Virus record (IMG/VR): IMGVR_UViG_3300045952_000042
Span: 1 to 50,380 of that record
Length of the DNA: 50,380 nucleotides
Origin: a virus
Strand: one strand, 5' to 3'
How positions within the stretch are numbered: position 1 is the stretch's first letter; every line of letters begins with the position of its first letter. Position numbers and translations under genes: made by a program. Of this stretch, positions 1-50,380 are shown piece by piece. The notes under the pieces are model-generated. The model had not been told where the DNA came from and ran no database searches. It saw nothing but the letters and a program-made list of their open reading frames with translations.

Positions 1-7
1 GTTTCCG

Positions 8-337
8 CTAGGTCTCGTTTCGCGACAGCCCGTGCCCCCCGGCGATATCCCGCGCTGCTTGTTCGTCCGCGGTCTTGTCCTTATGGCATGCAAGACACAG
101 AGGCTGAAGGTTGCTCTCGTCCTCGTTCCCGCCTGCCCACAAAGGAACGACGTGATCGATCTGGTGTGCGAGCCTGACCTTACCTCGAGCCAGGCAGGCT
201 TGGCATAGCGGTTGATCCTGAATCAGCCGTCTATTCCGTGTCTGTAGCTTTCGACCACGGATGCGCTGAACTACGGGCGCCGTGCCACACCGAGACAGCA
301 GCCTTGCTACTCTTGGTTTCAGGCTGGCAATTTTCAA
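8..337 (-). CDS. HNH endonuclease next to the packaging end
   Basis: Predicted 109-residue HNH nuclease, of the kind that cooperates with terminase at cos in HK97-like phages. Visible motifs are a CxxC pair at residues 45 and 48, the DH pair of DHVVPL at 61-62, Asn76, and the CLACH segment at 81-85, giving the DH...N...H core and a zinc knuckle. I choose a TTG start at 337 because it overlaps the TGA of the upstream gene (TTGA) and begins exactly where homology-like sequence (LKIASLKPRV) begins; a longer ORF reaches an ATG at 418 but would run through the preceding gene. It is the last gene of the leftward late operon and lies beside the small terminase if the sequence is circularised. Family identity is from motifs; its role in cos cleavage is inferred from HK97. 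Confidence 0.88.
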   Translation of the reverse strand: MKIASLKPRVARLLSRCGTAPVVQRIRGRKLQTRNRRLIQDQPLCQACLARGKVRLAHQIDHVVPLWAGGNEDESNLQPLCLACHKDKTADEQAARDIAGGHGLSRNET

Positions 338-516
338 GCGTTGAACTCCGCGACCTCTGCATCGAACAGTGCATACAACTCCTCGTCCGTTGCGCCTGCT
401 GCTCGAGCCTGCTCGCATTCAGAAGCACCATTCAAGGTAGGGTGTGGATGCCCACGATTGCACACATAGCGTGTAACGATGGTCTCGTGAGCTATCTTGA
501 CCCTCACGCTCTGCAT
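334..516 (-). CDS. hypothetical protein upstream of HNH
   Basis: A 60-residue product not recognised. It has one CNRGHPHP segment and a second Cys in SECEQARA, which could be part of a metal site, followed by an acidic helix (DEELYALFDAEVAEF). The stop overlaps the TTG start of the HNH gene, so the two are probably translationally coupled. The position, last but one in the late operon, suggests a packaging or virion accessory role, but nothing in the sequence proves it. Confidence 0.6.
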   Translation of the reverse strand: MQSVRVKIAHETIVTRYVCNRGHPHPTLNGASECEQARAAGATDEELYALFDAEVAEFNA

Positions 517-519
517 GGC

Positions 520-843
520 TTATGCGGCTCTACGCTTGGCGATAAGGCTTTCGGTCCACTCACCCACGAACCCCTGAGACCCTGCTGCATGGAAGGTAGC
601 TGTATATTTCCGGCCAGCGACGAAAGCGCCACCCGCAGGCAATGTGTTGCGGTAGTCCCCGTTGCTGATGTGAGCCAACACGATCGGGACGCTCACACCA
701 GACACTGCGCTCCCATCGGATGCTGTGATCGAGAGCAGTTGCACGATAGCATCGGATTGCTCGGTGCCGACGTGGTCTTGAAGCCCGAGCACCTCAAGCA
801 CGTGTGTGTTGTTCCCGATATACAACGTTGATTGTGTGCTCAT
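520..843 (-). CDS. small beta-rich virion accessory protein
   Basis: A 107-residue product with alternating hydrophobic pattern and segments such as GTEQSDAIVQLLSITASDG and FVAGRKYTATFHAAG that look like an immunoglobulin-like or BppU-type beta sandwich. Its ATG overlaps the stop of the large repeat fibre gene upstream by four bases (ATGA). By context it is probably a structural or fibre-attachment protein. It resembles in style the 115-residue protein encoded at 8702-9049. The family is not certain. Confidence 0.65.
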   Translation of the reverse strand: MSTQSTLYIGNNTHVLEVLGLQDHVGTEQSDAIVQLLSITASDGSAVSGVSVPIVLAHISNGDYRNTLPAGGAFVAGRKYTATFHAAGSQGFVGEWTESLIAKRRAA

Positions 844-2729
844 TCGATAGGTCTCACAAAGAGCTGATCAGCAACCACTGCAGGTGATACAGCAATAGTC
901 GCATTCAAGGCAGGAACAATCCGTACTGTGGCAGTCAGATAGCCCAGAACAGGCGCAAGCCCAACTGCTGCAGGCGTCCCTGCTCGAGCAGTCACCGACA
1001 GCCCCGTAAGTGACACCAGCGCCTCACCCGTGGTGAGCACGCCAAGCTCGACCGTGGACTGCACACCGGCCGGGAATATCTCCTCGCTGACCGAGTCGCC
1101 GCCTTGGACCGTGGTCGTTCCGGCGTGGCCTGTAGCAAAAACGCCAGTGACCGGAACGTCAAAGGTCCAGGCGACAAAGATAGATCCGACTTGCCCTGCA
1201 GCCTGCACACCCACTGCAGCCGTCGTGACATTCGTAGAGCCGCCTGCGACTGTGCTTGCGGTCAGATTGCCAATGGTTCCGGCACTCGATGCGCCGGTCG
1301 GCACGAATACAACACCCGCAATCGGAGCCATCGTGCCGATGATGCCGCCCGACTGTACCCCCGTGGGCGATGCCAGTGCGCCAGTTATCGCATCCCCAGC
1401 GAGCGCGGTAGCTGACACACCGTCAGGCTCAGCCACAATCAGCGTTGCGTCAAAGCCTTCGGTAGCTGAGCTCGCTGATGATCCAGACAGGAACGTCGGC
1501 GTCAGCACCGCAACATTCCCCACCTCACAGACTGCGAAACGCCCCGGCGGTTGACCGGCCGCATGCACGAGCCCGCCCGAGCTCGCCGTAAGCGTGCCTG
1601 CAGCGCCTGTCGACTCAACGCCCGCAATGCCCACGACTGTCACTGCGCCGGCCAAGGATCCCGCTACGGCTTGCGAGGAATTGCCACCGATGAGCACCGT
1701 GCCGGGCGCGCTCCCGACTGCTGTGATCGTCCCTGCACTACAGGACGACGAAACACCCGTGATGCCGAACAGAACACTGACCGCAACTGCACCGATCCCG
1801 GCCGCAATGGCAACCGATACAGGAGCCACCACAGGTGCGAGTGGCTGACTGACCGTGCCGGCTGACGCTGTTGAGCTAACCCCGCTGGGATTCGCGGTCG
1901 CACTGCCTTCAATAGTCGACCCGAACGCAATCGCTGTGCCTACAGCTGTCGTACTAGAAGCACCAATAATGCCCGTCCACGGATTCGCAATCCCGAGCGA
2001 GCCCGCGGCGCTGCTTGAACTATTACCGGCAATCGATGCGGTGACGAGCGTCTCGGCAAACGTGAACAGGCTCGTCGAGCCCGCATCGCCACCGAGTGCA
2101 GTCTGATTCTGCGAGACGGTCGGCAGCACTTGCGATGCCGTCGTCGAGATAAAATACGCAAAGGTCGACGAGTTATCGTTCGTCGAGTTGTTGCGGTACT
2201 GAGCGCCTAGACTGGTCTTGCTCCACCCTGTGCCAGACAACGTCCCCCAGCTGTTGTCGTCGACTGAGTGCCAGGCTGCGATCGTGACCGTACTTGCGGC
2301 CGTCGTTGTACGACCCGCTCGATTGACCGTGAACGGCGTGGTCGGCGCCGTATACGTTGCGCTATTAGGGCCTGACTCTAGCGTCCAGGTATACGCCTCG
2401 GACGTGGGCCGAAACACCAACATCTGACAGTCGGCATTATTCGTGCCTGTGGTGTTCGTGAATACCGGATCGTTCGCCCACGTTCCGTTGAACCGGCACC
2501 AATACACACGAGCTCGGACATTGGTCGTGTTGTACTGGGTCGTGCTGTTCCATGTCTGCCCGCCAGCATCCGAGATCGACAATGTTGCTGCCGAGTCTCG
2601 GTATCGATGCGAGACATAGACGAGATCGCCATTCTGCATCGAGGCAGGCGGTGTAAACGTAACGTTCGGCCCAGCCTGCGCGTCGTTATCCGCCGGTTCT
2701 GCTGCAACACCGAAGAAAGTGATCGCCAC
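840..2729 (-). CDS. repeat-containing fibre protein
   Basis: A 629-residue predicted fibre or adhesin starting at a GTG. Residues about 1-230 look like a globular beta-rich domain (GDLVYVSHRYRD, ADCQMLVFRP, TVTIAAWHSVDD). The remainder is a run of degenerate repeats spaced roughly 25-45 residues apart and built on a GVSSTASAGT-type motif (variants GVSSSCSAGT, GVESTGAAGT, GVQAAGQVGS, GVFATGHAGT). The same motif occurs in the proteins at 4730-7948 and 9046-9924. Composition is Ala, Gly, Ser, Thr and Val rich with few charges, typical of an extended virion protein. It belongs to the leftward fibre module that precedes HNH. Receptor or target is unknown. Confidence 0.78.
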   Translation of the reverse strand: MAITFFGVAAEPADNDAQAGPNVTFTPPASMQNGDLVYVSHRYRDSAATLSISDAGGQTWNSTTQYNTTNVRARVYWCRFNGTWANDPVFTNTTGTNNADCQMLVFRPTSEAYTWTLESGPNSATYTAPTTPFTVNRAGRTTTAASTVTIAAWHSVDDNSWGTLSGTGWSKTSLGAQYRNNSTNDNSSTFAYFISTTASQVLPTVSQNQTALGGDAGSTSLFTFAETLVTASIAGNSSSSAAGSLGIANPWTGIIGASSTTAVGTAIAFGSTIEGSATANPSGVSSTASAGTVSQPLAPVVAPVSVAIAAGIGAVAVSVLFGITGVSSSCSAGTITAVGSAPGTVLIGGNSSQAVAGSLAGAVTVVGIAGVESTGAAGTLTASSGGLVHAAGQPPGRFAVCEVGNVAVLTPTFLSGSSASSATEGFDATLIVAEPDGVSATALAGDAITGALASPTGVQSGGIIGTMAPIAGVVFVPTGASSAGTIGNLTASTVAGGSTNVTTAAVGVQAAGQVGSIFVAWTFDVPVTGVFATGHAGTTTVQGGDSVSEEIFPAGVQSTVELGVLTTGEALVSLTGLSVTARAGTPAAVGLAPVLGYLTATVRIVPALNATIAVSPAVVADQLFVRPIE

Positions 2730-2732
2730 GGG

Positions 2733-3515
2733 CTACCCCGTGACGGTCGTTACGGTATACGGCGGCGGAGGACGCGGCGCGATGATCAGCGTGCCGATCT
2801 GTCCTGTTCCTGCGGCACCGATGGCACTCCCGGTCGCATTCGTGGCGAACGTCGGATAGTCGCCGTCGACGTCGACAACGTTGCCGGTGGCGCCAGCGTG
2901 AGACAGGTTTCGCGAATTGCCGCTCGAGTCGACCAGGCAATCATTGAGCGTACCGCCGTCCATGGGCCAATAGCCCCACGGACTCGCCTTGACCGGCGCC
3001 TTACTGCCCATCTCCGTGCCGACCTCGGTGGAGTTGAGCGCAGAAGCCCACGCCTTAACATCGGCCATCTTTCCGGCCAAAGCAAATTGGTTGTAGTTCA
3101 AGAAGGTCATCAACGACGTAGCGGTTCTGCTGCCCACGTCAGACGAACACGCGAGCCCAGTAATCTCGGCCCCGTCAGCGTAAAACTTAAGGCTCGTCGT
3201 GCTCTCGCGCACCATTGCAAGGTGAATCCAGACGTTCGCCGTAAACGATCCGCTCGTCGGCGTTTGGCTGGCTGTCCCGCCGACACAGCTCGCGCGACGT
3301 GTCGTACCGTCGCTGTCGGTGCCTAGCGCATCCGTGATGCCGTCGTAGCTGAACGTGCCGCCGAGATGAAACACGTGAGCATAGTTGTTGGTGTCCGACG
3401 TGAACTTGACCCAGCCCATCATCGTGTACGCAGCATTTGCGCTGATCACCGACGCAGATCGCTCTAGGCGCTGCGTGTCTGCTCCAGTGCCGCCGCTCGT
3501 GCACGTGACCGCCAT
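2733..3515 (-). CDS. concanavalin/LamG-like lectin-fold adhesin
   Basis: A 260-residue protein whose pattern fits the laminin-G-like jelly roll: AYTMMGWVKFTSD near residue 30, WIHLAMVRE near 95, SLKFYADGAEITG near 107, and MADVKAWASALNSTEV near 148 followed by GYWPMDGG. These are the usual landmarks of LamG_3 domains, which commonly bind carbohydrate or form trimer-linked modules in phage fibres. The C-terminal 60 residues carry a proline run (APRPPPPYTV). It lies between two other adhesin genes with only a few bases separating them. The binding target cannot be read from the sequence. Confidence 0.8.
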   Translation of the reverse strand: MAVTCTSGGTGADTQRLERSASVISANAAYTMMGWVKFTSDTNNYAHVFHLGGTFSYDGITDALGTDSDGTTRRASCVGGTASQTPTSGSFTANVWIHLAMVRESTTSLKFYADGAEITGLACSSDVGSRTATSLMTFLNYNQFALAGKMADVKAWASALNSTEVGTEMGSKAPVKASPWGYWPMDGGTLNDCLVDSSGNSRNLSHAGATGNVVDVDGDYPTFATNATGSAIGAAGTGQIGTLIIAPRPPPPYTVTTVTG

Positions 3516-3518
3516 AAT

Positions 3519-4733
3519 TTACAAACCCGCCGCGGGAATTTTGTAGACGTAGGTGGACATGGAGATCCCGCCAATAAAGACAATCGCGCTTCGTCCGTTG
3601 CCCATATCTTCCACGATGTTCCACCGACTAAAAGCCTTGTCAGTGATAGAGGTTATCGTCGAGCCGCCGCCCGCAACCTGACTCCACACCCACTGACCGG
3701 AGGGGTTATAGGCACCGCCGGATGTTGGAATCTGCAATTTGTAGAACGTGTTGCCGACAGTCGGAGGATTGCCAACAGCGATCGTCTTATTGATCGCGCA
3801 ATAGGCGCCGCCCGCGTTCTGCTGGAAGTAACCAGAGCCCGAGACGTTGGTCACTTGCGTCCACGTATTCGTGGCGCAGTTGAGCACGCAAATCGCTTGC
3901 CTTAGATGGTCGCCTGCAACAACGATGTCGAGATCCGACGCGCAGACTGCCCAAGTGCCCCAATGTCCGAAGGTCTGGCTCGATGTAAACGCCTGACCAG
4001 TGCCAATCGAGGCGCCGCTGGTGTTGGTGAACCACCAGTTGGTGTTGTTCGCGCTGTTCCCTGCGAGCCCGTAAGCCCTGTTCCTGACGTTGTGATGCAC
4101 AGCAACGCCGAAGCCTGCAACGAAGTTATTGATACCCGAAAGCGAGCCGTGCAGGCCCCACGGATTGGTTGAGTACGCAACGGGCGTGAGTGCAGCACCA
4201 AGCAAGTCTCGATTGAAACTGATCTGTCGGTTAAAGTGCCCGCCGTCACCGGATGTGACGCTATTGCAATACGGCATCCACACGCGGCCATTGCCGAAGC
4301 ACTGAAACGTGTTGTGCATCGCGCGCGGCCGGCCATCCAAGGTCAAGCCATCGGGTCCTGCGTTGGGCCAATTCGTCAGCGAGCTATTCGGCGTTGGCGC
4401 GGAGATTCGCCGCCAAGCGGGCGTCGTTGCCGTCATCGTCAGCGCGTAGCACTCATTGCCTGGATAGTCGGCGTGCCCTCCGTTCGCACAGAGCAGGTAC
4501 TCCTTGCGCACTTGATCAACGCTGCCGCCGGTCCATGCGGTGCAAATCGAAGCCGGCTGTTCGCCACCAAGCCCAGACGACGGCACGGGGCTCGGAATGT
4601 GATCCGTGATTCGCTGCCCAGCCGAGCCTGCGATCGCCGTCCAGGTGTTATCGGATTGGCTCGTAAACCATGCTGGCGCACTACCAGCAGCGACGATCTC
4701 TACGCGGTGGGCATTGGATGAAACTTGCGTCAT
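3519..4733 (-). CDS. Kelch-like beta-propeller virion protein
   Basis: A 404-residue protein with blade-like recurring segments: KEYLLCANGGHADYPGNECYAL, GRVWMPYC, GTWAVCASDLDIVVAGD, ATNTWTQVTN, and SAIVFIGGISMSTYVYKIP. The order of a hydrophobic strand, a G-rich turn, and an ATNTWT-type strand fits a Kelch or galactose-oxidase-like propeller. In phages such proteins are found among receptor-binding or tail-associated proteins. Its ATG overlaps the stop of the 1072-residue gene upstream (ATGA), so it is coupled to it. Enzyme activity is not evident; no catalytic site was recognised. Confidence 0.65.
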   Translation of the reverse strand: MTQVSSNAHRVEIVAAGSAPAWFTSQSDNTWTAIAGSAGQRITDHIPSPVPSSGLGGEQPASICTAWTGGSVDQVRKEYLLCANGGHADYPGNECYALTMTATTPAWRRISAPTPNSSLTNWPNAGPDGLTLDGRPRAMHNTFQCFGNGRVWMPYCNSVTSGDGGHFNRQISFNRDLLGAALTPVAYSTNPWGLHGSLSGINNFVAGFGVAVHHNVRNRAYGLAGNSANNTNWWFTNTSGASIGTGQAFTSSQTFGHWGTWAVCASDLDIVVAGDHLRQAICVLNCATNTWTQVTNVSGSGYFQQNAGGAYCAINKTIAVGNPPTVGNTFYKLQIPTSGGAYNPSGQWVWSQVAGGGSTITSITDKAFSRWNIVEDMGNGRSAIVFIGGISMSTYVYKIPAAGL

Positions 4734-7700
4734 GTTCTAGGGACTATCGCCCATTGAGTTGCATTCACTTGATCGGCGACGAATGCGGCGTAGTTCGAAG
4801 CGGCTTGTATCCTTGCGTACGCTGCTGCAGCACCCGTAGCCCCATGCTCCACTGCGTAAGCGATTGCGGGATGTAAGTTGCCCCCGTAGCTCGTCGCATC
4901 GGGCCAATGTCCTGTCTCGATGGTTCCTCCCGCTGTGCACGGCTTGCTCGAGGCTGGAATGATGTCCGCGGGACCGGTCGAATCGCTGCGCGCGTACGCC
5001 GCAGCCCACGTTGCGTCCCACGTGATGGTCGAGCCGTTATAAGTGCCGATTGCTACGACGAACTGAGCACAAGCTCTAAAGCACCAGCCCGTGTTGTCGC
5101 CGCATAGCCCCACCGGGAACTTGTAGAAATGATCACGACAAGTCGTGTGTGCGGTTCTGTTCGAACCGGTCAAAATGTCCAAATCCCAGGTATACCCCAC
5201 GCACTGTGCATGGAAGTTGCCCATAAAGCACGGCACGCCCAAATCCGGCAGCGTGACCTGATCCGGCGAATATGAGCCCGGATTAAAGTGCTGGCTCATG
5301 TAGCCGAGCGGACAATCTAGAGTCGTGGTCGTGTATCGAGTCCACGTCGCACCTAGCGCCGCGAGCCAGTCCGCTTTGACCTGCGCATCCGCAGACGGGA
5401 GGCCTGAGTCGGGATAGATCGACACGAGCTGATGCGCCGTACGCAAATGCCACGACTTGCCACGATCCTCCGCGGTCATCGTAGTTGCCGAGCCGCCATT
5501 ACCAGATGTCAATCCTCGAGTGGTCGGATTGTTCTCCATGTGAGACCGAGCGGCCCAGAAAGCTGCGGTCTCGATAAACGACCACCGACCCGTCAGCAAA
5601 TATGCCGAGTAGCCAGCCTCAGGCATGTGCGCCTGAGTACCAGAGCCGAACGAATTAGAGTTTGAACCTGTCCCCGCAACAACCGGATCAATGCCCCAGC
5701 CTGCCGCGTCTAGGTTCGGCCGCGTCGTGAGCGCGAGCGGTCGCTGCGTGCTCTCGTCTCGATAGCACACAGGCCAAGAGTTGCTGCAGTACGCGTTGAC
5801 GATCGTGCCTCTGTAGGCTCTCGAGTCAGAATTGACAAAATACGTCGCGGCCCACTGCGGCAAGATGCCGATATGCGGAGCTGATCCACCGGCCGACAGT
5901 GAGCCTCCGGGCATGGAACCATTGCCGAGTGGTGTGATGCTCTGCGGCAATCCATTGAGATACGTCGACGTCGATGCTGCGGTTGTCGCGTAGTTCGGGA
6001 CGACCTTCGTCAAACGCATGTAATTAGCATCATGCGCCGGAATCACGCGAGCGAAGTCTGTAAGCCCGCTCGTGCCGTCGTACCAGTTGACCGTGAACCA
6101 GCGAGTCCTCGGCCAATGCGTCAACGCGGCCGAATACCGCGTCGTGCCATTGATCGTGAGCGTCGCCGTGTACGCCTTGTTCACGGGACCGGCGACTTTC
6201 ATGTAGCCATTCTCGACACACGTCTCGATCTCGATCGCGTTGCCTTGATAGACGCGAACGTAGAACCAGACGGCTAAGTGAGCGTCACTCCCCACCGCCG
6301 AGCGATAGTGGAACTCGCTCATCTGCGGACCCAGAAAGGACCGCACCGGAGAACCGAACAGCGTCGACAGCGTCACAGTCCCGAAGCCCGACAATGCCAT
6401 GCTCACCGTCGGATTCAGACTGATGAGCGTCGACTCCGGAATATTCGTACCGCCTGGGTCGTTGCCCTGCTTGCGTACTGCAACTGCAGACGCGACCCCA
6501 TTCGTCAGCGCCTTGCGTCCGGACAAAATCGCATACTTCACCGAGCCGTCCGGCCAGCGATTCCGAACGTTTGCCTGGAACGTGCTCAGATCAGACACGA
6601 TAAACTGACCGCTCGGAATGTCGCCTTGTTTGAACGCGTGGCCGATCGTGAACGGCAAAGTGGCCGTGCCTGACGCCGAGCTCGTCAGCGTGAACGACGT
6701 AACGTCAGCAGTACCGCTCGAGTACAGCGCCGGCCGATTCGAATTCCACCACGCCGGATGATGCCCCGCGCCTGACTTGTCCGAAATATCGGTCGGCGTC
6801 GGGTTCATGTTCAGATACCAAAGCGCGCCCATGCGGCCGAGCGACGATGCGAGCGATAACACCTGCGCGTCAGTCTCGCACGCAGAAAACTGGATCATCT
6901 CCGACGTCGGCAGATAGGCGTTAAAGATGATGATGCCGCGATGCACGCCTGCGCCACGTTCCATGCTCGGATTCCACGGCGCGTCACCCCAGGTGAGCGC
7001 GGGCGACGGCGGCATGGTGTTGCCCCACGTCGTACCGGTCGTGCGAAAAATCCGATTCGCTGCGTCAGTATTCGGCAGGTTGAAATAAAACTCGTGTTCC
7101 TTTACCGCACCGTTTGCGCCACGAATCCGCGCGCCCTGCGGATACCAAACACCCTTTGTGACCGCAGCACCGGTAAAGTCATTCGACTCGACCGATACTT
7201 CCCACAAGTGCGCGCTGCCATTCGGCGGCGGATTCGGATACGGATGGAACCCGTAATAACTGTTTGAGTTGCCGCCGTTCCAAAGGAACGTGTTTAGATT
7301 TCCCTGCCCGTCGTCGTTGCCCCAGAAGAATGTGCTGTAGTACCCGTTTTGCTGCGCGGGCCGATACTTCCAAATGTAGGTGACGCCATTGCCCGACGTG
7401 CCGTAAATCGGAACGAGCGCCGAGCCCGTCCACTTGAAACGCACCGAGTTAGCGTTGCTCTGCGCGCCGGCATTCGTCGCGAAGTCCAGTCCGGTCAATG
7501 TTCCAGACTGAACCTGCGCATCGTCAGCTGTCAGTATGTGGCCGTTCGTACCCGCAGCCGACGTCCCGACCGTGTGATCGTAGACATACCGCTTCAGCGG
7601 CGCATCGAGTGTCACGCCGAGCGGCAACGCCTGCGCATTCTTCGTGATCGTGACCAGACTGAGCGGCGTGTCTGGGTCCGATAGCAACGGCGTCAAGTCG

Positions 7701-7948
7701 TAAAACGACGAAACGCCAAGCGTGAACGTCACGGTCGGTATGTTCTGCCAGACCGGCGCCTGGTCGCTCGGCAGCGTAATTGCGGTCCCGGCCGCAACCG
7801 TGCTCGAGACACCAACCGGCAGACGCCTGGACGACGCAACACGACTGATCGTGCCCAAGCCGATCGGCGACGCCAGACCCGCCACCGGCACGACTGCTGA
7901 TGGGACTGCGCCGGGACTTTTGCGCACCACCACATGCGTGCGCGGCAC
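4730..7948 (-). CDS. large adhesin with rhamnogalacturonan-lyase-like region
   Basis: A 1072-residue protein starting at GTG 7948, preceded by GAGG six bases upstream. Residues about 1-60 carry the GVSSTVAAGT motif shared with neighbouring fibres. Residues about 65-115 look like a putative Ig or cadherin-like domain (SFYDLTPLLSDPDTPLSLV). Residues about 130-400 are beta rich and may be a lectin-like jelly roll. From about 415 to the end, segments such as PFTIGHAFKQGDIPSG, WPDGSVKYAILSG and a C-terminal toroid-like helical part containing WHLRTAHQLV resemble the exo-acting PcRGLX/YetA lyase family. I infer a polysaccharide-degrading or receptor-binding tail protein. The lyase assignment is tentative because no catalytic residues were confirmed. 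Confidence 0.7.
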   Translation of the reverse strand: MPRTHVVVRKSPGAVPSAVVPVAGLASPIGLGTISRVASSRRLPVGVSSTVAAGTAITLPSDQAPVWQNIPTVTFTLGVSSFYDLTPLLSDPDTPLSLVTITKNAQALPLGVTLDAPLKRYVYDHTVGTSAAGTNGHILTADDAQVQSGTLTGLDFATNAGAQSNANSVRFKWTGSALVPIYGTSGNGVTYIWKYRPAQQNGYYSTFFWGNDDGQGNLNTFLWNGGNSNSYYGFHPYPNPPPNGSAHLWEVSVESNDFTGAAVTKGVWYPQGARIRGANGAVKEHEFYFNLPNTDAANRIFRTTGTTWGNTMPPSPALTWGDAPWNPSMERGAGVHRGIIIFNAYLPTSEMIQFSACETDAQVLSLASSLGRMGALWYLNMNPTPTDISDKSGAGHHPAWWNSNRPALYSSGTADVTSFTLTSSASGTATLPFTIGHAFKQGDIPSGQFIVSDLSTFQANVRNRWPDGSVKYAILSGRKALTNGVASAVAVRKQGNDPGGTNIPESTLISLNPTVSMALSGFGTVTLSTLFGSPVRSFLGPQMSEFHYRSAVGSDAHLAVWFYVRVYQGNAIEIETCVENGYMKVAGPVNKAYTATLTINGTTRYSAALTHWPRTRWFTVNWYDGTSGLTDFARVIPAHDANYMRLTKVVPNYATTAASTSTYLNGLPQSITPLGNGSMPGGSLSAGGSAPHIGILPQWAATYFVNSDSRAYRGTIVNAYCSNSWPVCYRDESTQRPLALTTRPNLDAAGWGIDPVVAGTGSNSNSFGSGTQAHMPEAGYSAYLLTGRWSFIETAAFWAARSHMENNPTTRGLTSGNGGSATTMTAEDRGKSWHLRTAHQLVSIYPDSGLPSADAQVKADWLAALGATWTRYTTTTLDCPLGYMSQHFNPGSYSPDQVTLPDLGVPCFMGNFHAQCVGYTWDLDILTGSNRTAHTTCRDHFYKFPVGLCGDNTGWCFRACAQFVVAIGTYNGSTITWDATWAAAYARSDSTGPADIIPASSKPCTAGGTIETGHWPDATSYGGNLHPAIAYAVEHGATGAAAAYARIQAASNYAAFVADQVNATQWAIVPRT

Positions 7949-8185
7949 TTAAAACCTCGCGTCCCCGAACACGGACACGCCCTCGACACAGATCGTCGCG
8001 TCGACCTTCACGAGACACGGCTCACCCGGCGACGCTTCGCCCGTGTCAGGATTTGCCCACGCGATCCCCCACCTCTCACCGTTGGTCATCTCGAGAATGA
8101 GCAACTGACCATCCTTGGTCGCGCGCTCGACAGTCTTGCCCTCGAGCACGCGGTTAATGTGCCCGTCGAGCGGACGGCCCAGCAT
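7949..8185 (-). CDS. hypothetical small virion-module protein
   Basis: A 78-residue product with no recognised family. It has alternating strand pattern (QLLILEMTNGERWGIAWANPDTG) ending in DATICVEGVSVFGDARF, so a small all-beta fold is likely. Its stop is followed directly by the GTG start of the 1072-residue adhesin gene, and its start overlaps the stop of the upstream 162-residue gene by one base. The context implies a late, virion-associated product, possibly a fibre connector. Confidence 0.6.
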   Translation of the reverse strand: MLGRPLDGHINRVLEGKTVERATKDGQLLILEMTNGERWGIAWANPDTGEASPGEPCLVKVDATICVEGVSVFGDARF

Positions 8186-8673
8186 CAGGCGAGCCGGATA
8201 ATCGCGTTCGATGCATCAGGCGCCGGAAACTGAATGGTAAAAGTAGCTCCGTTGCCCGACGCTGACGGCGAGCCCGAAAACGCATGCACGCTAATGCTCG
8301 CATCCGCGGTTGGCGTCGTGATCGTGTCGTTGTAAATCATGCACCCGTTGGCAGACAGTGACGCCGACGCACCGCTCAACGTGAATACAAGGTCGGCAAA
8401 ATCCGTGAATGCGGTCGTGCCCGAGCTCGTCGGATCGACGCGCGTCAATGTGCCACCGCCAGCGCTGTAGCCCGAGCCACCGCCGCCGACGGTCGATTCG
8501 TCGCTGTTACCCGTTATGTTGGCGTACGCAGTGCTCGATGCACCGTACGTGCCGCTCTCTGACGTCTTGATCAAGGCAAGCTTGAACGTTGCGCCGCCGC
8601 TGTTTGCGAAGTTGTGCCGCGCGAATAGCAAGTCCACCTTTGCACTCGTGCAAAAGGCCGTCGAAATTGTCAT
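8185..8673 (-). CDS. beta-rich phage structural protein
   Basis: A 162-residue protein of a type often seen in phage structural modules: ATFKLALIKTSESGTYG near residue 28, a Gly/Ser-rich loop (GGGGSGYSAGGG), and AFTDFADLVFTLSG near 88. The pattern suggests a jelly-roll-like fold. It is encoded in the leftward fibre module with 28 bases to the next upstream gene. A specific role (fibre, decoration or chaperone) cannot be assigned. Confidence 0.65.
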   Translation of the reverse strand: MTISTAFCTSAKVDLLFARHNFANSGGATFKLALIKTSESGTYGASSTAYANITGNSDESTVGGGGSGYSAGGGTLTRVDPTSSGTTAFTDFADLVFTLSGASASLSANGCMIYNDTITTPTADASISVHAFSGSPSASGNGATFTIQFPAPDASNAIIRLA

Positions 8674-8701
8674 GCATTTACTCCAGACAGAGGTTTGAGA
8701 A

Positions 8702-9049
8702 CTAGGAACCGACGATACTTTTTTCGAAAATGAACCGCCCGCGGCCCACGGTCTGCACTACGCCGAACGTGTCCTCGACTTCACATTGCCAGTCGAACTC
8801 GCCGAGAAGCCCTTGAGTCTGCGCAGCCGGAACCGTTACGAGAAATTCGCCAGCCGCTGCATCCGTGACTGTCGTGGTCACAGTCGCGGGCGTCGAAAAT
8901 GTCGGAGACGTCGCACCTTTCCGTTGCGCAGCAAACCGCAGCTCAAACCCTGTGATGTCGCTCGCAGCGCCGCCCTGCGTGACGACAAAACGCAGCTTGA
9001 TCGTATCGCCCGCGATCTCTTTGAAATCAATCGGCCGCGGTGCGCTCAC
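8702..9049 (-). CDS. BppU-N-like beta-sandwich protein
   Basis: A 115-residue protein with the layout of the N-terminal domain of phage baseplate upper proteins: DTIKLRFVVTQGG at residue 15, ITGFELRFAAQRKG at 32, EFLVTVPAAQTQGLLGEFDWQCEVED at 78-103, and a terminal RGRFIFEK strand. Such Ig-like modules link receptor-binding proteins to the tail. It starts at a GTG overlapping the stop of the repeat protein upstream (GTGA), so it is translationally coupled to that fibre gene. The assignment is structural by pattern. Confidence 0.7.
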   Translation of the reverse strand: MSAPRPIDFKEIAGDTIKLRFVVTQGGAASDITGFELRFAAQRKGATSPTFSTPATVTTTVTDAAAGEFLVTVPAAQTQGLLGEFDWQCEVEDTFGVVQTVGRGRFIFEKSIVGS

Positions 9050-9924
9050 GTGATCTCCGCATCGTAATCGTCATCCTCACGCGTCACCGTTGCCGAAACG
9101 CCCACAGACTCCACGCTTGAGCGCAGCGTCACCTCAGTCACGCCACCGACGAGCAGGATGGTCCTCGAGTACCAGCCAGCCGTGCCGTTAGCGACGAGCC
9201 GTGGCAGCACTACAGCACCGCTCGCGGTACGAACCTGCCCGACCTTTGTCGCCGAGCCACTTGCTGTAGGCTTCGTTACGCTCGCTGCGCCCGAAGCTGA
9301 TCGCTTGAGCGACGCCACACCGCTTGAGGTTGGCTTCGCGATCGACGGCGTGCCACTGGCGATGCGGATATTGCCCGCAGTCGCAGCGCCGCTTGCCGTT
9401 GGCTTTGTGACGCTCGGAGCGCCGACCGCAAGGTGCACGACCTTTGCCGAAGCACTCGCGGTCGGTTTCGTAATCGACGGCGCGCCGGATGCTTTGCGAC
9501 CATCGACAGCCGTACCGCTCGAGGTTGGCTTCGTGACCGATGGCACGCCTGACGCCAGGTGCACACGCGTCGCAGCGCCGCTCGACGTCGGTTTCGTAAC
9601 TGACGGTGCACCGCTGGCAAACCGTACGACCTTCGCGGATCCGCTTGAGGTCGGTTTCGTTACCGAAGGCGCGCCGCTTGCAGCCTTCCCGCCTGCAACT
9701 GCAGACCCACTCGCCGTAGGTTTCGCAATGCTCGGCGCGCCGCTCGCGAGCTTTTGCGGGACCGCGGCTAAGGTGCCGACTGACGCTGTGATCTGCTGTC
9801 CAGCAAGGCCAGATTCGCCGTGCGAAATGGCAAGCGAGCCGGCCGCGGTTGCCGACGAGACACCGTCCGGCGTGCGCGATACCGAAACCGGCGCCGAAAC
9901 GCCAAAGAGCAGCAGCAGGCTCAT
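9046..9924 (-). CDS. tandem-repeat fibre protein
   Basis: A 292-residue protein. Residues 1-59 contain a hydrophobic start and one GVSSATAAGS motif. Residues about 60-233 consist of eight tandem units of 21-24 residues with consensus ASGAPSVTKPTSSGSA plus a variable 5-8 residue linker (for example KVVRF, TRVHL, VDGRK). The C-terminal 60 residues form a separate beta-like domain (TILLVGGVTEVTLRSSVESV) with an acidic tail (EDDDYDAE). This architecture suggests an elongated stalk of variable length ending in an attachment domain. The repeat array could expand or contract. It lies in the leftward fibre module. Confidence 0.78.
   Translation of the reverse strand: MSLLLLFGVSAPVSVSRTPDGVSSATAAGSLAISHGESGLAGQQITASVGTLAAVPQKLASGAPSIAKPTASGSAVAGGKAASGAPSVTKPTSSGSAKVVRFASGAPSVTKPTSSGAATRVHLASGVPSVTKPTSSGTAVDGRKASGAPSITKPTASASAKVVHLAVGAPSVTKPTASGAATAGNIRIASGTPSIAKPTSSGVASLKRSASGAASVTKPTASGSATKVGQVRTASGAVVLPRLVANGTAGWYSRTILLVGGVTEVTLRSSVESVGVSATVTREDDDYDAEIT
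9226..9747 (-). repeat. in-frame tandem repeats of about 63-72 bp
   Basis: Eight direct repeats inside the fibre gene encode the ASGAPSVTKPTSSGSA-type unit. On the plus strand the recurring core reads like CGGTTTCGTAACTGACGG and CGCCGCTTG. Most units are 63 bp, with longer ones of 66, 69 and 72 bp. They keep frame and differ mainly at the linker codons, which suggests duplication followed by divergence. Confidence 0.85.
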
Positions 9925-9927
9925 TGG

Positions 9928-10428
9928 CTACCCCACACCGGACAGCGCTAGAGAGCTCCTGTACTCGATGACCAGATCCGCATAGTCGAGCAGCAAAGTA
10001 TTGGTTGTGTCCGTCGACCAGATGGACACACCAAACCCCGCAGCATTGACGATCGCAGGCGTCAGCGTCGCACCCCACAGATCGTTTGCAGCCCCGACCG
10101 GATAAACCGTCGGTGTCGTGCCATTAACCGTGCCGCTCGTTTTGGACGAACCTACGAGCGTCGGAGTCGTGTCCGTATGCAGCTGCGCCGTGTAGTTGCT
10201 GCTACCGGTGCCAGTCTCGTGCCCTTCGACGTTAAGCGTCACACCGACGATCACCGCGCTCGGAGGAATCGCAAACCCGAAAGACGAGCAGACTAGATAA
10301 TCAGTAGGGACTGCTGCGCTCGCCGTCGCAGCATCATCCGCCGTGATGTTGCCCGGCGTCGTCCACGCCGTATTTCCGGCGCGATCGACATTCGCGCCCG
10401 CTCCTGCACGCTTCGTGACGGACGACAC
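9928..10428 (-). CDS. phage structural protein, jelly-roll type
   Basis: A 166-residue protein from a GTG start. Landmarks are NTAWTTPGNITADDA near residue 18, DYLVCSSFGFAIPPSAVIVGVTLNVEG at about 43-69, and LLDYADLVIEYRSS near the C-terminus. The FGFAIPPSAVIVGV segment recurs in many phage virion-module proteins of unknown detail. It is probably a beta-sandwich component of the fibre module. It is separated from its neighbours by one to four bases. Confidence 0.7.
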   Translation of the reverse strand: MSSVTKRAGAGANVDRAGNTAWTTPGNITADDAATASAAVPTDYLVCSSFGFAIPPSAVIVGVTLNVEGHETGTGSSNYTAQLHTDTTPTLVGSSKTSGTVNGTTPTVYPVGAANDLWGATLTPAIVNAAGFGVSIWSTDTTNTLLLDYADLVIEYRSSLALSGVG

Positions 10429-10429
10429 G

Positions 10430-10939
10430 TCACTTGTACCAGCACACCGCGTCGAGCGCGGTCGTCGGTGCGCCGTTGCCTCCTGCGGTAGAAGTCGCCG
10501 CCCAGCTCATCGCGGTGCCGAAGTTGATGCCGAACGGCAGCGCAAGGTTTGCAGCCGACGACGACGGAATCGTCAGCATAAACAGCGGATTCGTCGTGCC
10601 GACAGTCACCGAACCCGACGCGGTATTGTAGAACTGCACGAATACCGCGGCCGTGTTGGGATTGTAGACGTAATACCCCATGAGCTTGCCGGCCGAGCCC
10701 TTGATCGTCTGTGCCGTGCTCGTGAGCGCCGTACCACCGTCGCTCGAGGTCGAGTTAACCGTGCTGATCGTCGCGGCACCGATGTTGACCGCGAGCCCGT
10801 CTGTAGCGTCCGCAGGAATCAGAGTTGCCGATGCATCGGTGCTGATCGCTTGCTTGAACAACTGGACATGACGGCCGCTACAGTCGTCCGTGGCTATCGT
10901 CGTGCCAGATCCGGCTGTGATGGCTACATCATCGGCCAC
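10430..10939 (-). CDS. phage structural protein
   Basis: A 169-residue protein with TDDCSGRHVQLFKQAIS near residue 16, KLMGYYVYNPNTAAVFVQFYNTASG near 84-108, and a Trp/Lys C-terminus. The pattern YYVYNPNTAAVFVQFYN followed by MLTIPSSSAANLALPFG is common in phage structural modules and implies a small beta barrel. It is expressed with the fibre operon. The exact position in the virion is unknown. Confidence 0.7.
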   Translation of the reverse strand: MADDVAITAGSGTTIATDDCSGRHVQLFKQAISTDASATLIPADATDGLAVNIGAATISTVNSTSSDGGTALTSTAQTIKGSAGKLMGYYVYNPNTAAVFVQFYNTASGSVTVGTTNPLFMLTIPSSSAANLALPFGINFGTAMSWAATSTAGGNGAPTTALDAVCWYK

Positions 10940-10950
10940 GAATCAGCTCC

Positions 10951-11325
10951 TTAAGCCGGCGTCGTGATCGTGAACGACGTCAAGGTCACCTGATCGGTCG
11001 CACCCACCGTGACCGACGAGATGTTGATGTCGGCTCCGGAGGTTGAGACCGTGCCTTCAAGCACCTTCGTGCCGTTGCGGTTGTAGATGCTGAACTGCGC
11101 TACCGTCCCACCGGTTGCGCTCGAGTCCGACAACGGCGTGCCTGCAAGCGTGATCGTTCCCGTCGATGATGCGCCGAACGCCGGGTTCTGCAGGTCGACC
11201 GTCGCGACCTCGACGTCACCGGACGTTTCGAACTTAATGTTTGCCGTGCCGCTGCCGGTGTTGACCAAATCATCGAGCGCATCGGACAAAGCGTTGCGCG
11301 CGTTCGTTTCGAGCGTGAGTGCCAT
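10951..11325 (-). CDS. phage structural protein
   Basis: A 124-residue protein. The N-terminal 20 residues (LETNARNALSDALDDLVNTG) form a short helix, followed by strands such as SGTANIKFETSGDVEVATVDL and VAQFSIYNRNGTKVLEGTV. The arrangement of a helix and then a beta domain fits a known class of small phage virion proteins that occur before fibre genes. It is the second gene of the leftward fibre operon, three bases after a short upstream gene. Confidence 0.7.
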   Translation of the reverse strand: MALTLETNARNALSDALDDLVNTGSGTANIKFETSGDVEVATVDLQNPAFGASSTGTITLAGTPLSDSSATGGTVAQFSIYNRNGTKVLEGTVSTSGADINISSVTVGATDQVTLTSFTITTPA

Positions 11326-11328
11326 CAG

Positions 11329-11505
11329 CTACTCCTGCAGCGTGTCTTCGTGATAGGAACCCGCGAGCTCCTGGTCGTCGTATTTCGGCCGTCCCTGAGC
11401 GTCTCGGACGACGACGGTGGCCTCGATTTTGGTCGCCTTCAAAAACAAGTCGACGCGATCGCCCGGCGACATCGCAGACAGTTCGTGCCACGTGTATTCC
11501 GGCAT
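11329..11505 (-). CDS. short first gene of the fibre operon
   Basis: A 58-residue ORF beginning MPEYTWHELSAMSPGDRVDL and ending YHEDTLQE. The ATG at 11505 follows a strong AAGGAG ribosome binding site about ten bases upstream. It is the first gene after the two terminators at 11527-11643, with only three bases before the next gene, so it probably opens the leftward fibre operon. No family is recognised. The N-terminal half looks helical and the C-terminal half acidic. Confidence 0.72.
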   Translation of the reverse strand: MPEYTWHELSAMSPGDRVDLFLKATKIEATVVVRDAQGRPKYDDQELAGSYHEDTLQE

Positions 11506-11526
11506 CGCGTCAACTCCTTCGGCTGG

Positions 11527-11557
11527 AAATAAAAACGGCCCGGCGTTGTCCAGGCCG
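11527..11557 (-). terminator. intrinsic terminator, second of a tandem pair
   Basis: Read leftward, an 8-bp stem (CGGCCTGG with CCGGGCCG, one G-U pair) encloses a six-base loop and is followed by TTTTTATTT. It lies 22 bases before the start codon of the first fibre gene, so it would block transcripts before they enter the fibre operon unless antiterminated. Confidence 0.75.
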
Positions 11558-11614
11558 TAGCCGCTTCCTGGCCGCGTCAGGGGAGGCCGGCGCAGGAAAT
11601 GCGGAACCTTTGGG

Positions 11615-11643
11615 CAATAAAAAACCCGCTCGATGGCGGGTTT
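11615..11643 (-). terminator. intrinsic terminator after the Q-like gene
   Basis: Read leftward, a perfect 8-bp stem AAACCCGC/GCGGGTTT with a six-base loop is followed by a further TTTATT. It sits about 100 bases past the stop of the Q-like gene. With the next terminator it resembles the tR' arrangement on which lambdoid Q proteins act. Confidence 0.85.
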
Positions 11644-11739
11644 CTTCAGGGAACACTTGTCCTACAGTCTTCTCACGGCGCCCTTGCGGGACAGCGTTCC
11701 AACGGCGAGTTTCTTCGTTGGCTGCGCGAGGCAGACGCA

Positions 11740-12363
11740 CTATACGGTCGCAACCGCCCGAAAAGCAAGCCGTTCTGCTACATGCTCCACGGCCGCAGCC
11801 ACCCATTCCATGTAGGTCGACTTTCGCAACCGCATCTGCTGCGCCGCCAAGGCGTCCCGCTGCAAGTACAGATACTTGCGAAGGATGACCTTTTGCCAGT
11901 CTTTCGGTGCCTCGAGCACGATCGGCTCGATCAAGGTCGTGCTGCCCGAAAAGCCATCAAACAGCGTGCGCGGCTTGAAGCTCCGAGTCTCAACCCCGTG
12001 CATAGCGTCCGATGGCGGTGCCGTCCGTAGCAGTTCTGCCGTGTCCTTCGCATCGCGCGCAGCGCATCGCGGACACTCGTCCGCTGCGAAGATCAGCCGA
12101 CACTCGTAGCAGTAAATCGCGGCATTGCCCTCGACCTTTCGCACACCGTACAGCTTGCCGAAATGCCGCCGACGCTTGCGAGGATTCCGAGCAGCGCGCT
12201 TCGACTCGAACACACGCTGCTTCGCGATCATTGCTGCAATGCCGCTTGACGTCGGCATGCCGAGCTCTTCGGCTTTGCTGCGTACCTCGTCGCCCCACTG
12301 GTACAGCAACTGCTCAGTCTCTTCGAACTCGCTTACAACTTCGATTGCCACTGCTGCCGCCAT
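11740..12363 (-). CDS. putative Q-like late transcription regulator
   Basis: A 207-residue predicted regulator. I choose ATG 12363 because GAGG lies eight bases upstream; an upstream in-frame ATG at 12432 has no usable spacing. Residues about 1-70 hold a helical segment and a very basic stretch (KRAARNPRKRRRHFGK). A zinc-finger-like CYEC...CPRC pair follows near residues 84-98. The C-terminal region (KVILRKYLYLQRDALAAQQMRL, then RKSTYMEW) looks like a region-4-like helix-turn-helix, as in phage antitermination Q or sigma-like late activators. It is the last gene of the leftward replication operon, directly before two terminators and the late fibre operon, which is exactly lambda's Q position. 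The role is inferred from context and HTH pattern. Confidence 0.6.
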   Translation of the reverse strand: MAAAVAIEVVSEFEETEQLLYQWGDEVRSKAEELGMPTSSGIAAMIAKQRVFESKRAARNPRKRRRHFGKLYGVRKVEGNAAIYCYECRLIFAADECPRCAARDAKDTAELLRTAPPSDAMHGVETRSFKPRTLFDGFSGSTTLIEPIVLEAPKDWQKVILRKYLYLQRDALAAQQMRLRKSTYMEWVAAAVEHVAERLAFRAVATV

Positions 12364-12435
12364 CCCTGTCACCTCGAAAGCACGATCAGCAACGTCGCCC
12401 AACCAATCGCGACGAGCACGAGATAAAAACATTCC

Positions 12436-12654
12436 TCACGATCTGGCAACCACCAAGGTCGGTATTTCATCGACTTCCTCATCCCGAGATTTCAACGCCA
12501 TCAATCGCTCTTCACTCAGATGCACAATGCGATACACCGAGCGCAGCGCGATCCCCCACTTTTCCGCAATTTCCCGAGCCGATAATGGGTGCGCTCCGTC
12601 CGTTGGCCTCCACAATTCCCGCATCAAAAGCCGGTCCTCGTGCGTGATCTTCAT
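12436..12654 (-). CDS. small helix-turn-helix protein
   Basis: A 72-residue protein with a clear helix-turn-helix: LSAREIAEKWGIALRSVYRIVH at about residues 24-45, preceded by EDRLLMRELWRP. It resembles the Hin/homeodomain-like HTH of small phage regulators. Its ATG overlaps the stop of the DUF1367-like gene by four bases. A 72-base gap separates it from the Q-like gene. It may modulate late expression; this is not shown by sequence. Confidence 0.7.
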   Translation of the reverse strand: MKITHEDRLLMRELWRPTDGAHPLSAREIAEKWGIALRSVYRIVHLSEERLMALKSRDEEVDEIPTLVVARS

Positions 12655-13115
12655 GCAGCGTCTTTGAGCAGGATCCGTTCAACACCGCGCGCAATCAGTT
12701 CATCCGCATCGGCCGTGATCGACTCCAGCGGCGGAACCAGATTCTCGGCGAGAAACAACACGCACTGCTGATCCACAGGTTCGAATGCCGTCTGATCGAC
12801 CGAGCTCCAATTGACCGACTTCGGAACCGGCACTCGCGTCGGCCCCATGTCGTAATAGTCCGCCCAGCCGATACACACGTAGACGAACGCCCGCATCGCG
12901 TCGACGTTGTTGAACCGATTGCCGTACAAAGTGCAACCGCGCTCAACCGCCTCTCGAAACCGCGCCATGTGCTTGCGGTGATGTCCCAAGTGTCGAGCCT
13001 TCTTCACGTCCACGCTGACGAGATCGCCCGGCCCGTAGACCTTGCACAGACGATCCAAGTCGTCTTGCTCGTACGGCACAAGTTTTAAACCGGTCCAGAT
13101 GAATGCCGTGATCAC
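12651..13115 (-). CDS. DUF1367-like protein of the nin region
   Basis: A 154-residue protein starting at GTG 13115, whose GTGA overlaps the upstream stop. The central segment VSVDVKKARHLGHHRKHMARFREAV matches the conserved pattern of DUF1367 proteins (basic, RN/RH-L-x-x-H-R-K), which lie in lambdoid nin or recombination regions. The C-terminal part contains FLAENLVPPLESITADADEL. Its biochemical function is unknown even for the family. It is flanked by a VRR-NUC nuclease and an HTH gene, which fits a lambda nin-like block. Confidence 0.65.
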   Translation of the reverse strand: MITAFIWTGLKLVPYEQDDLDRLCKVYGPGDLVSVDVKKARHLGHHRKHMARFREAVERGCTLYGNRFNNVDAMRAFVYVCIGWADYYDMGPTRVPVPKSVNWSSVDQTAFEPVDQQCVLFLAENLVPPLESITADADELIARGVERILLKDAA

Positions 13116-13393
13116 GATCGCTTCCAGTTCTGAACCATCACGCCGATGGCCTGATCCGGCGTGCGCACCGTCGCAATCTCGCCGCGCCACGTCTCGTAAA
13201 AATCCTGCTGTTTCTGATTCAAAACGCCTTTATCGGTCTTGCACTCAAGCAACACCGAACGGCCGTGATACGCGACGAGCAGATCCGGTACACCAGCGCC
13301 AAGCCTCGCGAGCGACAACACCGAACATCCAATTGCACGCAGAGCCTTAACGATCGCCGATTGATTCGCGTCGACTTTCGCGGAGTACCTCAC
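13112..13393 (-). CDS. VRR-NUC family nuclease
   Basis: A 93-residue protein with the compact VRR-NUC core: VPDLLV at residues 35-40, and LLECKTDKG at 48-56 giving the PD...ExK catalytic triad (Asp37, Glu50, Lys52), followed by LNQKQQDFYETW. Stand-alone VRR-NUC proteins in phages process branched or recombination DNA and may replace RusA or NinG. The GTG start at 13393 lacks an obvious ribosome binding site and the gene overlaps the upstream Cys-rich ORF by 47 bases. The identification is firm at family level. Confidence 0.85.
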   Translation of the reverse strand: MRYSAKVDANQSAIVKALRAIGCSVLSLARLGAGVPDLLVAYHGRSVLLECKTDKGVLNQKQQDFYETWRGEIATVRTPDQAIGVMVQNWKRS

Positions 13394-13553
13394 GGAAATG
13401 CGCCCGCATGCGTTCGTACCGAATCTCGACGCACTTTCGGCCCGTCGTCGGATCGCACAGCCAGCGCGTCACACGCCCCGGAAAGTTGTACGGCACGATG
13501 TCTAGCCCGCACTGGCCCCACCTTCCGCACTCTTTGCACTGGGTTGGTCGCAT
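13347..13553 (-). CDS. small Cys-rich protein in the replication block
   Basis: A 68-residue ORF with CKECGRWGQCG at residues 6-16 and further Cys at WLCDP and RKCVE, spaced like a four-Cys zinc finger. The ATG at 13553 has AGGG about nine bases upstream. It overlaps the upstream helicase-loader-like gene by 52 bases and the downstream nuclease by 47 bases. Such overlap is unusual even in this compact genome, but the N-terminal Cys pattern and ribosome binding site support it. Function is unknown. Confidence 0.55.
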   Translation of the reverse strand: MRPTQCKECGRWGQCGLDIVPYNFPGRVTRWLCDPTTGRKCVEIRYERMRAHFREVLRESRRESIGDR

Positions 13554-14119
13554 GTAGCGGCCCTCTTCGCGGCGAGCGCTTTGTCTGCGTCAAAGACCAT
13601 CGTTTCGAGTGCCTCGAGCACGGCGTCGCGAAACTCGCGGTCGGTCCACGGCCGACCGTCGATCTCGTCCTGTTCGGCCATGCGGACATACTCGCTTTTG
13701 AGCGCGAGCACCTTCGCGAACGTGTCGTCGACCGGCCACGCTTTACGTCCTTCGTTGCGCCATTCGCCGATCGGCGGCGGAACGACCGCGCGCCGCTTCG
13801 CATAGGCTGCACGTCGTGGGTCGAAAGTGACGTGCATCAGGCACTTGTTCGCGATCTGCGCATAACGCGAGAAATGCATCTCGACTGTCGGTTTCGGTGC
13901 CCGCACAGGCGTACGCTTTTCGGGTATCAGGTCTTTCGGCGTCGGGAACCTCTTTGCATGCTTGCGGTGCATCGTTGCCGTGCGCCGCACGTCCTCGATG
14001 TGCAGGTGTTTCAGCGATTCGAAGAACACCCGAGTTCGCGCTTCGTTCGGCTGTTTGTCGAACGCTAGACACAGATCGCGCATGATCTCGACGAACGCGT
14101 CAAAATCGCCGCTAACCAC
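13502..14119 (-). CDS. putative replicative helicase loader (P-like)
   Basis: About 205 residues. I favour GTG 14119, which has GGAG eight bases upstream and overlaps the upstream stop by eight bases; an in-frame ATG at 14140 lacks a good site. The N-terminal part (FVEIMRDLCLAFDKQPNEAR, then RVFFESLKHLHIEDV, then RFPTPKDL) follows the helical pattern of phage helicase loaders, in which a small helical domain ends in a F-P-x-x-x-x-L motif. The C-terminal half is basic then acidic. Its place just after the DUF1376 replication protein matches lambda P after O. Family assignment is moderate. Confidence 0.6.
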   Translation of the reverse strand: MVSGDFDAFVEIMRDLCLAFDKQPNEARTRVFFESLKHLHIEDVRRTATMHRKHAKRFPTPKDLIPEKRTPVRAPKPTVEMHFSRYAQIANKCLMHVTFDPRRAAYAKRRAVVPPPIGEWRNEGRKAWPVDDTFAKVLALKSEYVRMAEQDEIDGRPWTDREFRDAVLEALETMVFDADKALAAKRAATCDQPSAKSAEGGASAG

Positions 14120-14873
14120 GGACGTGCTCCGGTGGATCATCAGCCGGATCCGGCCGCCAGGTCGACGACACCCACGGCTCGAGAAACGCCTTGCCAGGCC
14201 CGCAGAACGTCGCGGCCTGCTTGACGGTCTCCGTACCTGTCTTGCCCGTGGAGTCGCACCACGCCGCATACCGTTGGGCACCGGCGATGATTTCCTGCCA
14301 GGTATGGCCCTCCTTCAGCCGCGCACGAATCGCCTTTTCGGCATCGTGCCATCGTTGGTCGCCACTACGTCTCGGGTATGCGGCTTTCAGGAGTTCGAGT
14401 TCTGCATTGGCTGCATGCCCGTTTGCAGACGCGTGCGCAGCACGCGAAGTATCTTCTTCTTTAAGAGATGGAGATGGAGATGGAGATAGATGCTCACGTC
14501 TCGCTCGCCGAGCGGTAGAGCGCTCGCTCGGCTTTCGCTCACCGCGCGCCGCAGCGCTCGCTTGCGATGCGCTCATGCGCTGCGCGTGCAGCCGCTCGGC
14601 TTTCGCTCGGTGCTCTTCCAGCCTTTCGTTTACGTAACAACCACCTACGAGTACAAACTTACTTTTGACTTCGCGCCAAGCTTCTGCGAACTCGTCCGGA
14701 TCCATCCGCGCAATACGGGCTAGGCGCTTTTCGTCTGCAGGCAATTTGCCGAGCATCCACTGAGCGTCGAGCAATTCTCGGTAGAGCGCTCGCTCAGCGA
14801 ACGCATAACCGCTCGTTGCGCTCGCGAAGTCTTGCGGGAACCACGGCATCATCGGGAAGTTGCGATTGGTCAT
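14112..14873 (-). CDS. DUF1376/YdaU-type replication initiator
   Basis: A 253-residue protein. The N-terminal 85 residues match the DUF1376 pattern: MMPWFPQDFASATSGYAFAERALYRELLDAQW, then LPADEKRLARIARMDPDEFAEAW, then FVLVGGCYVNERLEEH. A basic, Ser-rich linker follows (residues about 95-145), with a C-terminal winged-helix-like part containing RWHDAEKAIRARLKEGHTWQEII. Proteins with this layout occupy the lambda O position and are taken to open the origin. The gene overlaps the RHH gene upstream (ATGA). An origin within the linker is possible but no clear iterons were seen. Confidence 0.78.
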   Translation of the reverse strand: MTNRNFPMMPWFPQDFASATSGYAFAERALYRELLDAQWMLGKLPADEKRLARIARMDPDEFAEAWREVKSKFVLVGGCYVNERLEEHRAKAERLHAQRMSASQASAAARGERKPSERSTARRARREHLSPSPSPSLKEEDTSRAAHASANGHAANAELELLKAAYPRRSGDQRWHDAEKAIRARLKEGHTWQEIIAGAQRYAAWCDSTGKTGTETVKQAATFCGPGKAFLEPWVSSTWRPDPADDPPEHVRG

Positions 14874-15076
14874 TCCCGAACCTTCCCGATTATTCCCGCG
14901 CGTGCCAGTCGCTCGTGCGCGATAGTCGCGTCCGCGATTCGTTTCTGTAGAACAGGGACTAGGACGGTCTCGACGAATTCCGATTCGGTAACGCCGTCGA
15001 TGTCCGCGAAGATTTGCAACGCCTTGTGGAGCTCTGGATCGAGCTTGCTGCGTATGTCTTTGCGCTCGAGACTCAC
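14870..15076 (-). CDS. ribbon-helix-helix DNA-binding protein
   Basis: A 68-residue protein with a strand-helix-helix arrangement: KDIRSKLDPELHKALQIFAD then GVTESEFVETVLVPVLQKRI. This fits Arc/MetJ-type repressors. It starts at a GTG that overlaps the stop of a 13-codon upstream ORF (GTGA). It is the second gene of the leftward operon after the Cro-like gene, in the place of lambda cII, so an early regulatory role is likely. Confidence 0.68.
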   Translation of the reverse strand: MSLERKDIRSKLDPELHKALQIFADIDGVTESEFVETVLVPVLQKRIADATIAHERLARAGIIGKVRE

Positions 15077-15114
15077 GGCTGCATGCCTGCCCGCCGTCGC
15101 TTGCCCATGCGCAT
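15073..15114 (-). CDS. candidate 13-codon leader ORF
   Basis: ATG 15114 follows GAGGG with seven-base spacing and encodes MRMGKRRRAGMQP, very basic, ending in a TGA that overlaps the GTG start of the RHH gene. The arrangement suggests translation coupling, with the micro-ORF delivering ribosomes to a GTG start that has no strong site of its own. Existence as a protein is not shown. Confidence 0.35.
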   Translation of the reverse strand: MRMGKRRRAGMQP

Positions 15115-15165
15115 ACTTGCCCTCACCCCGTGCGAGCCGCCGCCCGGCCCGCGCTCACAACAGAC

Positions 15166-15378
15166 CTAAGACGCGAGCCGGCGCACTTTCACCCGCGGCG
15201 CGAGGTAGTCGTGCAACGTTTGCACGAATCGCACGCCAGGATTCGGGATTCGTCCCTGCGAGAATTTATTCAGCCAGGAATAGTCGAGCCTCGACTCTTC
15301 GCTGATCTGCACCAGCGTGAGACGGCCCCGATTTTTTAGGAGCTCGTGCGTTCGGTTCAACAAATTTCCATTTCCCAC
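15166..15378 (-). CDS. Cro-like repressor
   Basis: Up to 70 residues. The conserved core RLTLVQISEESRLDYSWLNKF then SQGRIPNPGVRFVQTLHDYLA is a typical short Cro/CI-type helix-turn-helix. The start is uncertain: GTG 15378 lies at the predicted transcription start and would give a leaderless message, while TTG 15363 or 15360 follow a weak GGAAA. Transcription comes from the strong leftward promoter at 15385-15414. As the first gene of the replication operon, opposite the repressor gene, it has the position of lambda cro. Confidence 0.75.
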   Translation of the reverse strand: MGNGNLLNRTHELLKNRGRLTLVQISEESRLDYSWLNKFSQGRIPNPGVRFVQTLHDYLAPRVKVRRLAS

Positions 15379-15384
15379 GCGTGA

Positions 15385-15414
15385 AGGATAGGCAACTAGT
15401 TGCCCATATGTCAA
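15385..15414 (-). promoter_or_regulatory. leftward early promoter (PR-like)
   Basis: Read leftward: -35 TTGACA (15414-15409), an 18-base spacer, -10 TATCCT (15390-15385). The spacer contains the perfect palindrome GGCAACTAGTTGCC, so repressor binding there would block the promoter. It would drive the Cro-like and replication genes. Confidence 0.8.
15391..15404. promoter_or_regulatory. operator O1, perfect 14-bp palindrome
   Basis: GGCAACTAGTTGCC equals its own reverse complement and fills the spacer of the leftward early promoter. It shares the half-site GGCAA/TTGCC with two sites beside the rightward promoter, so it is very probably a binding site for the repressor and/or the Cro-like protein. 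Confidence 0.8.
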
Positions 15415-15427
15415 GCAAGATTTTGCC

Positions 15428-15853
15428 GTGATTACCGCAATACGATGCCTACCCGTGGAGTGGGAAGACTCACAGCTCGCCGCGACGCTGGCGCGGAACC
15501 TTGAGCGGCTGCGAAACACTCGCGGCATGACGAACTGGAACCAGATGGCGGTCGCGTTCAACGAGTGGGCCAAGGGCCGAAGATTCGTGAATCCGATCCC
15601 AGTCAACACCCTTCGCAGCATTGCCAAGCGCTCCCACAGTCCAAACCTCGCACGATTGGCCGAGATCGCTGAATTCCTGAAGGTGCCGGTCTATGCCCTC
15701 CTGGTCGACGGCATGCCGCCCGATCAAGTACAGGCGGTCGAGACCCTGATCAACACCTTCGTCCACAGTGACGAGGCCACGCGCCAGGCCATAATCGCGC
15801 TTCTGGCTGCGACATCCGGCCACCCTCGCCGCCCTAAGGTTGCCGCCGCCTAA
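15428..15853 (+). CDS. CI-like prophage repressor without peptidase domain
   Basis: A 141-residue protein from GTG 15428 (another in-frame GTG is at 15455). Residues about 18-90 form an XRE-like DNA-binding domain (TLARNLERLRNTRGM, NTLRSIAKRSHSPNLARLAEIAEFL). The remaining 50 residues, DGMPPDQVQAVETLINTFV and a helical tail, are too short for the S24/LexA-type autopeptidase found in lambda CI, and no Ser-Lys dyad region is present. The gene lies between divergent early promoters with shared palindromic operators. I infer it is the lysogeny repressor; how it is inactivated on induction is not evident. A weak rightward -10 (CATATG, 15405-15410) could serve it. Confidence 0.8.
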   Translation: MITAIRCLPVEWEDSQLAATLARNLERLRNTRGMTNWNQMAVAFNEWAKGRRFVNPIPVNTLRSIAKRSHSPNLARLAEIAEFLKVPVYALLVDGMPPDQVQAVETLINTFVHSDEATRQAIIALLAATSGHPRRPKVAAA

Positions 15854-15871
15854 AAACTTTTTTCGCGAATA

Positions 15872-15885
15872 GGCAAAAGATTGCT
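15872..15885. promoter_or_regulatory. operator O2, imperfect palindrome
   Basis: GGCAAAAGATTGCT has the GGCAA half-site and a TTGCT half differing by one base from TTGCC. It abuts the -35 (TTGACT, 15885-15890) of the rightward promoter. Confidence 0.6.
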
Positions 15886-15912
15886 TGACTTCTGGCCGCC
15901 GATAGGCAAAAT
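15885..15912 (+). promoter_or_regulatory. rightward early promoter (PL-like)
   Basis: -35 TTGACT (15885-15890), a 16-base spacer and -10 CAAAAT (15907-15912). The predicted start of transcription is near 15919. It is bracketed by operators O2 and O3 and would drive the 9.5-kb rightward early operon. Confidence 0.65.
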
Positions 15913-15918
15913 ATTGCC
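15905..15918. promoter_or_regulatory. operator O3, near-perfect palindrome
   Basis: GGCAAAATATTGCC consists of perfect GGCAA/TTGCC half-sites around a four-base centre and overlaps the -10 of the rightward promoter. It matches the half-sites and spacing of O1. Confidence 0.75.
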
Positions 15919-15940
15919 CATGGACACCGGAGACAAAGCA

Positions 15941-16120
15941 ATGCAGACGCCCAGCGCACACAAATCCGAATGGCGAGCCATCAAGAACGGTCGTGGCGAA
16001 GTCAAGGGCTACATCGAGATGTTTTGGTGTCGCCAAGCGAACGGCTTCGTGACGATCCCTGACGTGAGCCGATTTCGGTCAGCGTCCTCTGCCCACTCTG
16101 ACCTTGGAGAAAAGCAATGA
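15941..16120 (+). CDS. first gene of the rightward early operon
   Basis: A 59-residue product beginning MQTPSAHKSEWRAIKNG. ATG 15941 has GGAG eight bases upstream; an ATG at 15920 is also in frame but lies almost on the predicted transcription start. The middle (GYIEMFWCRQANGFVTIPDV) suggests a small beta fold. The stop overlaps the next start (ATGA). Function is unknown; lambda carries N or similar early regulators in this place. Confidence 0.65.
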   Translation: MQTPSAHKSEWRAIKNGRGEVKGYIEMFWCRQANGFVTIPDVSRFRSASSAHSDLGEKQ

Positions 16121-16482
16121 ACGAACGGCAAGCCATCGCGAAGCTCAAGAAGAAGATCGGCCCGAAGATCGGTTGGCGCTACAACAAAGGCGCGCTTGAC
16201 GCCGAGGGCCGCGAGCAGGAGCGCCAGAGGCTCATCGCCATGCGCGCCGAGGAAGAAGCGCTCAAGGAGGCGCTAGACGCGATGCGCGCGAAGCTGCTCG
16301 CCGATCCCGAATACGTCCAGCTCCGAGAGCGTTGGCACAACGCGAAAGAAGCCGCCGACATGGCGCGCTCGCGCTCCTACGTTCACCCGATCACGGTTGG
16401 CCGCATGGGCGATATGTTCTTCACCGTCGTTGCTGACGGCGATACGTGGGATGACGTTGTGCAGAAGGTGCTCCACCAATGA
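16117..16482 (+). CDS. coiled-coil early protein
   Basis: A 121-residue product. Residues about 28-85 are a long charged helix (EGREQERQRLIAMRAEEEAL, EALDAMRAKLLADPEYVQLR), probably a coiled coil; the C-terminus is a short beta part (MFFTVVADGDTWDDVVQKVL). It overlaps both neighbours by four bases. No family recognised. By position, an early accessory or host-takeover protein. Confidence 0.7.
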   Translation: MNERQAIAKLKKKIGPKIGWRYNKGALDAEGREQERQRLIAMRAEEEALKEALDAMRAKLLADPEYVQLRERWHNAKEAADMARSRSYVHPITVGRMGDMFFTVVADGDTWDDVVQKVLHQ

Positions 16483-16628
16483 ACGCGCCTTCTCAGCCCA
16501 AATACCCAAAGTCTCGGCGCGGCTGGTCTGGTGCGTCTCGCTGTCGGTGCTTCCGCGTGGACATCTACGGGCATCAGCCGACGTGCCACAAATTTAAGCC
16601 ACCGCCCCAGCAGGACGCTGCGAAATGA
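16479..16628 (+). CDS. short Cys/His-rich protein
   Basis: A 49-residue ORF starting MNAPSQPKYPKSRRGWSGAS. It has CRC and, 14 residues on, CHKF, which with a nearby His (YGHQPTC) could bind zinc. It fills exactly the interval between its neighbours with an ATGA overlap at each end, strong evidence that it is translated. Confidence 0.68.
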   Translation: MNAPSQPKYPKSRRGWSGASRCRCFRVDIYGHQPTCHKFKPPPQQDAAK

Positions 16629-16924
16629 ATCGCGCCCTCGCACGCCACACCGATCCCTCGACGTCGCACGATGCGGCCGAGTCCGTGAACGTAACGGCAC
16701 TCGAGCAGATCGTATTAAACGCACTCAAGCAGCACCACGAAGGTGCCACGACCGAACAACTTTCCGACTGGCTCGCGCTATCACTCGTGACGATCTCGCC
16801 TCGTATCCGGCCACTCGTGCGCAAAGGACTAGTCATCGACTCCGGGTTCAAACGCTGCAACGCCTCCGGTCGTAAGTCGATCGTCTGGCGTGTCGCGTCA
16901 CATCAAATGAGGTTGCCGCTGTGA
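16625..16924 (+). CDS. winged-helix DNA-binding protein
   Basis: A 99-residue product. VTALEQIVLNALKQHHEGATTEQLSDWLALSLVTISPRIRPLVRKGLV (residues about 23-70) has the order helix, helix, recognition helix and wing of MarR-like winged-helix proteins, and SGRKSIVWRV completes the wing. Such small proteins are frequent in phage early operons. Overlap with both neighbours is four bases. Target sites are unknown. Confidence 0.7.
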   Translation: MNRALARHTDPSTSHDAAESVNVTALEQIVLNALKQHHEGATTEQLSDWLALSLVTISPRIRPLVRKGLVIDSGFKRCNASGRKSIVWRVASHQMRLPL

Positions 16925-17103
16925 GAAACATCATCCGCTGGCTCGCGCTCCGATTGTTCAACACACTGCCCGTCGACGTGCAGTTCGCCGTCGGTCTGCA
17001 TTTCATCAACAAACACGCTGATTCGTATCTGCGGTGGAGCCGCAATCAACGACAGGTGGCCGAGCTCTATTTTCATCCGACGTTCAACCGTCGGCGCGCG
17101 TGA
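16921..17103 (+). CDS. hypothetical early protein
   Basis: A 60-residue basic product from GTG 16921 (GTGA overlap with the previous stop). The N-terminal half is amphipathic (NIIRWLALRLFNTLPVDVQFAVG) and the C-terminus is rich in Arg. A membrane-associated helix is possible. Not recognised. Confidence 0.55.
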   Translation: MRNIIRWLALRLFNTLPVDVQFAVGLHFINKHADSYLRWSRNQRQVAELYFHPTFNRRRA

Positions 17104-17675
17104 GCTACGACGCAGCATGGTTTCAAATCGAGCTGGAATCTCGGCGACGGCTCGAAGAAGAACAAGCCGAGCAATCATTTTTACAGGAACATGACATGCC
17201 AAACATCGATGATCTCGTACCGAGCAAAAGTAACTTTCTGACCAAAGAAGACGTCGGCGAGGCCGGCGTGAATCTGACGATCAAGTCGTTCTCACAACAA
17301 GAGGTCGGCATGGAAGGTGCCGCGAAGGAGCTGAAAGCCATCATCGAATGGCAGCAGGCCGATTACAAACCGATGGTACTGAACAAAGAGAACGCCTCGC
17401 GCCTGAAGATGATCTGCAAAACGGCAGACACCGACGCGATGATCGGCCGGACCGTCAACGTCTATTGCGATCCATACGTCAAGTTCGGCAACGAAATGAA
17501 AGGTGGCATTCGCATCCGTCCCGTTGAGCACGCGCAGTACCAGGCACAGCAACCGCAACGGCCGCAACGTGTGGCGCAGCAACCGCCGCAACAGCGACAG
17601 CAACCGAAATCGGAACCGGCATGGCAAGACACGCCCCCGGTCGAAGCCTACGGCGACGACGACGCTCCGTACTGA
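17100..17675 (+). CDS. putative ssDNA-binding/recombination accessory protein
   Basis: 191 residues if it starts at GTG 17100 (GTGA overlap); an ATG at 17196 with AGGA upstream is the alternative and would give 159 residues. The core (residues about 40-140) contains FLTKEDVGEAGVNLTIKSF, YKPMVLNKENASRLKMI, DAMIGRTVNVYCDPYVKFG and GGIRIRPV. This KP-VLNK...IG-V-VY pattern is well conserved in a phage family found beside recombination nucleases and looks OB-fold-like. The C-terminal 50 residues are Gln/Pro rich with an acidic tip (DDDAPY), as in single-stranded DNA-binding proteins. I infer a DNA recombination or replication role with the next gene. Confidence 0.6.
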   Translation: MSYDAAWFQIELESRRRLEEEQAEQSFLQEHDMPNIDDLVPSKSNFLTKEDVGEAGVNLTIKSFSQQEVGMEGAAKELKAIIEWQQADYKPMVLNKENASRLKMICKTADTDAMIGRTVNVYCDPYVKFGNEMKGGIRIRPVEHAQYQAQQPQRPQRVAQQPPQQRQQPKSEPAWQDTPPVEAYGDDDAPY

Positions 17676-18544
17676 TGCAATTCACGAACCTCACCGGACT
17701 GCCCGAGCCGCTCGTCAGAGCGGTCACGAATGATCCGTACGACCGCGGCACGCGCACCGATTTTTCCGTGACGCAATTGCTCGGTCCACCACGGATTCGC
17801 GTATTGAGAAAAAGACATCGCGACCAAATAGTCGAAGATGTTTCCGATCGCATCTACGCCCTGCTCGGGCAGTCCATCCACACGATCTTGGAGCGCGCAG
17901 AGACTGGCGACGCGCTCGCCGAGGTTCGGCTGTATATGGAAATCGACGGCCTGACGATTTCCGGTCAGCTAGATCACTGCGTGTTCTTCAAGAGCGAAGG
18001 ACTACTGACCGACTACAAGCTCTGCAGCGTATGGGCCGATGACAGTAAACCCGAATGGCAACAACAACTTAATTTGCTTGCACTGCTATTGACACGCAAC
18101 GGCTACCGCGTATCGAAAGCACAGATTCTCGCGATCTATCGCGACTGGTCGAAGTCTCGAGCTCGGCGTGAGATCAGCTACCCGCAGCATCAGGCCCGGC
18201 CGATCGACGTGCCGCTATGGTCAGAAGTCGAGACTGAAAACTTTCTGCGCGAGCGCATCAAGGCGCACGTCGAGGCCGAGTGGGCCTTACCAGAATGCAC
18301 GAACGACGAGCGATGGTATCGCGGCGAGCAATGGGCCGTGATGAAAGAAGGCAACAAGCGTGCGACGTCGTTGCACGACTTCAAAGACGCAGCCGAGAAG
18401 GACGCAGCAGAGCTCAACGAGAAATCCAAGCCACGCAAAGCGCAGTACAGAGTCGAGCATCGGCCGGGCGTGAACGTGCGCTGTGCCGACTACTGCCAGG
18501 TTTCGGAATTCTGCGAACAGTTCAAAGCAATGGGGGAGAAATGA
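17675..18544 (+). CDS. Cas4/RecB-like PD-(D/E)XK exonuclease
   Basis: A 289-residue nuclease whose ATG overlaps the previous stop (TGATG). Motifs: His69 in LLGQSIHTILE, Asp100 in TISGQLDHC, DYK at 113-115 in LLTDYKLCSVW, and Gln130 in EWQQQLNLLALLL, giving the H...D...DxK...QxxxL order of RecB-family nucleases. Cys270, Cys274 and Cys280 near the C-terminus resemble the Fe-S cluster ligands of Cas4/AddB; the fourth Cys is unclear (Cys102 is a candidate). It probably resects DNA ends for phage recombination, as lambda Exo does. It is coupled to the putative single-strand-binding gene. Confidence 0.82.
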   Translation: MQFTNLTGLPEPLVRAVTNDPYDRGTRTDFSVTQLLGPPRIRVLRKRHRDQIVEDVSDRIYALLGQSIHTILERAETGDALAEVRLYMEIDGLTISGQLDHCVFFKSEGLLTDYKLCSVWADDSKPEWQQQLNLLALLLTRNGYRVSKAQILAIYRDWSKSRARREISYPQHQARPIDVPLWSEVETENFLRERIKAHVEAEWALPECTNDERWYRGEQWAVMKEGNKRATSLHDFKDAAEKDAAELNEKSKPRKAQYRVEHRPGVNVRCADYCQVSEFCEQFKAMGEK

Positions 18545-18720
18545 ACATCGGCGACCTAACGCTCGGCGAACGTCTGGCGATCATGTTCGGCGCCGGACTG
18601 TTAATCGCCGCGATCGTATCGAGTGCTGTTGGTGTCCCGCATATGTGGATTCTCGCTGCAGCCGGTGGCGGCATTGTCGGGAGCGCGACCCGTATCGCGT
18701 GGAACCGGTGGCAGCGATGA
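18541..18720 (+). CDS. small two-helix membrane protein
   Basis: A 59-residue product with two predicted membrane helices: LAIMFGAGLLIAAIVSSAVG and MWILAAAGGGIVGSATRIAW. It begins MNIGDLTLGER and overlaps neighbours by ATGA at each end. It is the first of three consecutive tiny membrane proteins. No family is recognised. Confidence 0.7.
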   Translation: MNIGDLTLGERLAIMFGAGLLIAAIVSSAVGVPHMWILAAAGGGIVGSATRIAWNRWQR

Positions 18721-18869
18721 AAGTCGATGACGACGCATTCGCGCGCCGCATCGGCGACATACCGAAGGTGCCGAACGATCTTGACCCAGCCGTCGGCGTG
18801 ATCACGGCGTTTGCGATCGGTGTGTTCGTCCTTTGGTCCGTGACGGTTGCATGGTGGTTACTCGGATGA
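18717..18869 (+). CDS. small single-helix membrane protein
   Basis: A 50-residue product: a charged N-terminus (MKVDDDAFARRIGDIPKVPN) followed by a membrane helix (GVITAFAIGVFVLWSVTVAW). ATGA overlaps at both ends support translation. Function unknown. Confidence 0.68.
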   Translation: MKVDDDAFARRIGDIPKVPNDLDPAVGVITAFAIGVFVLWSVTVAWWLLG

Positions 18870-19027
18870 GCGACGTCACCGAAGGCATGCCGAGCTTCGT
18901 GCACGACGTGCAGGACTGTTACCAGTATGCGACCGAGCGTTACTGGCGCGGATGGCTGTGGGGATTTGCACTCGGCGTGACCGGCGCCGCGATCGTCGAC
19001 GCTGCTGTGATTATTTTGCTGATCTAG
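18866..19027 (+). CDS. small single-helix membrane protein
   Basis: A 53-residue product: a polar N-terminus with YQYATERYWRGW followed by a membrane helix (GFALGVTGAAIVDAAVIILL). It starts in an ATGA overlap with the previous stop and is the last of three membrane ORFs. Function unknown. Confidence 0.68.
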   Translation: MSDVTEGMPSFVHDVQDCYQYATERYWRGWLWGFALGVTGAAIVDAAVIILLI

Positions 19028-19044
19028 TGTGTTGAGGGCAGTTG

Positions 19045-19248
19045 ATGTTTGTTTCTCGCAAAAAGCTCCACGATCTCGAATTTCAGTGCCGCAGCCTACG
19101 CTTCGAGGTCGATAGGGCCAACGAACGCTACTGGCAGACACGCCGAGAGCTGGATTTGCTGCTTGCACACCTCGGCCTATACACGCACGAGATTCAGAAG
19201 CACACGGTGCTTAGATCAAAGGGCGGACCTGAGCAAGGGCCTTGCTAA
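19045..19248 (+). CDS. small helical protein
   Basis: A 67-residue product from ATG 19045, preceded by GAGGG about seven bases upstream. Residues about 5-50 form a continuous charged helix (KLHDLEFQCRSLRFEVDRAN, ERYWQTRRELDLLLAHLG), probably coiled coil. Not recognised. Confidence 0.6.
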   Translation: MFVSRKKLHDLEFQCRSLRFEVDRANERYWQTRRELDLLLAHLGLYTHEIQKHTVLRSKGGPEQGPC

Positions 19249-19252
19249 CTCC

Positions 19253-19396
19253 ATGACTGAGAAAAAGTGGGAGTGCGTGTTTTGCGGCGCCGAGTTGCCG
19301 ACGGAGGACATGGACGACGACATGCTGGCGTGCCTCTGCTGCCAGACGTGTATCGAGAACAACGAATGGGAACCCGACGAGGAAGCTACGAAATAG
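19253..19396 (+). CDS. zinc-ribbon-like small protein
   Basis: A 47-residue ORF with CVFCG near the start and CLCCQTC about 20 residues later, a four-to-five Cys pattern of a zinc ribbon, in a highly acidic chain (EDMDDDM, EPDEEATK). A ribosome binding site is weak (AAGGG 14 bases upstream). It is the last gene before a 138-base regulatory gap. It may bind protein rather than DNA, given its acidity. Confidence 0.6.
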   Translation: MTEKKWECVFCGAELPTEDMDDDMLACLCCQTCIENNEWEPDEEATK

Positions 19397-19413
19397 TCTC
19401 CACCCAGCGAAGT

Positions 19414-19438
19414 CTTAATAGCGCCGAACCTTATTAAG
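19414..19438. repeat. 7-bp inverted repeat, stem-loop
   Basis: CTTAATA, an 11-base loop, then TATTAAG, at the start of the regulatory gap before the ATPase module. Without a T-run it is not a standard terminator; it could be an operator or an RNA hairpin. Confidence 0.5.
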
Positions 19439-19455
19439 AGTTCAACCAAAACACT

Positions 19456-19502
19456 ACGCAAATGCGCAGCGAATTAAGTAACCGTCCAATTTGCGTCGCA
19501 AA
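19456..19502. promoter_or_regulatory. cluster of CGCAAA/TTTGCG half-sites
   Basis: ACGCAAAT at 19456-19463 is the reverse complement of ATTTGCGT at 19489-19496, and TTTGCG-T-CGCAAA (19490-19502) is itself a palindrome. The half-site CGCAAA therefore occurs three times. The last palindrome overlaps the -35 of a putative promoter, which suggests an operator set. Confidence 0.55.
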
Positions 19503-19519
19503 GTTCCTGATGCGATAAC
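19491..19519 (+). promoter_or_regulatory. putative promoter of the ATPase module
   Basis: -35 TTGCGT (19491-19496), 17-base spacer, -10 GATAAC (19514-19519), with the start codon of the next gene 16 bases beyond. The match is moderate; support comes from its place in the only long gap of the operon and from the overlapping palindrome. Confidence 0.45.
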
Positions 19520-19534
19520 AGCTTGGAGAAGAAC

Positions 19535-20146
19535 ATGGAAAACGTAATTCGAATGCCCCCGCCGCGCGAACGAACGCCGCAAGTCATTGCGGCGCTACGG
19601 GGCGCGACAGTGAAGGATGTCCGTAAGCGTCTCGCCGATCACTCTCGGATCAGCGCGAAGACCTGGGTCCACATCGGCAAGTGCCTCATCGACGTGCGCA
19701 GCGACCATGCCGATCAGGGCGCATTTGCCGCGATGTTCGCGGTAACGGCTAAAGAGCGGAAGGACGAGCAGCGATTCCCGTTTTCGTACTCGCGGGCTCG
19801 CATGTTGATGTGCATCGCCGAAAGTGATGTTTGCACTGCAAACAATGAGAAGTTACCGCCCGGAATCGATGCGCTCTATCAGTTATCGAAACTCACGCGC
19901 GCGAAGCTGGAAACCCTGATCGACTCAGGCGCGATCCATCCGATGATGACGCGCGCCGAAGCATCGAAGCTCGCTGGCACGAAGTCCCGCAAGAAGCCGC
20001 CGGCCGAGCGAACATACGAACGCGCCTACGATCACCACCGCGCGCTCTTGCGCAAACTCGACAAAGAACGTCGTGCTCGCGAAGTGCTTAGTCTTATGCA
20101 CGACTGCGGCATCACCATCCACGAACTACAAGAGATCGAAAAATGA
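19535..20146 (+). CDS. DUF3102-like putative DNA-binding protein
   Basis: A 203-residue product from ATG 19535 with GGAG eight bases upstream. Residues about 35-100 (ISAKTWVHIGKCLIDVRSD, FAAMFAVTAKERKDEQRFPF, SYSRARMLMCIAES) follow the DUF3102 pattern, in which an I-G-x-x-L-I-x-x-R helix is followed by an aromatic S-x-R-A-x-x-x-M helix; relatives are linked to ParB-like plasmid partition proteins. The C-terminal third is basic and helical. It overlaps the GHKL ATPase gene (ATGA) and follows a palindrome-rich promoter region, so it may regulate or target that module. Confidence 0.6.
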   Translation: MENVIRMPPPRERTPQVIAALRGATVKDVRKRLADHSRISAKTWVHIGKCLIDVRSDHADQGAFAAMFAVTAKERKDEQRFPFSYSRARMLMCIAESDVCTANNEKLPPGIDALYQLSKLTRAKLETLIDSGAIHPMMTRAEASKLAGTKSRKKPPAERTYERAYDHHRALLRKLDKERRAREVLSLMHDCGITIHELQEIEK

Positions 20147-21633
20147 AAGAACTCCCTCCGCATCCGCATTTACTTCTGAGTTTCATCAAGCGCGGCTTGA
20201 CGTGGCCCGGCGTGTTTTGCGAACTCATCGACAATTCGCTCGACAAGGATGGCGGCAACGCGAAGGTCGTTTCTATACTCCTCAAAAGAGACGTGGTCGG
20301 CGTTAGCGATGATGGCGTCGGCATCGCCGACATTGACCGTCTCGGGACACTTGGCAGCAGCGCCTCGTATGAGCACCAAGGTAACATCGGACAGTTCGGT
20401 GTTGGCGCGAAAGCCTGGATGTGCAAGGCGGCAAAATTTACTGTCGTAACGGCCCGTGACAAGCGACGCCATATCCACACGTTCGATCTTCGTCCTGCAA
20501 TGGAGGCGATTGAACGCGGTACGCCGATTAAGCGATGGCTGAGCGGCTACAACGGCAGCGGCAAAGATCATAAGGGGCCATCTGGCTCCGTAGTATTGCT
20601 AGATGATCTGCACACAGATTCAGGCCCTATCAGCATACCGGCGCTGATCGGTGAGCTTGAGCGCCGGTATTGGCCAGCACTCAGGTCAGGCATCAAGCTC
20701 GTAATCGATGATCGCAGGCGGCGCCCGAACGTCATGCACCCGCTGCGCGCGCTTGAGCCTGCAGAATGGACTGACAAGTTCAGTTTTGAGTCATCCGTCA
20801 ACGGCCGAGCGTACAAGGCGACTCTTGGCATACTCACCAACAAAATCGGCGCCTACGGTGGTCTGTTCATCGGCTATCTCTTCCGAAACATCTGCATCGA
20901 GAAAAGGTTTGTTGAGCGACGCTTTCCGGGTCGGTTGCACGGTCAAATCGAACTCTCGGAAGCATGGCGATCAGCGCTATCCAATTACAAAGACGACCTG
21001 ATCAGCGATAAAGATGCTTTGCTTGCCGACATTGAAACTCAGGCAAAGGCGCTCATCGATAAAGCCGATGATTTCGTGGAGGACTGGCGCCTTAATGTCG
21101 AGGTCGCATCAACGATCGAAGGCGTTGCGAACGATGCTCTAAGACGATCGCTTGCCGGAGAGATACAGCCTCGTACAACGTACAGCCGTGGCACCACCAC
21201 AGCATCACGCAAACGCGGAAAGAAACGCGCAAAGCGGCGATCGAAACACGAGAAAGAGACTCCGCAACCAACCGAAGCGAAAAAGCGTCCGCTTGTTAGG
21301 GGAATGAAGCTCGGCTGGGCAGCGCGAGGAACTGACGTAATTGGAGAGCTCGACATAGCACCGAACTCAATGACCGTGACGCTCAACAAGGAATGCCCAA
21401 AGCTCGAAGCGCTGTCTAGGCAGCCGCGGTATCCAGGTGTGTACCTCGTCATGGGGCACGTGATTGCGAGGCACTGCGTTCGCAACCTTCGCCCGTACGA
21501 AATCGAAGAATACTTCAGCGGCATGCTCGGTGACGCCAAGGGTAGCGAGGACATCAATGCACTCGCTGACGCAATCGAGCTTTGGTGGGCATTCCTCGCA
21601 GACGAGCAGCAGGAGCAAGCGGCCGCCGCGTAA
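20143..21633 (+). CDS. GHKL (Bergerat-fold) ATPase
   Basis: A 496-residue protein with all the N-terminal GHKL boxes: N box with Glu27 and Asn31 in FCELIDNSLDKDG, G1 box DDGVGI at 56-61, and G2 box GQFGVGAKAW at 83-92 with a Ser/Gly lid region before it (LGTLGSSASYEHQGN). This is the arrangement of MutL, Hsp90, type IIA/VI topoisomerase B and MORC ATPases, without a kinase phosphoacceptor domain. A transducer-like region follows to about residue 330, then a Lys/Arg-rich linker (SRKRGKKRAKRRSKHE) that could bind nucleic acid, and a conserved-looking C-terminal domain of about 100 residues. It is coupled to the DUF3102-like gene. Its role in the phage is unknown; DNA transactions, exclusion of other phages or host chromatin effects are all possible. 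Confidence 0.8.
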   Translation: MKELPPHPHLLLSFIKRGLTWPGVFCELIDNSLDKDGGNAKVVSILLKRDVVGVSDDGVGIADIDRLGTLGSSASYEHQGNIGQFGVGAKAWMCKAAKFTVVTARDKRRHIHTFDLRPAMEAIERGTPIKRWLSGYNGSGKDHKGPSGSVVLLDDLHTDSGPISIPALIGELERRYWPALRSGIKLVIDDRRRRPNVMHPLRALEPAEWTDKFSFESSVNGRAYKATLGILTNKIGAYGGLFIGYLFRNICIEKRFVERRFPGRLHGQIELSEAWRSALSNYKDDLISDKDALLADIETQAKALIDKADDFVEDWRLNVEVASTIEGVANDALRRSLAGEIQPRTTYSRGTTTASRKRGKKRAKRRSKHEKETPQPTEAKKRPLVRGMKLGWAARGTDVIGELDIAPNSMTVTLNKECPKLEALSRQPRYPGVYLVMGHVIARHCVRNLRPYEIEEYFSGMLGDAKGSEDINALADAIELWWAFLADEQQEQAAAA

Positions 21634-21977
21634 TGAGCATCCTGCGCCACGCACAGAAGGTCATCACGGTCGCCGAGACGAGCTCGCCGAAGCTCGCCCG
21701 GTCGGCCCTCTGGCGCGTCGCCGTCAAGCGCCTCCTACGGGAAGCGGTAAACCTCGAGACGGAATGGCAGAATGACGAGGCCCGCGAGGCCCTGGAGGAG
21801 GACGAAGAATGCCAAGACCCAGGAAGTCCAGTATCTACGAACGATTTGAACGCCACGCTGAGCGAACTTTTGCCGACGCGGCAGCGCGCTATCTCGCGGA
21901 GTTCCAAGGAAAGGACAAGCTCCGTAGTGCCCATTGCATCGCGTCCGTCGCGCCGTACATCGGACAACTCCGATTGA
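21633..21977 (+). CDS. hypothetical ORF overlapping integrase
   Basis: A 114-residue ORF whose ATG overlaps the TAA of the ATPase gene (TAATG). Residues 1-58 (MSILRHAQKVITVAETSSPK onward) look like genuine helical protein. The last 56 residues lie over the start of the integrase gene in another frame and are Ser/Arg rich, as antisense or overlap frames often are. Either the gene is real with a long overlap or only its first part is meaningful. Confidence 0.4.
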   Translation: MSILRHAQKVITVAETSSPKLARSALWRVAVKRLLREAVNLETEWQNDEAREALEEDEECQDPGSPVSTNDLNATLSELLPTRQRAISRSSKERTSSVVPIASRPSRRTSDNSD

Positions 21978-22837
21978 TCGACGTCGACGACGAAGCAATG
22001 CAGGCGTTCAAAGAGGATCGACGCTTAGGCCGTCCGCCATTCGGTAAGCCGGCGATGGTGGGAACGGTGAACAAGGAGTTATCGCAGGTTGTGACCGTGT
22101 TGAATAAGGCCGCTCGTATTTGGCGTTGGATTCCGTCCGCGCCGAAAATCGAGCACGTCCGCGGAGCCGTGCGCCAAGCCTACCCGTTCACGCTCGAGGA
22201 ACAGAAACGACTGTTTGCAGAGCTTCCGAGCGGCTGGGACGTCGGCGCTGCGGTGTTTGCGGTCAACACGGGAGTGCGCAAGGAGGAGCTATTCGGCTTG
22301 AAGTGGACCGACATGGTTCGGGTGCCCGAGCTCGGGGACGGTGTGTTCGTGTTCGTGCTGGTCGATACGAAGAACGGCCACCAGCGCGCGGTGATCTGCA
22401 ATTCGTTCGCGCGCAACGCGGTGGAGCAGCAACGCAAGTGGCAGGCTAAGCACGGCTGGAGCACCTACGTGTTCCCGTCGCGCCGGCACGGCTACGCAGG
22501 CGAGCGCTGTAAGGCGACGGGGCGGATATGGGGCGAGGCGTGGATAAGGGCTGGTCTGCCTTCGGGGCCGCTCGTGAAGAAAGGTATCCACAACTGTCGC
22601 CATACCTTCGCGCATCGCTTGAGAGCGGCTGGCGTGCCACAGGAGGACCGCAACGCCCTCCTGGGACACGCTAACACGAACCTAGCCGAGCACTACGCCC
22701 TGCCCGACCTCGAGCGCCTACTGGCTCATGCGGAGAAGGTTGTGCAACTCAAGGAGACCACAGTGCTTAGAGTGGTTGCAACGCATGTGCCGACGGCTGG
22801 CATGGCTGTTGGGGAATCGAGCAACGGCGCGGCTTAG
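21809..22837 (+). CDS. int: tyrosine integrase
   Basis: A 342-residue tyrosine recombinase that inserts the phage into, and excises it from, the host chromosome. Residues about 15-110 are the SAM-like core-binding domain. The catalytic domain shows Arg157 in NTGVRKEELFGL, Lys188 in VDTKNGHQ, His261-Arg264 in HNCRHTFAHRL, His287 in LLGHANT and the nucleophile Tyr296 in AEHYALPDL. The ATG has GGAGG upstream. No excisionase with a recognisable MerR-like fold was seen next to it, and no tRNA-like core attachment site was found in the 100 bases downstream. Being inside the rightward operon, it would be repressed in the lysogen. Confidence 0.95.
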   Translation: MPRPRKSSIYERFERHAERTFADAAARYLAEFQGKDKLRSAHCIASVAPYIGQLRLIDVDDEAMQAFKEDRRLGRPPFGKPAMVGTVNKELSQVVTVLNKAARIWRWIPSAPKIEHVRGAVRQAYPFTLEEQKRLFAELPSGWDVGAAVFAVNTGVRKEELFGLKWTDMVRVPELGDGVFVFVLVDTKNGHQRAVICNSFARNAVEQQRKWQAKHGWSTYVFPSRRHGYAGERCKATGRIWGEAWIRAGLPSGPLVKKGIHNCRHTFAHRLRAAGVPQEDRNALLGHANTNLAEHYALPDLERLLAHAEKVVQLKETTVLRVVATHVPTAGMAVGESSNGAA

Positions 22838-22938
22838 AGCCCTACGACGCCGCGAACCTTTGGCGAGAATGTACGTGTTAAGGTGTTGAAGTAACTACGA
22901 AATAGGTGTCTCGCGGGCGCCTCAAAAGGTACGTCTGT
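22838..22938. other. gap after integrase, possible attP location
   Basis: About 100 non-coding bases directly downstream of int, moderately AT richer than the flanks (GTGTTAAGGTGTTGAAGTAA). No tRNA 3' end or convincing arm-site repeats were seen, so attP is only suspected by analogy with other phages. Confidence 0.25.
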
Positions 22939-23139
22939 ATGGTGAGCAGAAACCTGAAAGTGAAGGTTAAGAACAACGCCGAGTTTGAGGCGATCAAGCG
23001 GGCGATGGAGATGCAGGACGTTCGTGCGTTTGTCCTGATCGTCGGGCTGCTTGATCCATTTTCGCAGCGAGCTCGGCAGCGCATCATCAACTTCGCCGTC
23101 GATACGGTAGACGAGCAAAGCAGATTGGGAAACGCCTGA
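22939..23139 (+). CDS. hypothetical early protein
   Basis: A 66-residue product from ATG 22939 with AAGG nine bases upstream: a basic strand (SRNLKVKVKNNAEFEAIKRA) then a hydrophobic helix (VRAFVLIVGLLDPFSQRARQ). The pattern could be a small helical regulator. Not recognised. Confidence 0.6.
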   Translation: MVSRNLKVKVKNNAEFEAIKRAMEMQDVRAFVLIVGLLDPFSQRARQRIINFAVDTVDEQSRLGNA

Positions 23140-23140
23140 C

Positions 23141-23362
23141 ATGCACACTGAACCATATGACGACGGCGACTGTAGCGACGACGTAGAGCCGGACGAGTTC
23201 GAGGAGGCGCTACAGAACTGCTGCGGTCACTTCGAGGCTGACGGGCGCTTCTGGTGCGGCGCCGCTGGTTCAGAGGACTGCGACTGGGAGTGTCCGTTCA
23301 GTCGAGACATCGGCAAGACCGAAGCCGAGATTGACGCCGAGCACGACAACGACAACGCCTAG
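23141..23362 (+). CDS. acidic Cys-rich small protein
   Basis: A 73-residue, strongly acidic product with Cys at CSDD, NCCGHF, FWCG and EDCDWECPF. The CCGH...C...CxxxC spacing suggests metal binding. It begins one base after the preceding stop. It is the first of a run of Cys-rich small ORFs. Confidence 0.65.
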   Translation: MHTEPYDDGDCSDDVEPDEFEEALQNCCGHFEADGRFWCGAAGSEDCDWECPFSRDIGKTEAEIDAEHDNDNA

Positions 23363-23372
23363 CGAGGATGAC

Positions 23373-23633
23373 ATGGGGTATTTCTCAAACGGTACCGAGG
23401 GCATGTCTTACGTCGAGAGCTATTGCTTCCGGTGCGTGCATTGGAAGGATTTGGACGACGGCCGAGGCGCCGGTTGCCCGGTGTGGGATCTGCATCTGTT
23501 ACACAACTACAAGCGCGAGACGGAAGTCGCTCGGATGCTAGACACATTGATCCCACGAGCGACGATGGTGGCAGACGACGGGATCGATCTGCCGTACAAC
23601 GAGCAGTGCACGATGTTTCACGAACGAGTGTAG
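23373..23633 (+). CDS. conserved-type phage Cys protein
   Basis: An 86-residue product from ATG 23373 with AGGA upstream. GYFSNGTEGMSYVESYCFRC followed by VHW, GAGCPVWDLHLLHNYKR and a late QCTMF form a pattern I recognise as recurrent in unrelated phages (YFSNGTEG...C-x-x-C...GCPVW-LH-L-NY). Four Cys could hold zinc. Function is unknown in all of them. Confidence 0.75.
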   Translation: MGYFSNGTEGMSYVESYCFRCVHWKDLDDGRGAGCPVWDLHLLHNYKRETEVARMLDTLIPRATMVADDGIDLPYNEQCTMFHERV

Positions 23634-23677
23634 CGAGGACGCGAACAATGATCCTGCCGCGATTAATGGAGTAGGCG

Positions 23678-23914
23678 GTGAAATTTCAGATAGGCGGGGA
23701 TGCCGATCCAGCGCTCATTGAGCGGGCGCTGCTGAAGGTCAATAAGCATTTCGACGGCGCCGACATAGAGTCAGCGATCAAGTTTGCGCTCGCATACTTG
23801 GCGAGCCTTGTCGTCATTCACGAGCGATACGCCGGGCCGATTGAGATTGACGATCTGGTCACGCAACTAGAGGCCGCTATTGAGGCCGGCAACGAAGCTC
23901 CAAGGCAATCGTAG
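23678..23914 (+). CDS. hypothetical helical protein
   Basis: A 78-residue product from GTG 23678 with GGAG about seven bases upstream. Mostly helical (IERALLKVNKHFDGADIESA, IKFALAYLASLVVIHERYAG) and mildly acidic. Not recognised. Confidence 0.6.
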   Translation: MKFQIGGDADPALIERALLKVNKHFDGADIESAIKFALAYLASLVVIHERYAGPIEIDDLVTQLEAAIEAGNEAPRQS

Positions 23915-23926
23915 AGGTAAAGACCA

Positions 23927-24103
23927 GTGCAACGCATCGAAAATGACGTGGCCGACGAACCACTCACGCAAGAACAGATCGACGCCCACGGGATGCGGAA
24001 GTGCGCTTACTGCGGGCGACCGACGAGCCATAAGCCAAGACCAGGATCGCACGGCGTGGTCTGTCTAGACTGCACAGAGTATCCGCCTTCGGAGGGCGAG
24101 TGA
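23927..24103 (+). CDS. four-Cys zinc-finger-like protein
   Basis: A 58-residue ORF from GTG 23927, with GAGG nine bases upstream and a GTGA overlap with the next gene. CAYCG at about residue 26 and CLDC at 46 form a simple two-pair zinc knuckle. Function unknown. Confidence 0.65.
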   Translation: MQRIENDVADEPLTQEQIDAHGMRKCAYCGRPTSHKPRPGSHGVVCLDCTEYPPSEGE

Positions 24104-24333
24104 CTAGGTCGGCGAAAGATTACGCAATCGAGCACGGCGAGTACCTTGCGACAGCCGTCGAGGAGTACATCAAGCTACGCTGCGTCTGCGACGCGGCTCT
24201 GGAGGAGTGCGCCGAGCTGCCAGACGAGCTTTCGGAACGGCTTAGCGATCACTTCAGCGGGCTGAGCCGCGATGTCTACGAGTTCCGCAAGCGCGCGGAG
24301 CGAGCCAAGAAACCGCGTCGGAGGGGCAAATGA
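24100..24333 (+). CDS. hypothetical helical protein
   Basis: A 77-residue product from a GTG in a GTGA overlap, with GGAGG upstream. Helical (YAIEHGEYLATAVEEYIKLR) with two Cys and a basic C-terminus (KRAERAKKPRRRGK). Not recognised. Confidence 0.6.
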   Translation: MTRSAKDYAIEHGEYLATAVEEYIKLRCVCDAALEECAELPDELSERLSDHFSGLSRDVYEFRKRAERAKKPRRRGK

Positions 24334-24515
24334 GTTTGGAATGCAGCGAATGTGAGCGAGACTTACGCAGCGGTCACGATCCGTCGTGCTCGCGTTATGT
24401 GCGATGTAAGTGCGGTCACGGCATCGAGGATCACGGAGACGACGGTGTCTCGTACTGCCTAGAGGTGGATTGCATGTGCCGGAAATGGGAGCCGTCTCGG
24501 GAACACAATGAGTGA
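24330..24515 (+). CDS. Cys-rich zinc-binding-like protein
   Basis: A 61-residue product with CSECERDL, then CSRYVRCKCGHGIEDH, then CLEVDCMC. Eight Cys and several His in 61 residues imply two zinc sites. The CKCGH-x-x-x-DH pattern occurs in small phage and actinobacterial proteins. It overlaps both neighbours. Confidence 0.68.
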   Translation: MSLECSECERDLRSGHDPSCSRYVRCKCGHGIEDHGDDGVSYCLEVDCMCRKWEPSREHNE

Positions 24516-24774
24516 ATGCGACCACTGCGACCACATCGGTACGGAGCGCCGCGCAGGAGATCCACAACCGTGGATGGTGTGCAGATGCTGCCAGTGCGGT
24601 CGGACGCGTCCGATGGAAGGCCCACGCGGGCAGCAGCTACATGGGCTCATTACGTGGGAAGACCACCGTTACGCTGATTGCGGGCCGTACCACGCAGAGC
24701 ACGGGATGCCGCAATCGAAGTACAGCACGCCGATAACGGAGCGACCAACGAAACCGTCCTCGGTGGACAAATGA
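24508..24774 (+). CDS. Cys-rich zinc-binding-like protein
   Basis: An 88-residue product with CDHCDHIG at residue 4 and CRCCQCGRTRP near 25, a four-Cys site with extra ligands, then a polar C-terminus. It overlaps the previous gene by eight bases and the next by four. CxxC-x(n)-CxxCG resembles rubredoxin-like knuckles; function unknown. Confidence 0.65.
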   Translation: MSECDHCDHIGTERRAGDPQPWMVCRCCQCGRTRPMEGPRGQQLHGLITWEDHRYADCGPYHAEHGMPQSKYSTPITERPTKPSSVDK

Positions 24775-24974
24775 CTTTGTGGGAGCACTGCTTCTGGCTC
24801 GAAGTGGAGTTCTGCAAAGCGACCGAGCAGAAGGTGATTGAATTCGCCGACGTAGACGCCCGAGTGCTCTACTGGGCCAAGAACGTTGAATACGTGCCGT
24901 GCGACGATGACAAGATAGCCCACGTAACCATTCGTGGGAAATTGTGTACTGGAGGCAGTGAAAATGACGCTTGA
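24771..24974 (+). CDS. hypothetical early protein
   Basis: A 67-residue product from an ATGA overlap. MTLWEHCFWLEVEFCKATEQ has two Cys and several Trp; the rest is a mixed alpha/beta pattern (VDARVLYWAKNVEYVPCDDD). Not recognised. Confidence 0.6.
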   Translation: MTLWEHCFWLEVEFCKATEQKVIEFADVDARVLYWAKNVEYVPCDDDKIAHVTIRGKLCTGGSENDA

Positions 24975-25395
24975 AGAAATCGCCGAACAGTTACGCATAT
25001 CAGCACAATACGATTCGGCCGTGCCTTCGTGGTGGGCCGAAGCGGCGGAGGTCGTTGCTAGTGCATCGCTCAAGCTAGACCAAGCCCTCGAAACGAATCG
25101 CGAGCTCAATCGTCGGTGTCAAGTAGCGGAATCGGCGGCATCGCAGAAAATCGAGGACGCCAAGCGCGAGGGAGTGTCACTGAGCAAGCGATTCGCTCGA
25201 GCTGGCTATCAGATGGCGGAGCGAGAGAACGAGGAGCTACGGTCCAGATTAGGCAGATTGCGTGAATGGCTGGAGCGATATGACTCGGACGCAATCAACG
25301 AGCGGACGCTGATCGCGGAGCTGCGTGATGAATTGGTCGTAGAGACACCCGTGGATATTGCACCGCCCAATGCGTGGCATAAGCCACCCGTCTGA
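24964..25395 (+). CDS. coiled-coil protein at the operon end
   Basis: A 143-residue product from ATG 24964 with GGAGG upstream. Residues about 30-110 form a long coiled coil (LKLDQALETNRELNRRCQVA, MAERENEELRSRLGRLREWL). It is the last gene of the rightward early operon; its stop lies inside a short inverted repeat where it meets the leftward lysis genes. Not recognised. Confidence 0.65.
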   Translation: MTLEEIAEQLRISAQYDSAVPSWWAEAAEVVASASLKLDQALETNRELNRRCQVAESAASQKIEDAKREGVSLSKRFARAGYQMAERENEELRSRLGRLREWLERYDSDAINERTLIAELRDELVVETPVDIAPPNAWHKPPV

Positions 25396-25404
25396 GTGAG
25401 ACGG
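25388..25404. terminator. short convergent hairpin, weak terminator candidate
   Basis: CCGTCT-GAGTG-AGACGG is a perfect 6-bp stem between the converging ends of the rightward operon and the leftward lysis genes. There is no T-run on either side, so intrinsic termination would be poor. Confidence 0.3.
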
Positions 25405-25803
25405 CTACTGAGTCGGGCGCGAGCACTCCGCAGCGGGGTAACGAGCGCCTCCATTGACGGCCGCGTATTCTTCTTGTCGCTGCTCGAAACCGTTGTTGAA
25501 CTGCACCCACGCCTCACCCGTGGCACCCATGCGTAGCCAGTACAGCCGACAGATTTCGCCCGATAGCGTGATACGCAGCGCCACGCGCTGATTCGCCTCG
25601 ATGCTGGCGAGACGGCCCTCGACCTTGTTGAGCTCGTCCGCCCGCGCAAGCCCTGTAGCACCGAGATAGGTGAACATGCCCATCGCCCAGGAGACCCACA
25701 ACAGCAATGCGAACATAGTGCCTGCCATCGCCCAGCGCCAGCGGACCACGCCCGCTTCGTCTGAGGGCGGTATGAGTGAATTGACCAGCTTCGACGGGTC
25801 CAT
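25405..25803 (-). CDS. lysis-cassette membrane protein, possible spanin
   Basis: A 132-residue protein with a cytoplasmic N-terminus, one membrane helix (AMAGTMFALLLWVSWAMGMF, about residues 25-44) and a periplasmic coiled-coil-like part (LNKVEGRLASIEANQRVALR). The topology matches an inner-membrane spanin (Rz type), though it is short and no nested Rz1 lipoprotein was found. It is the last gene of the leftward lysis cassette. A holin-associated role is the alternative. Confidence 0.55.
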   Translation of the reverse strand: MDPSKLVNSLIPPSDEAGVVRWRWAMAGTMFALLLWVSWAMGMFTYLGATGLARADELNKVEGRLASIEANQRVALRITLSGEICRLYWLRMGATGEAWVQFNNGFEQRQEEYAAVNGGARYPAAECSRPTQ

Positions 25804-25820
25804 CCGTGCAAGCCTCGTGC

Positions 25821-26222
25821 CTATTCGGCCGGCGCCGCAGCACCTTTCGATGCGAGCGACTCATCCGTCATCGCGCGGAATACGATCGTCGCGCCACCAC
25901 CAATAACCGGCATGGCCGAGTCCCACGTGAGGCCGTCGTGCGCCCATAGCTGGACCAAACCCCACACGACCTGACCTAGTCCAAGCCAAATCAGTTTGGA
26001 TTTGGCAGCGCCTTTCAATGTGTCCATGCCCATCCCCTCATCGATCGCCGTGAACTGTCCGTCATCTGAATCGCCGTTAGGCCCATGCCGCCTGGCTTTG
26101 CGTGCTGCTCGTCGAGCTTGTCGTCGAGCTTGTCGTCGTGCTTTGCCTTCGGCGCTAAAAGGTCGTTTCTCGATCCACTTCAGGACGATTCGCGAGATCA
26201 ACTCAGACGTGGCGCTCTTCAT
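25821..26222 (-). CDS. putative holin with basic N-terminus
   Basis: A 133-residue protein. Residues about 25-48 are very basic with RRQA repeats, encoded by a duplicated 12-bp unit at 26110-26133. Two hydrophobic segments follow: LIWLGLGQVVWGLVQLW and AMPVIGGGATIVFRAM. Its position, overlapping the end of the endolysin gene, suggests a holin or antiholin. The family is not firmly recognised. Confidence 0.55.
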   Translation of the reverse strand: MKSATSELISRIVLKWIEKRPFSAEGKARRQARRQARRAARKARRHGPNGDSDDGQFTAIDEGMGMDTLKGAAKSKLIWLGLGQVVWGLVQLWAHDGLTWDSAMPVIGGGATIVFRAMTDESLASKGAAAPAE

Positions 26223-26709
26223 ATACCGTCCGCCCGCGCTCGAGACGTGCTGTTAAGAATTGCCGCCGCGGTGCCTCGCCTTCAGGTGCGACCGCGACAT
26301 GAATCCACTCAGAGAACTCATAGATAACCTTGCGCAGCGGTAGCGTGTTGCGCAGGTCGTAGATCACCTTGCCGAGCTGATCCAGCGACAGGCCGAGCGC
26401 ATAGACGTCGGCAGCCAAGCCGTACATATGGTCGCTGTTAAGAGCACCGCCAATCCGCTCGTTTAACGCCCGCGGTCTGTATCCTGAAGTCACCACGATC
26501 GGCACCGCGGCACGATCTCTGATCGGGTCGAGCACGAGCACTGCCAGCCGGATCAAGTTGCGCTCAACCTCAATAGGCGGACTCATGTCGATGCCGTGCC
26601 GAGCCGCGGTCGACGAGCGCAGAAACTCGGCGCGAGTAAAATGCCGGCTGATCTTGAGACCATCTGGCACGATTCTTGAAGTACTCTCGGACATGATCTG
26701 GCTATTCAT
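26203..26709 (-). CDS. M15 peptidase endolysin
   Basis: About 168 residues from ATG 26709 (ATG 26694 or TTG 26757 are alternatives; none has an ideal ribosome site). The core is a D-Ala-D-Ala carboxypeptidase-like M15 domain: VTSGYRPRALNERIGGA at about 73-89, His94 in NSDHMYGLAADV with Asp101, and His137 in EWIHVAVAP, which are the three zinc ligands. It would cut peptidoglycan peptide bridges at lysis. There is no signal peptide, so a holin is needed. It overlaps the holin-like gene by 20 bases. Confidence 0.85.
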   Translation of the reverse strand: MNSQIMSESTSRIVPDGLKISRHFTRAEFLRSSTAARHGIDMSPPIEVERNLIRLAVLVLDPIRDRAAVPIVVTSGYRPRALNERIGGALNSDHMYGLAADVYALGLSLDQLGKVIYDLRNTLPLRKVIYEFSEWIHVAVAPEGEAPRRQFLTARLERGRTVYEERHV

Positions 26710-26839
26710 ACTCGCGGGCGTGCTCCTGCCACACTGGGGACTACCCCCGCGCGTCAATCAGGTGATCGCGATCACGATCATGGTGGTCGCGCTCGTGCTG
26801 TTCGTGGCTTGGCCCGATGTGCGCGTCAATGTCGACTGA
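26693..26839 (+). CDS. plus-strand small membrane ORF inside lysis cassette
   Basis: A 48-residue ORF with two hydrophobic helices: MIWLFILAGVLLPHWGLPPR and VIAITIMVVALVLFVAWP. It runs against the flanking leftward genes and fills a 212-base gap in an otherwise overlapping operon. There is no clear ribosome site. Its composition is strongly membrane-like, which supports a real product, perhaps a holin regulator or an independent moron. Confidence 0.45.
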   Translation: MIWLFILAGVLLPHWGLPPRVNQVIAITIMVVALVLFVAWPDVRVNVD

Positions 26840-27026
26840 CGCCGTGCGCGACCTGCTCGAGCGCGGACTGACCGTGCGAGACGTCGCCGAGCTTTTCCGC
26901 GCGCACCCGCTCGCGGTCAGGTCACTCTTTGATATGGTCGTCGAACACGTTGAGATTTCTTGCCCAGAACACTGCCAATCGCTTGCGCCATCCGGTGGAG
27001 TGCCGATAGTGGCGCTGGACCCGTGA
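26829..27026 (+). CDS. plus-strand small HTH-like ORF
   Basis: A 65-residue ORF: DLLERGLTVRDVAELFRAHP then LAVRSLFDMVVEHVEIS looks like a short helix-turn-helix. Its last 105 bases are antisense to the end of the leftward membrane gene at 26922-27260, and it lacks a good ribosome site. It could be a chance frame. Confidence 0.3.
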   Translation: MSTDAVRDLLERGLTVRDVAELFRAHPLAVRSLFDMVVEHVEISCPEHCQSLAPSGGVPIVALDP

Positions 27027-27260
27027 GCTGAACATCAGTTCCCACCGCGGCTTTTCCAAGAACATCAGGCCGAAGGTGAGGTTGAAAAGAATGTCGAGCA
27101 CGAAGCCGATCACGATCAGCGGAGTCAGCACCGCATACCAATAGGGTGTGAGCTGCGCCCGCTTGGCCTTCGCCGCCATGATCGCGACGTAGCTCCAATG
27201 CACTCCGAAGTAAACAGCCATGGCAAGCCATAGCAGGTCAATCAGCGTTATCGTTGCCAT
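26922..27260 (-). CDS. phage membrane protein
   Basis: A 112-residue protein with two membrane helices (TLIDLLWLAMAVYFGVHWSY and VLTPLIVIGFVLDILFNLTF) and a basic C-terminal part with GLMFLEKPRWELMF, HSTGWRKRLAVFWARNLNVF. This FLE(K/R)P...L-F...R-H...GWR-R-A pattern is common in phage genomes near tail and lysis genes. It is probably an inner-membrane protein with a cytoplasmic tail; function unknown. Confidence 0.72.
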   Translation of the reverse strand: MATITLIDLLWLAMAVYFGVHWSYVAIMAAKAKRAQLTPYWYAVLTPLIVIGFVLDILFNLTFGLMFLEKPRWELMFSSRVQRHYRHSTGWRKRLAVFWARNLNVFDDHIKE

Positions 27261-27266
27261 GCGCAG

Positions 27267-27455
27267 TCACGGCGTCGCTTCAGCGATGTCTTCGAGAATG
27301 CCGGCCATCTCTTCGACGTAGATCTGCATCGAGTCGATGTGCCCTAGTTCAACCGCCTTCGCAGTTAGCCATTGCTGCGCAGCGGGTCGGCTGAACCCGC
27401 GGGCGCGCAGCGCATCGAGCAGCGACTGATGCTCCTGCTTCGTTATGGTATCCAT
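27267..27455 (-). CDS. hypothetical helical protein
   Basis: A 62-residue product whose ATG overlaps the upstream fibre stop (TGATG). Helical throughout (EHQSLLDALRARGFSRPAAQ, then YVEEMAGILEDI). It could be a tail-fibre chaperone or a lysis regulator. Not recognised. Confidence 0.6.
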   Translation of the reverse strand: MDTITKQEHQSLLDALRARGFSRPAAQQWLTAKAVELGHIDSMQIYVEEMAGILEDIAEATP

Positions 27456-28876
27456 CACTCCGCCCCTCGTTGCCCCCAGGACCCCGGCACGCGCGGCCCG
27501 GCGGGCGGCGGCGGCTCGCCGGTCGGCTCGGCCACGGACCACGAGAACGTGCCATCCACCGAAGCGCCGGACGCATCCGTGCAGCGTACAGTCGCGGTGT
27601 ACGGCGAGTCGTCCTCGGCCCCCGCACTGAGCGTGCCACTGATCAATCCAGTCGAGCTATTGATCGACGGCCCAGCCGGAAATGAGTTGTTGATCTCGCT
27701 GTAGGCCACATTGCCTTGCGCATAGCTTGCGAAGAAATACTTCTTCATCCCGATCGTAACCGAGGCGCCCGACGGGACGTTCACGGTCGGCGGCGTGGAA
27801 CGCAGCCCGATGGTGCTCGTGCCGGGATCAGCGAGCACTGTGATCAAAAGTGAATCGCGTAGCCCGAAGTTCTCGCCTGGCGTCTGATTCGTGATGAAAA
27901 GATACAGCTGCCCGGCCGTGAGCGATCCGAGCGCAACGTGGATTCGCAACTCCGTCGTGCCGTTGTAGGAGTACACGGTCTGCGCCACTTGATTGTTCAC
28001 GCCATTCGGATCGCTGGTCAAATGCACGAGCGGCACCTCGGCGCCGAGGTTCGCCACCGTACATAGCACACGCTCCTCGTGGCTGAAAACGATGTTGAGA
28101 TCACCGACCTGCGTGAGCGACGGCGGATCGCCCGTCGGCGCACTGCGCTCCGGCACATCCGGGCCTATGCCGTCGGTGCGCGTAACGGAACCCTGTAGGG
28201 ATGGCGCCGCAAGCCCGTTGATACCAACGTCCGCGCCACTGTCATCCCAAAACCAGGCGTTTGCGCCGTGCGTCTGACACAGCGCATCGCCTTCGTTGAG
28301 CGGGTCCGCCACGAAGGCTTCGCATTCGGACTGCGATAGCGCGGTATTGTGGATATACAGAAAGAACGCAATCTGCCCGTCCAGCTCTTGCAGCCAGGCC
28401 GAGCCGTTCCACACCGCGCCCAAGTAAAACCGCTGCTGCTGTCCATCGTCAAAAAACGACCCGCCGTCTGCACCTGAGACCGAGTGTGCTTGCGTAGCGG
28501 TCGAGAGCGGGATGCGGCGCAGCGTGATGTTGCCGCCGTTGCCAGGATCGCAGTAGCAGTCCGCCACCCACACATTCGCCGCCGACTCGCAGTTCGCTGT
28601 CTGCTCGAACGTCGGCGAGAGTGAATATTGAAACTCGATATTGTTGTTGGTCGGCTCGAAACAGATCGAGTGATTCATCGCGTAGTCGATAGCCGAATTG
28701 CGGCGACAGCCCCAAAAGCACCCGCGCTGCGACGGATCGAGCGTGTCGACGTTACGCACAACGATGATCGTACGAGCCGCTTCTCCGGCACCGGTGCGCA
28801 ACGCCGGTAGTCCGAGCGGAAACGTAGCCGCATCGCCATCACCGCCCGGAAAGTCCCACGCTGCAACGACGGTCAT
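27455..28876 (-). CDS. fibre protein with lectin-like and Ig domains
   Basis: A 473-residue protein. Residues about 1-200 look like a concanavalin/LamG-type jelly roll (RTIIVVRNVDTL, QRFYLGAVWNGSAWLQELDG, QIAFFLYIHNTALS). The middle contains TPGENFGLRDSLLITVLADP. Residues about 375-465 form a putative Ig (He_PIG) domain with GPSINSSTGLISGTLSAG and SPYTATVRCTDASG. A Pro-rich tail ends it. It is coupled to the beta-helix protein upstream (ATGA) and presumably forms part of the host-binding tip. Confidence 0.75.
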   Translation of the reverse strand: MTVVAAWDFPGGDGDAATFPLGLPALRTGAGEAARTIIVVRNVDTLDPSQRGCFWGCRRNSAIDYAMNHSICFEPTNNNIEFQYSLSPTFEQTANCESAANVWVADCYCDPGNGGNITLRRIPLSTATQAHSVSGADGGSFFDDGQQQRFYLGAVWNGSAWLQELDGQIAFFLYIHNTALSQSECEAFVADPLNEGDALCQTHGANAWFWDDSGADVGINGLAAPSLQGSVTRTDGIGPDVPERSAPTGDPPSLTQVGDLNIVFSHEERVLCTVANLGAEVPLVHLTSDPNGVNNQVAQTVYSYNGTTELRIHVALGSLTAGQLYLFITNQTPGENFGLRDSLLITVLADPGTSTIGLRSTPPTVNVPSGASVTIGMKKYFFASYAQGNVAYSEINNSFPAGPSINSSTGLISGTLSAGAEDDSPYTATVRCTDASGASVDGTFSWSVAEPTGEPPPPAGPRVPGSWGQRGAE

Positions 28877-30945
28877 GTGATTCCCCGAATGCCGCGGTTC
28901 GGCGCGCTGCCGCTTGCGATCCTACGATTGACCGCCGCGTTGTCAGCCCACGTCTGTCCGGAAGCAAGCGTCAGCACTTTCGAGACGTAGTTGATTGCGG
29001 TGTATTGCACGTTGCCGACACCGTTGATATGCACGTAGAACCCTCCCGCCTGCTCGCCGAAACTCGGCGCGCCGTCTTGAGGATCATCAAACCACGTCGC
29101 ATCGTCGACCGTTAGCGATGTGCTAGAAGAGCCTGCACCATTCGCCTGCGTGAGATTCACGCCCTGACCGATCGAGAGCGAGTCGGAGACCGGCAGATAC
29201 TCGCCGACGATATCCGTGACGTCGGCTTCCGCAGAGGCGGCCGGCGCATTGTCCAGATTCGCATCCGCCGTGAACGTGAAATTGGAGAACAGCGAAGGAT
29301 GATTCGCAAGCCACCACGTCACCGTCTGATTGCCAGCGCCATCACCGCCCGTGATGCTGATCCTGAAATCATCACCATCACGTGTAGCATCCTGGATGGT
29401 GCAGCCGTGCAGAATGCCATTCGGGAACGCACCCGCCATCGTCCGCCCAGTACCGAGGAAAATCAGGATAAGTTGATTGGTCCATCCGGAGCGTGGGTTG
29501 GACACAACGTCCCGCAGCACAAGATTCTTCATGCAGAAGTCAGAGAGCGGCGTCTGCCCATCTTCGCCGGAGCCCCACCAATCCACCGCGTAGAGCAACG
29601 GGCCACGTAGGTGATCGAACACGCAGTGAGCGATCCGGCAGCCTCGCGAATGATGACTCCACGCCGCAGCCTCGGAGAGAATCCCCTGCATCCGCCCGTT
29701 GCGCAGCACGCTATCAAAAAGCCCGTTGCGCGTGCCTTCGAGCTTCATGATCTCCGCCAGGTTCTGCGAGACGCCATCCTGCGGCAGCCCGTTGCGTTGG
29801 CGCACGAGTCCATAGGCATGCACGTCAAAAGCGTTCTGCGAGCCGACGATGCCGCATCGATTACCATCGGGCTCGGTGCTGGAGAATGTTGGCACCGTCG
29901 CCCAGGAGTTGTTGCACGAGATACCGCGGATCGCGCCGGATCCCGAGTAGATGCCGCCCGGATCGTGACCGATACGATTCCAGAAACGCCCCGACGCGCC
30001 ACCGTCGTACAAGTGCCGCACCGCATTCGCATTGCCGCGCCAGATCGCTAAGCCGTCGCCGAAGTCGTTGCCGTCCGGGTAGTAGCAGGTGCCGATCTGC
30101 TCGAAGTCCACCTCAAAGCGGCCACGCGCCGTCGTGTTCGGCGACGTGTCGATCGCGTTCCAGCCCGCGGTGCGCGTGACCTTGCACTCCAGCTCGTAGT
30201 CGGATGAGTTGATGCGGATGCCGTTGGTGATGTGCGCTACGGACTCCGGTGCGTCGCCTTTTTGCACTTGCCCGCCACCGGAGCCAAAAACAATCTCGCC
30301 ATCGACCACGAAGTACGAAGACTCACTCTCGCGCAGCACGCTGATAAACGGCACGTTGATATTGATCGCATAGTTGATCTGCCCGGAGGACGGCCCAAGC
30401 AGATACACGAGCCCGGTGCCGTTCACGCGCAGTCGGATGCGGTGCGTGTTATTGGTGCCTGCATTCTGCGGATTGAACGGCTGATTTCGATAGTTGCCAG
30501 GCGCGACCATGATGTCGACGTGACCGCTCGCGTGTGCCACGACTTGATTCGCGCGCGTGATCGTGGCCCACGGTCCAGTTGAGCCTGACGTAAACGTCGC
30601 CGATAACCCGGTCCAGCTATCGCTACCGGTAGCACCGTTCACATAGTACGTCTGCGCCGCGCTCGGGCTGCCTTGCACGACGATCGAGAAGGTCGTCTGC
30701 CGCGTTGCCCCGCCGGGCGCGGTCGCCGTGACCGTGATCGGATGCGTGCCGGCGACTGAGGTTGAGCCCGTGATGTCGCCGGTGGAGGAGCTGATCGAAA
30801 GCCCGGAGGGTAAGCCGGTCGCGCCAAACGACAATACGCCCTTATCCTCCGCATCGACGAAGTTCGCAGCGACGCTGAACGACACCGCAGCCTCCGGCTC
30901 GTGCTCTTGATCCGGTATCGGCGTGACGAGCGTAGGTGCGGTCAT
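28873..30945 (-). CDS. tailspike with Ig domain and beta-helix
   Basis: A 690-residue protein from ATG 30945, in an ATGA overlap with the tail-tip gene. Residues about 5-95 are an Ig/cadherin-like domain (FGATGLPSGLSISSSTGDIT). From YYVNGATGSDSWTGLSATF (about 98) to about 560 the pattern of short strands and turns with GNYRNQPF, HVDIMVAPG and repeated N/G turns fits a pectate-lyase-like right-handed beta-helix, as in depolymerase tailspikes. The C-terminal 120 residues (SLTVDDATWFDDPQ, GGFYVHINGVGN) form another beta domain. It probably binds or degrades a surface polysaccharide; catalytic residues were not identified. Confidence 0.78.
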   Translation of the reverse strand: MTAPTLVTPIPDQEHEPEAAVSFSVAANFVDAEDKGVLSFGATGLPSGLSISSSTGDITGSTSVAGTHPITVTATAPGGATRQTTFSIVVQGSPSAAQTYYVNGATGSDSWTGLSATFTSGSTGPWATITRANQVVAHASGHVDIMVAPGNYRNQPFNPQNAGTNNTHRIRLRVNGTGLVYLLGPSSGQINYAININVPFISVLRESESSYFVVDGEIVFGSGGGQVQKGDAPESVAHITNGIRINSSDYELECKVTRTAGWNAIDTSPNTTARGRFEVDFEQIGTCYYPDGNDFGDGLAIWRGNANAVRHLYDGGASGRFWNRIGHDPGGIYSGSGAIRGISCNNSWATVPTFSSTEPDGNRCGIVGSQNAFDVHAYGLVRQRNGLPQDGVSQNLAEIMKLEGTRNGLFDSVLRNGRMQGILSEAAAWSHHSRGCRIAHCVFDHLRGPLLYAVDWWGSGEDGQTPLSDFCMKNLVLRDVVSNPRSGWTNQLILIFLGTGRTMAGAFPNGILHGCTIQDATRDGDDFRISITGGDGAGNQTVTWWLANHPSLFSNFTFTADANLDNAPAASAEADVTDIVGEYLPVSDSLSIGQGVNLTQANGAGSSSTSLTVDDATWFDDPQDGAPSFGEQAGGFYVHINGVGNVQYTAINYVSKVLTLASGQTWADNAAVNRRIASGSAPNRGIRGIT

Positions 30946-33900
30946 GACGAGGACTTCCGCACGCGGCAAACGTAGAGATTAAATTCGTCGCTCGCCTCCG
31001 GTGCGCTGATGGCTAAACCGACCTGCATATAGTCGGCCTCCAGTATCTGCGCGTGCGCGAACAGATCCGTGATGGTGAACGTGACCGATTGCACGTCGCC
31101 CGCGATCAAGTCCTCCACGAGGATCCGATCTTCCGGAACCGGACCGCCCGGCACGATCTTATAGCAGCGTGGAGTCAACGCATTGAGCACAATCGGATAG
31201 ATAATCAAGCCGAACTCCACCACGCTGCCGATGCTCACCACGTCCTGTAGAATGTACTGGACGTTAACCGTGACGGTGTTCGTGATGTTCAGAAGATTTC
31301 GGCTAATGCCGAGCATCTGACCACCAGCCAACGTCCCGTCGACGGCAAAAAGCAGCGCATTGCCGCCGTTCAATCCTGCGCCCACCACGAGCTGCGCCGA
31401 GTGCGGGTCGTCCGCAACCGCTACGCTGCCAAAGCCGGTCCAGAACTCCGCATCATCCGCCGCCGAGAAGTTGCCGTCCGCGAGCTCGTCGAGCGCGATG
31501 TTGCTCGTGACTCTGCGTACCTCGATGTAATCGATCTCGCAAGCCGCATTGCTGCCGACCGGTTGATTGCACTCGATGATCGGCCGGATGTACTGCGCTC
31601 GCGTGAACGGCGAGTTAAGCGCGTGAATGAACGACGGATGCCACGGACTATTGAAACGATCCATCGGCAGGTTCAGGTGCTGGCTGTCCGGCGGATTGTT
31701 CGGATAGTCCTCCGATCCCGTGATCCATGCGAACGCGCGCTGCCATTCTGGATAGTTCGCAAGGTCCACCGCTGAGCATAGGCTGCGATTCGGGATCGAG
31801 CCTACGCCTGTCGGATTACCAGCCCCGTCGATCGTTGCGTCTAGCGTTGCGCCGAAAAAGCCAATGCTCAACAACTCGTTGCCAGCCTCGTGCTCCGCCG
31901 CACGAAAGCGCGTCGAGCACTCGTAAAGCTGGCTGGCATCGTACGGCACGAATCGTCGATACAGCGCTCGCATCGCGCCGGTGACGCGCATCGAATTGCC
32001 GCCATTGATGCCGTTTGCGTTAAACGAGATCGTCGGATTGCCGCTGATGAGCCACTCACGCTCGAAGTCTTCTCTCGACGTATAGTTGTCGAACGTCTCA
32101 AGCCAATGATCTGATTCCTGATACGGCGCTCCGCCGGTTGCCCGAAAGCCATCGTCTGCATCGGAACTCCACTCCGAGCGCCGCGCACCTTTGACCGTAT
32201 ACGCCCACAGCCACTTCGTTTGAATCTTATCGTACGGAATCCGAAACCACTGCCCGCGCCCGGTCTCTACCCGCACGGCATTGGCGCGGTCGTTGTCGAT
32301 CGACCCGTATATTTGGATTCGGTCGTACGCTATTTCGGGTAAAACCTCTAGCGTGACCTCGACTCCATAGTCCGTGGCGACGTAGCTCGCGAATACCGGC
32401 TTCGGCGGCAGCTCCGGATCGCCCTCGCCGAGCGCCACCTCACTCACCAGATACACGACCTTGCTGTGCGTGTCCCAGTGATCCCCCACGCCGATGCCCG
32501 GCTCATCGCCGGTGATCGGATCGCCCGGCCCGGCGCCTTGAATCACGCTCACGCGATTGCCGGTCTGAATCGTCGCGCCGTGATCGGCGACGACGTGCCC
32601 GGACAAGTCCGGCGCAATCGCTTCCGTGTTGTCCATGATGATCACGATGCTGCCCGGCGCGCCGCCGCCACCCCCGCCTGGGTACATCACGTGATCACCC
32701 AAGGTCATGCTCGTCGACGCCGCACCATCGAGACCGCTAACGTTGATCTCGCCGTTCAGGCCGAACTCCAAGCCGCGACATGTGATCACAATGCCGCCGC
32801 CGCCCGCGCCGCCCGCGCCGCCGAGACGCTTGACGACGTGACTGCCGCCGCTCGACTCCGTGAGCGGCTGCCCGTAAATGCCGGGCGTCCCGCGTAGATC
32901 CGCCTGCAGTCCGGTCAGCGCGCCTGCTTCGAGCTTGACGTGCCAGTCGATGAGGCTCGATTGACCGATACGGCTCGGCCCCGCGATGCGACTAACGACA
33001 TCGGCACCGGACAACGGAATGTTTTGCAGCCCGGCCGAGCCGCGCGTCGAGCCCATTGTCTGCACGTCGAAGGACTCTTGAAGGACATACGGATCATTGA
33101 CGACGTGCGGTGTTGTGATCGCCGCCAACCCGCCGCCGATCGACGATAGCGTGCCGTTGATCGTCAACGTGCCGAGCACGCGCAGCTGGATATTCTGCCC
33201 CCAACTCAACGTCACGCCTTCGTCGATCGTGAGGTTGCTCATGTGATAGAAGATCACATTGCTCGCGCGCAGATCGTCGCCGCCACCGAGTGCAATATTA
33301 GTCGTGAGATGACCGGCAACGATCGTCGCACCAGCAGCGGTCAGCGACACGCCCTCGCTCTCGTACCAGCTATCCTCTAGCGGCGTGAAGTCATTTACGG
33401 GCACCGTCGGCAACGTCTGCACCGACGAGCCGAAGAGCATCAGATTGCACTCGCCGGTGATCCAGTTCATCGACGCTTGCTGCACTTCCATCGCTCGATC
33501 AAACGTCCCGGTGTCGCTATAGTCATCGAGGCTCGGCAGCGTGACCTTCACCACGTCGCCGACTTCGAGCACGTTCAGATACGGCATGCCGACGAGATCC
33601 AGATAGATCGGCGGCGCACCGTAGCGCGACGACAAGCCAAGCCACGTGCGCCGTATGCCAATCGCGCTGTGCTGCGTGACCGGCATCCCTTTAAATTGCA
33701 TGGTCCGGGCAGCGCCGATTCCGTGCGTCGCTATGGATTCGTCATTGAAAAACGTAGAGCGGCGAGTGAAGCCGTCGCCGTCCCAGTTGTAGTCGATGGT
33801 CAGCTGGTTGATGACGCCGTCTTGATCGTGCTGCAGAGGACCGTGGCTGACTACATGCTCGGGCTCGATATACGCCACGACCGACGAGCGCGCGAGCACG

Positions 33901-34970
33901 GCGGTAAAGCGCTTGAGCTTGAGCTTGCCCTCCGGCGTGATCGCAAGAAAGCACCCAGCTGGCCGCAGCAACTCTTCTTCGATGAAGCGCTTCGCGTCGG
34001 ACTTCGCGACGTGAATGAATCGCATGATCAGGCCGGCGCCGCCGGACAGATCGTCGTCGTCGTGAAAGTCCGCGCCGACTTGTGAGAACGAATCAGCATC
34101 GACGTTCGCAGGGTCAATGCCGCAGTGCCAGTGCTCCGGCAACGTAATCGCGGTGCCGAGAATCGTGCCGGTCATCAGCGCATAGGCGATCTGCACGACC
34201 GTGCCTTCCAGATACGGAAACTCGATGATCTCCGGCCACTGATCCGGATCAGTGCCGGAGACCTCCACCGCTGACGCCACGCTGTTCACGTCGCGCGTGC
34301 AGCCAAGAAAGCGCGGCGGGTCGTCCGTTGCGATATCGGTGTAACGAATGATCTCTTTGGTCTTCTTCACCATCACGTAGCCGACGAGCTGCAGCCTCGC
34401 GTCGGTGAAGTACTCGGTGTGCTGCAGGCGCTCGAAGCCCTCGGTCGAGCGCACGTACAGCGTCGTTTCCGTGGCCGTGATCGTCTCGGTGAGCCGCGTC
34501 GACTTCAGATTGAAGATCTCGGTGCGCAGATCTAGCTGCCGATCGCTCGCCGAGAAAATGTACAGCCCGGTGTCGTTCGCGATCACCCCGGTGAGCTGAT
34601 ACGTGGCAACCCGTCGCCACGTGCCGTCTGCGAAATTATCAGTGTCGCCGGTAAAGACGCGGACCTCGTTATGACGCGGCCCCTCGAACTCGTTGAACAA
34701 GTTGCTCCGCAATTCGTCTGTGAGCGCAGCGTCGAGATCGACGGCACTGAAGCTGAACGAGCCGATCGTCGAGCGCGCTTCGTCTGGAAAGAGCTCGTGA
34801 CTGACACTCGCACATTCCTTCAAGCAACCGTGCACGACGTTGCCGGGAACGTTGCTGATAGCAGGTTTATTGGTGAGGTAGATCGATTCGACGTCGAAGA
34901 TGATGCCGATCACTACCCGTGGCTCGCGTAGCACAGTCGTCAGACGCGAGCCGGTCGGATCAGTGCGCAT
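30942..34970 (-). CDS. tail-tip/hub protein, J-like
   Basis: A 1342-residue protein, the largest in the genome. Residues about 1-450 match a tail hub or tail-tip assembly (KECASVSHELFPDEARSTIG, LQLVGYVMVKKTKEIIRYTD, and a GDVVKVTLPSLDDY segment typical of hub domains). Residues about 530-800 hold TIDEGVTLSWGQNIQLRVLG then GTLTINGTLSSIGG, and Gly-rich patches (GGAGGAGGGGIVI, PGGGGGGAPGSIVII) reminiscent of receptor-binding tips. The last 400 residues are beta rich and include carbohydrate-module-like segments. It probably combines the tail-tip hub and central fibre. It is encoded after the tape measure block and before the tailspikes. Confidence 0.8.
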   Translation of the reverse strand: MRTDPTGSRLTTVLREPRVVIGIIFDVESIYLTNKPAISNVPGNVVHGCLKECASVSHELFPDEARSTIGSFSFSAVDLDAALTDELRSNLFNEFEGPRHNEVRVFTGDTDNFADGTWRRVATYQLTGVIANDTGLYIFSASDRQLDLRTEIFNLKSTRLTETITATETTLYVRSTEGFERLQHTEYFTDARLQLVGYVMVKKTKEIIRYTDIATDDPPRFLGCTRDVNSVASAVEVSGTDPDQWPEIIEFPYLEGTVVQIAYALMTGTILGTAITLPEHWHCGIDPANVDADSFSQVGADFHDDDDLSGGAGLIMRFIHVAKSDAKRFIEEELLRPAGCFLAITPEGKLKLKRFTAVLARSSVVAYIEPEHVVSHGPLQHDQDGVINQLTIDYNWDGDGFTRRSTFFNDESIATHGIGAARTMQFKGMPVTQHSAIGIRRTWLGLSSRYGAPPIYLDLVGMPYLNVLEVGDVVKVTLPSLDDYSDTGTFDRAMEVQQASMNWITGECNLMLFGSSVQTLPTVPVNDFTPLEDSWYESEGVSLTAAGATIVAGHLTTNIALGGGDDLRASNVIFYHMSNLTIDEGVTLSWGQNIQLRVLGTLTINGTLSSIGGGLAAITTPHVVNDPYVLQESFDVQTMGSTRGSAGLQNIPLSGADVVSRIAGPSRIGQSSLIDWHVKLEAGALTGLQADLRGTPGIYGQPLTESSGGSHVVKRLGGAGGAGGGGIVITCRGLEFGLNGEINVSGLDGAASTSMTLGDHVMYPGGGGGGAPGSIVIIMDNTEAIAPDLSGHVVADHGATIQTGNRVSVIQGAGPGDPITGDEPGIGVGDHWDTHSKVVYLVSEVALGEGDPELPPKPVFASYVATDYGVEVTLEVLPEIAYDRIQIYGSIDNDRANAVRVETGRGQWFRIPYDKIQTKWLWAYTVKGARRSEWSSDADDGFRATGGAPYQESDHWLETFDNYTSREDFEREWLISGNPTISFNANGINGGNSMRVTGAMRALYRRFVPYDASQLYECSTRFRAAEHEAGNELLSIGFFGATLDATIDGAGNPTGVGSIPNRSLCSAVDLANYPEWQRAFAWITGSEDYPNNPPDSQHLNLPMDRFNSPWHPSFIHALNSPFTRAQYIRPIIECNQPVGSNAACEIDYIEVRRVTSNIALDELADGNFSAADDAEFWTGFGSVAVADDPHSAQLVVGAGLNGGNALLFAVDGTLAGGQMLGISRNLLNITNTVTVNVQYILQDVVSIGSVVEFGLIIYPIVLNALTPRCYKIVPGGPVPEDRILVEDLIAGDVQSVTFTITDLFAHAQILEADYMQVGLAISAPEASDEFNLYVCRVRKSSS

Positions 34971-34994
34971 ATCTAGTTGAACTGCAAGCCGTTA

Positions 34995-35022
34995 TTGGGC
35001 GGCTCGCCGCGCGTGGTACGAT
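34995..35022 (+). promoter_or_regulatory. putative promoter of the secreted moron
   Basis: -35 TTGGGC (34995-35000), 16-base spacer, -10 TACGAT (35017-35022), with GGAGG at 35035-35039 and ATG at 35047. The match is moderate, but a plus-strand gene inside a leftward operon needs its own promoter. Confidence 0.45.
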
Positions 35023-35046
35023 CGCGCGCGATTTGGAGGCATAGAT

Positions 35047-35532
35047 ATGCGGCTTCTAGCTTCACTAGTGTTTTTCCTTTGGGCGTCAGTAGCCCTTGCG
35101 GGGAATCGAGTCGACGAGCTTTTTGGTGAAGGCGTATTTGGCGTCACTTGGGGTATGACGCTTGATCAAGTGCGCTCAATTCACCCGAACGGCGCAAGTC
35201 CAAAATACAGTTTGCCGATTGCGCCTATCTACGAAATGCAGGACGCGCGTCCTGTGCTCGAGATACCGCGCCACAAGAAAGCAAAAATCAGCTTCATATT
35301 CCACGAAGATCAACGACTCGTCGGCATCTCTGTCGACTTCCCAGATTGCGCCATCTTGAGCGCAAAACTGTTCTCGATCTTAGGCCCGCCTGATTCAACC
35401 TTCGCCGGATCAGAATGGTATACCGAAGATCTATACATCAGCGTCAATAACTTTCCAGAGTGCTACATGATGATTGCCACGGCATCCTCTATTCGTGAAT
35501 CCGTGGACAAATCTTCACTGGGTCTGAACTAA
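35047..35532 (+). CDS. secreted protein, probable lysogenic-conversion moron
   Basis: A 161-residue protein with a clear signal peptide (MRLLASLVFFLWASVALA, cleavage before Gly-Asn). The mature part has FGVTWGMTLDQVRSIHPNG, a motif found at the start of small bacterial periplasmic proteins, then mixed strands with Cys at FPDCAI and FPECYM that could form a disulfide. It has GGAGG seven bases before its ATG. It is on the opposite strand to all neighbouring tail genes, is visibly AT richer, and its stop overlaps the stop of the converging tail gene. These features mark a moron expressed from the prophage. Function unknown; envelope modification or exclusion is possible. Confidence 0.75.
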   Translation: MRLLASLVFFLWASVALAGNRVDELFGEGVFGVTWGMTLDQVRSIHPNGASPKYSLPIAPIYEMQDARPVLEIPRHKKAKISFIFHEDQRLVGISVDFPDCAILSAKLFSILGPPDSTFAGSEWYTEDLYISVNNFPECYMMIATASSIRESVDKSSLGLN

Positions 35533-35948
35533 GGCACCGTGATAAAGCGGAAGGTATAAGAAGCCAGCGATTCGCGGGATGGATGAAGCGGCTCGACATA
35601 TCCATCACTATCGAGCACGACATTAGTCCACGATATGCTTCCGCCCTCGCTCGCAAACTGCCCAGGGCTAAACTCAAACGCTTCGCCCGACTCGACACTA
35701 TCGAGAAATTGCACGAGCAGAGCACCGGTCGGATCCCAGACCACCGGCTTCGTTTGAATATCCCACGCTTGCTGGCCGGCGTAGTAATAGGCAGCCTGCG
35801 CACCCGTTAACGACCGATGATGCACTACATTGACCACACGCGCGCGTGTAAGACCCGCGTATGCAATGGGCAAATCGTAGGTCACGACTGTATCTACTGT
35901 CGTCGGCGGTTGAAGCGACCGCTTCGCTGTGTAACGTACGACGGCCAT
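35529..35948 (-). CDS. minor tail protein
   Basis: A 139-residue protein between tape measure and tail tip: a beta-rich pattern with VVTYDLPIAYAGLTRARVVN, QTKPVVWDPTGALLVQFLDS and SLASYTFRFITVP. Its place suggests a distal tail or tail-tip connector. No other small tail-tip genes (lambda M, L, K, I equivalents) are present, so it and the long tail-tip protein may cover those roles. Its stop overlaps the moron's stop. Confidence 0.6.
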   Translation of the reverse strand: MAVVRYTAKRSLQPPTTVDTVVTYDLPIAYAGLTRARVVNVVHHRSLTGAQAAYYYAGQQAWDIQTKPVVWDPTGALLVQFLDSVESGEAFEFSPGQFASEGGSISWTNVVLDSDGYVEPLHPSRESLASYTFRFITVP

Positions 35949-37760
35949 TTAGGGTGTTACCAACATTTGAGCTTGTCGACTATCTCGGCCGAACAGGATC
36001 ACGTCCTTTCCATCTGTGGCCTCACGAATAGCGGCAATCAACTGCCGTTTCACATGCTCATCCCAGCCGAACAGTGAGCCGATGTGAATCTCGACGATGC
36101 CCTGACGTCGACGATCTACAGCCGTGCCATCTGCAGCCGTGGCACCTGGACGGGTGCTGATTGGATTGGTGAACGAGCCGAGAGAGCCATTCGACTGCAT
36201 CACGTTGGCCGCTTCGGTCAGTCCCGATAGCACGTTGAGCGCAATAGCCTGCCCGACCGCCACCGCGCCTCGAGCCTTCACCGCGTAATACGCCTTGAAG
36301 GCCGTAGCGAGGGACGGTGGGTAGCCCGGAATTAATTGCGACTGGAACGCCTGCACCGCGGCGAGATCCCAAGCGATCTTCGTCCGCCGTACCGCAACGA
36401 GCTTCTCGAACGCAATTGCGGCAAGCTGCACGGCTTTTTGTTGGCCGAACACAGCAGTCGCAAGCGACGCAATCTGATTCGAGATATCCGCGCGAAACTG
36501 CAGCTCGTCGAGCTTTGCCTCTTGTACGGCGCGATGCTCTTCCCACGCAGCATTGACCGCCATCTGCGTGCGCTGTTGGTGCTGCTCCTCGAGAAAGCGG
36601 GTGTACTCCTCCTCGAGCTTTCGTTTCGCGTCGTCGATCTCGATCAACGCCGGAATCATGGCCATCTTGCCGCCGGCCATCTGCCCACCTAATGGACTGA
36701 CTGGCGACGTGACCTGCAGCGCATCGATCGACGCCTCGTAGGCGTCTTTCATCGCATTGGCTGCGTCGACTTGCTCCTGATTGGCTGCGCGTTGCGTCTC
36801 CGCACGCTTGTTCGCCTCGAACTCTAGCCCGCGCTCAATCTGTGTGATCTGCATCAGCAGGTCCGCACGATGCGCGAGCTCTTTGGTCAGTAGCGGTTCG
36901 TTCGCGCCAAGCGCGCCAGCCTTCTTCGCAGCCTGCAGCCCCTCGATCAGCCGTTCAGACGCACGGAGCTCGTTCTGCAGCTCCTGAAGTGGTGAGCGTT
37001 CGAAGATACCGAAGAACGCGGCCAGATCGACCGTGGTCTCGATGATGGCATTGCGTAGACTGCCGCTAATGGTCGCCGACAATGCCTCAAACTCATCGCG
37101 CAGAGCCTCAGCCTGCTCGATGTTCTCGTTTGTGATGAAGCCTTTGAACTTCGCCTGTGCCTCGTCCAGTGCCGCGATGCCGCCGGACAATGCAGCCGCA
37201 AGTTGTGGCCCGACCTGTCGACCGAATAGATCCGTTGCGCGACTTGCACGGACAGCACCGGATTCGATCTCCGCGAGTTCGCGCAACACATTGCGCAGAG
37301 CATCTTCTGTATTGACAGCCCGCCCGGTGGAGTCAACGAACGCAACGCCAAGATCCTGAAACGACTTCGCCGCCGTCTTGCTGCCGTTGATCGCATCGCC
37401 GAGCACCTGATTGAACTTAGCGAGTGCGACGTCGGTTTGCTGTGCAGCTATGCCGCCAAGATCATCAAACGCAAATCGTAATTTCTGCAGAGTTTCGGCG
37501 CTGACGTCGGCAGCTTTGGCAACCTTGCCGATGCTGTCGGCCATCTCGAGCGAGGCCACGGCAAACCGCGTGACCGCTGTAATCGCAAGCGCACTCGAGA
37601 TACCAACGCCCAGCAGGTTGAACGCCTTGCGGATTTTCTCAAGCGCCGTCGTCTGCTGACGGTGAAACTGCTCGAGCTTGCGGTTTGCCTTGTCGAGCTC
37701 CGCTCTGAATCGGCTCGATTCAGCCTCGAGTGCTACGACATAGCGGGCAAGATCGGTCAC
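35949..37760 (-). CDS. tape measure protein
   Basis: A 603-residue protein from GTG 37760. The N-terminus (YVVALEAESSRFRAELDKAN, RKLEQFHRQQ) is the usual tape measure start, followed by hydrophobic segments (LLGVGISSALAITAVTRFAV), coiled-coil helices and a long Ala-rich helical C-terminal half. It sets tail length and may form the DNA channel. At 603 residues it predicts a rather short tail by tape-measure standards. It follows the frameshifted chaperone genes, as in lambda G-T-H. Confidence 0.88.
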   Translation of the reverse strand: MTDLARYVVALEAESSRFRAELDKANRKLEQFHRQQTTALEKIRKAFNLLGVGISSALAITAVTRFAVASLEMADSIGKVAKAADVSAETLQKLRFAFDDLGGIAAQQTDVALAKFNQVLGDAINGSKTAAKSFQDLGVAFVDSTGRAVNTEDALRNVLRELAEIESGAVRASRATDLFGRQVGPQLAAALSGGIAALDEAQAKFKGFITNENIEQAEALRDEFEALSATISGSLRNAIIETTVDLAAFFGIFERSPLQELQNELRASERLIEGLQAAKKAGALGANEPLLTKELAHRADLLMQITQIERGLEFEANKRAETQRAANQEQVDAANAMKDAYEASIDALQVTSPVSPLGGQMAGGKMAMIPALIEIDDAKRKLEEEYTRFLEEQHQQRTQMAVNAAWEEHRAVQEAKLDELQFRADISNQIASLATAVFGQQKAVQLAAIAFEKLVAVRRTKIAWDLAAVQAFQSQLIPGYPPSLATAFKAYYAVKARGAVAVGQAIALNVLSGLTEAANVMQSNGSLGSFTNPISTRPGATAADGTAVDRRRQGIVEIHIGSLFGWDEHVKRQLIAAIREATDGKDVILFGRDSRQAQMLVTP

Positions 37761-37763
37761 GGA

Positions 37764-38087
37764 TTAATTCGCCTTTTTGCTCAATGCGTCGAGCATTGCC
37801 ACGGTGCGCCTATCGTTGCGCTCTGCGCGAGTTGCGGGATCGATGTAGAAAAACTCGGACGGCTTGACCGGCTGGGAGCCGGGCGCGCGGTTTGCGTTCG
37901 CGAGAATGGTTGCGACGATGGAAGTGTGCCAGTTGTCCCTGATCGCTCCGAACGGTTCGAGTCGTTCGTATTCCTGCCACTCGGCTATGAGGTAAGCAGG
38001 TAGTGCCTCGACTTGCCTAACATCCCACCCGAGAGCTAAAGCGAGGCGGAAGATGAACCGTCGCTCTGGGTGGGTTCGGAGTTTTTT
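37764..38087 (-). CDS. tail assembly chaperone T region, reached by -1 frameshift
   Basis: An open frame without its own start codon. After the slippery A AAA AAC it continues for 105 codons in the -1 frame with RFIFRLALALGWDVRQVEAL, WQEYERLEPFGAIRDNW and PVKPSEFFYIDP, which match the T part of GT proteins (DUF4035 type: FRLALALG...ALP...EW...LEPFG). The predicted fusion is about 191 residues. It ends at a TAA four bases before the tape measure start. In lambda the GT protein coats the tape measure during assembly. Confidence 0.85.
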   Translation of the reverse strand, partial: KKLRTHPERRFIFRLALALGWDVRQVEALPAYLIAEWQEYERLEPFGAIRDNWHTSIVATILANANRAPGSQPVKPSEFFYIDPATRAERNDRRTVAMLDALSKKAN

Positions 38088-38338
38088 GCGGCATCGACTC
38101 CCGACAGCTCATACACCTTCAGCCCAATCTCAGACAGAAGCCGCATCGGCACCGCTGCCGCGACGCTGTCTACGGTCTCGCCATTCCAATCGAGCACACC
38201 GTATTTGCAGACGATCGCAAGCGCATCAGGACCGGGCTTGCCTTGCATCTCGAAATACGCTTTCGCGCTCAACTCTTGAATCTTGAGCTTGCCGAGCCCA
38301 GCGACTTCGATCTCTGTTGTTTTTAGTAGTGACTGCAT
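38036..38338 (-). CDS. tail assembly chaperone G
   Basis: A 100-residue protein. Residues 8-75 (TEIEVAGLGKLKIQELSAKA, EIGLKVYELSGVDA) fit phage tail chaperone G-like proteins that precede the tape measure gene. It ends SSSASL at a TAG. A fraction of ribosomes should slip at 38087-38081 to make the longer GT protein. It follows the major tail protein by two bases. Confidence 0.8.
   Translation of the reverse strand: MQSLLKTTEIEVAGLGKLKIQELSAKAYFEMQGKPGPDALAIVCKYGVLDWNGETVDSVAAAVPMRLLSEIGLKVYELSGVDAAKNSEPTQSDGSSSASL
38081..38087 (-). promoter_or_regulatory. A AAA AAC programmed -1 slippery heptamer
   Basis: In the zero frame of the G gene the codons are GCA AAA AAC, giving the canonical heptamer A AAA AAC at codons 84-86. 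The -1 frame is open from here and matches the T chaperone. A short region of potential pairing follows but no clear pseudoknot was verified. Confidence 0.88.
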
Positions 38339-38340
38339 GG

Positions 38341-38766
38341 CTATGCCGCAGTGATCGCACCGGAGATCTTCGCCGTGAACGCGATCACGTTCTTGTCATC
38401 GACCGACGGCTCGAGCACCCACGACAGCGGTGCGACTTGGAAGGTCCAGGTCTTCGCAGGAGACACGCCGACATAGGACACCCTAAACGCTCGGTTCACC
38501 TTCGCGCCCACTGCGGTGACCATCGCCGCTTGTTGCGTCGCGGTCGGATAGTAGTTGGCGCGGACCGTGATCTCTTGGCCGTCTGCCAGGCCGCCGATAA
38601 ATTCACGAGTACCCGTGGCGGAATCGAAGTTAGTAACGTCGACCAGATCGTTCGTCTGACCTACGCCGGAAATTTCAAACACTTCTTCAATCGCGGTATA
38701 GCTGACCGGCGAACCTGTTGAGCCAAGGTAGGCTTTCCAGCGGCCGATGTTTGCTGCAGTTGTCAT
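38341..38766 (-). CDS. major tail protein
   Basis: A 141-residue tail-tube protein: RWKAYLGSTGSPVSYTAIEE, ISGVGQTNDLVDVTNFDSAT, GTREFIGGLADGQEITVRAN and a C-terminal FTAKISGAI. The pattern of a strand-rich N-terminus with TNFDS followed by EFI-GL-DG-E is typical of siphophage tail-tube proteins. It lies between the tail completion and chaperone genes, the usual order. It polymerises into the tail tube around the tape measure. Confidence 0.88.
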   Translation of the reverse strand: MTTAANIGRWKAYLGSTGSPVSYTAIEEVFEISGVGQTNDLVDVTNFDSATGTREFIGGLADGQEITVRANYYPTATQQAAMVTAVGAKVNRAFRVSYVGVSPAKTWTFQVAPLSWVLEPSVDDKNVIAFTAKISGAITAA

Positions 38767-38776
38767 GCTTTAACCC

Positions 38777-39157
38777 TCAGTAGTAAGCGATCAGGAATTG
38801 CTGCGACACGCGGTACAATCCGGAGTCGCTCTCGAATAATTCGAACTTTCTTTCCATGCGGATATGCTCGGCCGTCTTGCTGCCGAACTCCCCGCGGTAA
38901 CCAGCAAGCAGGGTCTCGATCGCATCGGCGAGCTCGTGCGCGCCGCGATGATCCGTATGCCAAGCTTCGATATCAATCAGCGCCGTTTTTAACAGCCCGA
39001 CGCCGGCCATCAGCTGATCCCGCTCTTCGGAGTTCAACGTATAAGTGATTGCCGGTAGCGATGCATTCTGTGGAATCGTTTGCGGAAAGATCGATTGACA
39101 ACGGTCGTAGATCCCGGCATCGGCCGCCAGGAACGAGAACAGACTATCGACGATCAT
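38777..39157 (-). CDS. tail completion protein (DUF3168 type)
   Basis: A 126-residue protein with LFSFLAADAGIYDRCQSIFP, PAITYTLNSEERDQLMAGVG and IDIEAWHTDHRGAHELADAI. This matches DUF3168/gp12-like tail terminator or completion proteins that sit just before the major tail protein. It probably caps the tail tube at the head side. Confidence 0.82.
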   Translation of the reverse strand: MIVDSLFSFLAADAGIYDRCQSIFPQTIPQNASLPAITYTLNSEERDQLMAGVGLLKTALIDIEAWHTDHRGAHELADAIETLLAGYRGEFGSKTAEHIRMERKFELFESDSGLYRVSQQFLIAYY

Positions 39158-39615
39158 TTTTTCGCGGCCTGGTCGATCAACTCGCGCAGACGGTCTTGCA
39201 GAACCTTGTCAACGGCCGGGATCATGCTGCGAAACGCAGGCTCGAGCCACGGACGTTTCGGAATCCTCGACGTGCCGAGTTCGATGAACTGCACGGCGTA
39301 GAACGCTTCTTTGCGCACGCCGAGCGAGACCTTCACGTAATCCTTGTCCTTGCCGAGAAACGCCCGCCGAATCACGTTGCGTCTCGCATAGCCCGGCACC
39401 GTGAGGCGTCCTTTGTAGGTACGTTTCGGATATGGGTCGACCTTTCGGCCGCCGTAATCATATGGTGGCGCACCGACCGGCGCCGCGGCTTGCGCGGCTT
39501 TTTGCGCCGGCAACATCGCAGCCATCGCTGCTTTGCGTAGCGCGGCACCGGCCGGCGCTCGTGCCATCAGATTCAGTTTCTGGAATAACTCCCGATGCCC
39601 GCTAATCTGCGACAT
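39154..39615 (-). CDS. HK97 gp10-like head-tail protein
   Basis: A 153-residue protein with AALRKAAMAAMLPAQKAAQA, APPYDYGGRK, VRKEAFYAVQFIELGTSRIP and KRPWLEPAFRS. The F-I-E-x-GTS-x-x-P-x-x-P-W-x-x-P-A-F pattern is diagnostic of HK97 gp10 family proteins, which take part in head-tail joining. It overlaps the tail completion gene by four bases and the adaptor gene by 14. Confidence 0.88.
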   Translation of the reverse strand: MSQISGHRELFQKLNLMARAPAGAALRKAAMAAMLPAQKAAQAAAPVGAPPYDYGGRKVDPYPKRTYKGRLTVPGYARRNVIRRAFLGKDKDYVKVSLGVRKEAFYAVQFIELGTSRIPKRPWLEPAFRSMIPAVDKVLQDRLRELIDQAAKK

Positions 39616-39922
39616 ATTCGCTCACCATCAGCTGCAGCATGCGATGTCGCTCGTCGACATCCAGAACGCTTTTGATATTGAAAACCCGCTCGCCGTAGAC
39701 AATCCGGTCGCGCGGTCTGTACGCGCGGCTTGCGCTCTGCCGGATCTCGATGCGGTGCGTGATCTCGGCCCGTTCGCCGGATGCGTTGAAATACTCGCGG
39801 CCACTGATCGGCTTGATCGACGCCCACTCTTTTGCGATCTCGTTCCAGGCGCCAACGCGCTGACCGGTGTCACCCTGGTCGGCCGTTTGCCGCTGCATAG
39901 ACACGAGATGGTTCATGCTCAC
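39602..39922 (-). CDS. head-tail adaptor (stopper-like)
   Basis: A 106-residue protein: VSMQRQTADQGDTGQRVGAW, EWASIKPISGREYFNASGER and IVYGERVFNIKSVLDVDERH. This is the phage head-tail joining / SPP1 gp16 pattern (A-I-P-L-S-G-R-E ... I-V...R...I). It closes the portal vertex. It overlaps both neighbours. Confidence 0.85.
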   Translation of the reverse strand: MSMNHLVSMQRQTADQGDTGQRVGAWNEIAKEWASIKPISGREYFNASGERAEITHRIEIRQSASRAYRPRDRIVYGERVFNIKSVLDVDERHRMLQLMVSEYVAD

Positions 39923-40116
39923 GACGCCGGCCAGACCTCGAGGCGCTCTTCAGTTATGAATGTGATCCCAGAACGTAACTGTGCATCGACAGCGCTGCGC
40001 TCGACCGTAATCGTCACGACCTTGTCGACCTCGGCCGTGATCGTGACCTTGCGCACGCCTTCGATATCAATACCGAACGCTTCGCACAGACCTTTTGCAA
40101 GCTCATTACTGGTCAC
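39919..40116 (-). CDS. hypothetical connector-region protein
   Basis: A 65-residue product: a short helix (SNELAKGLCEAFGIDIEGV) followed by alternating strands (KVTITAEVDKVVTITVERSA). It overlaps neighbours by four bases at each end. Not recognised; by context a late gene between the Maf-like protein and the adaptor. Confidence 0.62.
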   Translation of the reverse strand: MTSNELAKGLCEAFGIDIEGVRKVTITAEVDKVVTITVERSAVDAQLRSGITFITEERLEVWPAS

Positions 40117-40712
40117 AGATCACCCATCGGGAAACAATGCAGCGCACTTGCCGGCGTGCAGTTGACGATCGATACACCTTCCGGCAGATGCTTTGCTGCG
40201 TTCGTGAAAGCACGAATGAACGCTGGATAGTCCGAGCAGTTGGTCAACGGCTTCGGATGGTCACCGAAAAAGTGTGAGCCATGCATGTCGAATCCGACGA
40301 GCTTCACGTCGACAGCGCCGAACTGCAGCGCCAGATTCACGGCTGCGAATCCCGAATTGTCTCCATAGTGAATCTCGCCCGGCGTCGTACAGAACGTCGA
40401 CCCGTCTCGAGCGGTCACGAGTTTGATCCGAAATTGCTCGCACTTCCCCCAGTCCCGCTTGTTGTCGTCCGTGTTCGGATTCGCAGCCTGCGAGGCCCAC
40501 CGTTCACCCTGGAAATCGATGTCACCGTGCACGTCCCACCAGGCACGATCGGACGTATACAAAACGTCAGCAAACGGCAACAGCCGCCAGGCATCGTTCA
40601 CGGCGAGAACTCTCCAGCCCGCCGACTGTCGAGTCCGACATACCGTCGCAACGTCTTCGGTCAGTGACGGGCCGGAAGCGGCGACGATGCATGCCGACCA
40701 GCCGTCACGCAA
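40113..40712 (-). CDS. Maf/DUF115-like protein, copy 2
   Basis: A 199-residue protein with ACIVAASGPSLTEDVATVC at residues 7-25, WRVLAVNDAWRLLPFADVLY, TSDRAWWDVHG, and VDVKLVGFDMHGSHFFGDH. The GPSL start and the later GFDMHG are hallmarks of DUF115/Maf-type proteins, related to those that transfer nonulosonic acids onto flagellin, and also seen in phages as proteins of uncertain function. It is clearly related to the protein at 43275-43796, sharing YR/WRLxPxA, DRAWWxVH and GFDMHGSHxFG. It lies among connector genes and may act on a virion protein. Confidence 0.72.
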   Translation of the reverse strand: MRDGWSACIVAASGPSLTEDVATVCRTRQSAGWRVLAVNDAWRLLPFADVLYTSDRAWWDVHGDIDFQGERWASQAANPNTDDNKRDWGKCEQFRIKLVTARDGSTFCTTPGEIHYGDNSGFAAVNLALQFGAVDVKLVGFDMHGSHFFGDHPKPLTNCSDYPAFIRAFTNAAKHLPEGVSIVNCTPASALHCFPMGDL

Positions 40713-40992
40713 CAGCAGGATCGCGCATCCGCATCAGCACACTTTTCACCGCGGCATTGATCGGATCTTTGTCTGGCTCGTCGTACTGCATCCGAAGCAC
40801 TTCTAGCACGGCAGCGAATACGATCTCCGGCAGATCGTCGTTGCCGTCGACATCTTCGTACGTATCGGCTGGCACCTTCAGATAGTCGAGCACGATCGCA
40901 GTAGCCTCGTCCATCTTGCGAACGATGCGCTCGTCATCGTCGTCGCTCGTGATCCGAAGCTCTTGCTTCACGGTCTCGATATCGAGGATCAT
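40705..40992 (-). CDS. HK97 gp6-like head-tail connector
   Basis: A 95-residue helical protein from ATG 40992: ILDIETVKQELRITSDDDDE, ERIVRKMDEATAIVLDYLKV and PEIVFAAVLEVLRMQYDEPD. The L-x-x-x-K-x-x-L-R-I-x-x-D-x-x-D start is typical of gp6/gp15-like connectors that bind the portal. It is separated from the portal gene by five other genes, which is unusual. Confidence 0.85.
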   Translation of the reverse strand: MILDIETVKQELRITSDDDDERIVRKMDEATAIVLDYLKVPADTYEDVDGNDDLPEIVFAAVLEVLRMQYDEPDKDPINAAVKSVLMRMRDPAVA

Positions 40993-41810
40993 GCAGACCT
41001 CACCAACGACAACACAGAATCCTGCACTTGCGCCGCAGAATGAATCTCTGACGTCCTGTGCACGATATACGGCGCCCCAGACTTCACCCAAGCCCGCGGG
41101 AAGCTCGCAGGGAATTTGTCCGGACACAGCGCAACACACGGCGTCATAAAGTGATTCGCGAGAATGGTCATGCCAGAAATGACCCCGACGAGCACTCGGG
41201 CCCGCTTGATGATTCCAGCAACCTGACGCAACGAGGTCTGCCCGCTGAAGTCCATCACGTCTGGATGCCAGTGCATGACGCCATTGAACGGCAGATCCCA
41301 GTCGGCACCGATAATCGCGACCTGTCCAATATCGGAAACCACGAGTTGCCTGATCAGGTCGTCCCACCAGGCCGAAGTCAAATGCGGAAACCACGCCTCG
41401 TGAATCGACCGGCTCGAGTGATACACCACGATCAGATCCGAAGCCGCAATCGCCGGCTCCTCGACGTTGACCTCAAAATCTAAGTTGAGCTCGTACTCCG
41501 GCAGCCACCGCGACAAATGCTCGCCGCGGTCCACGATCGCGTTCGGCCACAGCGTATGATCAGTGCTAACCGGAAAGCCTCGTGCGTATCCGTTGGTCAA
41601 GATCTCGTGATTCGGCTTGAACTTGACCTCACTGGACTCGTCCACGAACTCGACCATCTTCGACCAGTCGAGCGCCCGCTTGAATCCGGCTTTTTGCACG
41701 AGCAAGTGCACTCGACTAATTCCCTGCCGTTGCCTGAAGGACTGAAGCTTGCTCAGCGCCCAGTAGCAGTCGCCCACACCCGGAGGCACCGCGATTCGTG
41801 CCTCAGTCAT
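40989..41810 (-). CDS. GT9-like glycosyltransferase (1)
   Basis: A 273-residue protein beginning TEARIAVPPGVGDCYWALSK, the P-x-G-x-G-D start of heptosyltransferase-like GT9 proteins. VVYHSSRSIHEAWFPHL, AIIGADWDLPFNGVMHWHP and ARVLVGVISGMTILANHFMT follow the C-terminal nucleotide-sugar-binding half, with G(I/V)xSGxxxLAxxxxxP. It probably moves a sugar from a nucleotide-sugar donor. It overlaps the connector gene and the methyltransferase gene (four bases each), so it is made with the virion proteins. Confidence 0.75.
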   Translation of the reverse strand: MTEARIAVPPGVGDCYWALSKLQSFRQRQGISRVHLLVQKAGFKRALDWSKMVEFVDESSEVKFKPNHEILTNGYARGFPVSTDHTLWPNAIVDRGEHLSRWLPEYELNLDFEVNVEEPAIAASDLIVVYHSSRSIHEAWFPHLTSAWWDDLIRQLVVSDIGQVAIIGADWDLPFNGVMHWHPDVMDFSGQTSLRQVAGIIKRARVLVGVISGMTILANHFMTPCVALCPDKFPASFPRAWVKSGAPYIVHRTSEIHSAAQVQDSVLSLVRSA

Positions 41811-42520
41811 TTCGCCCGCCCATACGCAACCATCTTGCCAGGGATCGGCACATCCAACGCAAACGGCTCGAACCCGCTACAGAACAGAAGCTTTGCCAAT
41901 GCGGTCGGCGTCAGATACCAAAAATGCTCGGCCTTGAAGTGATGCTGCCCGTCAGGATGTCGAACATCCGGCACGTCGACGATCAAGGTGCCGGATGGAT
42001 TCATCAGCGCCCGCGCCCGATCAAGCTCCCGCATCGGATCCACCAGATGTTCGAGCACGTCGTGATAAGTGATCAAGTCAAAGCGCAAATCGCTGAGCGA
42101 GTCCGGCATCTTGGCCGTCGTACCGGCGAATGATTTGCCAGTCTGCAAGGGATGCGGATCGATTCCGTACGACTCCACGCCAAACGCATTCAGATAGTCG
42201 ACAAAGGCGCCATTAGCGCAGCCGACATCGAGCGCTCGCATCCCGTCGCGCCACTCACCGTTGAGCACTCTGCGATATCGAGCGACCCGCAGATTCGCAA
42301 CCCGCAAGTCATGCTGATACCTCTCCACATAGGGCACGCAATCAGGATGCCGCGACGTAGCCTCGTGATACTCGCCGCTCTCGTACCACTGCTCGTACTC
42401 GGACGCGTTGGCGAGCGTCAAAAGCCTGGCCACCCCACAGGCACAGCGTATGACGCGGACCTCGTTGTGCGTTTCGACCGTGCCTATCTCGGCTCCGCAC
42501 AGACATCGTGCAATCAGCAT
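41807..42520 (-). CDS. SAM-dependent methyltransferase
   Basis: A 237-residue protein. An N-terminal Cys cluster (CLCGAEIG...IRCACGVAR, residues 6-31) forms a likely zinc site, as in sugar C- or O-methyltransferases. The Rossmann core has ALDVGCANGAFVDYLNAFGV at about 94 (motif I), SYGIDPHPLQ (motif II), FDLITYHDVLEHLVDPMREL (motif IV region) and GTLIVDVPD. It probably methylates a sugar or glycan. It sits between two glycosyltransferase genes with which it overlaps. Confidence 0.82.
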   Translation of the reverse strand: MLIARCLCGAEIGTVETHNEVRVIRCACGVARLLTLANASEYEQWYESGEYHEATSRHPDCVPYVERYQHDLRVANLRVARYRRVLNGEWRDGMRALDVGCANGAFVDYLNAFGVESYGIDPHPLQTGKSFAGTTAKMPDSLSDLRFDLITYHDVLEHLVDPMRELDRARALMNPSGTLIVDVPDVRHPDGQHHFKAEHFWYLTPTALAKLLFCSGFEPFALDVPIPGKMVAYGRAK

Positions 42521-43278
42521 GCGGCAGCCAACGTGAGTGACTGTGCGACGCGATCACAGGCGTCCTCTGGCTCGATGCGCTCTGTGATCTTCGTCTGTCC
42601 TGCGAAGTCTAGGCGCGTCGGGAAGCCATGCCCGTCGTAGATCGTGAACTGCGGCACACCCATGAACCCCGCAAGCACCGAAATACCGTTCTCGATGCCG
42701 ATGAATGCACGAGCTTGAGCCATGACCAAAACAACCTCGTGCGCCGGAACGCCGAGCAGCGCCCGAACGCCTGCAATCGGCTGATCTTTCGCAGAGCCCA
42801 CTTGCACCACCGTAAAACCACGAGCCATGAGCAATTCGGCGAGCCTTGAGAAATTGGCCCAGCCCCAGTCCTTGCCTACTCTCGCCCCGCGTTTCTTGCC
42901 GTGCCCGATCATCACGATCGTGTTGCCGACCGGCCGATGCTCCACGCCGAAATGCGGATAAACCCCGTGCTCGTAGCGAATGGCGAGATCGGTCTGATCG
43001 TTCAAGTGGCAAACCATGCTTTCCAGAAACAGAGTCGGAGGCCACTTGCGATAGACAAGCGAGTCGTGCGTCACGAGCCCATCACGCCCTCGACCGATAT
43101 AGAACCGCGCATCGGACAGCGCGAAAAGCTCAGGCACGAGCAACGGAAATCGTTGCACTTGCGACCAGTCGACGAATACATCCACGTCCGGCCGCTGGCG
43201 GTTGATGTACTTCACGCACGCGAGTGCCATCAGCCAGTCGCCGATGCCGTTGAATGGCCGCCAGATGGTGACGTTCAC
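42514..43278 (-). CDS. GT9-like glycosyltransferase (2)
   Basis: A 254-residue protein from GTG 43278. NVTIWRPFNGIGDWLMALAC holds the GIGDxLM signature of heptosyltransferase-type enzymes. The C-terminal half has NTIVMIGHGKKRGARVGKDW, FSRLAELLMARGFTVVQVGS, AFIGIENGISVLAGFMGVPQ and TIYDGHGFPTR, the GxEx(G/S)xxxLAxxxGxP donor site. It is paired with the enzyme at 40989-41810 but the two are not near-identical. Acceptor unknown; a virion protein is suggested by its place. Confidence 0.85.
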   Translation of the reverse strand: MNVTIWRPFNGIGDWLMALACVKYINRQRPDVDVFVDWSQVQRFPLLVPELFALSDARFYIGRGRDGLVTHDSLVYRKWPPTLFLESMVCHLNDQTDLAIRYEHGVYPHFGVEHRPVGNTIVMIGHGKKRGARVGKDWGWANFSRLAELLMARGFTVVQVGSAKDQPIAGVRALLGVPAHEVVLVMAQARAFIGIENGISVLAGFMGVPQFTIYDGHGFPTRLDFAGQTKITERIEPEDACDRVAQSLTLAAAC

Positions 43279-43796
43279 GCGGCGTGCTCGAGCATCGTCT
43301 GCAAGTCGACGAACGGGAAATGCGTTAACGCACTGCCCGGCGTGCAGTTCACGACCTCACAGCCGCCGCGCCAGCGGTGAAACTGCGCCAGATGCTGTTG
43401 AAACCTCGACGGCGACGTGTTCCGCAACGGCTCAAGATGCCGGCCGAAGTAGTGCGAGCCGTGCATGTCGAAGCCGAGCAACAGCACGCAGCTCGCGCCG
43501 AGCTCGCGCGCGACCCCTATCGCCCGGTAGCCGCTGTTGCTGTCGGCTGGAAACTCGTCGTCGACGACGAGTTTTTCGCTGCCGTTGACTTTGCCGATCG
43601 TGAATTTCCGACCCGCGAACCGTTCGGCATCGGCGTGTACTCGCCACCAGGCTCGATCGACGGCGACGAGCGCCTCTGCCCATGGAGCCAGTCGATATGC
43701 ATCACAAACCGCAATGACTCGACAGTGACCTCGAACCTGATCGGCGACCGCCTGCGACATACTCGGACCTGTGCCGAGCACCGCGAACAGGCTCAC
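43275..43796 (-). CDS. Maf/DUF115-like protein, copy 1
   Basis: A 173-residue protein from GTG 43796, which overlaps the TGA of the collagen-like gene (GTGA). SLFAVLGTGPSMSQAVADQV, RVIAVCDAYRLAPWAEALVA, VDRAWWRVHADAERFAG and VLLLGFDMHGSHYFGRH align in order with the copy at 40113-40712. The extended ORF on this strand is out of line with homology, so the GTG is preferred. It follows the collagen-like gene directly, which makes that protein its most likely partner. Confidence 0.74.
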   Translation of the reverse strand: MSLFAVLGTGPSMSQAVADQVRGHCRVIAVCDAYRLAPWAEALVAVDRAWWRVHADAERFAGRKFTIGKVNGSEKLVVDDEFPADSNSGYRAIGVARELGASCVLLLGFDMHGSHYFGRHLEPLRNTSPSRFQQHLAQFHRWRGGCEVVNCTPGSALTHFPFVDLQTMLEHAA

Positions 43797-44671
43797 GTTG
43801 ACTTGCCGTTTCGGCCTCGCTTGACCGCTAGGCGCCAGGACAAAGATTCGCCAGGCTTGTCGTTCTCGAGCGTCACGGCTCGCGCAATCCAGCTGCAACC
43901 ATCCCAGGTCACGCAGTCGCCGATCGCGTACGCTTTCGGCTGCCAGACGTCTTGGTAAATGATCGCATTGGTTCTGCACAGATGCCGATGCTGTATGCCG
44001 TTGGAAAATTTGACATCGAGCGCAAATTCGCGCTCGTTCACTTGCTGGACGTCGATGCCCGCAACACCGTTCATGACGCATTGCCACTCGATGCCGGTGT
44101 AGCGCCACAGCCCACCGAGATGCGTGGCATACGAATTGCGCACGTAGGGCCGACCCTCGACGATGCCGTCCAGTATCTCAAGCTGTGCCGCGTCCCGACC
44201 GTCTGAGCCGTTGGCCCCATCCCTCCCACGCTCGCCGCGGTCGCCTCGTTCGCCGTCGCGCCCGTCTCGGCCCGGTGTACCGTCCTTGCCATTGATCCCG
44301 TCGCGGCCGCGCTCCCCGTCCTGTGGTTTCGGAATCGCGGCGACAAACTCGCGAACCCAATTGCGCACCTGATCCATGTCGCAGTCACGACCATCTAGGC
44401 CGTCGACCCCGTCGCGGCCGTCCTTTCCGTTTAGCCCGCGCTCGCCATGCTTGCCGTCGATGCCATCCTGACCATCCTTGCCGGCCGGGCCGCGAACGCC
44501 ATCAACGCCGTCCGCGCCGCGCTCGCCGCGCACCGCCTTGGCGTTGACCATCTCGCGCAATTCCGTAATCTCGCGCCGCAGTTCGGCAGTTTCTGCTTGC
44601 TGTTGGCTGCGCAACTGCCGCACCGTCTCGTCGAATACTTTGGCAATGGCGTCACGCTCTGCCGTGTTCAT
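43793..44671 (-). CDS. collagen-like virion protein with carbohydrate-binding domain
   Basis: A 292-residue protein. Residues 1-45 are a coiled coil that could start trimerisation. Residues 48-95 and 118-160 are uninterrupted Gly-X-Y collagen repeats (GERGADGVDGVRGPAGKDGQ; GERGRDGINGKDGTPGRDG), interrupted by a non-collagen segment at 96-117 (CDMDQVRNWVREFVAAIPKP). Residues about 165-292 form a C-terminal domain ending YAIGDCVTWDGCSWIARAVT and SLSWRLAVKRGRNGKS, a pattern common to CBM5/12-like carbohydrate-binding modules. It overlaps the portal stop (ATGA) and is followed by the glycosylation genes. It is probably a trimeric virion fibre or head/neck appendage. Confidence 0.82.
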   Translation of the reverse strand: MNTAERDAIAKVFDETVRQLRSQQQAETAELRREITELREMVNAKAVRGERGADGVDGVRGPAGKDGQDGIDGKHGERGLNGKDGRDGVDGLDGRDCDMDQVRNWVREFVAAIPKPQDGERGRDGINGKDGTPGRDGRDGERGDRGERGRDGANGSDGRDAAQLEILDGIVEGRPYVRNSYATHLGGLWRYTGIEWQCVMNGVAGIDVQQVNEREFALDVKFSNGIQHRHLCRTNAIIYQDVWQPKAYAIGDCVTWDGCSWIARAVTLENDKPGESLSWRLAVKRGRNGKST

Positions 44672-46071
44672 GCAGCCTCCATAATTGCCCGCGCAAGCTC
44701 GCGGAAATGCCGTTGCACGTCCTCCGCACTAACGTCCTCGTTCTCTTCCGGTTCGTCGTCTGCCTCATCGTCCTCAGGCTCTGGCTCTTCTTCGGCCGCT
44801 GGCACGGCAGGCTTTGCGGTCGCAAACGGATCCGCCTGCGCATCGCGCTTCGCGAGCGCCGACAGGCTGTAGTTTTGCTGCTGCAGATAGGGCGACGCGC
44901 CGCCCGTGACCGGCATCAGGTTGCGTTTTGCGCGTGCCTCGTTCGGCGACAGAATGCCCGCGCCCACTTCGGCACCGTCCACTTCAGCGCGAGTCTTTGA
45001 ATCCATGCGCAGCAAGCCGTCAAGGTCGAGCTCCACACCGTATTCCGCCGGAAGCTCGAGCCCCTCGTCGAGCAGTACTTCGACACACTCGATGAATTCC
45101 TGCAGACATTGCGAATAGTAGGCTTGGTCCAACGCCTCGACGTTGTTGAACGCCGGCAGCGCACCGAATCCGATTTTGTAGCTCGGGACGCCAAAGGCTC
45201 GACAGACATCCTCGCCGGTCCAGCCCAACTGTGCGATCAGCTGCGAATCCTCGGCCGAGATACTGAAGGCTTTAGGCTCTAACCCGTCGCCTAAAATCGC
45301 CGTCTTACCGTAGTTGTCGCCGCCGAAGTTCTGCTCCCACTGTGTTTTGATTCGCGCCGCAGTCTGGTCGCTGATGGCGCCCGGCGTCGACAGTACGAAA
45401 CTCGGCCGGCTCATGTTGCCGAAGAACTTCGCACTGTTCTTTTGGATGCGCAGCCCCTGTGTCGCTGCCAATCCACACGCCCCGATCGGTGAGACACCGA
45501 TCAACGGATGCTCCGGTGCCACATGCACGTCATAGATCATTTCGCGCGCCGGCACGATCACCTCCTCATCGATCGATGCCAGCATGTTCTGCCGCAGCCT
45601 GAAGAAAACAGCGCCACTCTCTGACACGAGCGGGTCGACCATCGTCGCATCTAGCACACGCAGCTCGCGCACGACCCCTCGTGCATCGCGACTTTTCAGA
45701 ATCGGCGCGCGGCCGTGAATCAGCTTCGTCGTGATCCACTGCTCGAGAAATTTGATTCGGGTCTGATACGGATTCGGCTTGCGCAACACCGGACTATGCG
45801 CGGCGTTTTCAAATTCCTGCCACACACCAGACGACGTGCGCTGCATCAGCTTAAGCCGTAGCTTGCCGATGTCGCTTGAGATCAACCGGATACACGCAAA
45901 CACCGCGCTGTAGGACAAAACAGCATCGGTCTGTACTTCGACGTCCTGCTGCCACTGCCCGGCGTAGGTATCCCACACTCGGCGCCAACCTTCCGGCGGC
46001 TGAGCGAGCTGTGTTTGCTTTTGCTTGCGCGCAAACTCGATCGACATGCCAAACGGCAGCGGTAGCCTCAC
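44668..46071 (-). CDS. HK97-type portal protein
   Basis: A 467-residue portal. Landmarks: LSYSAVFACIRLISSDIGKL (about 52), PNPYQTRIKFLEQW, EMIYDVHVAPEHPLIGVSPI, KTAILGDGLEPKAFSISAED, and VCRAFGVPSYKIGF, then SPNEARAKRNLMPV near 390. This is the HK97 family portal order. An acidic, Pro/Glu-rich tail (EEEPEPEDDEADDEPEENED) ends the chain. It forms the 12-fold DNA entry ring. It is downstream of the capsid gene rather than upstream of the protease. Confidence 0.93.
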   Translation of the reverse strand: MRLPLPFGMSIEFARKQKQTQLAQPPEGWRRVWDTYAGQWQQDVEVQTDAVLSYSAVFACIRLISSDIGKLRLKLMQRTSSGVWQEFENAAHSPVLRKPNPYQTRIKFLEQWITTKLIHGRAPILKSRDARGVVRELRVLDATMVDPLVSESGAVFFRLRQNMLASIDEEVIVPAREMIYDVHVAPEHPLIGVSPIGACGLAATQGLRIQKNSAKFFGNMSRPSFVLSTPGAISDQTAARIKTQWEQNFGGDNYGKTAILGDGLEPKAFSISAEDSQLIAQLGWTGEDVCRAFGVPSYKIGFGALPAFNNVEALDQAYYSQCLQEFIECVEVLLDEGLELPAEYGVELDLDGLLRMDSKTRAEVDGAEVGAGILSPNEARAKRNLMPVTGGASPYLQQQNYSLSALAKRDAQADPFATAKPAVPAAEEEPEPEDDEADDEPEENEDVSAEDVQRHFRELARAIMEAA

Positions 46072-46295
46072 TCGTCGTCCTCGGCTTTCATATCGCGCCG
46101 CGTGTATCGGCGTTTCGACGGCTGTGGCTTTTCAGCTTGAGCAACTTTTGGCGGCTCTTCTACGACCGGCGCAGGTTCGACCTTCTCGCAAATGCCGACC
46201 GCGAGCAGCGTCCTTGCTTGACCGTCTGGAATGTCCTTGACCGCACCACGCGGACCCACGCGAGACACGTAGCCCTTGAGCACTCGAACGAGCAT
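46068..46295 (-). CDS. hypothetical protein between capsid and portal
   Basis: A 75-residue product: a short beta start (VRVLKGYVSRVGPRGAVKDI, LLAVGICEKVEPAPVV) and a low-complexity Pro/Lys/Arg tail. It resembles small proteins found near portal or connector genes. It overlaps the portal start by four bases and is set off from the capsid gene by a hairpin. Confidence 0.65.
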   Translation of the reverse strand: MLVRVLKGYVSRVGPRGAVKDIPDGQARTLLAVGICEKVEPAPVVEEPPKVAQAEKPQPSKRRYTRRDMKAEDDE

Positions 46296-46317
46296 TTCGT
46301 TACCTCAAAATCGGAAA

Positions 46318-46344
46318 GCTCGCAGACCCAAACGATCTGCGAGC
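46318..46344 (-). terminator. hairpin after the capsid gene
   Basis: GCTCGCAGA and TCTGCGAGC form a perfect 9-bp stem with a nine-base loop, followed leftward by TTTCCGATTTT. It could be a leaky terminator or an mRNA-stabilising hairpin that raises capsid expression over that of the portal. Confidence 0.6.
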
Positions 46345-46360
46345 CTCCCGAAACTAACGA

Positions 46361-47746
46361 CTAGGTGAACGTTCCGTACAAGGCGTCGGAGATCCACTGC
46401 GCGGCCTGAGTACGCCGCTTCTGGTAGTTGATGCTTCGAACGATCTTGAAAGCCGTGCTTTCCGTGCCGAACATCGACATAAGCGTCGCACTGGCAGCAG
46501 TCGGAGTATCCGACGCACCAGCAGGCGCAGTGTCTTGCTCGATCGTGGCCTCGCGGCTCAAACTGATCTCGACCGTATCGTTCCCGATGCGCCAAATCTC
46601 CGACGGCTTCACCATCACGATCCACGTCGCGCCGACGTTGTGACCGGTGACCACCGGCAGACCGCGCAACGTGCCGCCGTTCGGCGTAACGCCCGGGAAC
46701 TCGTCCTGACCGAGCGCGTTCGTCATCAAGCCAATCCCAAGAGCCAGGTTCGGATGCATCACGAGATACAGACCGTCCGTCGGGATCTTGGCGCTGATGA
46801 ATGGCGCGTACAGCTCCTTCAAGTCTTCGCGAACCGCGGTGCCGTCCTGGCCATTCGAGCCCAACGCCGTGACGCTGTTCAGCAGGCCGGCCGGAGAAAC
46901 GCCCGAAGACGCTGCCGCGTTGCTGATGAACGTCGAATCGATGCGCTGTGCCGCTGCGTTAACCAAAGAGTCCCGCAGCAACATCTCCGCCGAGGGGCTG
47001 GAGTCGCGAATCAGCTCGTTCGATGAAACCGTGATCGCTCCAACCTTCAGCGGACTCAGATTGACCGTGCTGAAGCTGGCGGCCGATGCCGGAATCGACT
47101 TGCTTTCACCAACCCAGAAGCCCGTGGCGGCGCCATCCTGGCCCTTGATGGTGACGAGGGCTGGCACCTGTCGCAACGGTAGCCGGTCATAGACCGTCAC
47201 CGAATACAACAGCTCGATGAAGTCGCCCATGTAGCGGCTGTCCGCCGTCACGAGCTCCGCACCTTCCTCGCCCGACCCGGAACCGTGGCCGACTACGCCC
47301 GTCTTCGTCACGATGCCATGCTTGAGCACGTCGACGAGCAACGGACAGTCCTTGCCCCAGCGCTGCTCTGCGATCTTCCAAGCCGGAACCTGGAAGCTGT
47401 CCATCTGCGACAACGCCGCAGCGATGGCTTTGCGCACGAAGAACTGGCCCTTAAAGGCTTCGTCCTTGTCCGAGTGCTTGCGCTGCAAGATCATCGGCAC
47501 CGCGGGCTTGACCGGCGACGGCACAACCGCCTTCGCGGTCCCGGCATCGAGCGCCTCCATGTCCGAAAGCCGCTTCAGATGCGTGTCGATCGCGCCGAGC
47601 TCGGTCTGCAAAGATCCGTACTCGGCATCCTCGGCCTCATCCAGCGTGCGCCCCTCGGCCTCTGACAGCGCCATGATCGCTTTCAAGCGATCGACGCTCT
47701 GTGTGCGCTTCAAGGTGTAAGCGCGAATCTGCTCTGCAGTGTTCAT
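46361..47746 (-). CDS. HK97-type major capsid protein
   Basis: A 461-residue protein. The first about 100 residues are a coiled-coil delta domain (LKAIMALSEAEGRTLDEAED, TELGAIDTHLKRLSDMEALD) that the prohead protease would remove. The mature part has the HK97 fold order: VYDRLPLRQVPALVTIKGQD, VNLSPLKVGAITVSSNELIR, ALGSNGQDGTAVREDLKELY, YLVMHPNLALGIGLM and ESTAFKIVRSINYQKRR. It has AGGAG about ten bases before the start. It assembles into the head. Confidence 0.94.
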   Translation of the reverse strand: MNTAEQIRAYTLKRTQSVDRLKAIMALSEAEGRTLDEAEDAEYGSLQTELGAIDTHLKRLSDMEALDAGTAKAVVPSPVKPAVPMILQRKHSDKDEAFKGQFFVRKAIAAALSQMDSFQVPAWKIAEQRWGKDCPLLVDVLKHGIVTKTGVVGHGSGSGEEGAELVTADSRYMGDFIELLYSVTVYDRLPLRQVPALVTIKGQDGAATGFWVGESKSIPASAASFSTVNLSPLKVGAITVSSNELIRDSSPSAEMLLRDSLVNAAAQRIDSTFISNAAASSGVSPAGLLNSVTALGSNGQDGTAVREDLKELYAPFISAKIPTDGLYLVMHPNLALGIGLMTNALGQDEFPGVTPNGGTLRGLPVVTGHNVGATWIVMVKPSEIWRIGNDTVEISLSREATIEQDTAPAGASDTPTAASATLMSMFGTESTAFKIVRSINYQKRRTQAAQWISDALYGTFT

Positions 47747-47820
47747 TGACTCGTTACTCCTGAACGAATGAATCCCGCCCGACCTTGCGATCGGGTTCCT
47801 GATTCGGCCAACGAGCCGGG

Positions 47821-48387
47821 TTAGAGGTAGACAACCCCTTTGCGGGTCTCGCGGCGGACGCGCCGCAGAAGATGCTCGTCAAGCTGCACAACGTGAGGAC
47901 GGCCGGACGCGGCTAGTAACTCACGGCTGATCGACTTGACGACGGCAATCGACGCATCGGCATTGGCCGGGATCGTCACGAGCGACGTCTCGAGCCATTC
48001 CCATGCGGTAAAACGAAAGCTGAAAGTGTCCTCGATCTGTGCGCTTTCCAGCGGCTTGAACCCGATCGAGAACCCCTTGATCAATCCAAGCTTGACGGTT
48101 TCCCAGGCTTCGTCGAGTCGCTCGATCAATGTCTTTGATTGCGCAGCCTTGAACACGCGCGCCTTGATCGGAATACCGCTTTTAGTCGGCTTGGCATAGA
48201 ACACTTCACCGACCGGCACGTCGCTCATGTGTTGCCACAGCAACGGCATCGGCAGCTTAAACTGTGCACCCATGGGCTCAACGATATCTCCCATTCTGTC
48301 GGGCGACGGCGTCGTTGCAATCCCTTCGACAATCCGCTTGTCGTCGTCGAAAGACTTGAGCTCGAGCAGTCCGTATGCGCGATTCAT
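47821..48387 (-). CDS. prohead protease
   Basis: A 188-residue serine protease of the HK97 type. His53 lies in MPLLWQHMSDVPVGEV and Ser107 in GLIKGFSIGFKPLES, the standard catalytic pair; the start GIATTPSPDRMGDIVEP is characteristic. It matures the capsid by removing the delta domain. It lies between large terminase and capsid. Confidence 0.92.
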   Translation of the reverse strand: MNRAYGLLELKSFDDDKRIVEGIATTPSPDRMGDIVEPMGAQFKLPMPLLWQHMSDVPVGEVFYAKPTKSGIPIKARVFKAAQSKTLIERLDEAWETVKLGLIKGFSIGFKPLESAQIEDTFSFRFTAWEWLETSLVTIPANADASIAVVKSISRELLAASGRPHVVQLDEHLLRRVRRETRKGVVYL

Positions 48388-48394
48388 GGCTCAC

Positions 48395-50068
48395 CTATAC
48401 GAAAAACGTCTGATACTGTTTCTTGCGGGGTTTCGGATTCATCGCCATCAAGGCGACCGCATCGAACGTCGCCATTAGCGGGTCGATCTTCGCAGAGCCC
48501 GCTGCTTGCTTCGTGATCAGCACCGCATTGCCCCGCGGCTCGACCCGCGCATTCCCAACGCACCAACTCATCAGCGGCTGCCGTCCGTGGACGAGCGCCT
48601 TCTCGGCGAGTTTCCGTTCTGCCGTCTTGATCGCACCCACCAGCCGCCAGCCTTGCGGAATCCCGACGATCCGGTCGTGCGCGATTTCCTGATCGACCAC
48701 TGCATCCAGAATCGCACCGATTCCCGCCTGGTCGACGCCGACCTTGTCGAGCAACTCAGAATCCTCGATCTGCCGCACGTACTGCGCTACCTGCTCGACG
48801 TCCTCTCCGATGTCCTTGACGATGGTCAGATCCCCGTCGCGCTCGAAATCCCGAAACCGTTCGGCCTGCTCTTTGCGCCGCTCGAGCACGATCGGATGGA
48901 TCCAGGCGTGTGACCAAAGCAACCAGCGACCGGTATCGATCTCCCGACCAATCACCGCAAACCCGAGCATGTCCTCCAAGCCACCCCCGTCGATCCCTAC
49001 CGTGACCACGTCGCTACGGTCGAGCAACTCGGCGAGCTCTAGCCGCTCAATACCACTCGACTCCCAGAAGTCCGCACCGACCCACCGGTCGGACCGCAAC
49101 GCCAAACCGATCTCGACGTTTAAGTGTTTGGCGACGAAGCCACACATCGACTCCTCGCCAGCTCTTTCAGCCTTTCGGAATTCACGTTCAAGAAACTCGC
49201 GGTCGACCGACGAGCCAAGATTCGGATTCGTGACATAAAACAGTTTCGGGTCGCGGTAGCTTTTGTCCTCGACCATCGCCGGCGGAAACTCGTACAGCAC
49301 CGGCAAGAACCGATTGTCTTTGACGACCCCGTCCCGAACATCGCGGGCATAGTTCAACTTTTGTCTGAACACACCAGCCGGCGGCTCATCCGACTGCGTC
49401 GACAGGTAAATGACAAATCCTTCAGGTCTGGATGCCAGTCCGCCTGTCGCCTCACGCAGCATGTTCTCGGCGTTCGGCCGCTTGCCAAAAAGCCAAAGCT
49501 CATCGACCAGGATCCCGCTCGCCTTCTTGCCGCCGACCGCCTCGTCATCCGCGGCAATGACTTTCAGGCTCGCCCACGTCGTGCGATGTGTAATCGTCCT
49601 CGTGTGCTCCTGCACATGGAGCAAGGTGGACAACTGCTCGTCGACCTTCACCATGTCCCGGGCTGGATAGAAACTGTTGTTCGCGATCTCGATCGTCGGC
49701 GCCAAGATCAAAAACTCTGCGGACTGGCGCCAGTTCCTGATCAGAGCTGTCAGCATGATCGCCGCAGCCAAGGTGCTCTTGGTGTTCTTCTTGCTGACCA
49801 GCAGGAAAAACTCCTGAATCAGCCGCCGCCCTTGCTCCGCGTCATAGGCGCCGAAAATCGTGTTGACGAACTCCATCACCCACGGCCGCGCCACTTGCGC
49901 GAACGTCGGCTGTCCCGCGACGTCGACAATCGAAAGATCATTGAAGATATCGAGCGCAGCCTTGGCCTCGTCCGGAAACAACACCGGCACCGGAATGATC
50001 GACCCGCCAGGCTGCATCACCCGACTCGACCAATCCGCCGAGCTCGTGCTCCACTCGCAAACGTTCAC
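48395..50068 (-). CDS. terL: terminase large subunit
   Basis: A 557-residue packaging motor. The ATPase half has a Walker A-like FLLVSKKNTKSTLAA at residues 88-102, with the variant KKNTKS, and a Walker B GILVDELWLF at about 185-194. The nuclease half has VGIDGGGLEDMLGFAV near 345, VDQAGIGAILD near 448 and KIDPLMATFDAVALMAMNP near the end, where RuvC-like Asp residues belong. It starts at GTG 50068 in a GTGA overlap with the small subunit. It cuts and pumps DNA into the prohead. Confidence 0.93.
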   Translation of the reverse strand: MNVCEWSTSSADWSSRVMQPGGSIIPVPVLFPDEAKAALDIFNDLSIVDVAGQPTFAQVARPWVMEFVNTIFGAYDAEQGRRLIQEFFLLVSKKNTKSTLAAAIMLTALIRNWRQSAEFLILAPTIEIANNSFYPARDMVKVDEQLSTLLHVQEHTRTITHRTTWASLKVIAADDEAVGGKKASGILVDELWLFGKRPNAENMLREATGGLASRPEGFVIYLSTQSDEPPAGVFRQKLNYARDVRDGVVKDNRFLPVLYEFPPAMVEDKSYRDPKLFYVTNPNLGSSVDREFLEREFRKAERAGEESMCGFVAKHLNVEIGLALRSDRWVGADFWESSGIERLELAELLDRSDVVTVGIDGGGLEDMLGFAVIGREIDTGRWLLWSHAWIHPIVLERRKEQAERFRDFERDGDLTIVKDIGEDVEQVAQYVRQIEDSELLDKVGVDQAGIGAILDAVVDQEIAHDRIVGIPQGWRLVGAIKTAERKLAEKALVHGRQPLMSWCVGNARVEPRGNAVLITKQAAGSAKIDPLMATFDAVALMAMNPKPRKKQYQTFFV

Positions 50069-50343
50069 TTGACCGCAACGAGCCTTGGCTGCGACGCCGG
50101 AGCGAGCTTGCCCTTGGCCACCGCCGCCGCATCCTCGATCCTCGACTCTTTCTTGCCACCCTGGTCCCGCTTAGGATGCACGTACTGCGCAGCTGCCACC
50201 GCCGCACGTACCCGCAGTGACTTCGGCACCTTCGGATCGTTCATGACCGACAACAGATACTCGAGCGGCTTTTTCTGCTTCCCAGTCTTGCCCTTACCCT
50301 TCTTGCTGCGCTGCACACTAACGGTCTCGTTTTCGTCTCTCAT
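50065..50343 (-). CDS. terS: terminase small subunit
   Basis: A 92-residue protein with a Lys-rich N-terminus (RSKKGKGKTGKQKK) and a helical core PLEYLLSVMNDPKVPKSLRV then RAAVAAAQYVHPKRDQGGKK. The PLEY-L-x-V-M-N-D-P...A-A-P/Q-Y-V-H-P pattern is frequent among phage small terminases. It is directly upstream of and coupled to the large subunit and lies at the end of the window. It recognises the packaging site. Confidence 0.82.
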   Translation of the reverse strand: MRDENETVSVQRSKKGKGKTGKQKKPLEYLLSVMNDPKVPKSLRVRAAVAAAQYVHPKRDQGGKKESRIEDAAAVAKGKLAPASQPRLVAVK

Positions 50344-50380
50344 AAGCTATTGAAAGGTGAGATTTTTTTCCTCGCATGCA
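50344..50380. other. genome end, candidate cos region
   Basis: The 37 bases before the small terminase, together with the seven bases beyond the HNH stop at positions 1-7, would form the HNH-terS intergenic region if the ends are joined. Purine-rich and T-run tracts (ATTTTTTTCC) are visible. In HK97-like phages cos lies here. No repeated terminus was seen, which fits a cos end or an arbitrary opening of a circle. Confidence 0.35.

Follow-up and report, generated by a model that had tools for sequence, protein, structure and literature searches.

A variable enzyme cassette among the head genes of a probable temperate siphophage, with a proposed role in particle glycosylation

The phage described here carries five enzymes among its late genes for head-tail joining; on balance, they most likely make a short methylated glycan on a protein of the particle during assembly. 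A glycosylation role for this cassette is well supported, and a virion protein as its target is plausible. The analysis covered one virus record from IMG/VR, 50,380 bases in length (the window). An integrase is encoded at 21809-22837, so the phage is probably temperate. A genome scan for the host gave one short match, to a Nitrospirae MAG, and no named host.

The cassette is joined to the head genes

The late genes on the minus strand run in the order terminase, protease, capsid, portal, collagen-like protein, ST1, GT9a, methyltransferase, GT9b, connector, ST2, 65-aa protein, Hc1 and gp10. The features from portal to Hc1 are as follows.

44668..46071, minus: portal (PF04860, E 3.5e-77; phrog_2271, E 1.5e-125)
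43793..44671, minus: collagen-like protein (PF01391, E 3.2e-17; phrog_1289, E 9e-40; phrog_2271 positions 718-856)
43275..43796, minus: ST1, predicted GT42/Maf/MptE-fold transferase, sialyltransferase-like (phrog_4603, E 2.4e-34)
42514..43278, minus: GT9a, heptosyltransferase-like GT-B glycosyltransferase (PF01075, 18.5 bits against a cut-off of 22; family profile; fold)
41807..42520, minus: SAM-dependent methyltransferase with a Cys-rich N-terminus (PF13489, E 4.3e-20)
40989..41810, minus: GT9b, second heptosyltransferase-like enzyme (PF01075, 16.6 bits, below cut-off; member of the GT9 profile used)
40705..40992, minus: gp6-like head-tail connector (PF05135, E 1e-6, and TIGR01560, both above cut-off)
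40113..40712, minus: ST2, second predicted GT42/Maf/MptE-fold transferase (phrog_4603, E 4.1e-34; model; Foldseek)
39919..40116, minus: 65-aa protein between ST2 and Hc1
39602..39922, minus: Hc1, head closure/completion protein (PF05521, E 2.5e-24)

A preliminary description, made from the sequence alone, had listed the genes from the portal to the second Maf/DUF115-like protein in this order, joined by overlaps of 4-8 bases. All of them are present on the one strand, and the portal-to-Hc1 run shows overlaps of 4, 4, 4, 7, 4, 4, 8 and 4 bases. ST1 starts with a GTG that overlaps the stop codon of the collagen-like gene (GTGA), and ST2 starts with a TTG. Third-position GC is alike across the run (the connector aside, for which the slice was out of frame), and no match to a sigma-70-like promoter was found between 39600 and 46400. 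The enzymes would be translated together with the portal and the connector. A small gene resembling that of the 65-aa protein also precedes Hc1 in one related locus, L011.

The cassette proteins contain no clear membrane segment (maximum hydropathy over 19 residues ≤1.61), which fits an acceptor in the cytoplasm. No genes for donor synthesis were noticed in the subset of window ORFs scanned, which weighs against the glycosylation reading; the enzymes would most likely draw on nucleotide sugars of the host.

Two transferases of the Maf/GT42 fold

ST1 and ST2 are 44-45% identical to each other, and the family that both match, phrog_4603, is labelled alpha-2,3-sialyltransferase. The ST2 model is confident (pLDDT 87.5), and only two proteins matched it in Foldseek at E below 0.001: the best match, at E 2.6e-4, was MptE of Methanocaldococcus (8sd5), and the other, at E 3.4e-4, was the flagellin glycosyltransferase Maf (5MU5). 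The Maf match spans more of ST2 than does that to MptE (TMq 0.64 versus 0.43-0.51). MptE, a pterin diphosphokinase, has the same fold and a different activity. A sequence profile picked first, and weakly, the GT42 sialyltransferase CstII (E 0.06). The earlier label 'Maf/DUF115-like' is thus fair at the level of the fold, given the match of the ST2 model to Maf, but not as a sequence family, which is phrog_4603. The phage proteins have the fold, a GPS motif and an NSG-type motif in common with Maf flagellin glycosyltransferases and GT42 sialyltransferases, although they are small single-domain versions (173-199 aa). ST1 and ST2 are Maf/GT42-fold proteins, predicted to transfer sialic-acid-like sugars; their activity and donors are inferred.

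Two GT9 enzymes and a methyltransferase

Neither GT9a nor GT9b reaches the gathering score of PF01075, but the description of both as GT9-like is backed by other comparisons. A profile of the family matched TibC best (E 4.6e-6), followed by WaaF (E 4.3e-5), and profile and fold together relate GT9a to WaaF, WaaC and TibC; for GT9a, the one of the two that was modelled, the top 19 Foldseek matches are all GT9 structures, the model itself being modest (pLDDT 60). The profile, together with the fold in the case of GT9a, supports assignment of both proteins to GT9. They would have the fold of TibC and WaaC/WaaF in common but are shorter and about 15% identical to them; the best profile match, TibC, is a protein heptosyltransferase.

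The SAM methyltransferase of the preliminary description is clear, scoring 72.5 bits against a PF13489 cut-off of 27. It shares a C-terminal EHxWYxT motif with the cassette methyltransferases of phages D3 and Eowyn. The window methyltransferase and GT9a are divergent, since tblastn of the two against phage records gave no matches. When viral contigs were scanned with GT9a or the portal as a single protein, no relatives were confirmed, and relatives were found with alignment queries instead. A first alignment of ST proteins was too diverse to serve as a scan query and was dropped.

The enzymes occupy a variable slot beside the portal

To avoid selecting loci for their enzymes, we scanned viral contigs with an alignment of the portal and kept the best 80 loci, 54 of which had enough sequence. 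A gene with the C-terminal domain of the collagen-like protein lies beside the portal in 53 of these 54 loci, with or without enzymes. An ST gene, counted on both sides of the portal, is present in 22 of the 54, and in 18 of these 22 it is accompanied by further glycosyltransferase or methyltransferase genes, giving ten distinct enzyme sets. Three of the 54 have a match to an enzyme family but no ST. On the portal tree, ST presence changes at least 10 times, by gain or loss. The distance from portal to gp10 is 2.4-6.3 kb in loci with a downstream ST and 1.2-2.3 kb in those without, with two exceptions (3.5 and 4.4 kb).

The accessory enzyme sets were named from profiles seeded by eye. Among the examples submitted to Pfam, FkbM, radical SAM, Methyltransf_24 and one GT9 were confirmed and a GT29 in L104 was weak; those labelled GT-A, GT2, GT8 and KpsS-like gave no match, so these four labels are provisional. 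The trio of ST, GT9 and methyltransferase recurs in six loci (L017-L019, L038, L094 and L104), with family matches also in L121. When loci were instead selected by ST, all 28 of 28 had in their vicinity one or more genes of the head, connector or portal-following kinds. Because the content of the slot varies, or is empty, in related phages, the glycan would differ among them.

Related cassettes in known phages

The Pseudomonas phages D3 and PAJU2 have genes of the phrog_4603 type among those for head-tail joining, and these two phages and the jumbo phage Eowyn all carry the trio of ST, GT9 and methyltransferase. In PAJU2, the order is portal, a neighbour with the same domain but without collagen repeats, a small gene in the place of the connector, head-tail adaptor, ST, GT9 and methyltransferase, the enzymes (ORF010-012) directly following the adaptor. 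The cassettes of PAJU2 and D3 (orf7, orf12 and orf13) thus resemble that of the window in content and position, but have one ST and one GT9 where the window has two of each, and lack its collagen repeats. In the literature searched, we found no functional test of the D3/PAJU2 cassette, and we know of no measured glycan for any of these cassette-bearing phages.

Not all members of the ST family have head genes as neighbours: some are found within the pmg operon of RCS47, a P1-like phage, after the tail genes in CcrSC, a Caulobacter phage, and where the Eowyn record ends. These positions count against a virion protein as the target. In P1, pmgO, pmgP and pmgQ (hdmB/hdmC in P7) belong to an operon annotated for morphogenesis, two of them being of the ST type and one a glycosyltransferase gene; they differ from the window cassette in having a GT-A-type enzyme rather than GT9, no methyltransferase and a place beside baseplate genes. 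All three are dispensable for plaque formation, as judged by knockdown and deletion (PMC10695390), as one would predict for genes that decorate the particle and not for genes that assemble it.

The best known parallel is Corndog, a Cluster O mycobacteriophage in which an O-methyltransferase, glycosyltransferases and a GlcNAc-transferase lie between portal and protease. These enzymes have been proposed to modify the capsid, and were detected in infected cells but not counted among the virion proteins (PMC4351075). As in the window, several glycosyltransferases and a methyltransferase are embedded among head genes; Corndog differs in its actinobacterial host and, by annotation, in its enzymes, among which neither a Maf/GT42-type nor a GT9 enzyme is listed. 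What is new here is the hypervariable enzyme slot in temperate siphophages.

We consider glycosylation of a virion protein in the cytoplasm to be the likeliest function, because the enzymes are soluble, their translation is linked by overlaps to that of head genes, the P1 genes are dispensable and Corndog offers a precedent. Two Maf/GT42-fold enzymes, two GT9 enzymes and one methyltransferase, made from the head-tail joining part of the late block, would assemble the glycan on a phage particle protein.

Host surface or particle

The most serious alternative, although an unlikely one, is that the enzymes alter glycans of the host surface (LPS or capsule) late in infection, for example so that neither released particles nor rivals would adhere to the cell. 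Bacterial GT9 and GT42 enzymes classically act on LPS or LOS, D3 is known as a serotype-converting phage, and enzymes that by resemblance are KpsS-like or GT2-like occupy the slot in related phages. However, the polytopic membrane components of GtrABC-type serotype conversion cassettes are absent from the cassette proteins, and the genes are joined by overlaps to head genes, unlike independent conversion genes.

Candidates for the acceptor protein

The preliminary description took a virion protein to be glycosylated, most likely the collagen-like one. The enzymes do appear to modify sugars, and the same kinds recur in the head and connector gene blocks of many phages; it is the choice of acceptor that the comparisons do not support. 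Two stretches of the collagen-like protein, residues 49-96 and 119-160, together hold 30 Gly-X-Y triplets; they lie between an N-terminal part and a conserved C-terminal domain. Glycosylated collagen-like proteins occur in BclA and Mimivirus, and repeats rich in acceptor residues (Thr-rich triplets, or Lys at Y) would be expected of that type. The window has no such repeats: 2 of the 90 triplet residues are Ser or Thr and none of the 30 triplets has Lys at the Y position.

The collagen-like gene lies next to the enzymes in the window, and triplets are more numerous in ST-bearing than in other loci (median 29 versus 11; p 0.015, uncorrected, both sides of the portal counted), a value that was 0.0014 with raw, downstream-only labels, before enzymes upstream of the portal were included. 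Phylogenetically independent pairs gave no support for a link between collagen length and cassette, the six available being too few to exclude one. Ser and Thr in the triplets are not significantly more frequent in ST-bearing loci (downstream-only labels, under which L094 and L121 score as lacking ST).

Moreover, the neighbour gene follows the portal whatever the enzymes: it is present without ST in 31 of 53 sampled loci, as it is in SP-016, RHph_X2_26, EBPR siphovirus 3 and JLK-2012, and its stalk ranges from long collagen to none. The preliminary description had named, as evidence against itself, related phages with these enzymes, acting on LPS, but no collagen-like gene. Of these two conditions, the first has examples: enzymes or ST without such a gene were found in the stretch of D3 examined and in L011, L012, L035 and L037, and PAJU2 has its enzymes beside a non-collagen version of the neighbour. 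Given a near-constant companion of the portal, triplets poor in Ser and Thr and no support from independent pairs, the collagen-like protein is a possible acceptor but not a favoured one, and we regard this reading as improbable.

Nor did the 'carbohydrate-binding-like' C-terminus hold up, the match being a 17-residue, sub-threshold one to CBM_5_12 (E 0.07). By sequence, this part is better described as the conserved domain of a family of portal-following phage proteins (phrog_1289, phrog_2271 and phrog_16748). A fusion of portal and stalk, hinted at by phrog_2271, is a single annotated ORF in 705R7; it is weak evidence, because JLK-2012 has the two as separate genes and a frameshift interrupts the stalk gene of PPompW_132418.

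Mycobacteriophage glycans on the C-termini of capsid and tail-tube proteins are cited in PMC12619734. By analogy with those phages, a capsid or tail-tube protein is the leading candidate for the acceptor, ahead of the collagen-like protein. Our own comparisons gave no acceptor signature: the C-termini of the major capsid and major tail proteins showed no clear difference between loci with and without ST (downstream-only labels). Among several tests, one showed a slight difference, in Ser/Thr content over the whole major capsid protein (p 0.017, uncorrected).

A further possibility, which we judge very unlikely, is that the ST-type protein belongs to the particle or is injected, and is not a glycosyltransferase of virion proteins. 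PAJU2 ORF010 was deposited as 'structural protein', like the capsid gene ORF003 and ORF015, and the Eowyn copy likewise. However, a proteome study of P1 virions gives PmgC and PmgG as virion-associated and in its main text mentions neither PmgO nor PmgP (PMC9024508), and the accompanying glycosyltransferases and methyltransferases would be left unexplained. That the substrate of the cassette is DNA or a small molecule, as the MptE match and the DNA-modifying phage glycosyltransferases cited in PMC12619734 might suggest, is most improbable, since Maf covers more of ST2, phrog_4603 far exceeds any other sequence match in strength, and the part of the window ORFs scanned with Pfam held no base-hypermodification gene.

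Discussion

The most interesting property of the cassette is the variability of its slot. We tentatively propose, as an idea somewhat short of probable, that numerous temperate siphophages have, in the head-tail joining block, a hypervariable 'virion glycotype' locus, in which a core Maf/GT42-type transferase and swappable glycosyltransferases and methyltransferases give each phage a particle glycan of its own, and that D3, PAJU2 and P1 are unrecognised carriers. If so, this locus would be the viral counterpart of the bacterial O-antigen locus. Glycosylation of mycobacteriophage virions has been reported, and responses directed against phages are said to be kept from the particles by it. If the cassettes described here shield likewise, virion glycosylation would be far more widespread, would reach long-used laboratory phages and would differ from phage to phage, with possible effects on neutralisation, adsorption and phage typing.

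Sugar-enzyme genes on both sides of the portal

The recurring enzyme trio of small sialyltransferase-like transferase (ST; phrog_4603), heptosyltransferase-like GT9 and SAM methyltransferase lies immediately upstream of the portal gene in one related phage (locus L094, 5804-7920), and counting hits on the portal's downstream side only overlooked the ST, GT9 and methyltransferase hits of both this locus and a second one, L121. At locus L014, ST-type genes flank the portal on both sides in the same phage (3747-4457 and 8139-8585). Two ST-type copies were also found in the window, at locus L032, in phiNP and in P1-like phages. The cassette at locus L104 includes a GT29 (sialyltransferase)-like protein (8883-9611; E 9e-4, below the cut-off), whose gene adjoins the ST, GT9 and methyltransferase genes.

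The portal and its neighbour, the stalk protein with a conserved C-terminal domain, are encoded by separate genes in JLK-2012, whereas a single 778-aa ORF encodes both in Escherichia phage vB_EcoS-705R7 (locus L131, 1593-3929). This ORF could be either a natural fusion or the product of a frameshift.

Integrase and other genes of the window

Further features of the window are as follows.

2733-3515, minus strand: protein with a Concanavalin A-like lectin domain (Laminin_G_3)
17621-18544, plus strand: 307-aa protein with weak matches to Cas4-like and PDC-S16/DUF2188
20143-21633, plus strand: 496-aa protein with an HATPase_c_3 domain, adjoining the integrase
21809-22837, plus strand: phage integrase (PF00589)
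27455-30969, minus strand: pair of large neighbouring proteins, both carrying a putative Ig domain (He_PIG)

The 496-aa protein, which had no PADLOC or PHROG match, is possibly the product of an accessory gene. Given its integrase, the window phage is probably temperate; an integrase match was also found in 14 of the 18 related records searched.
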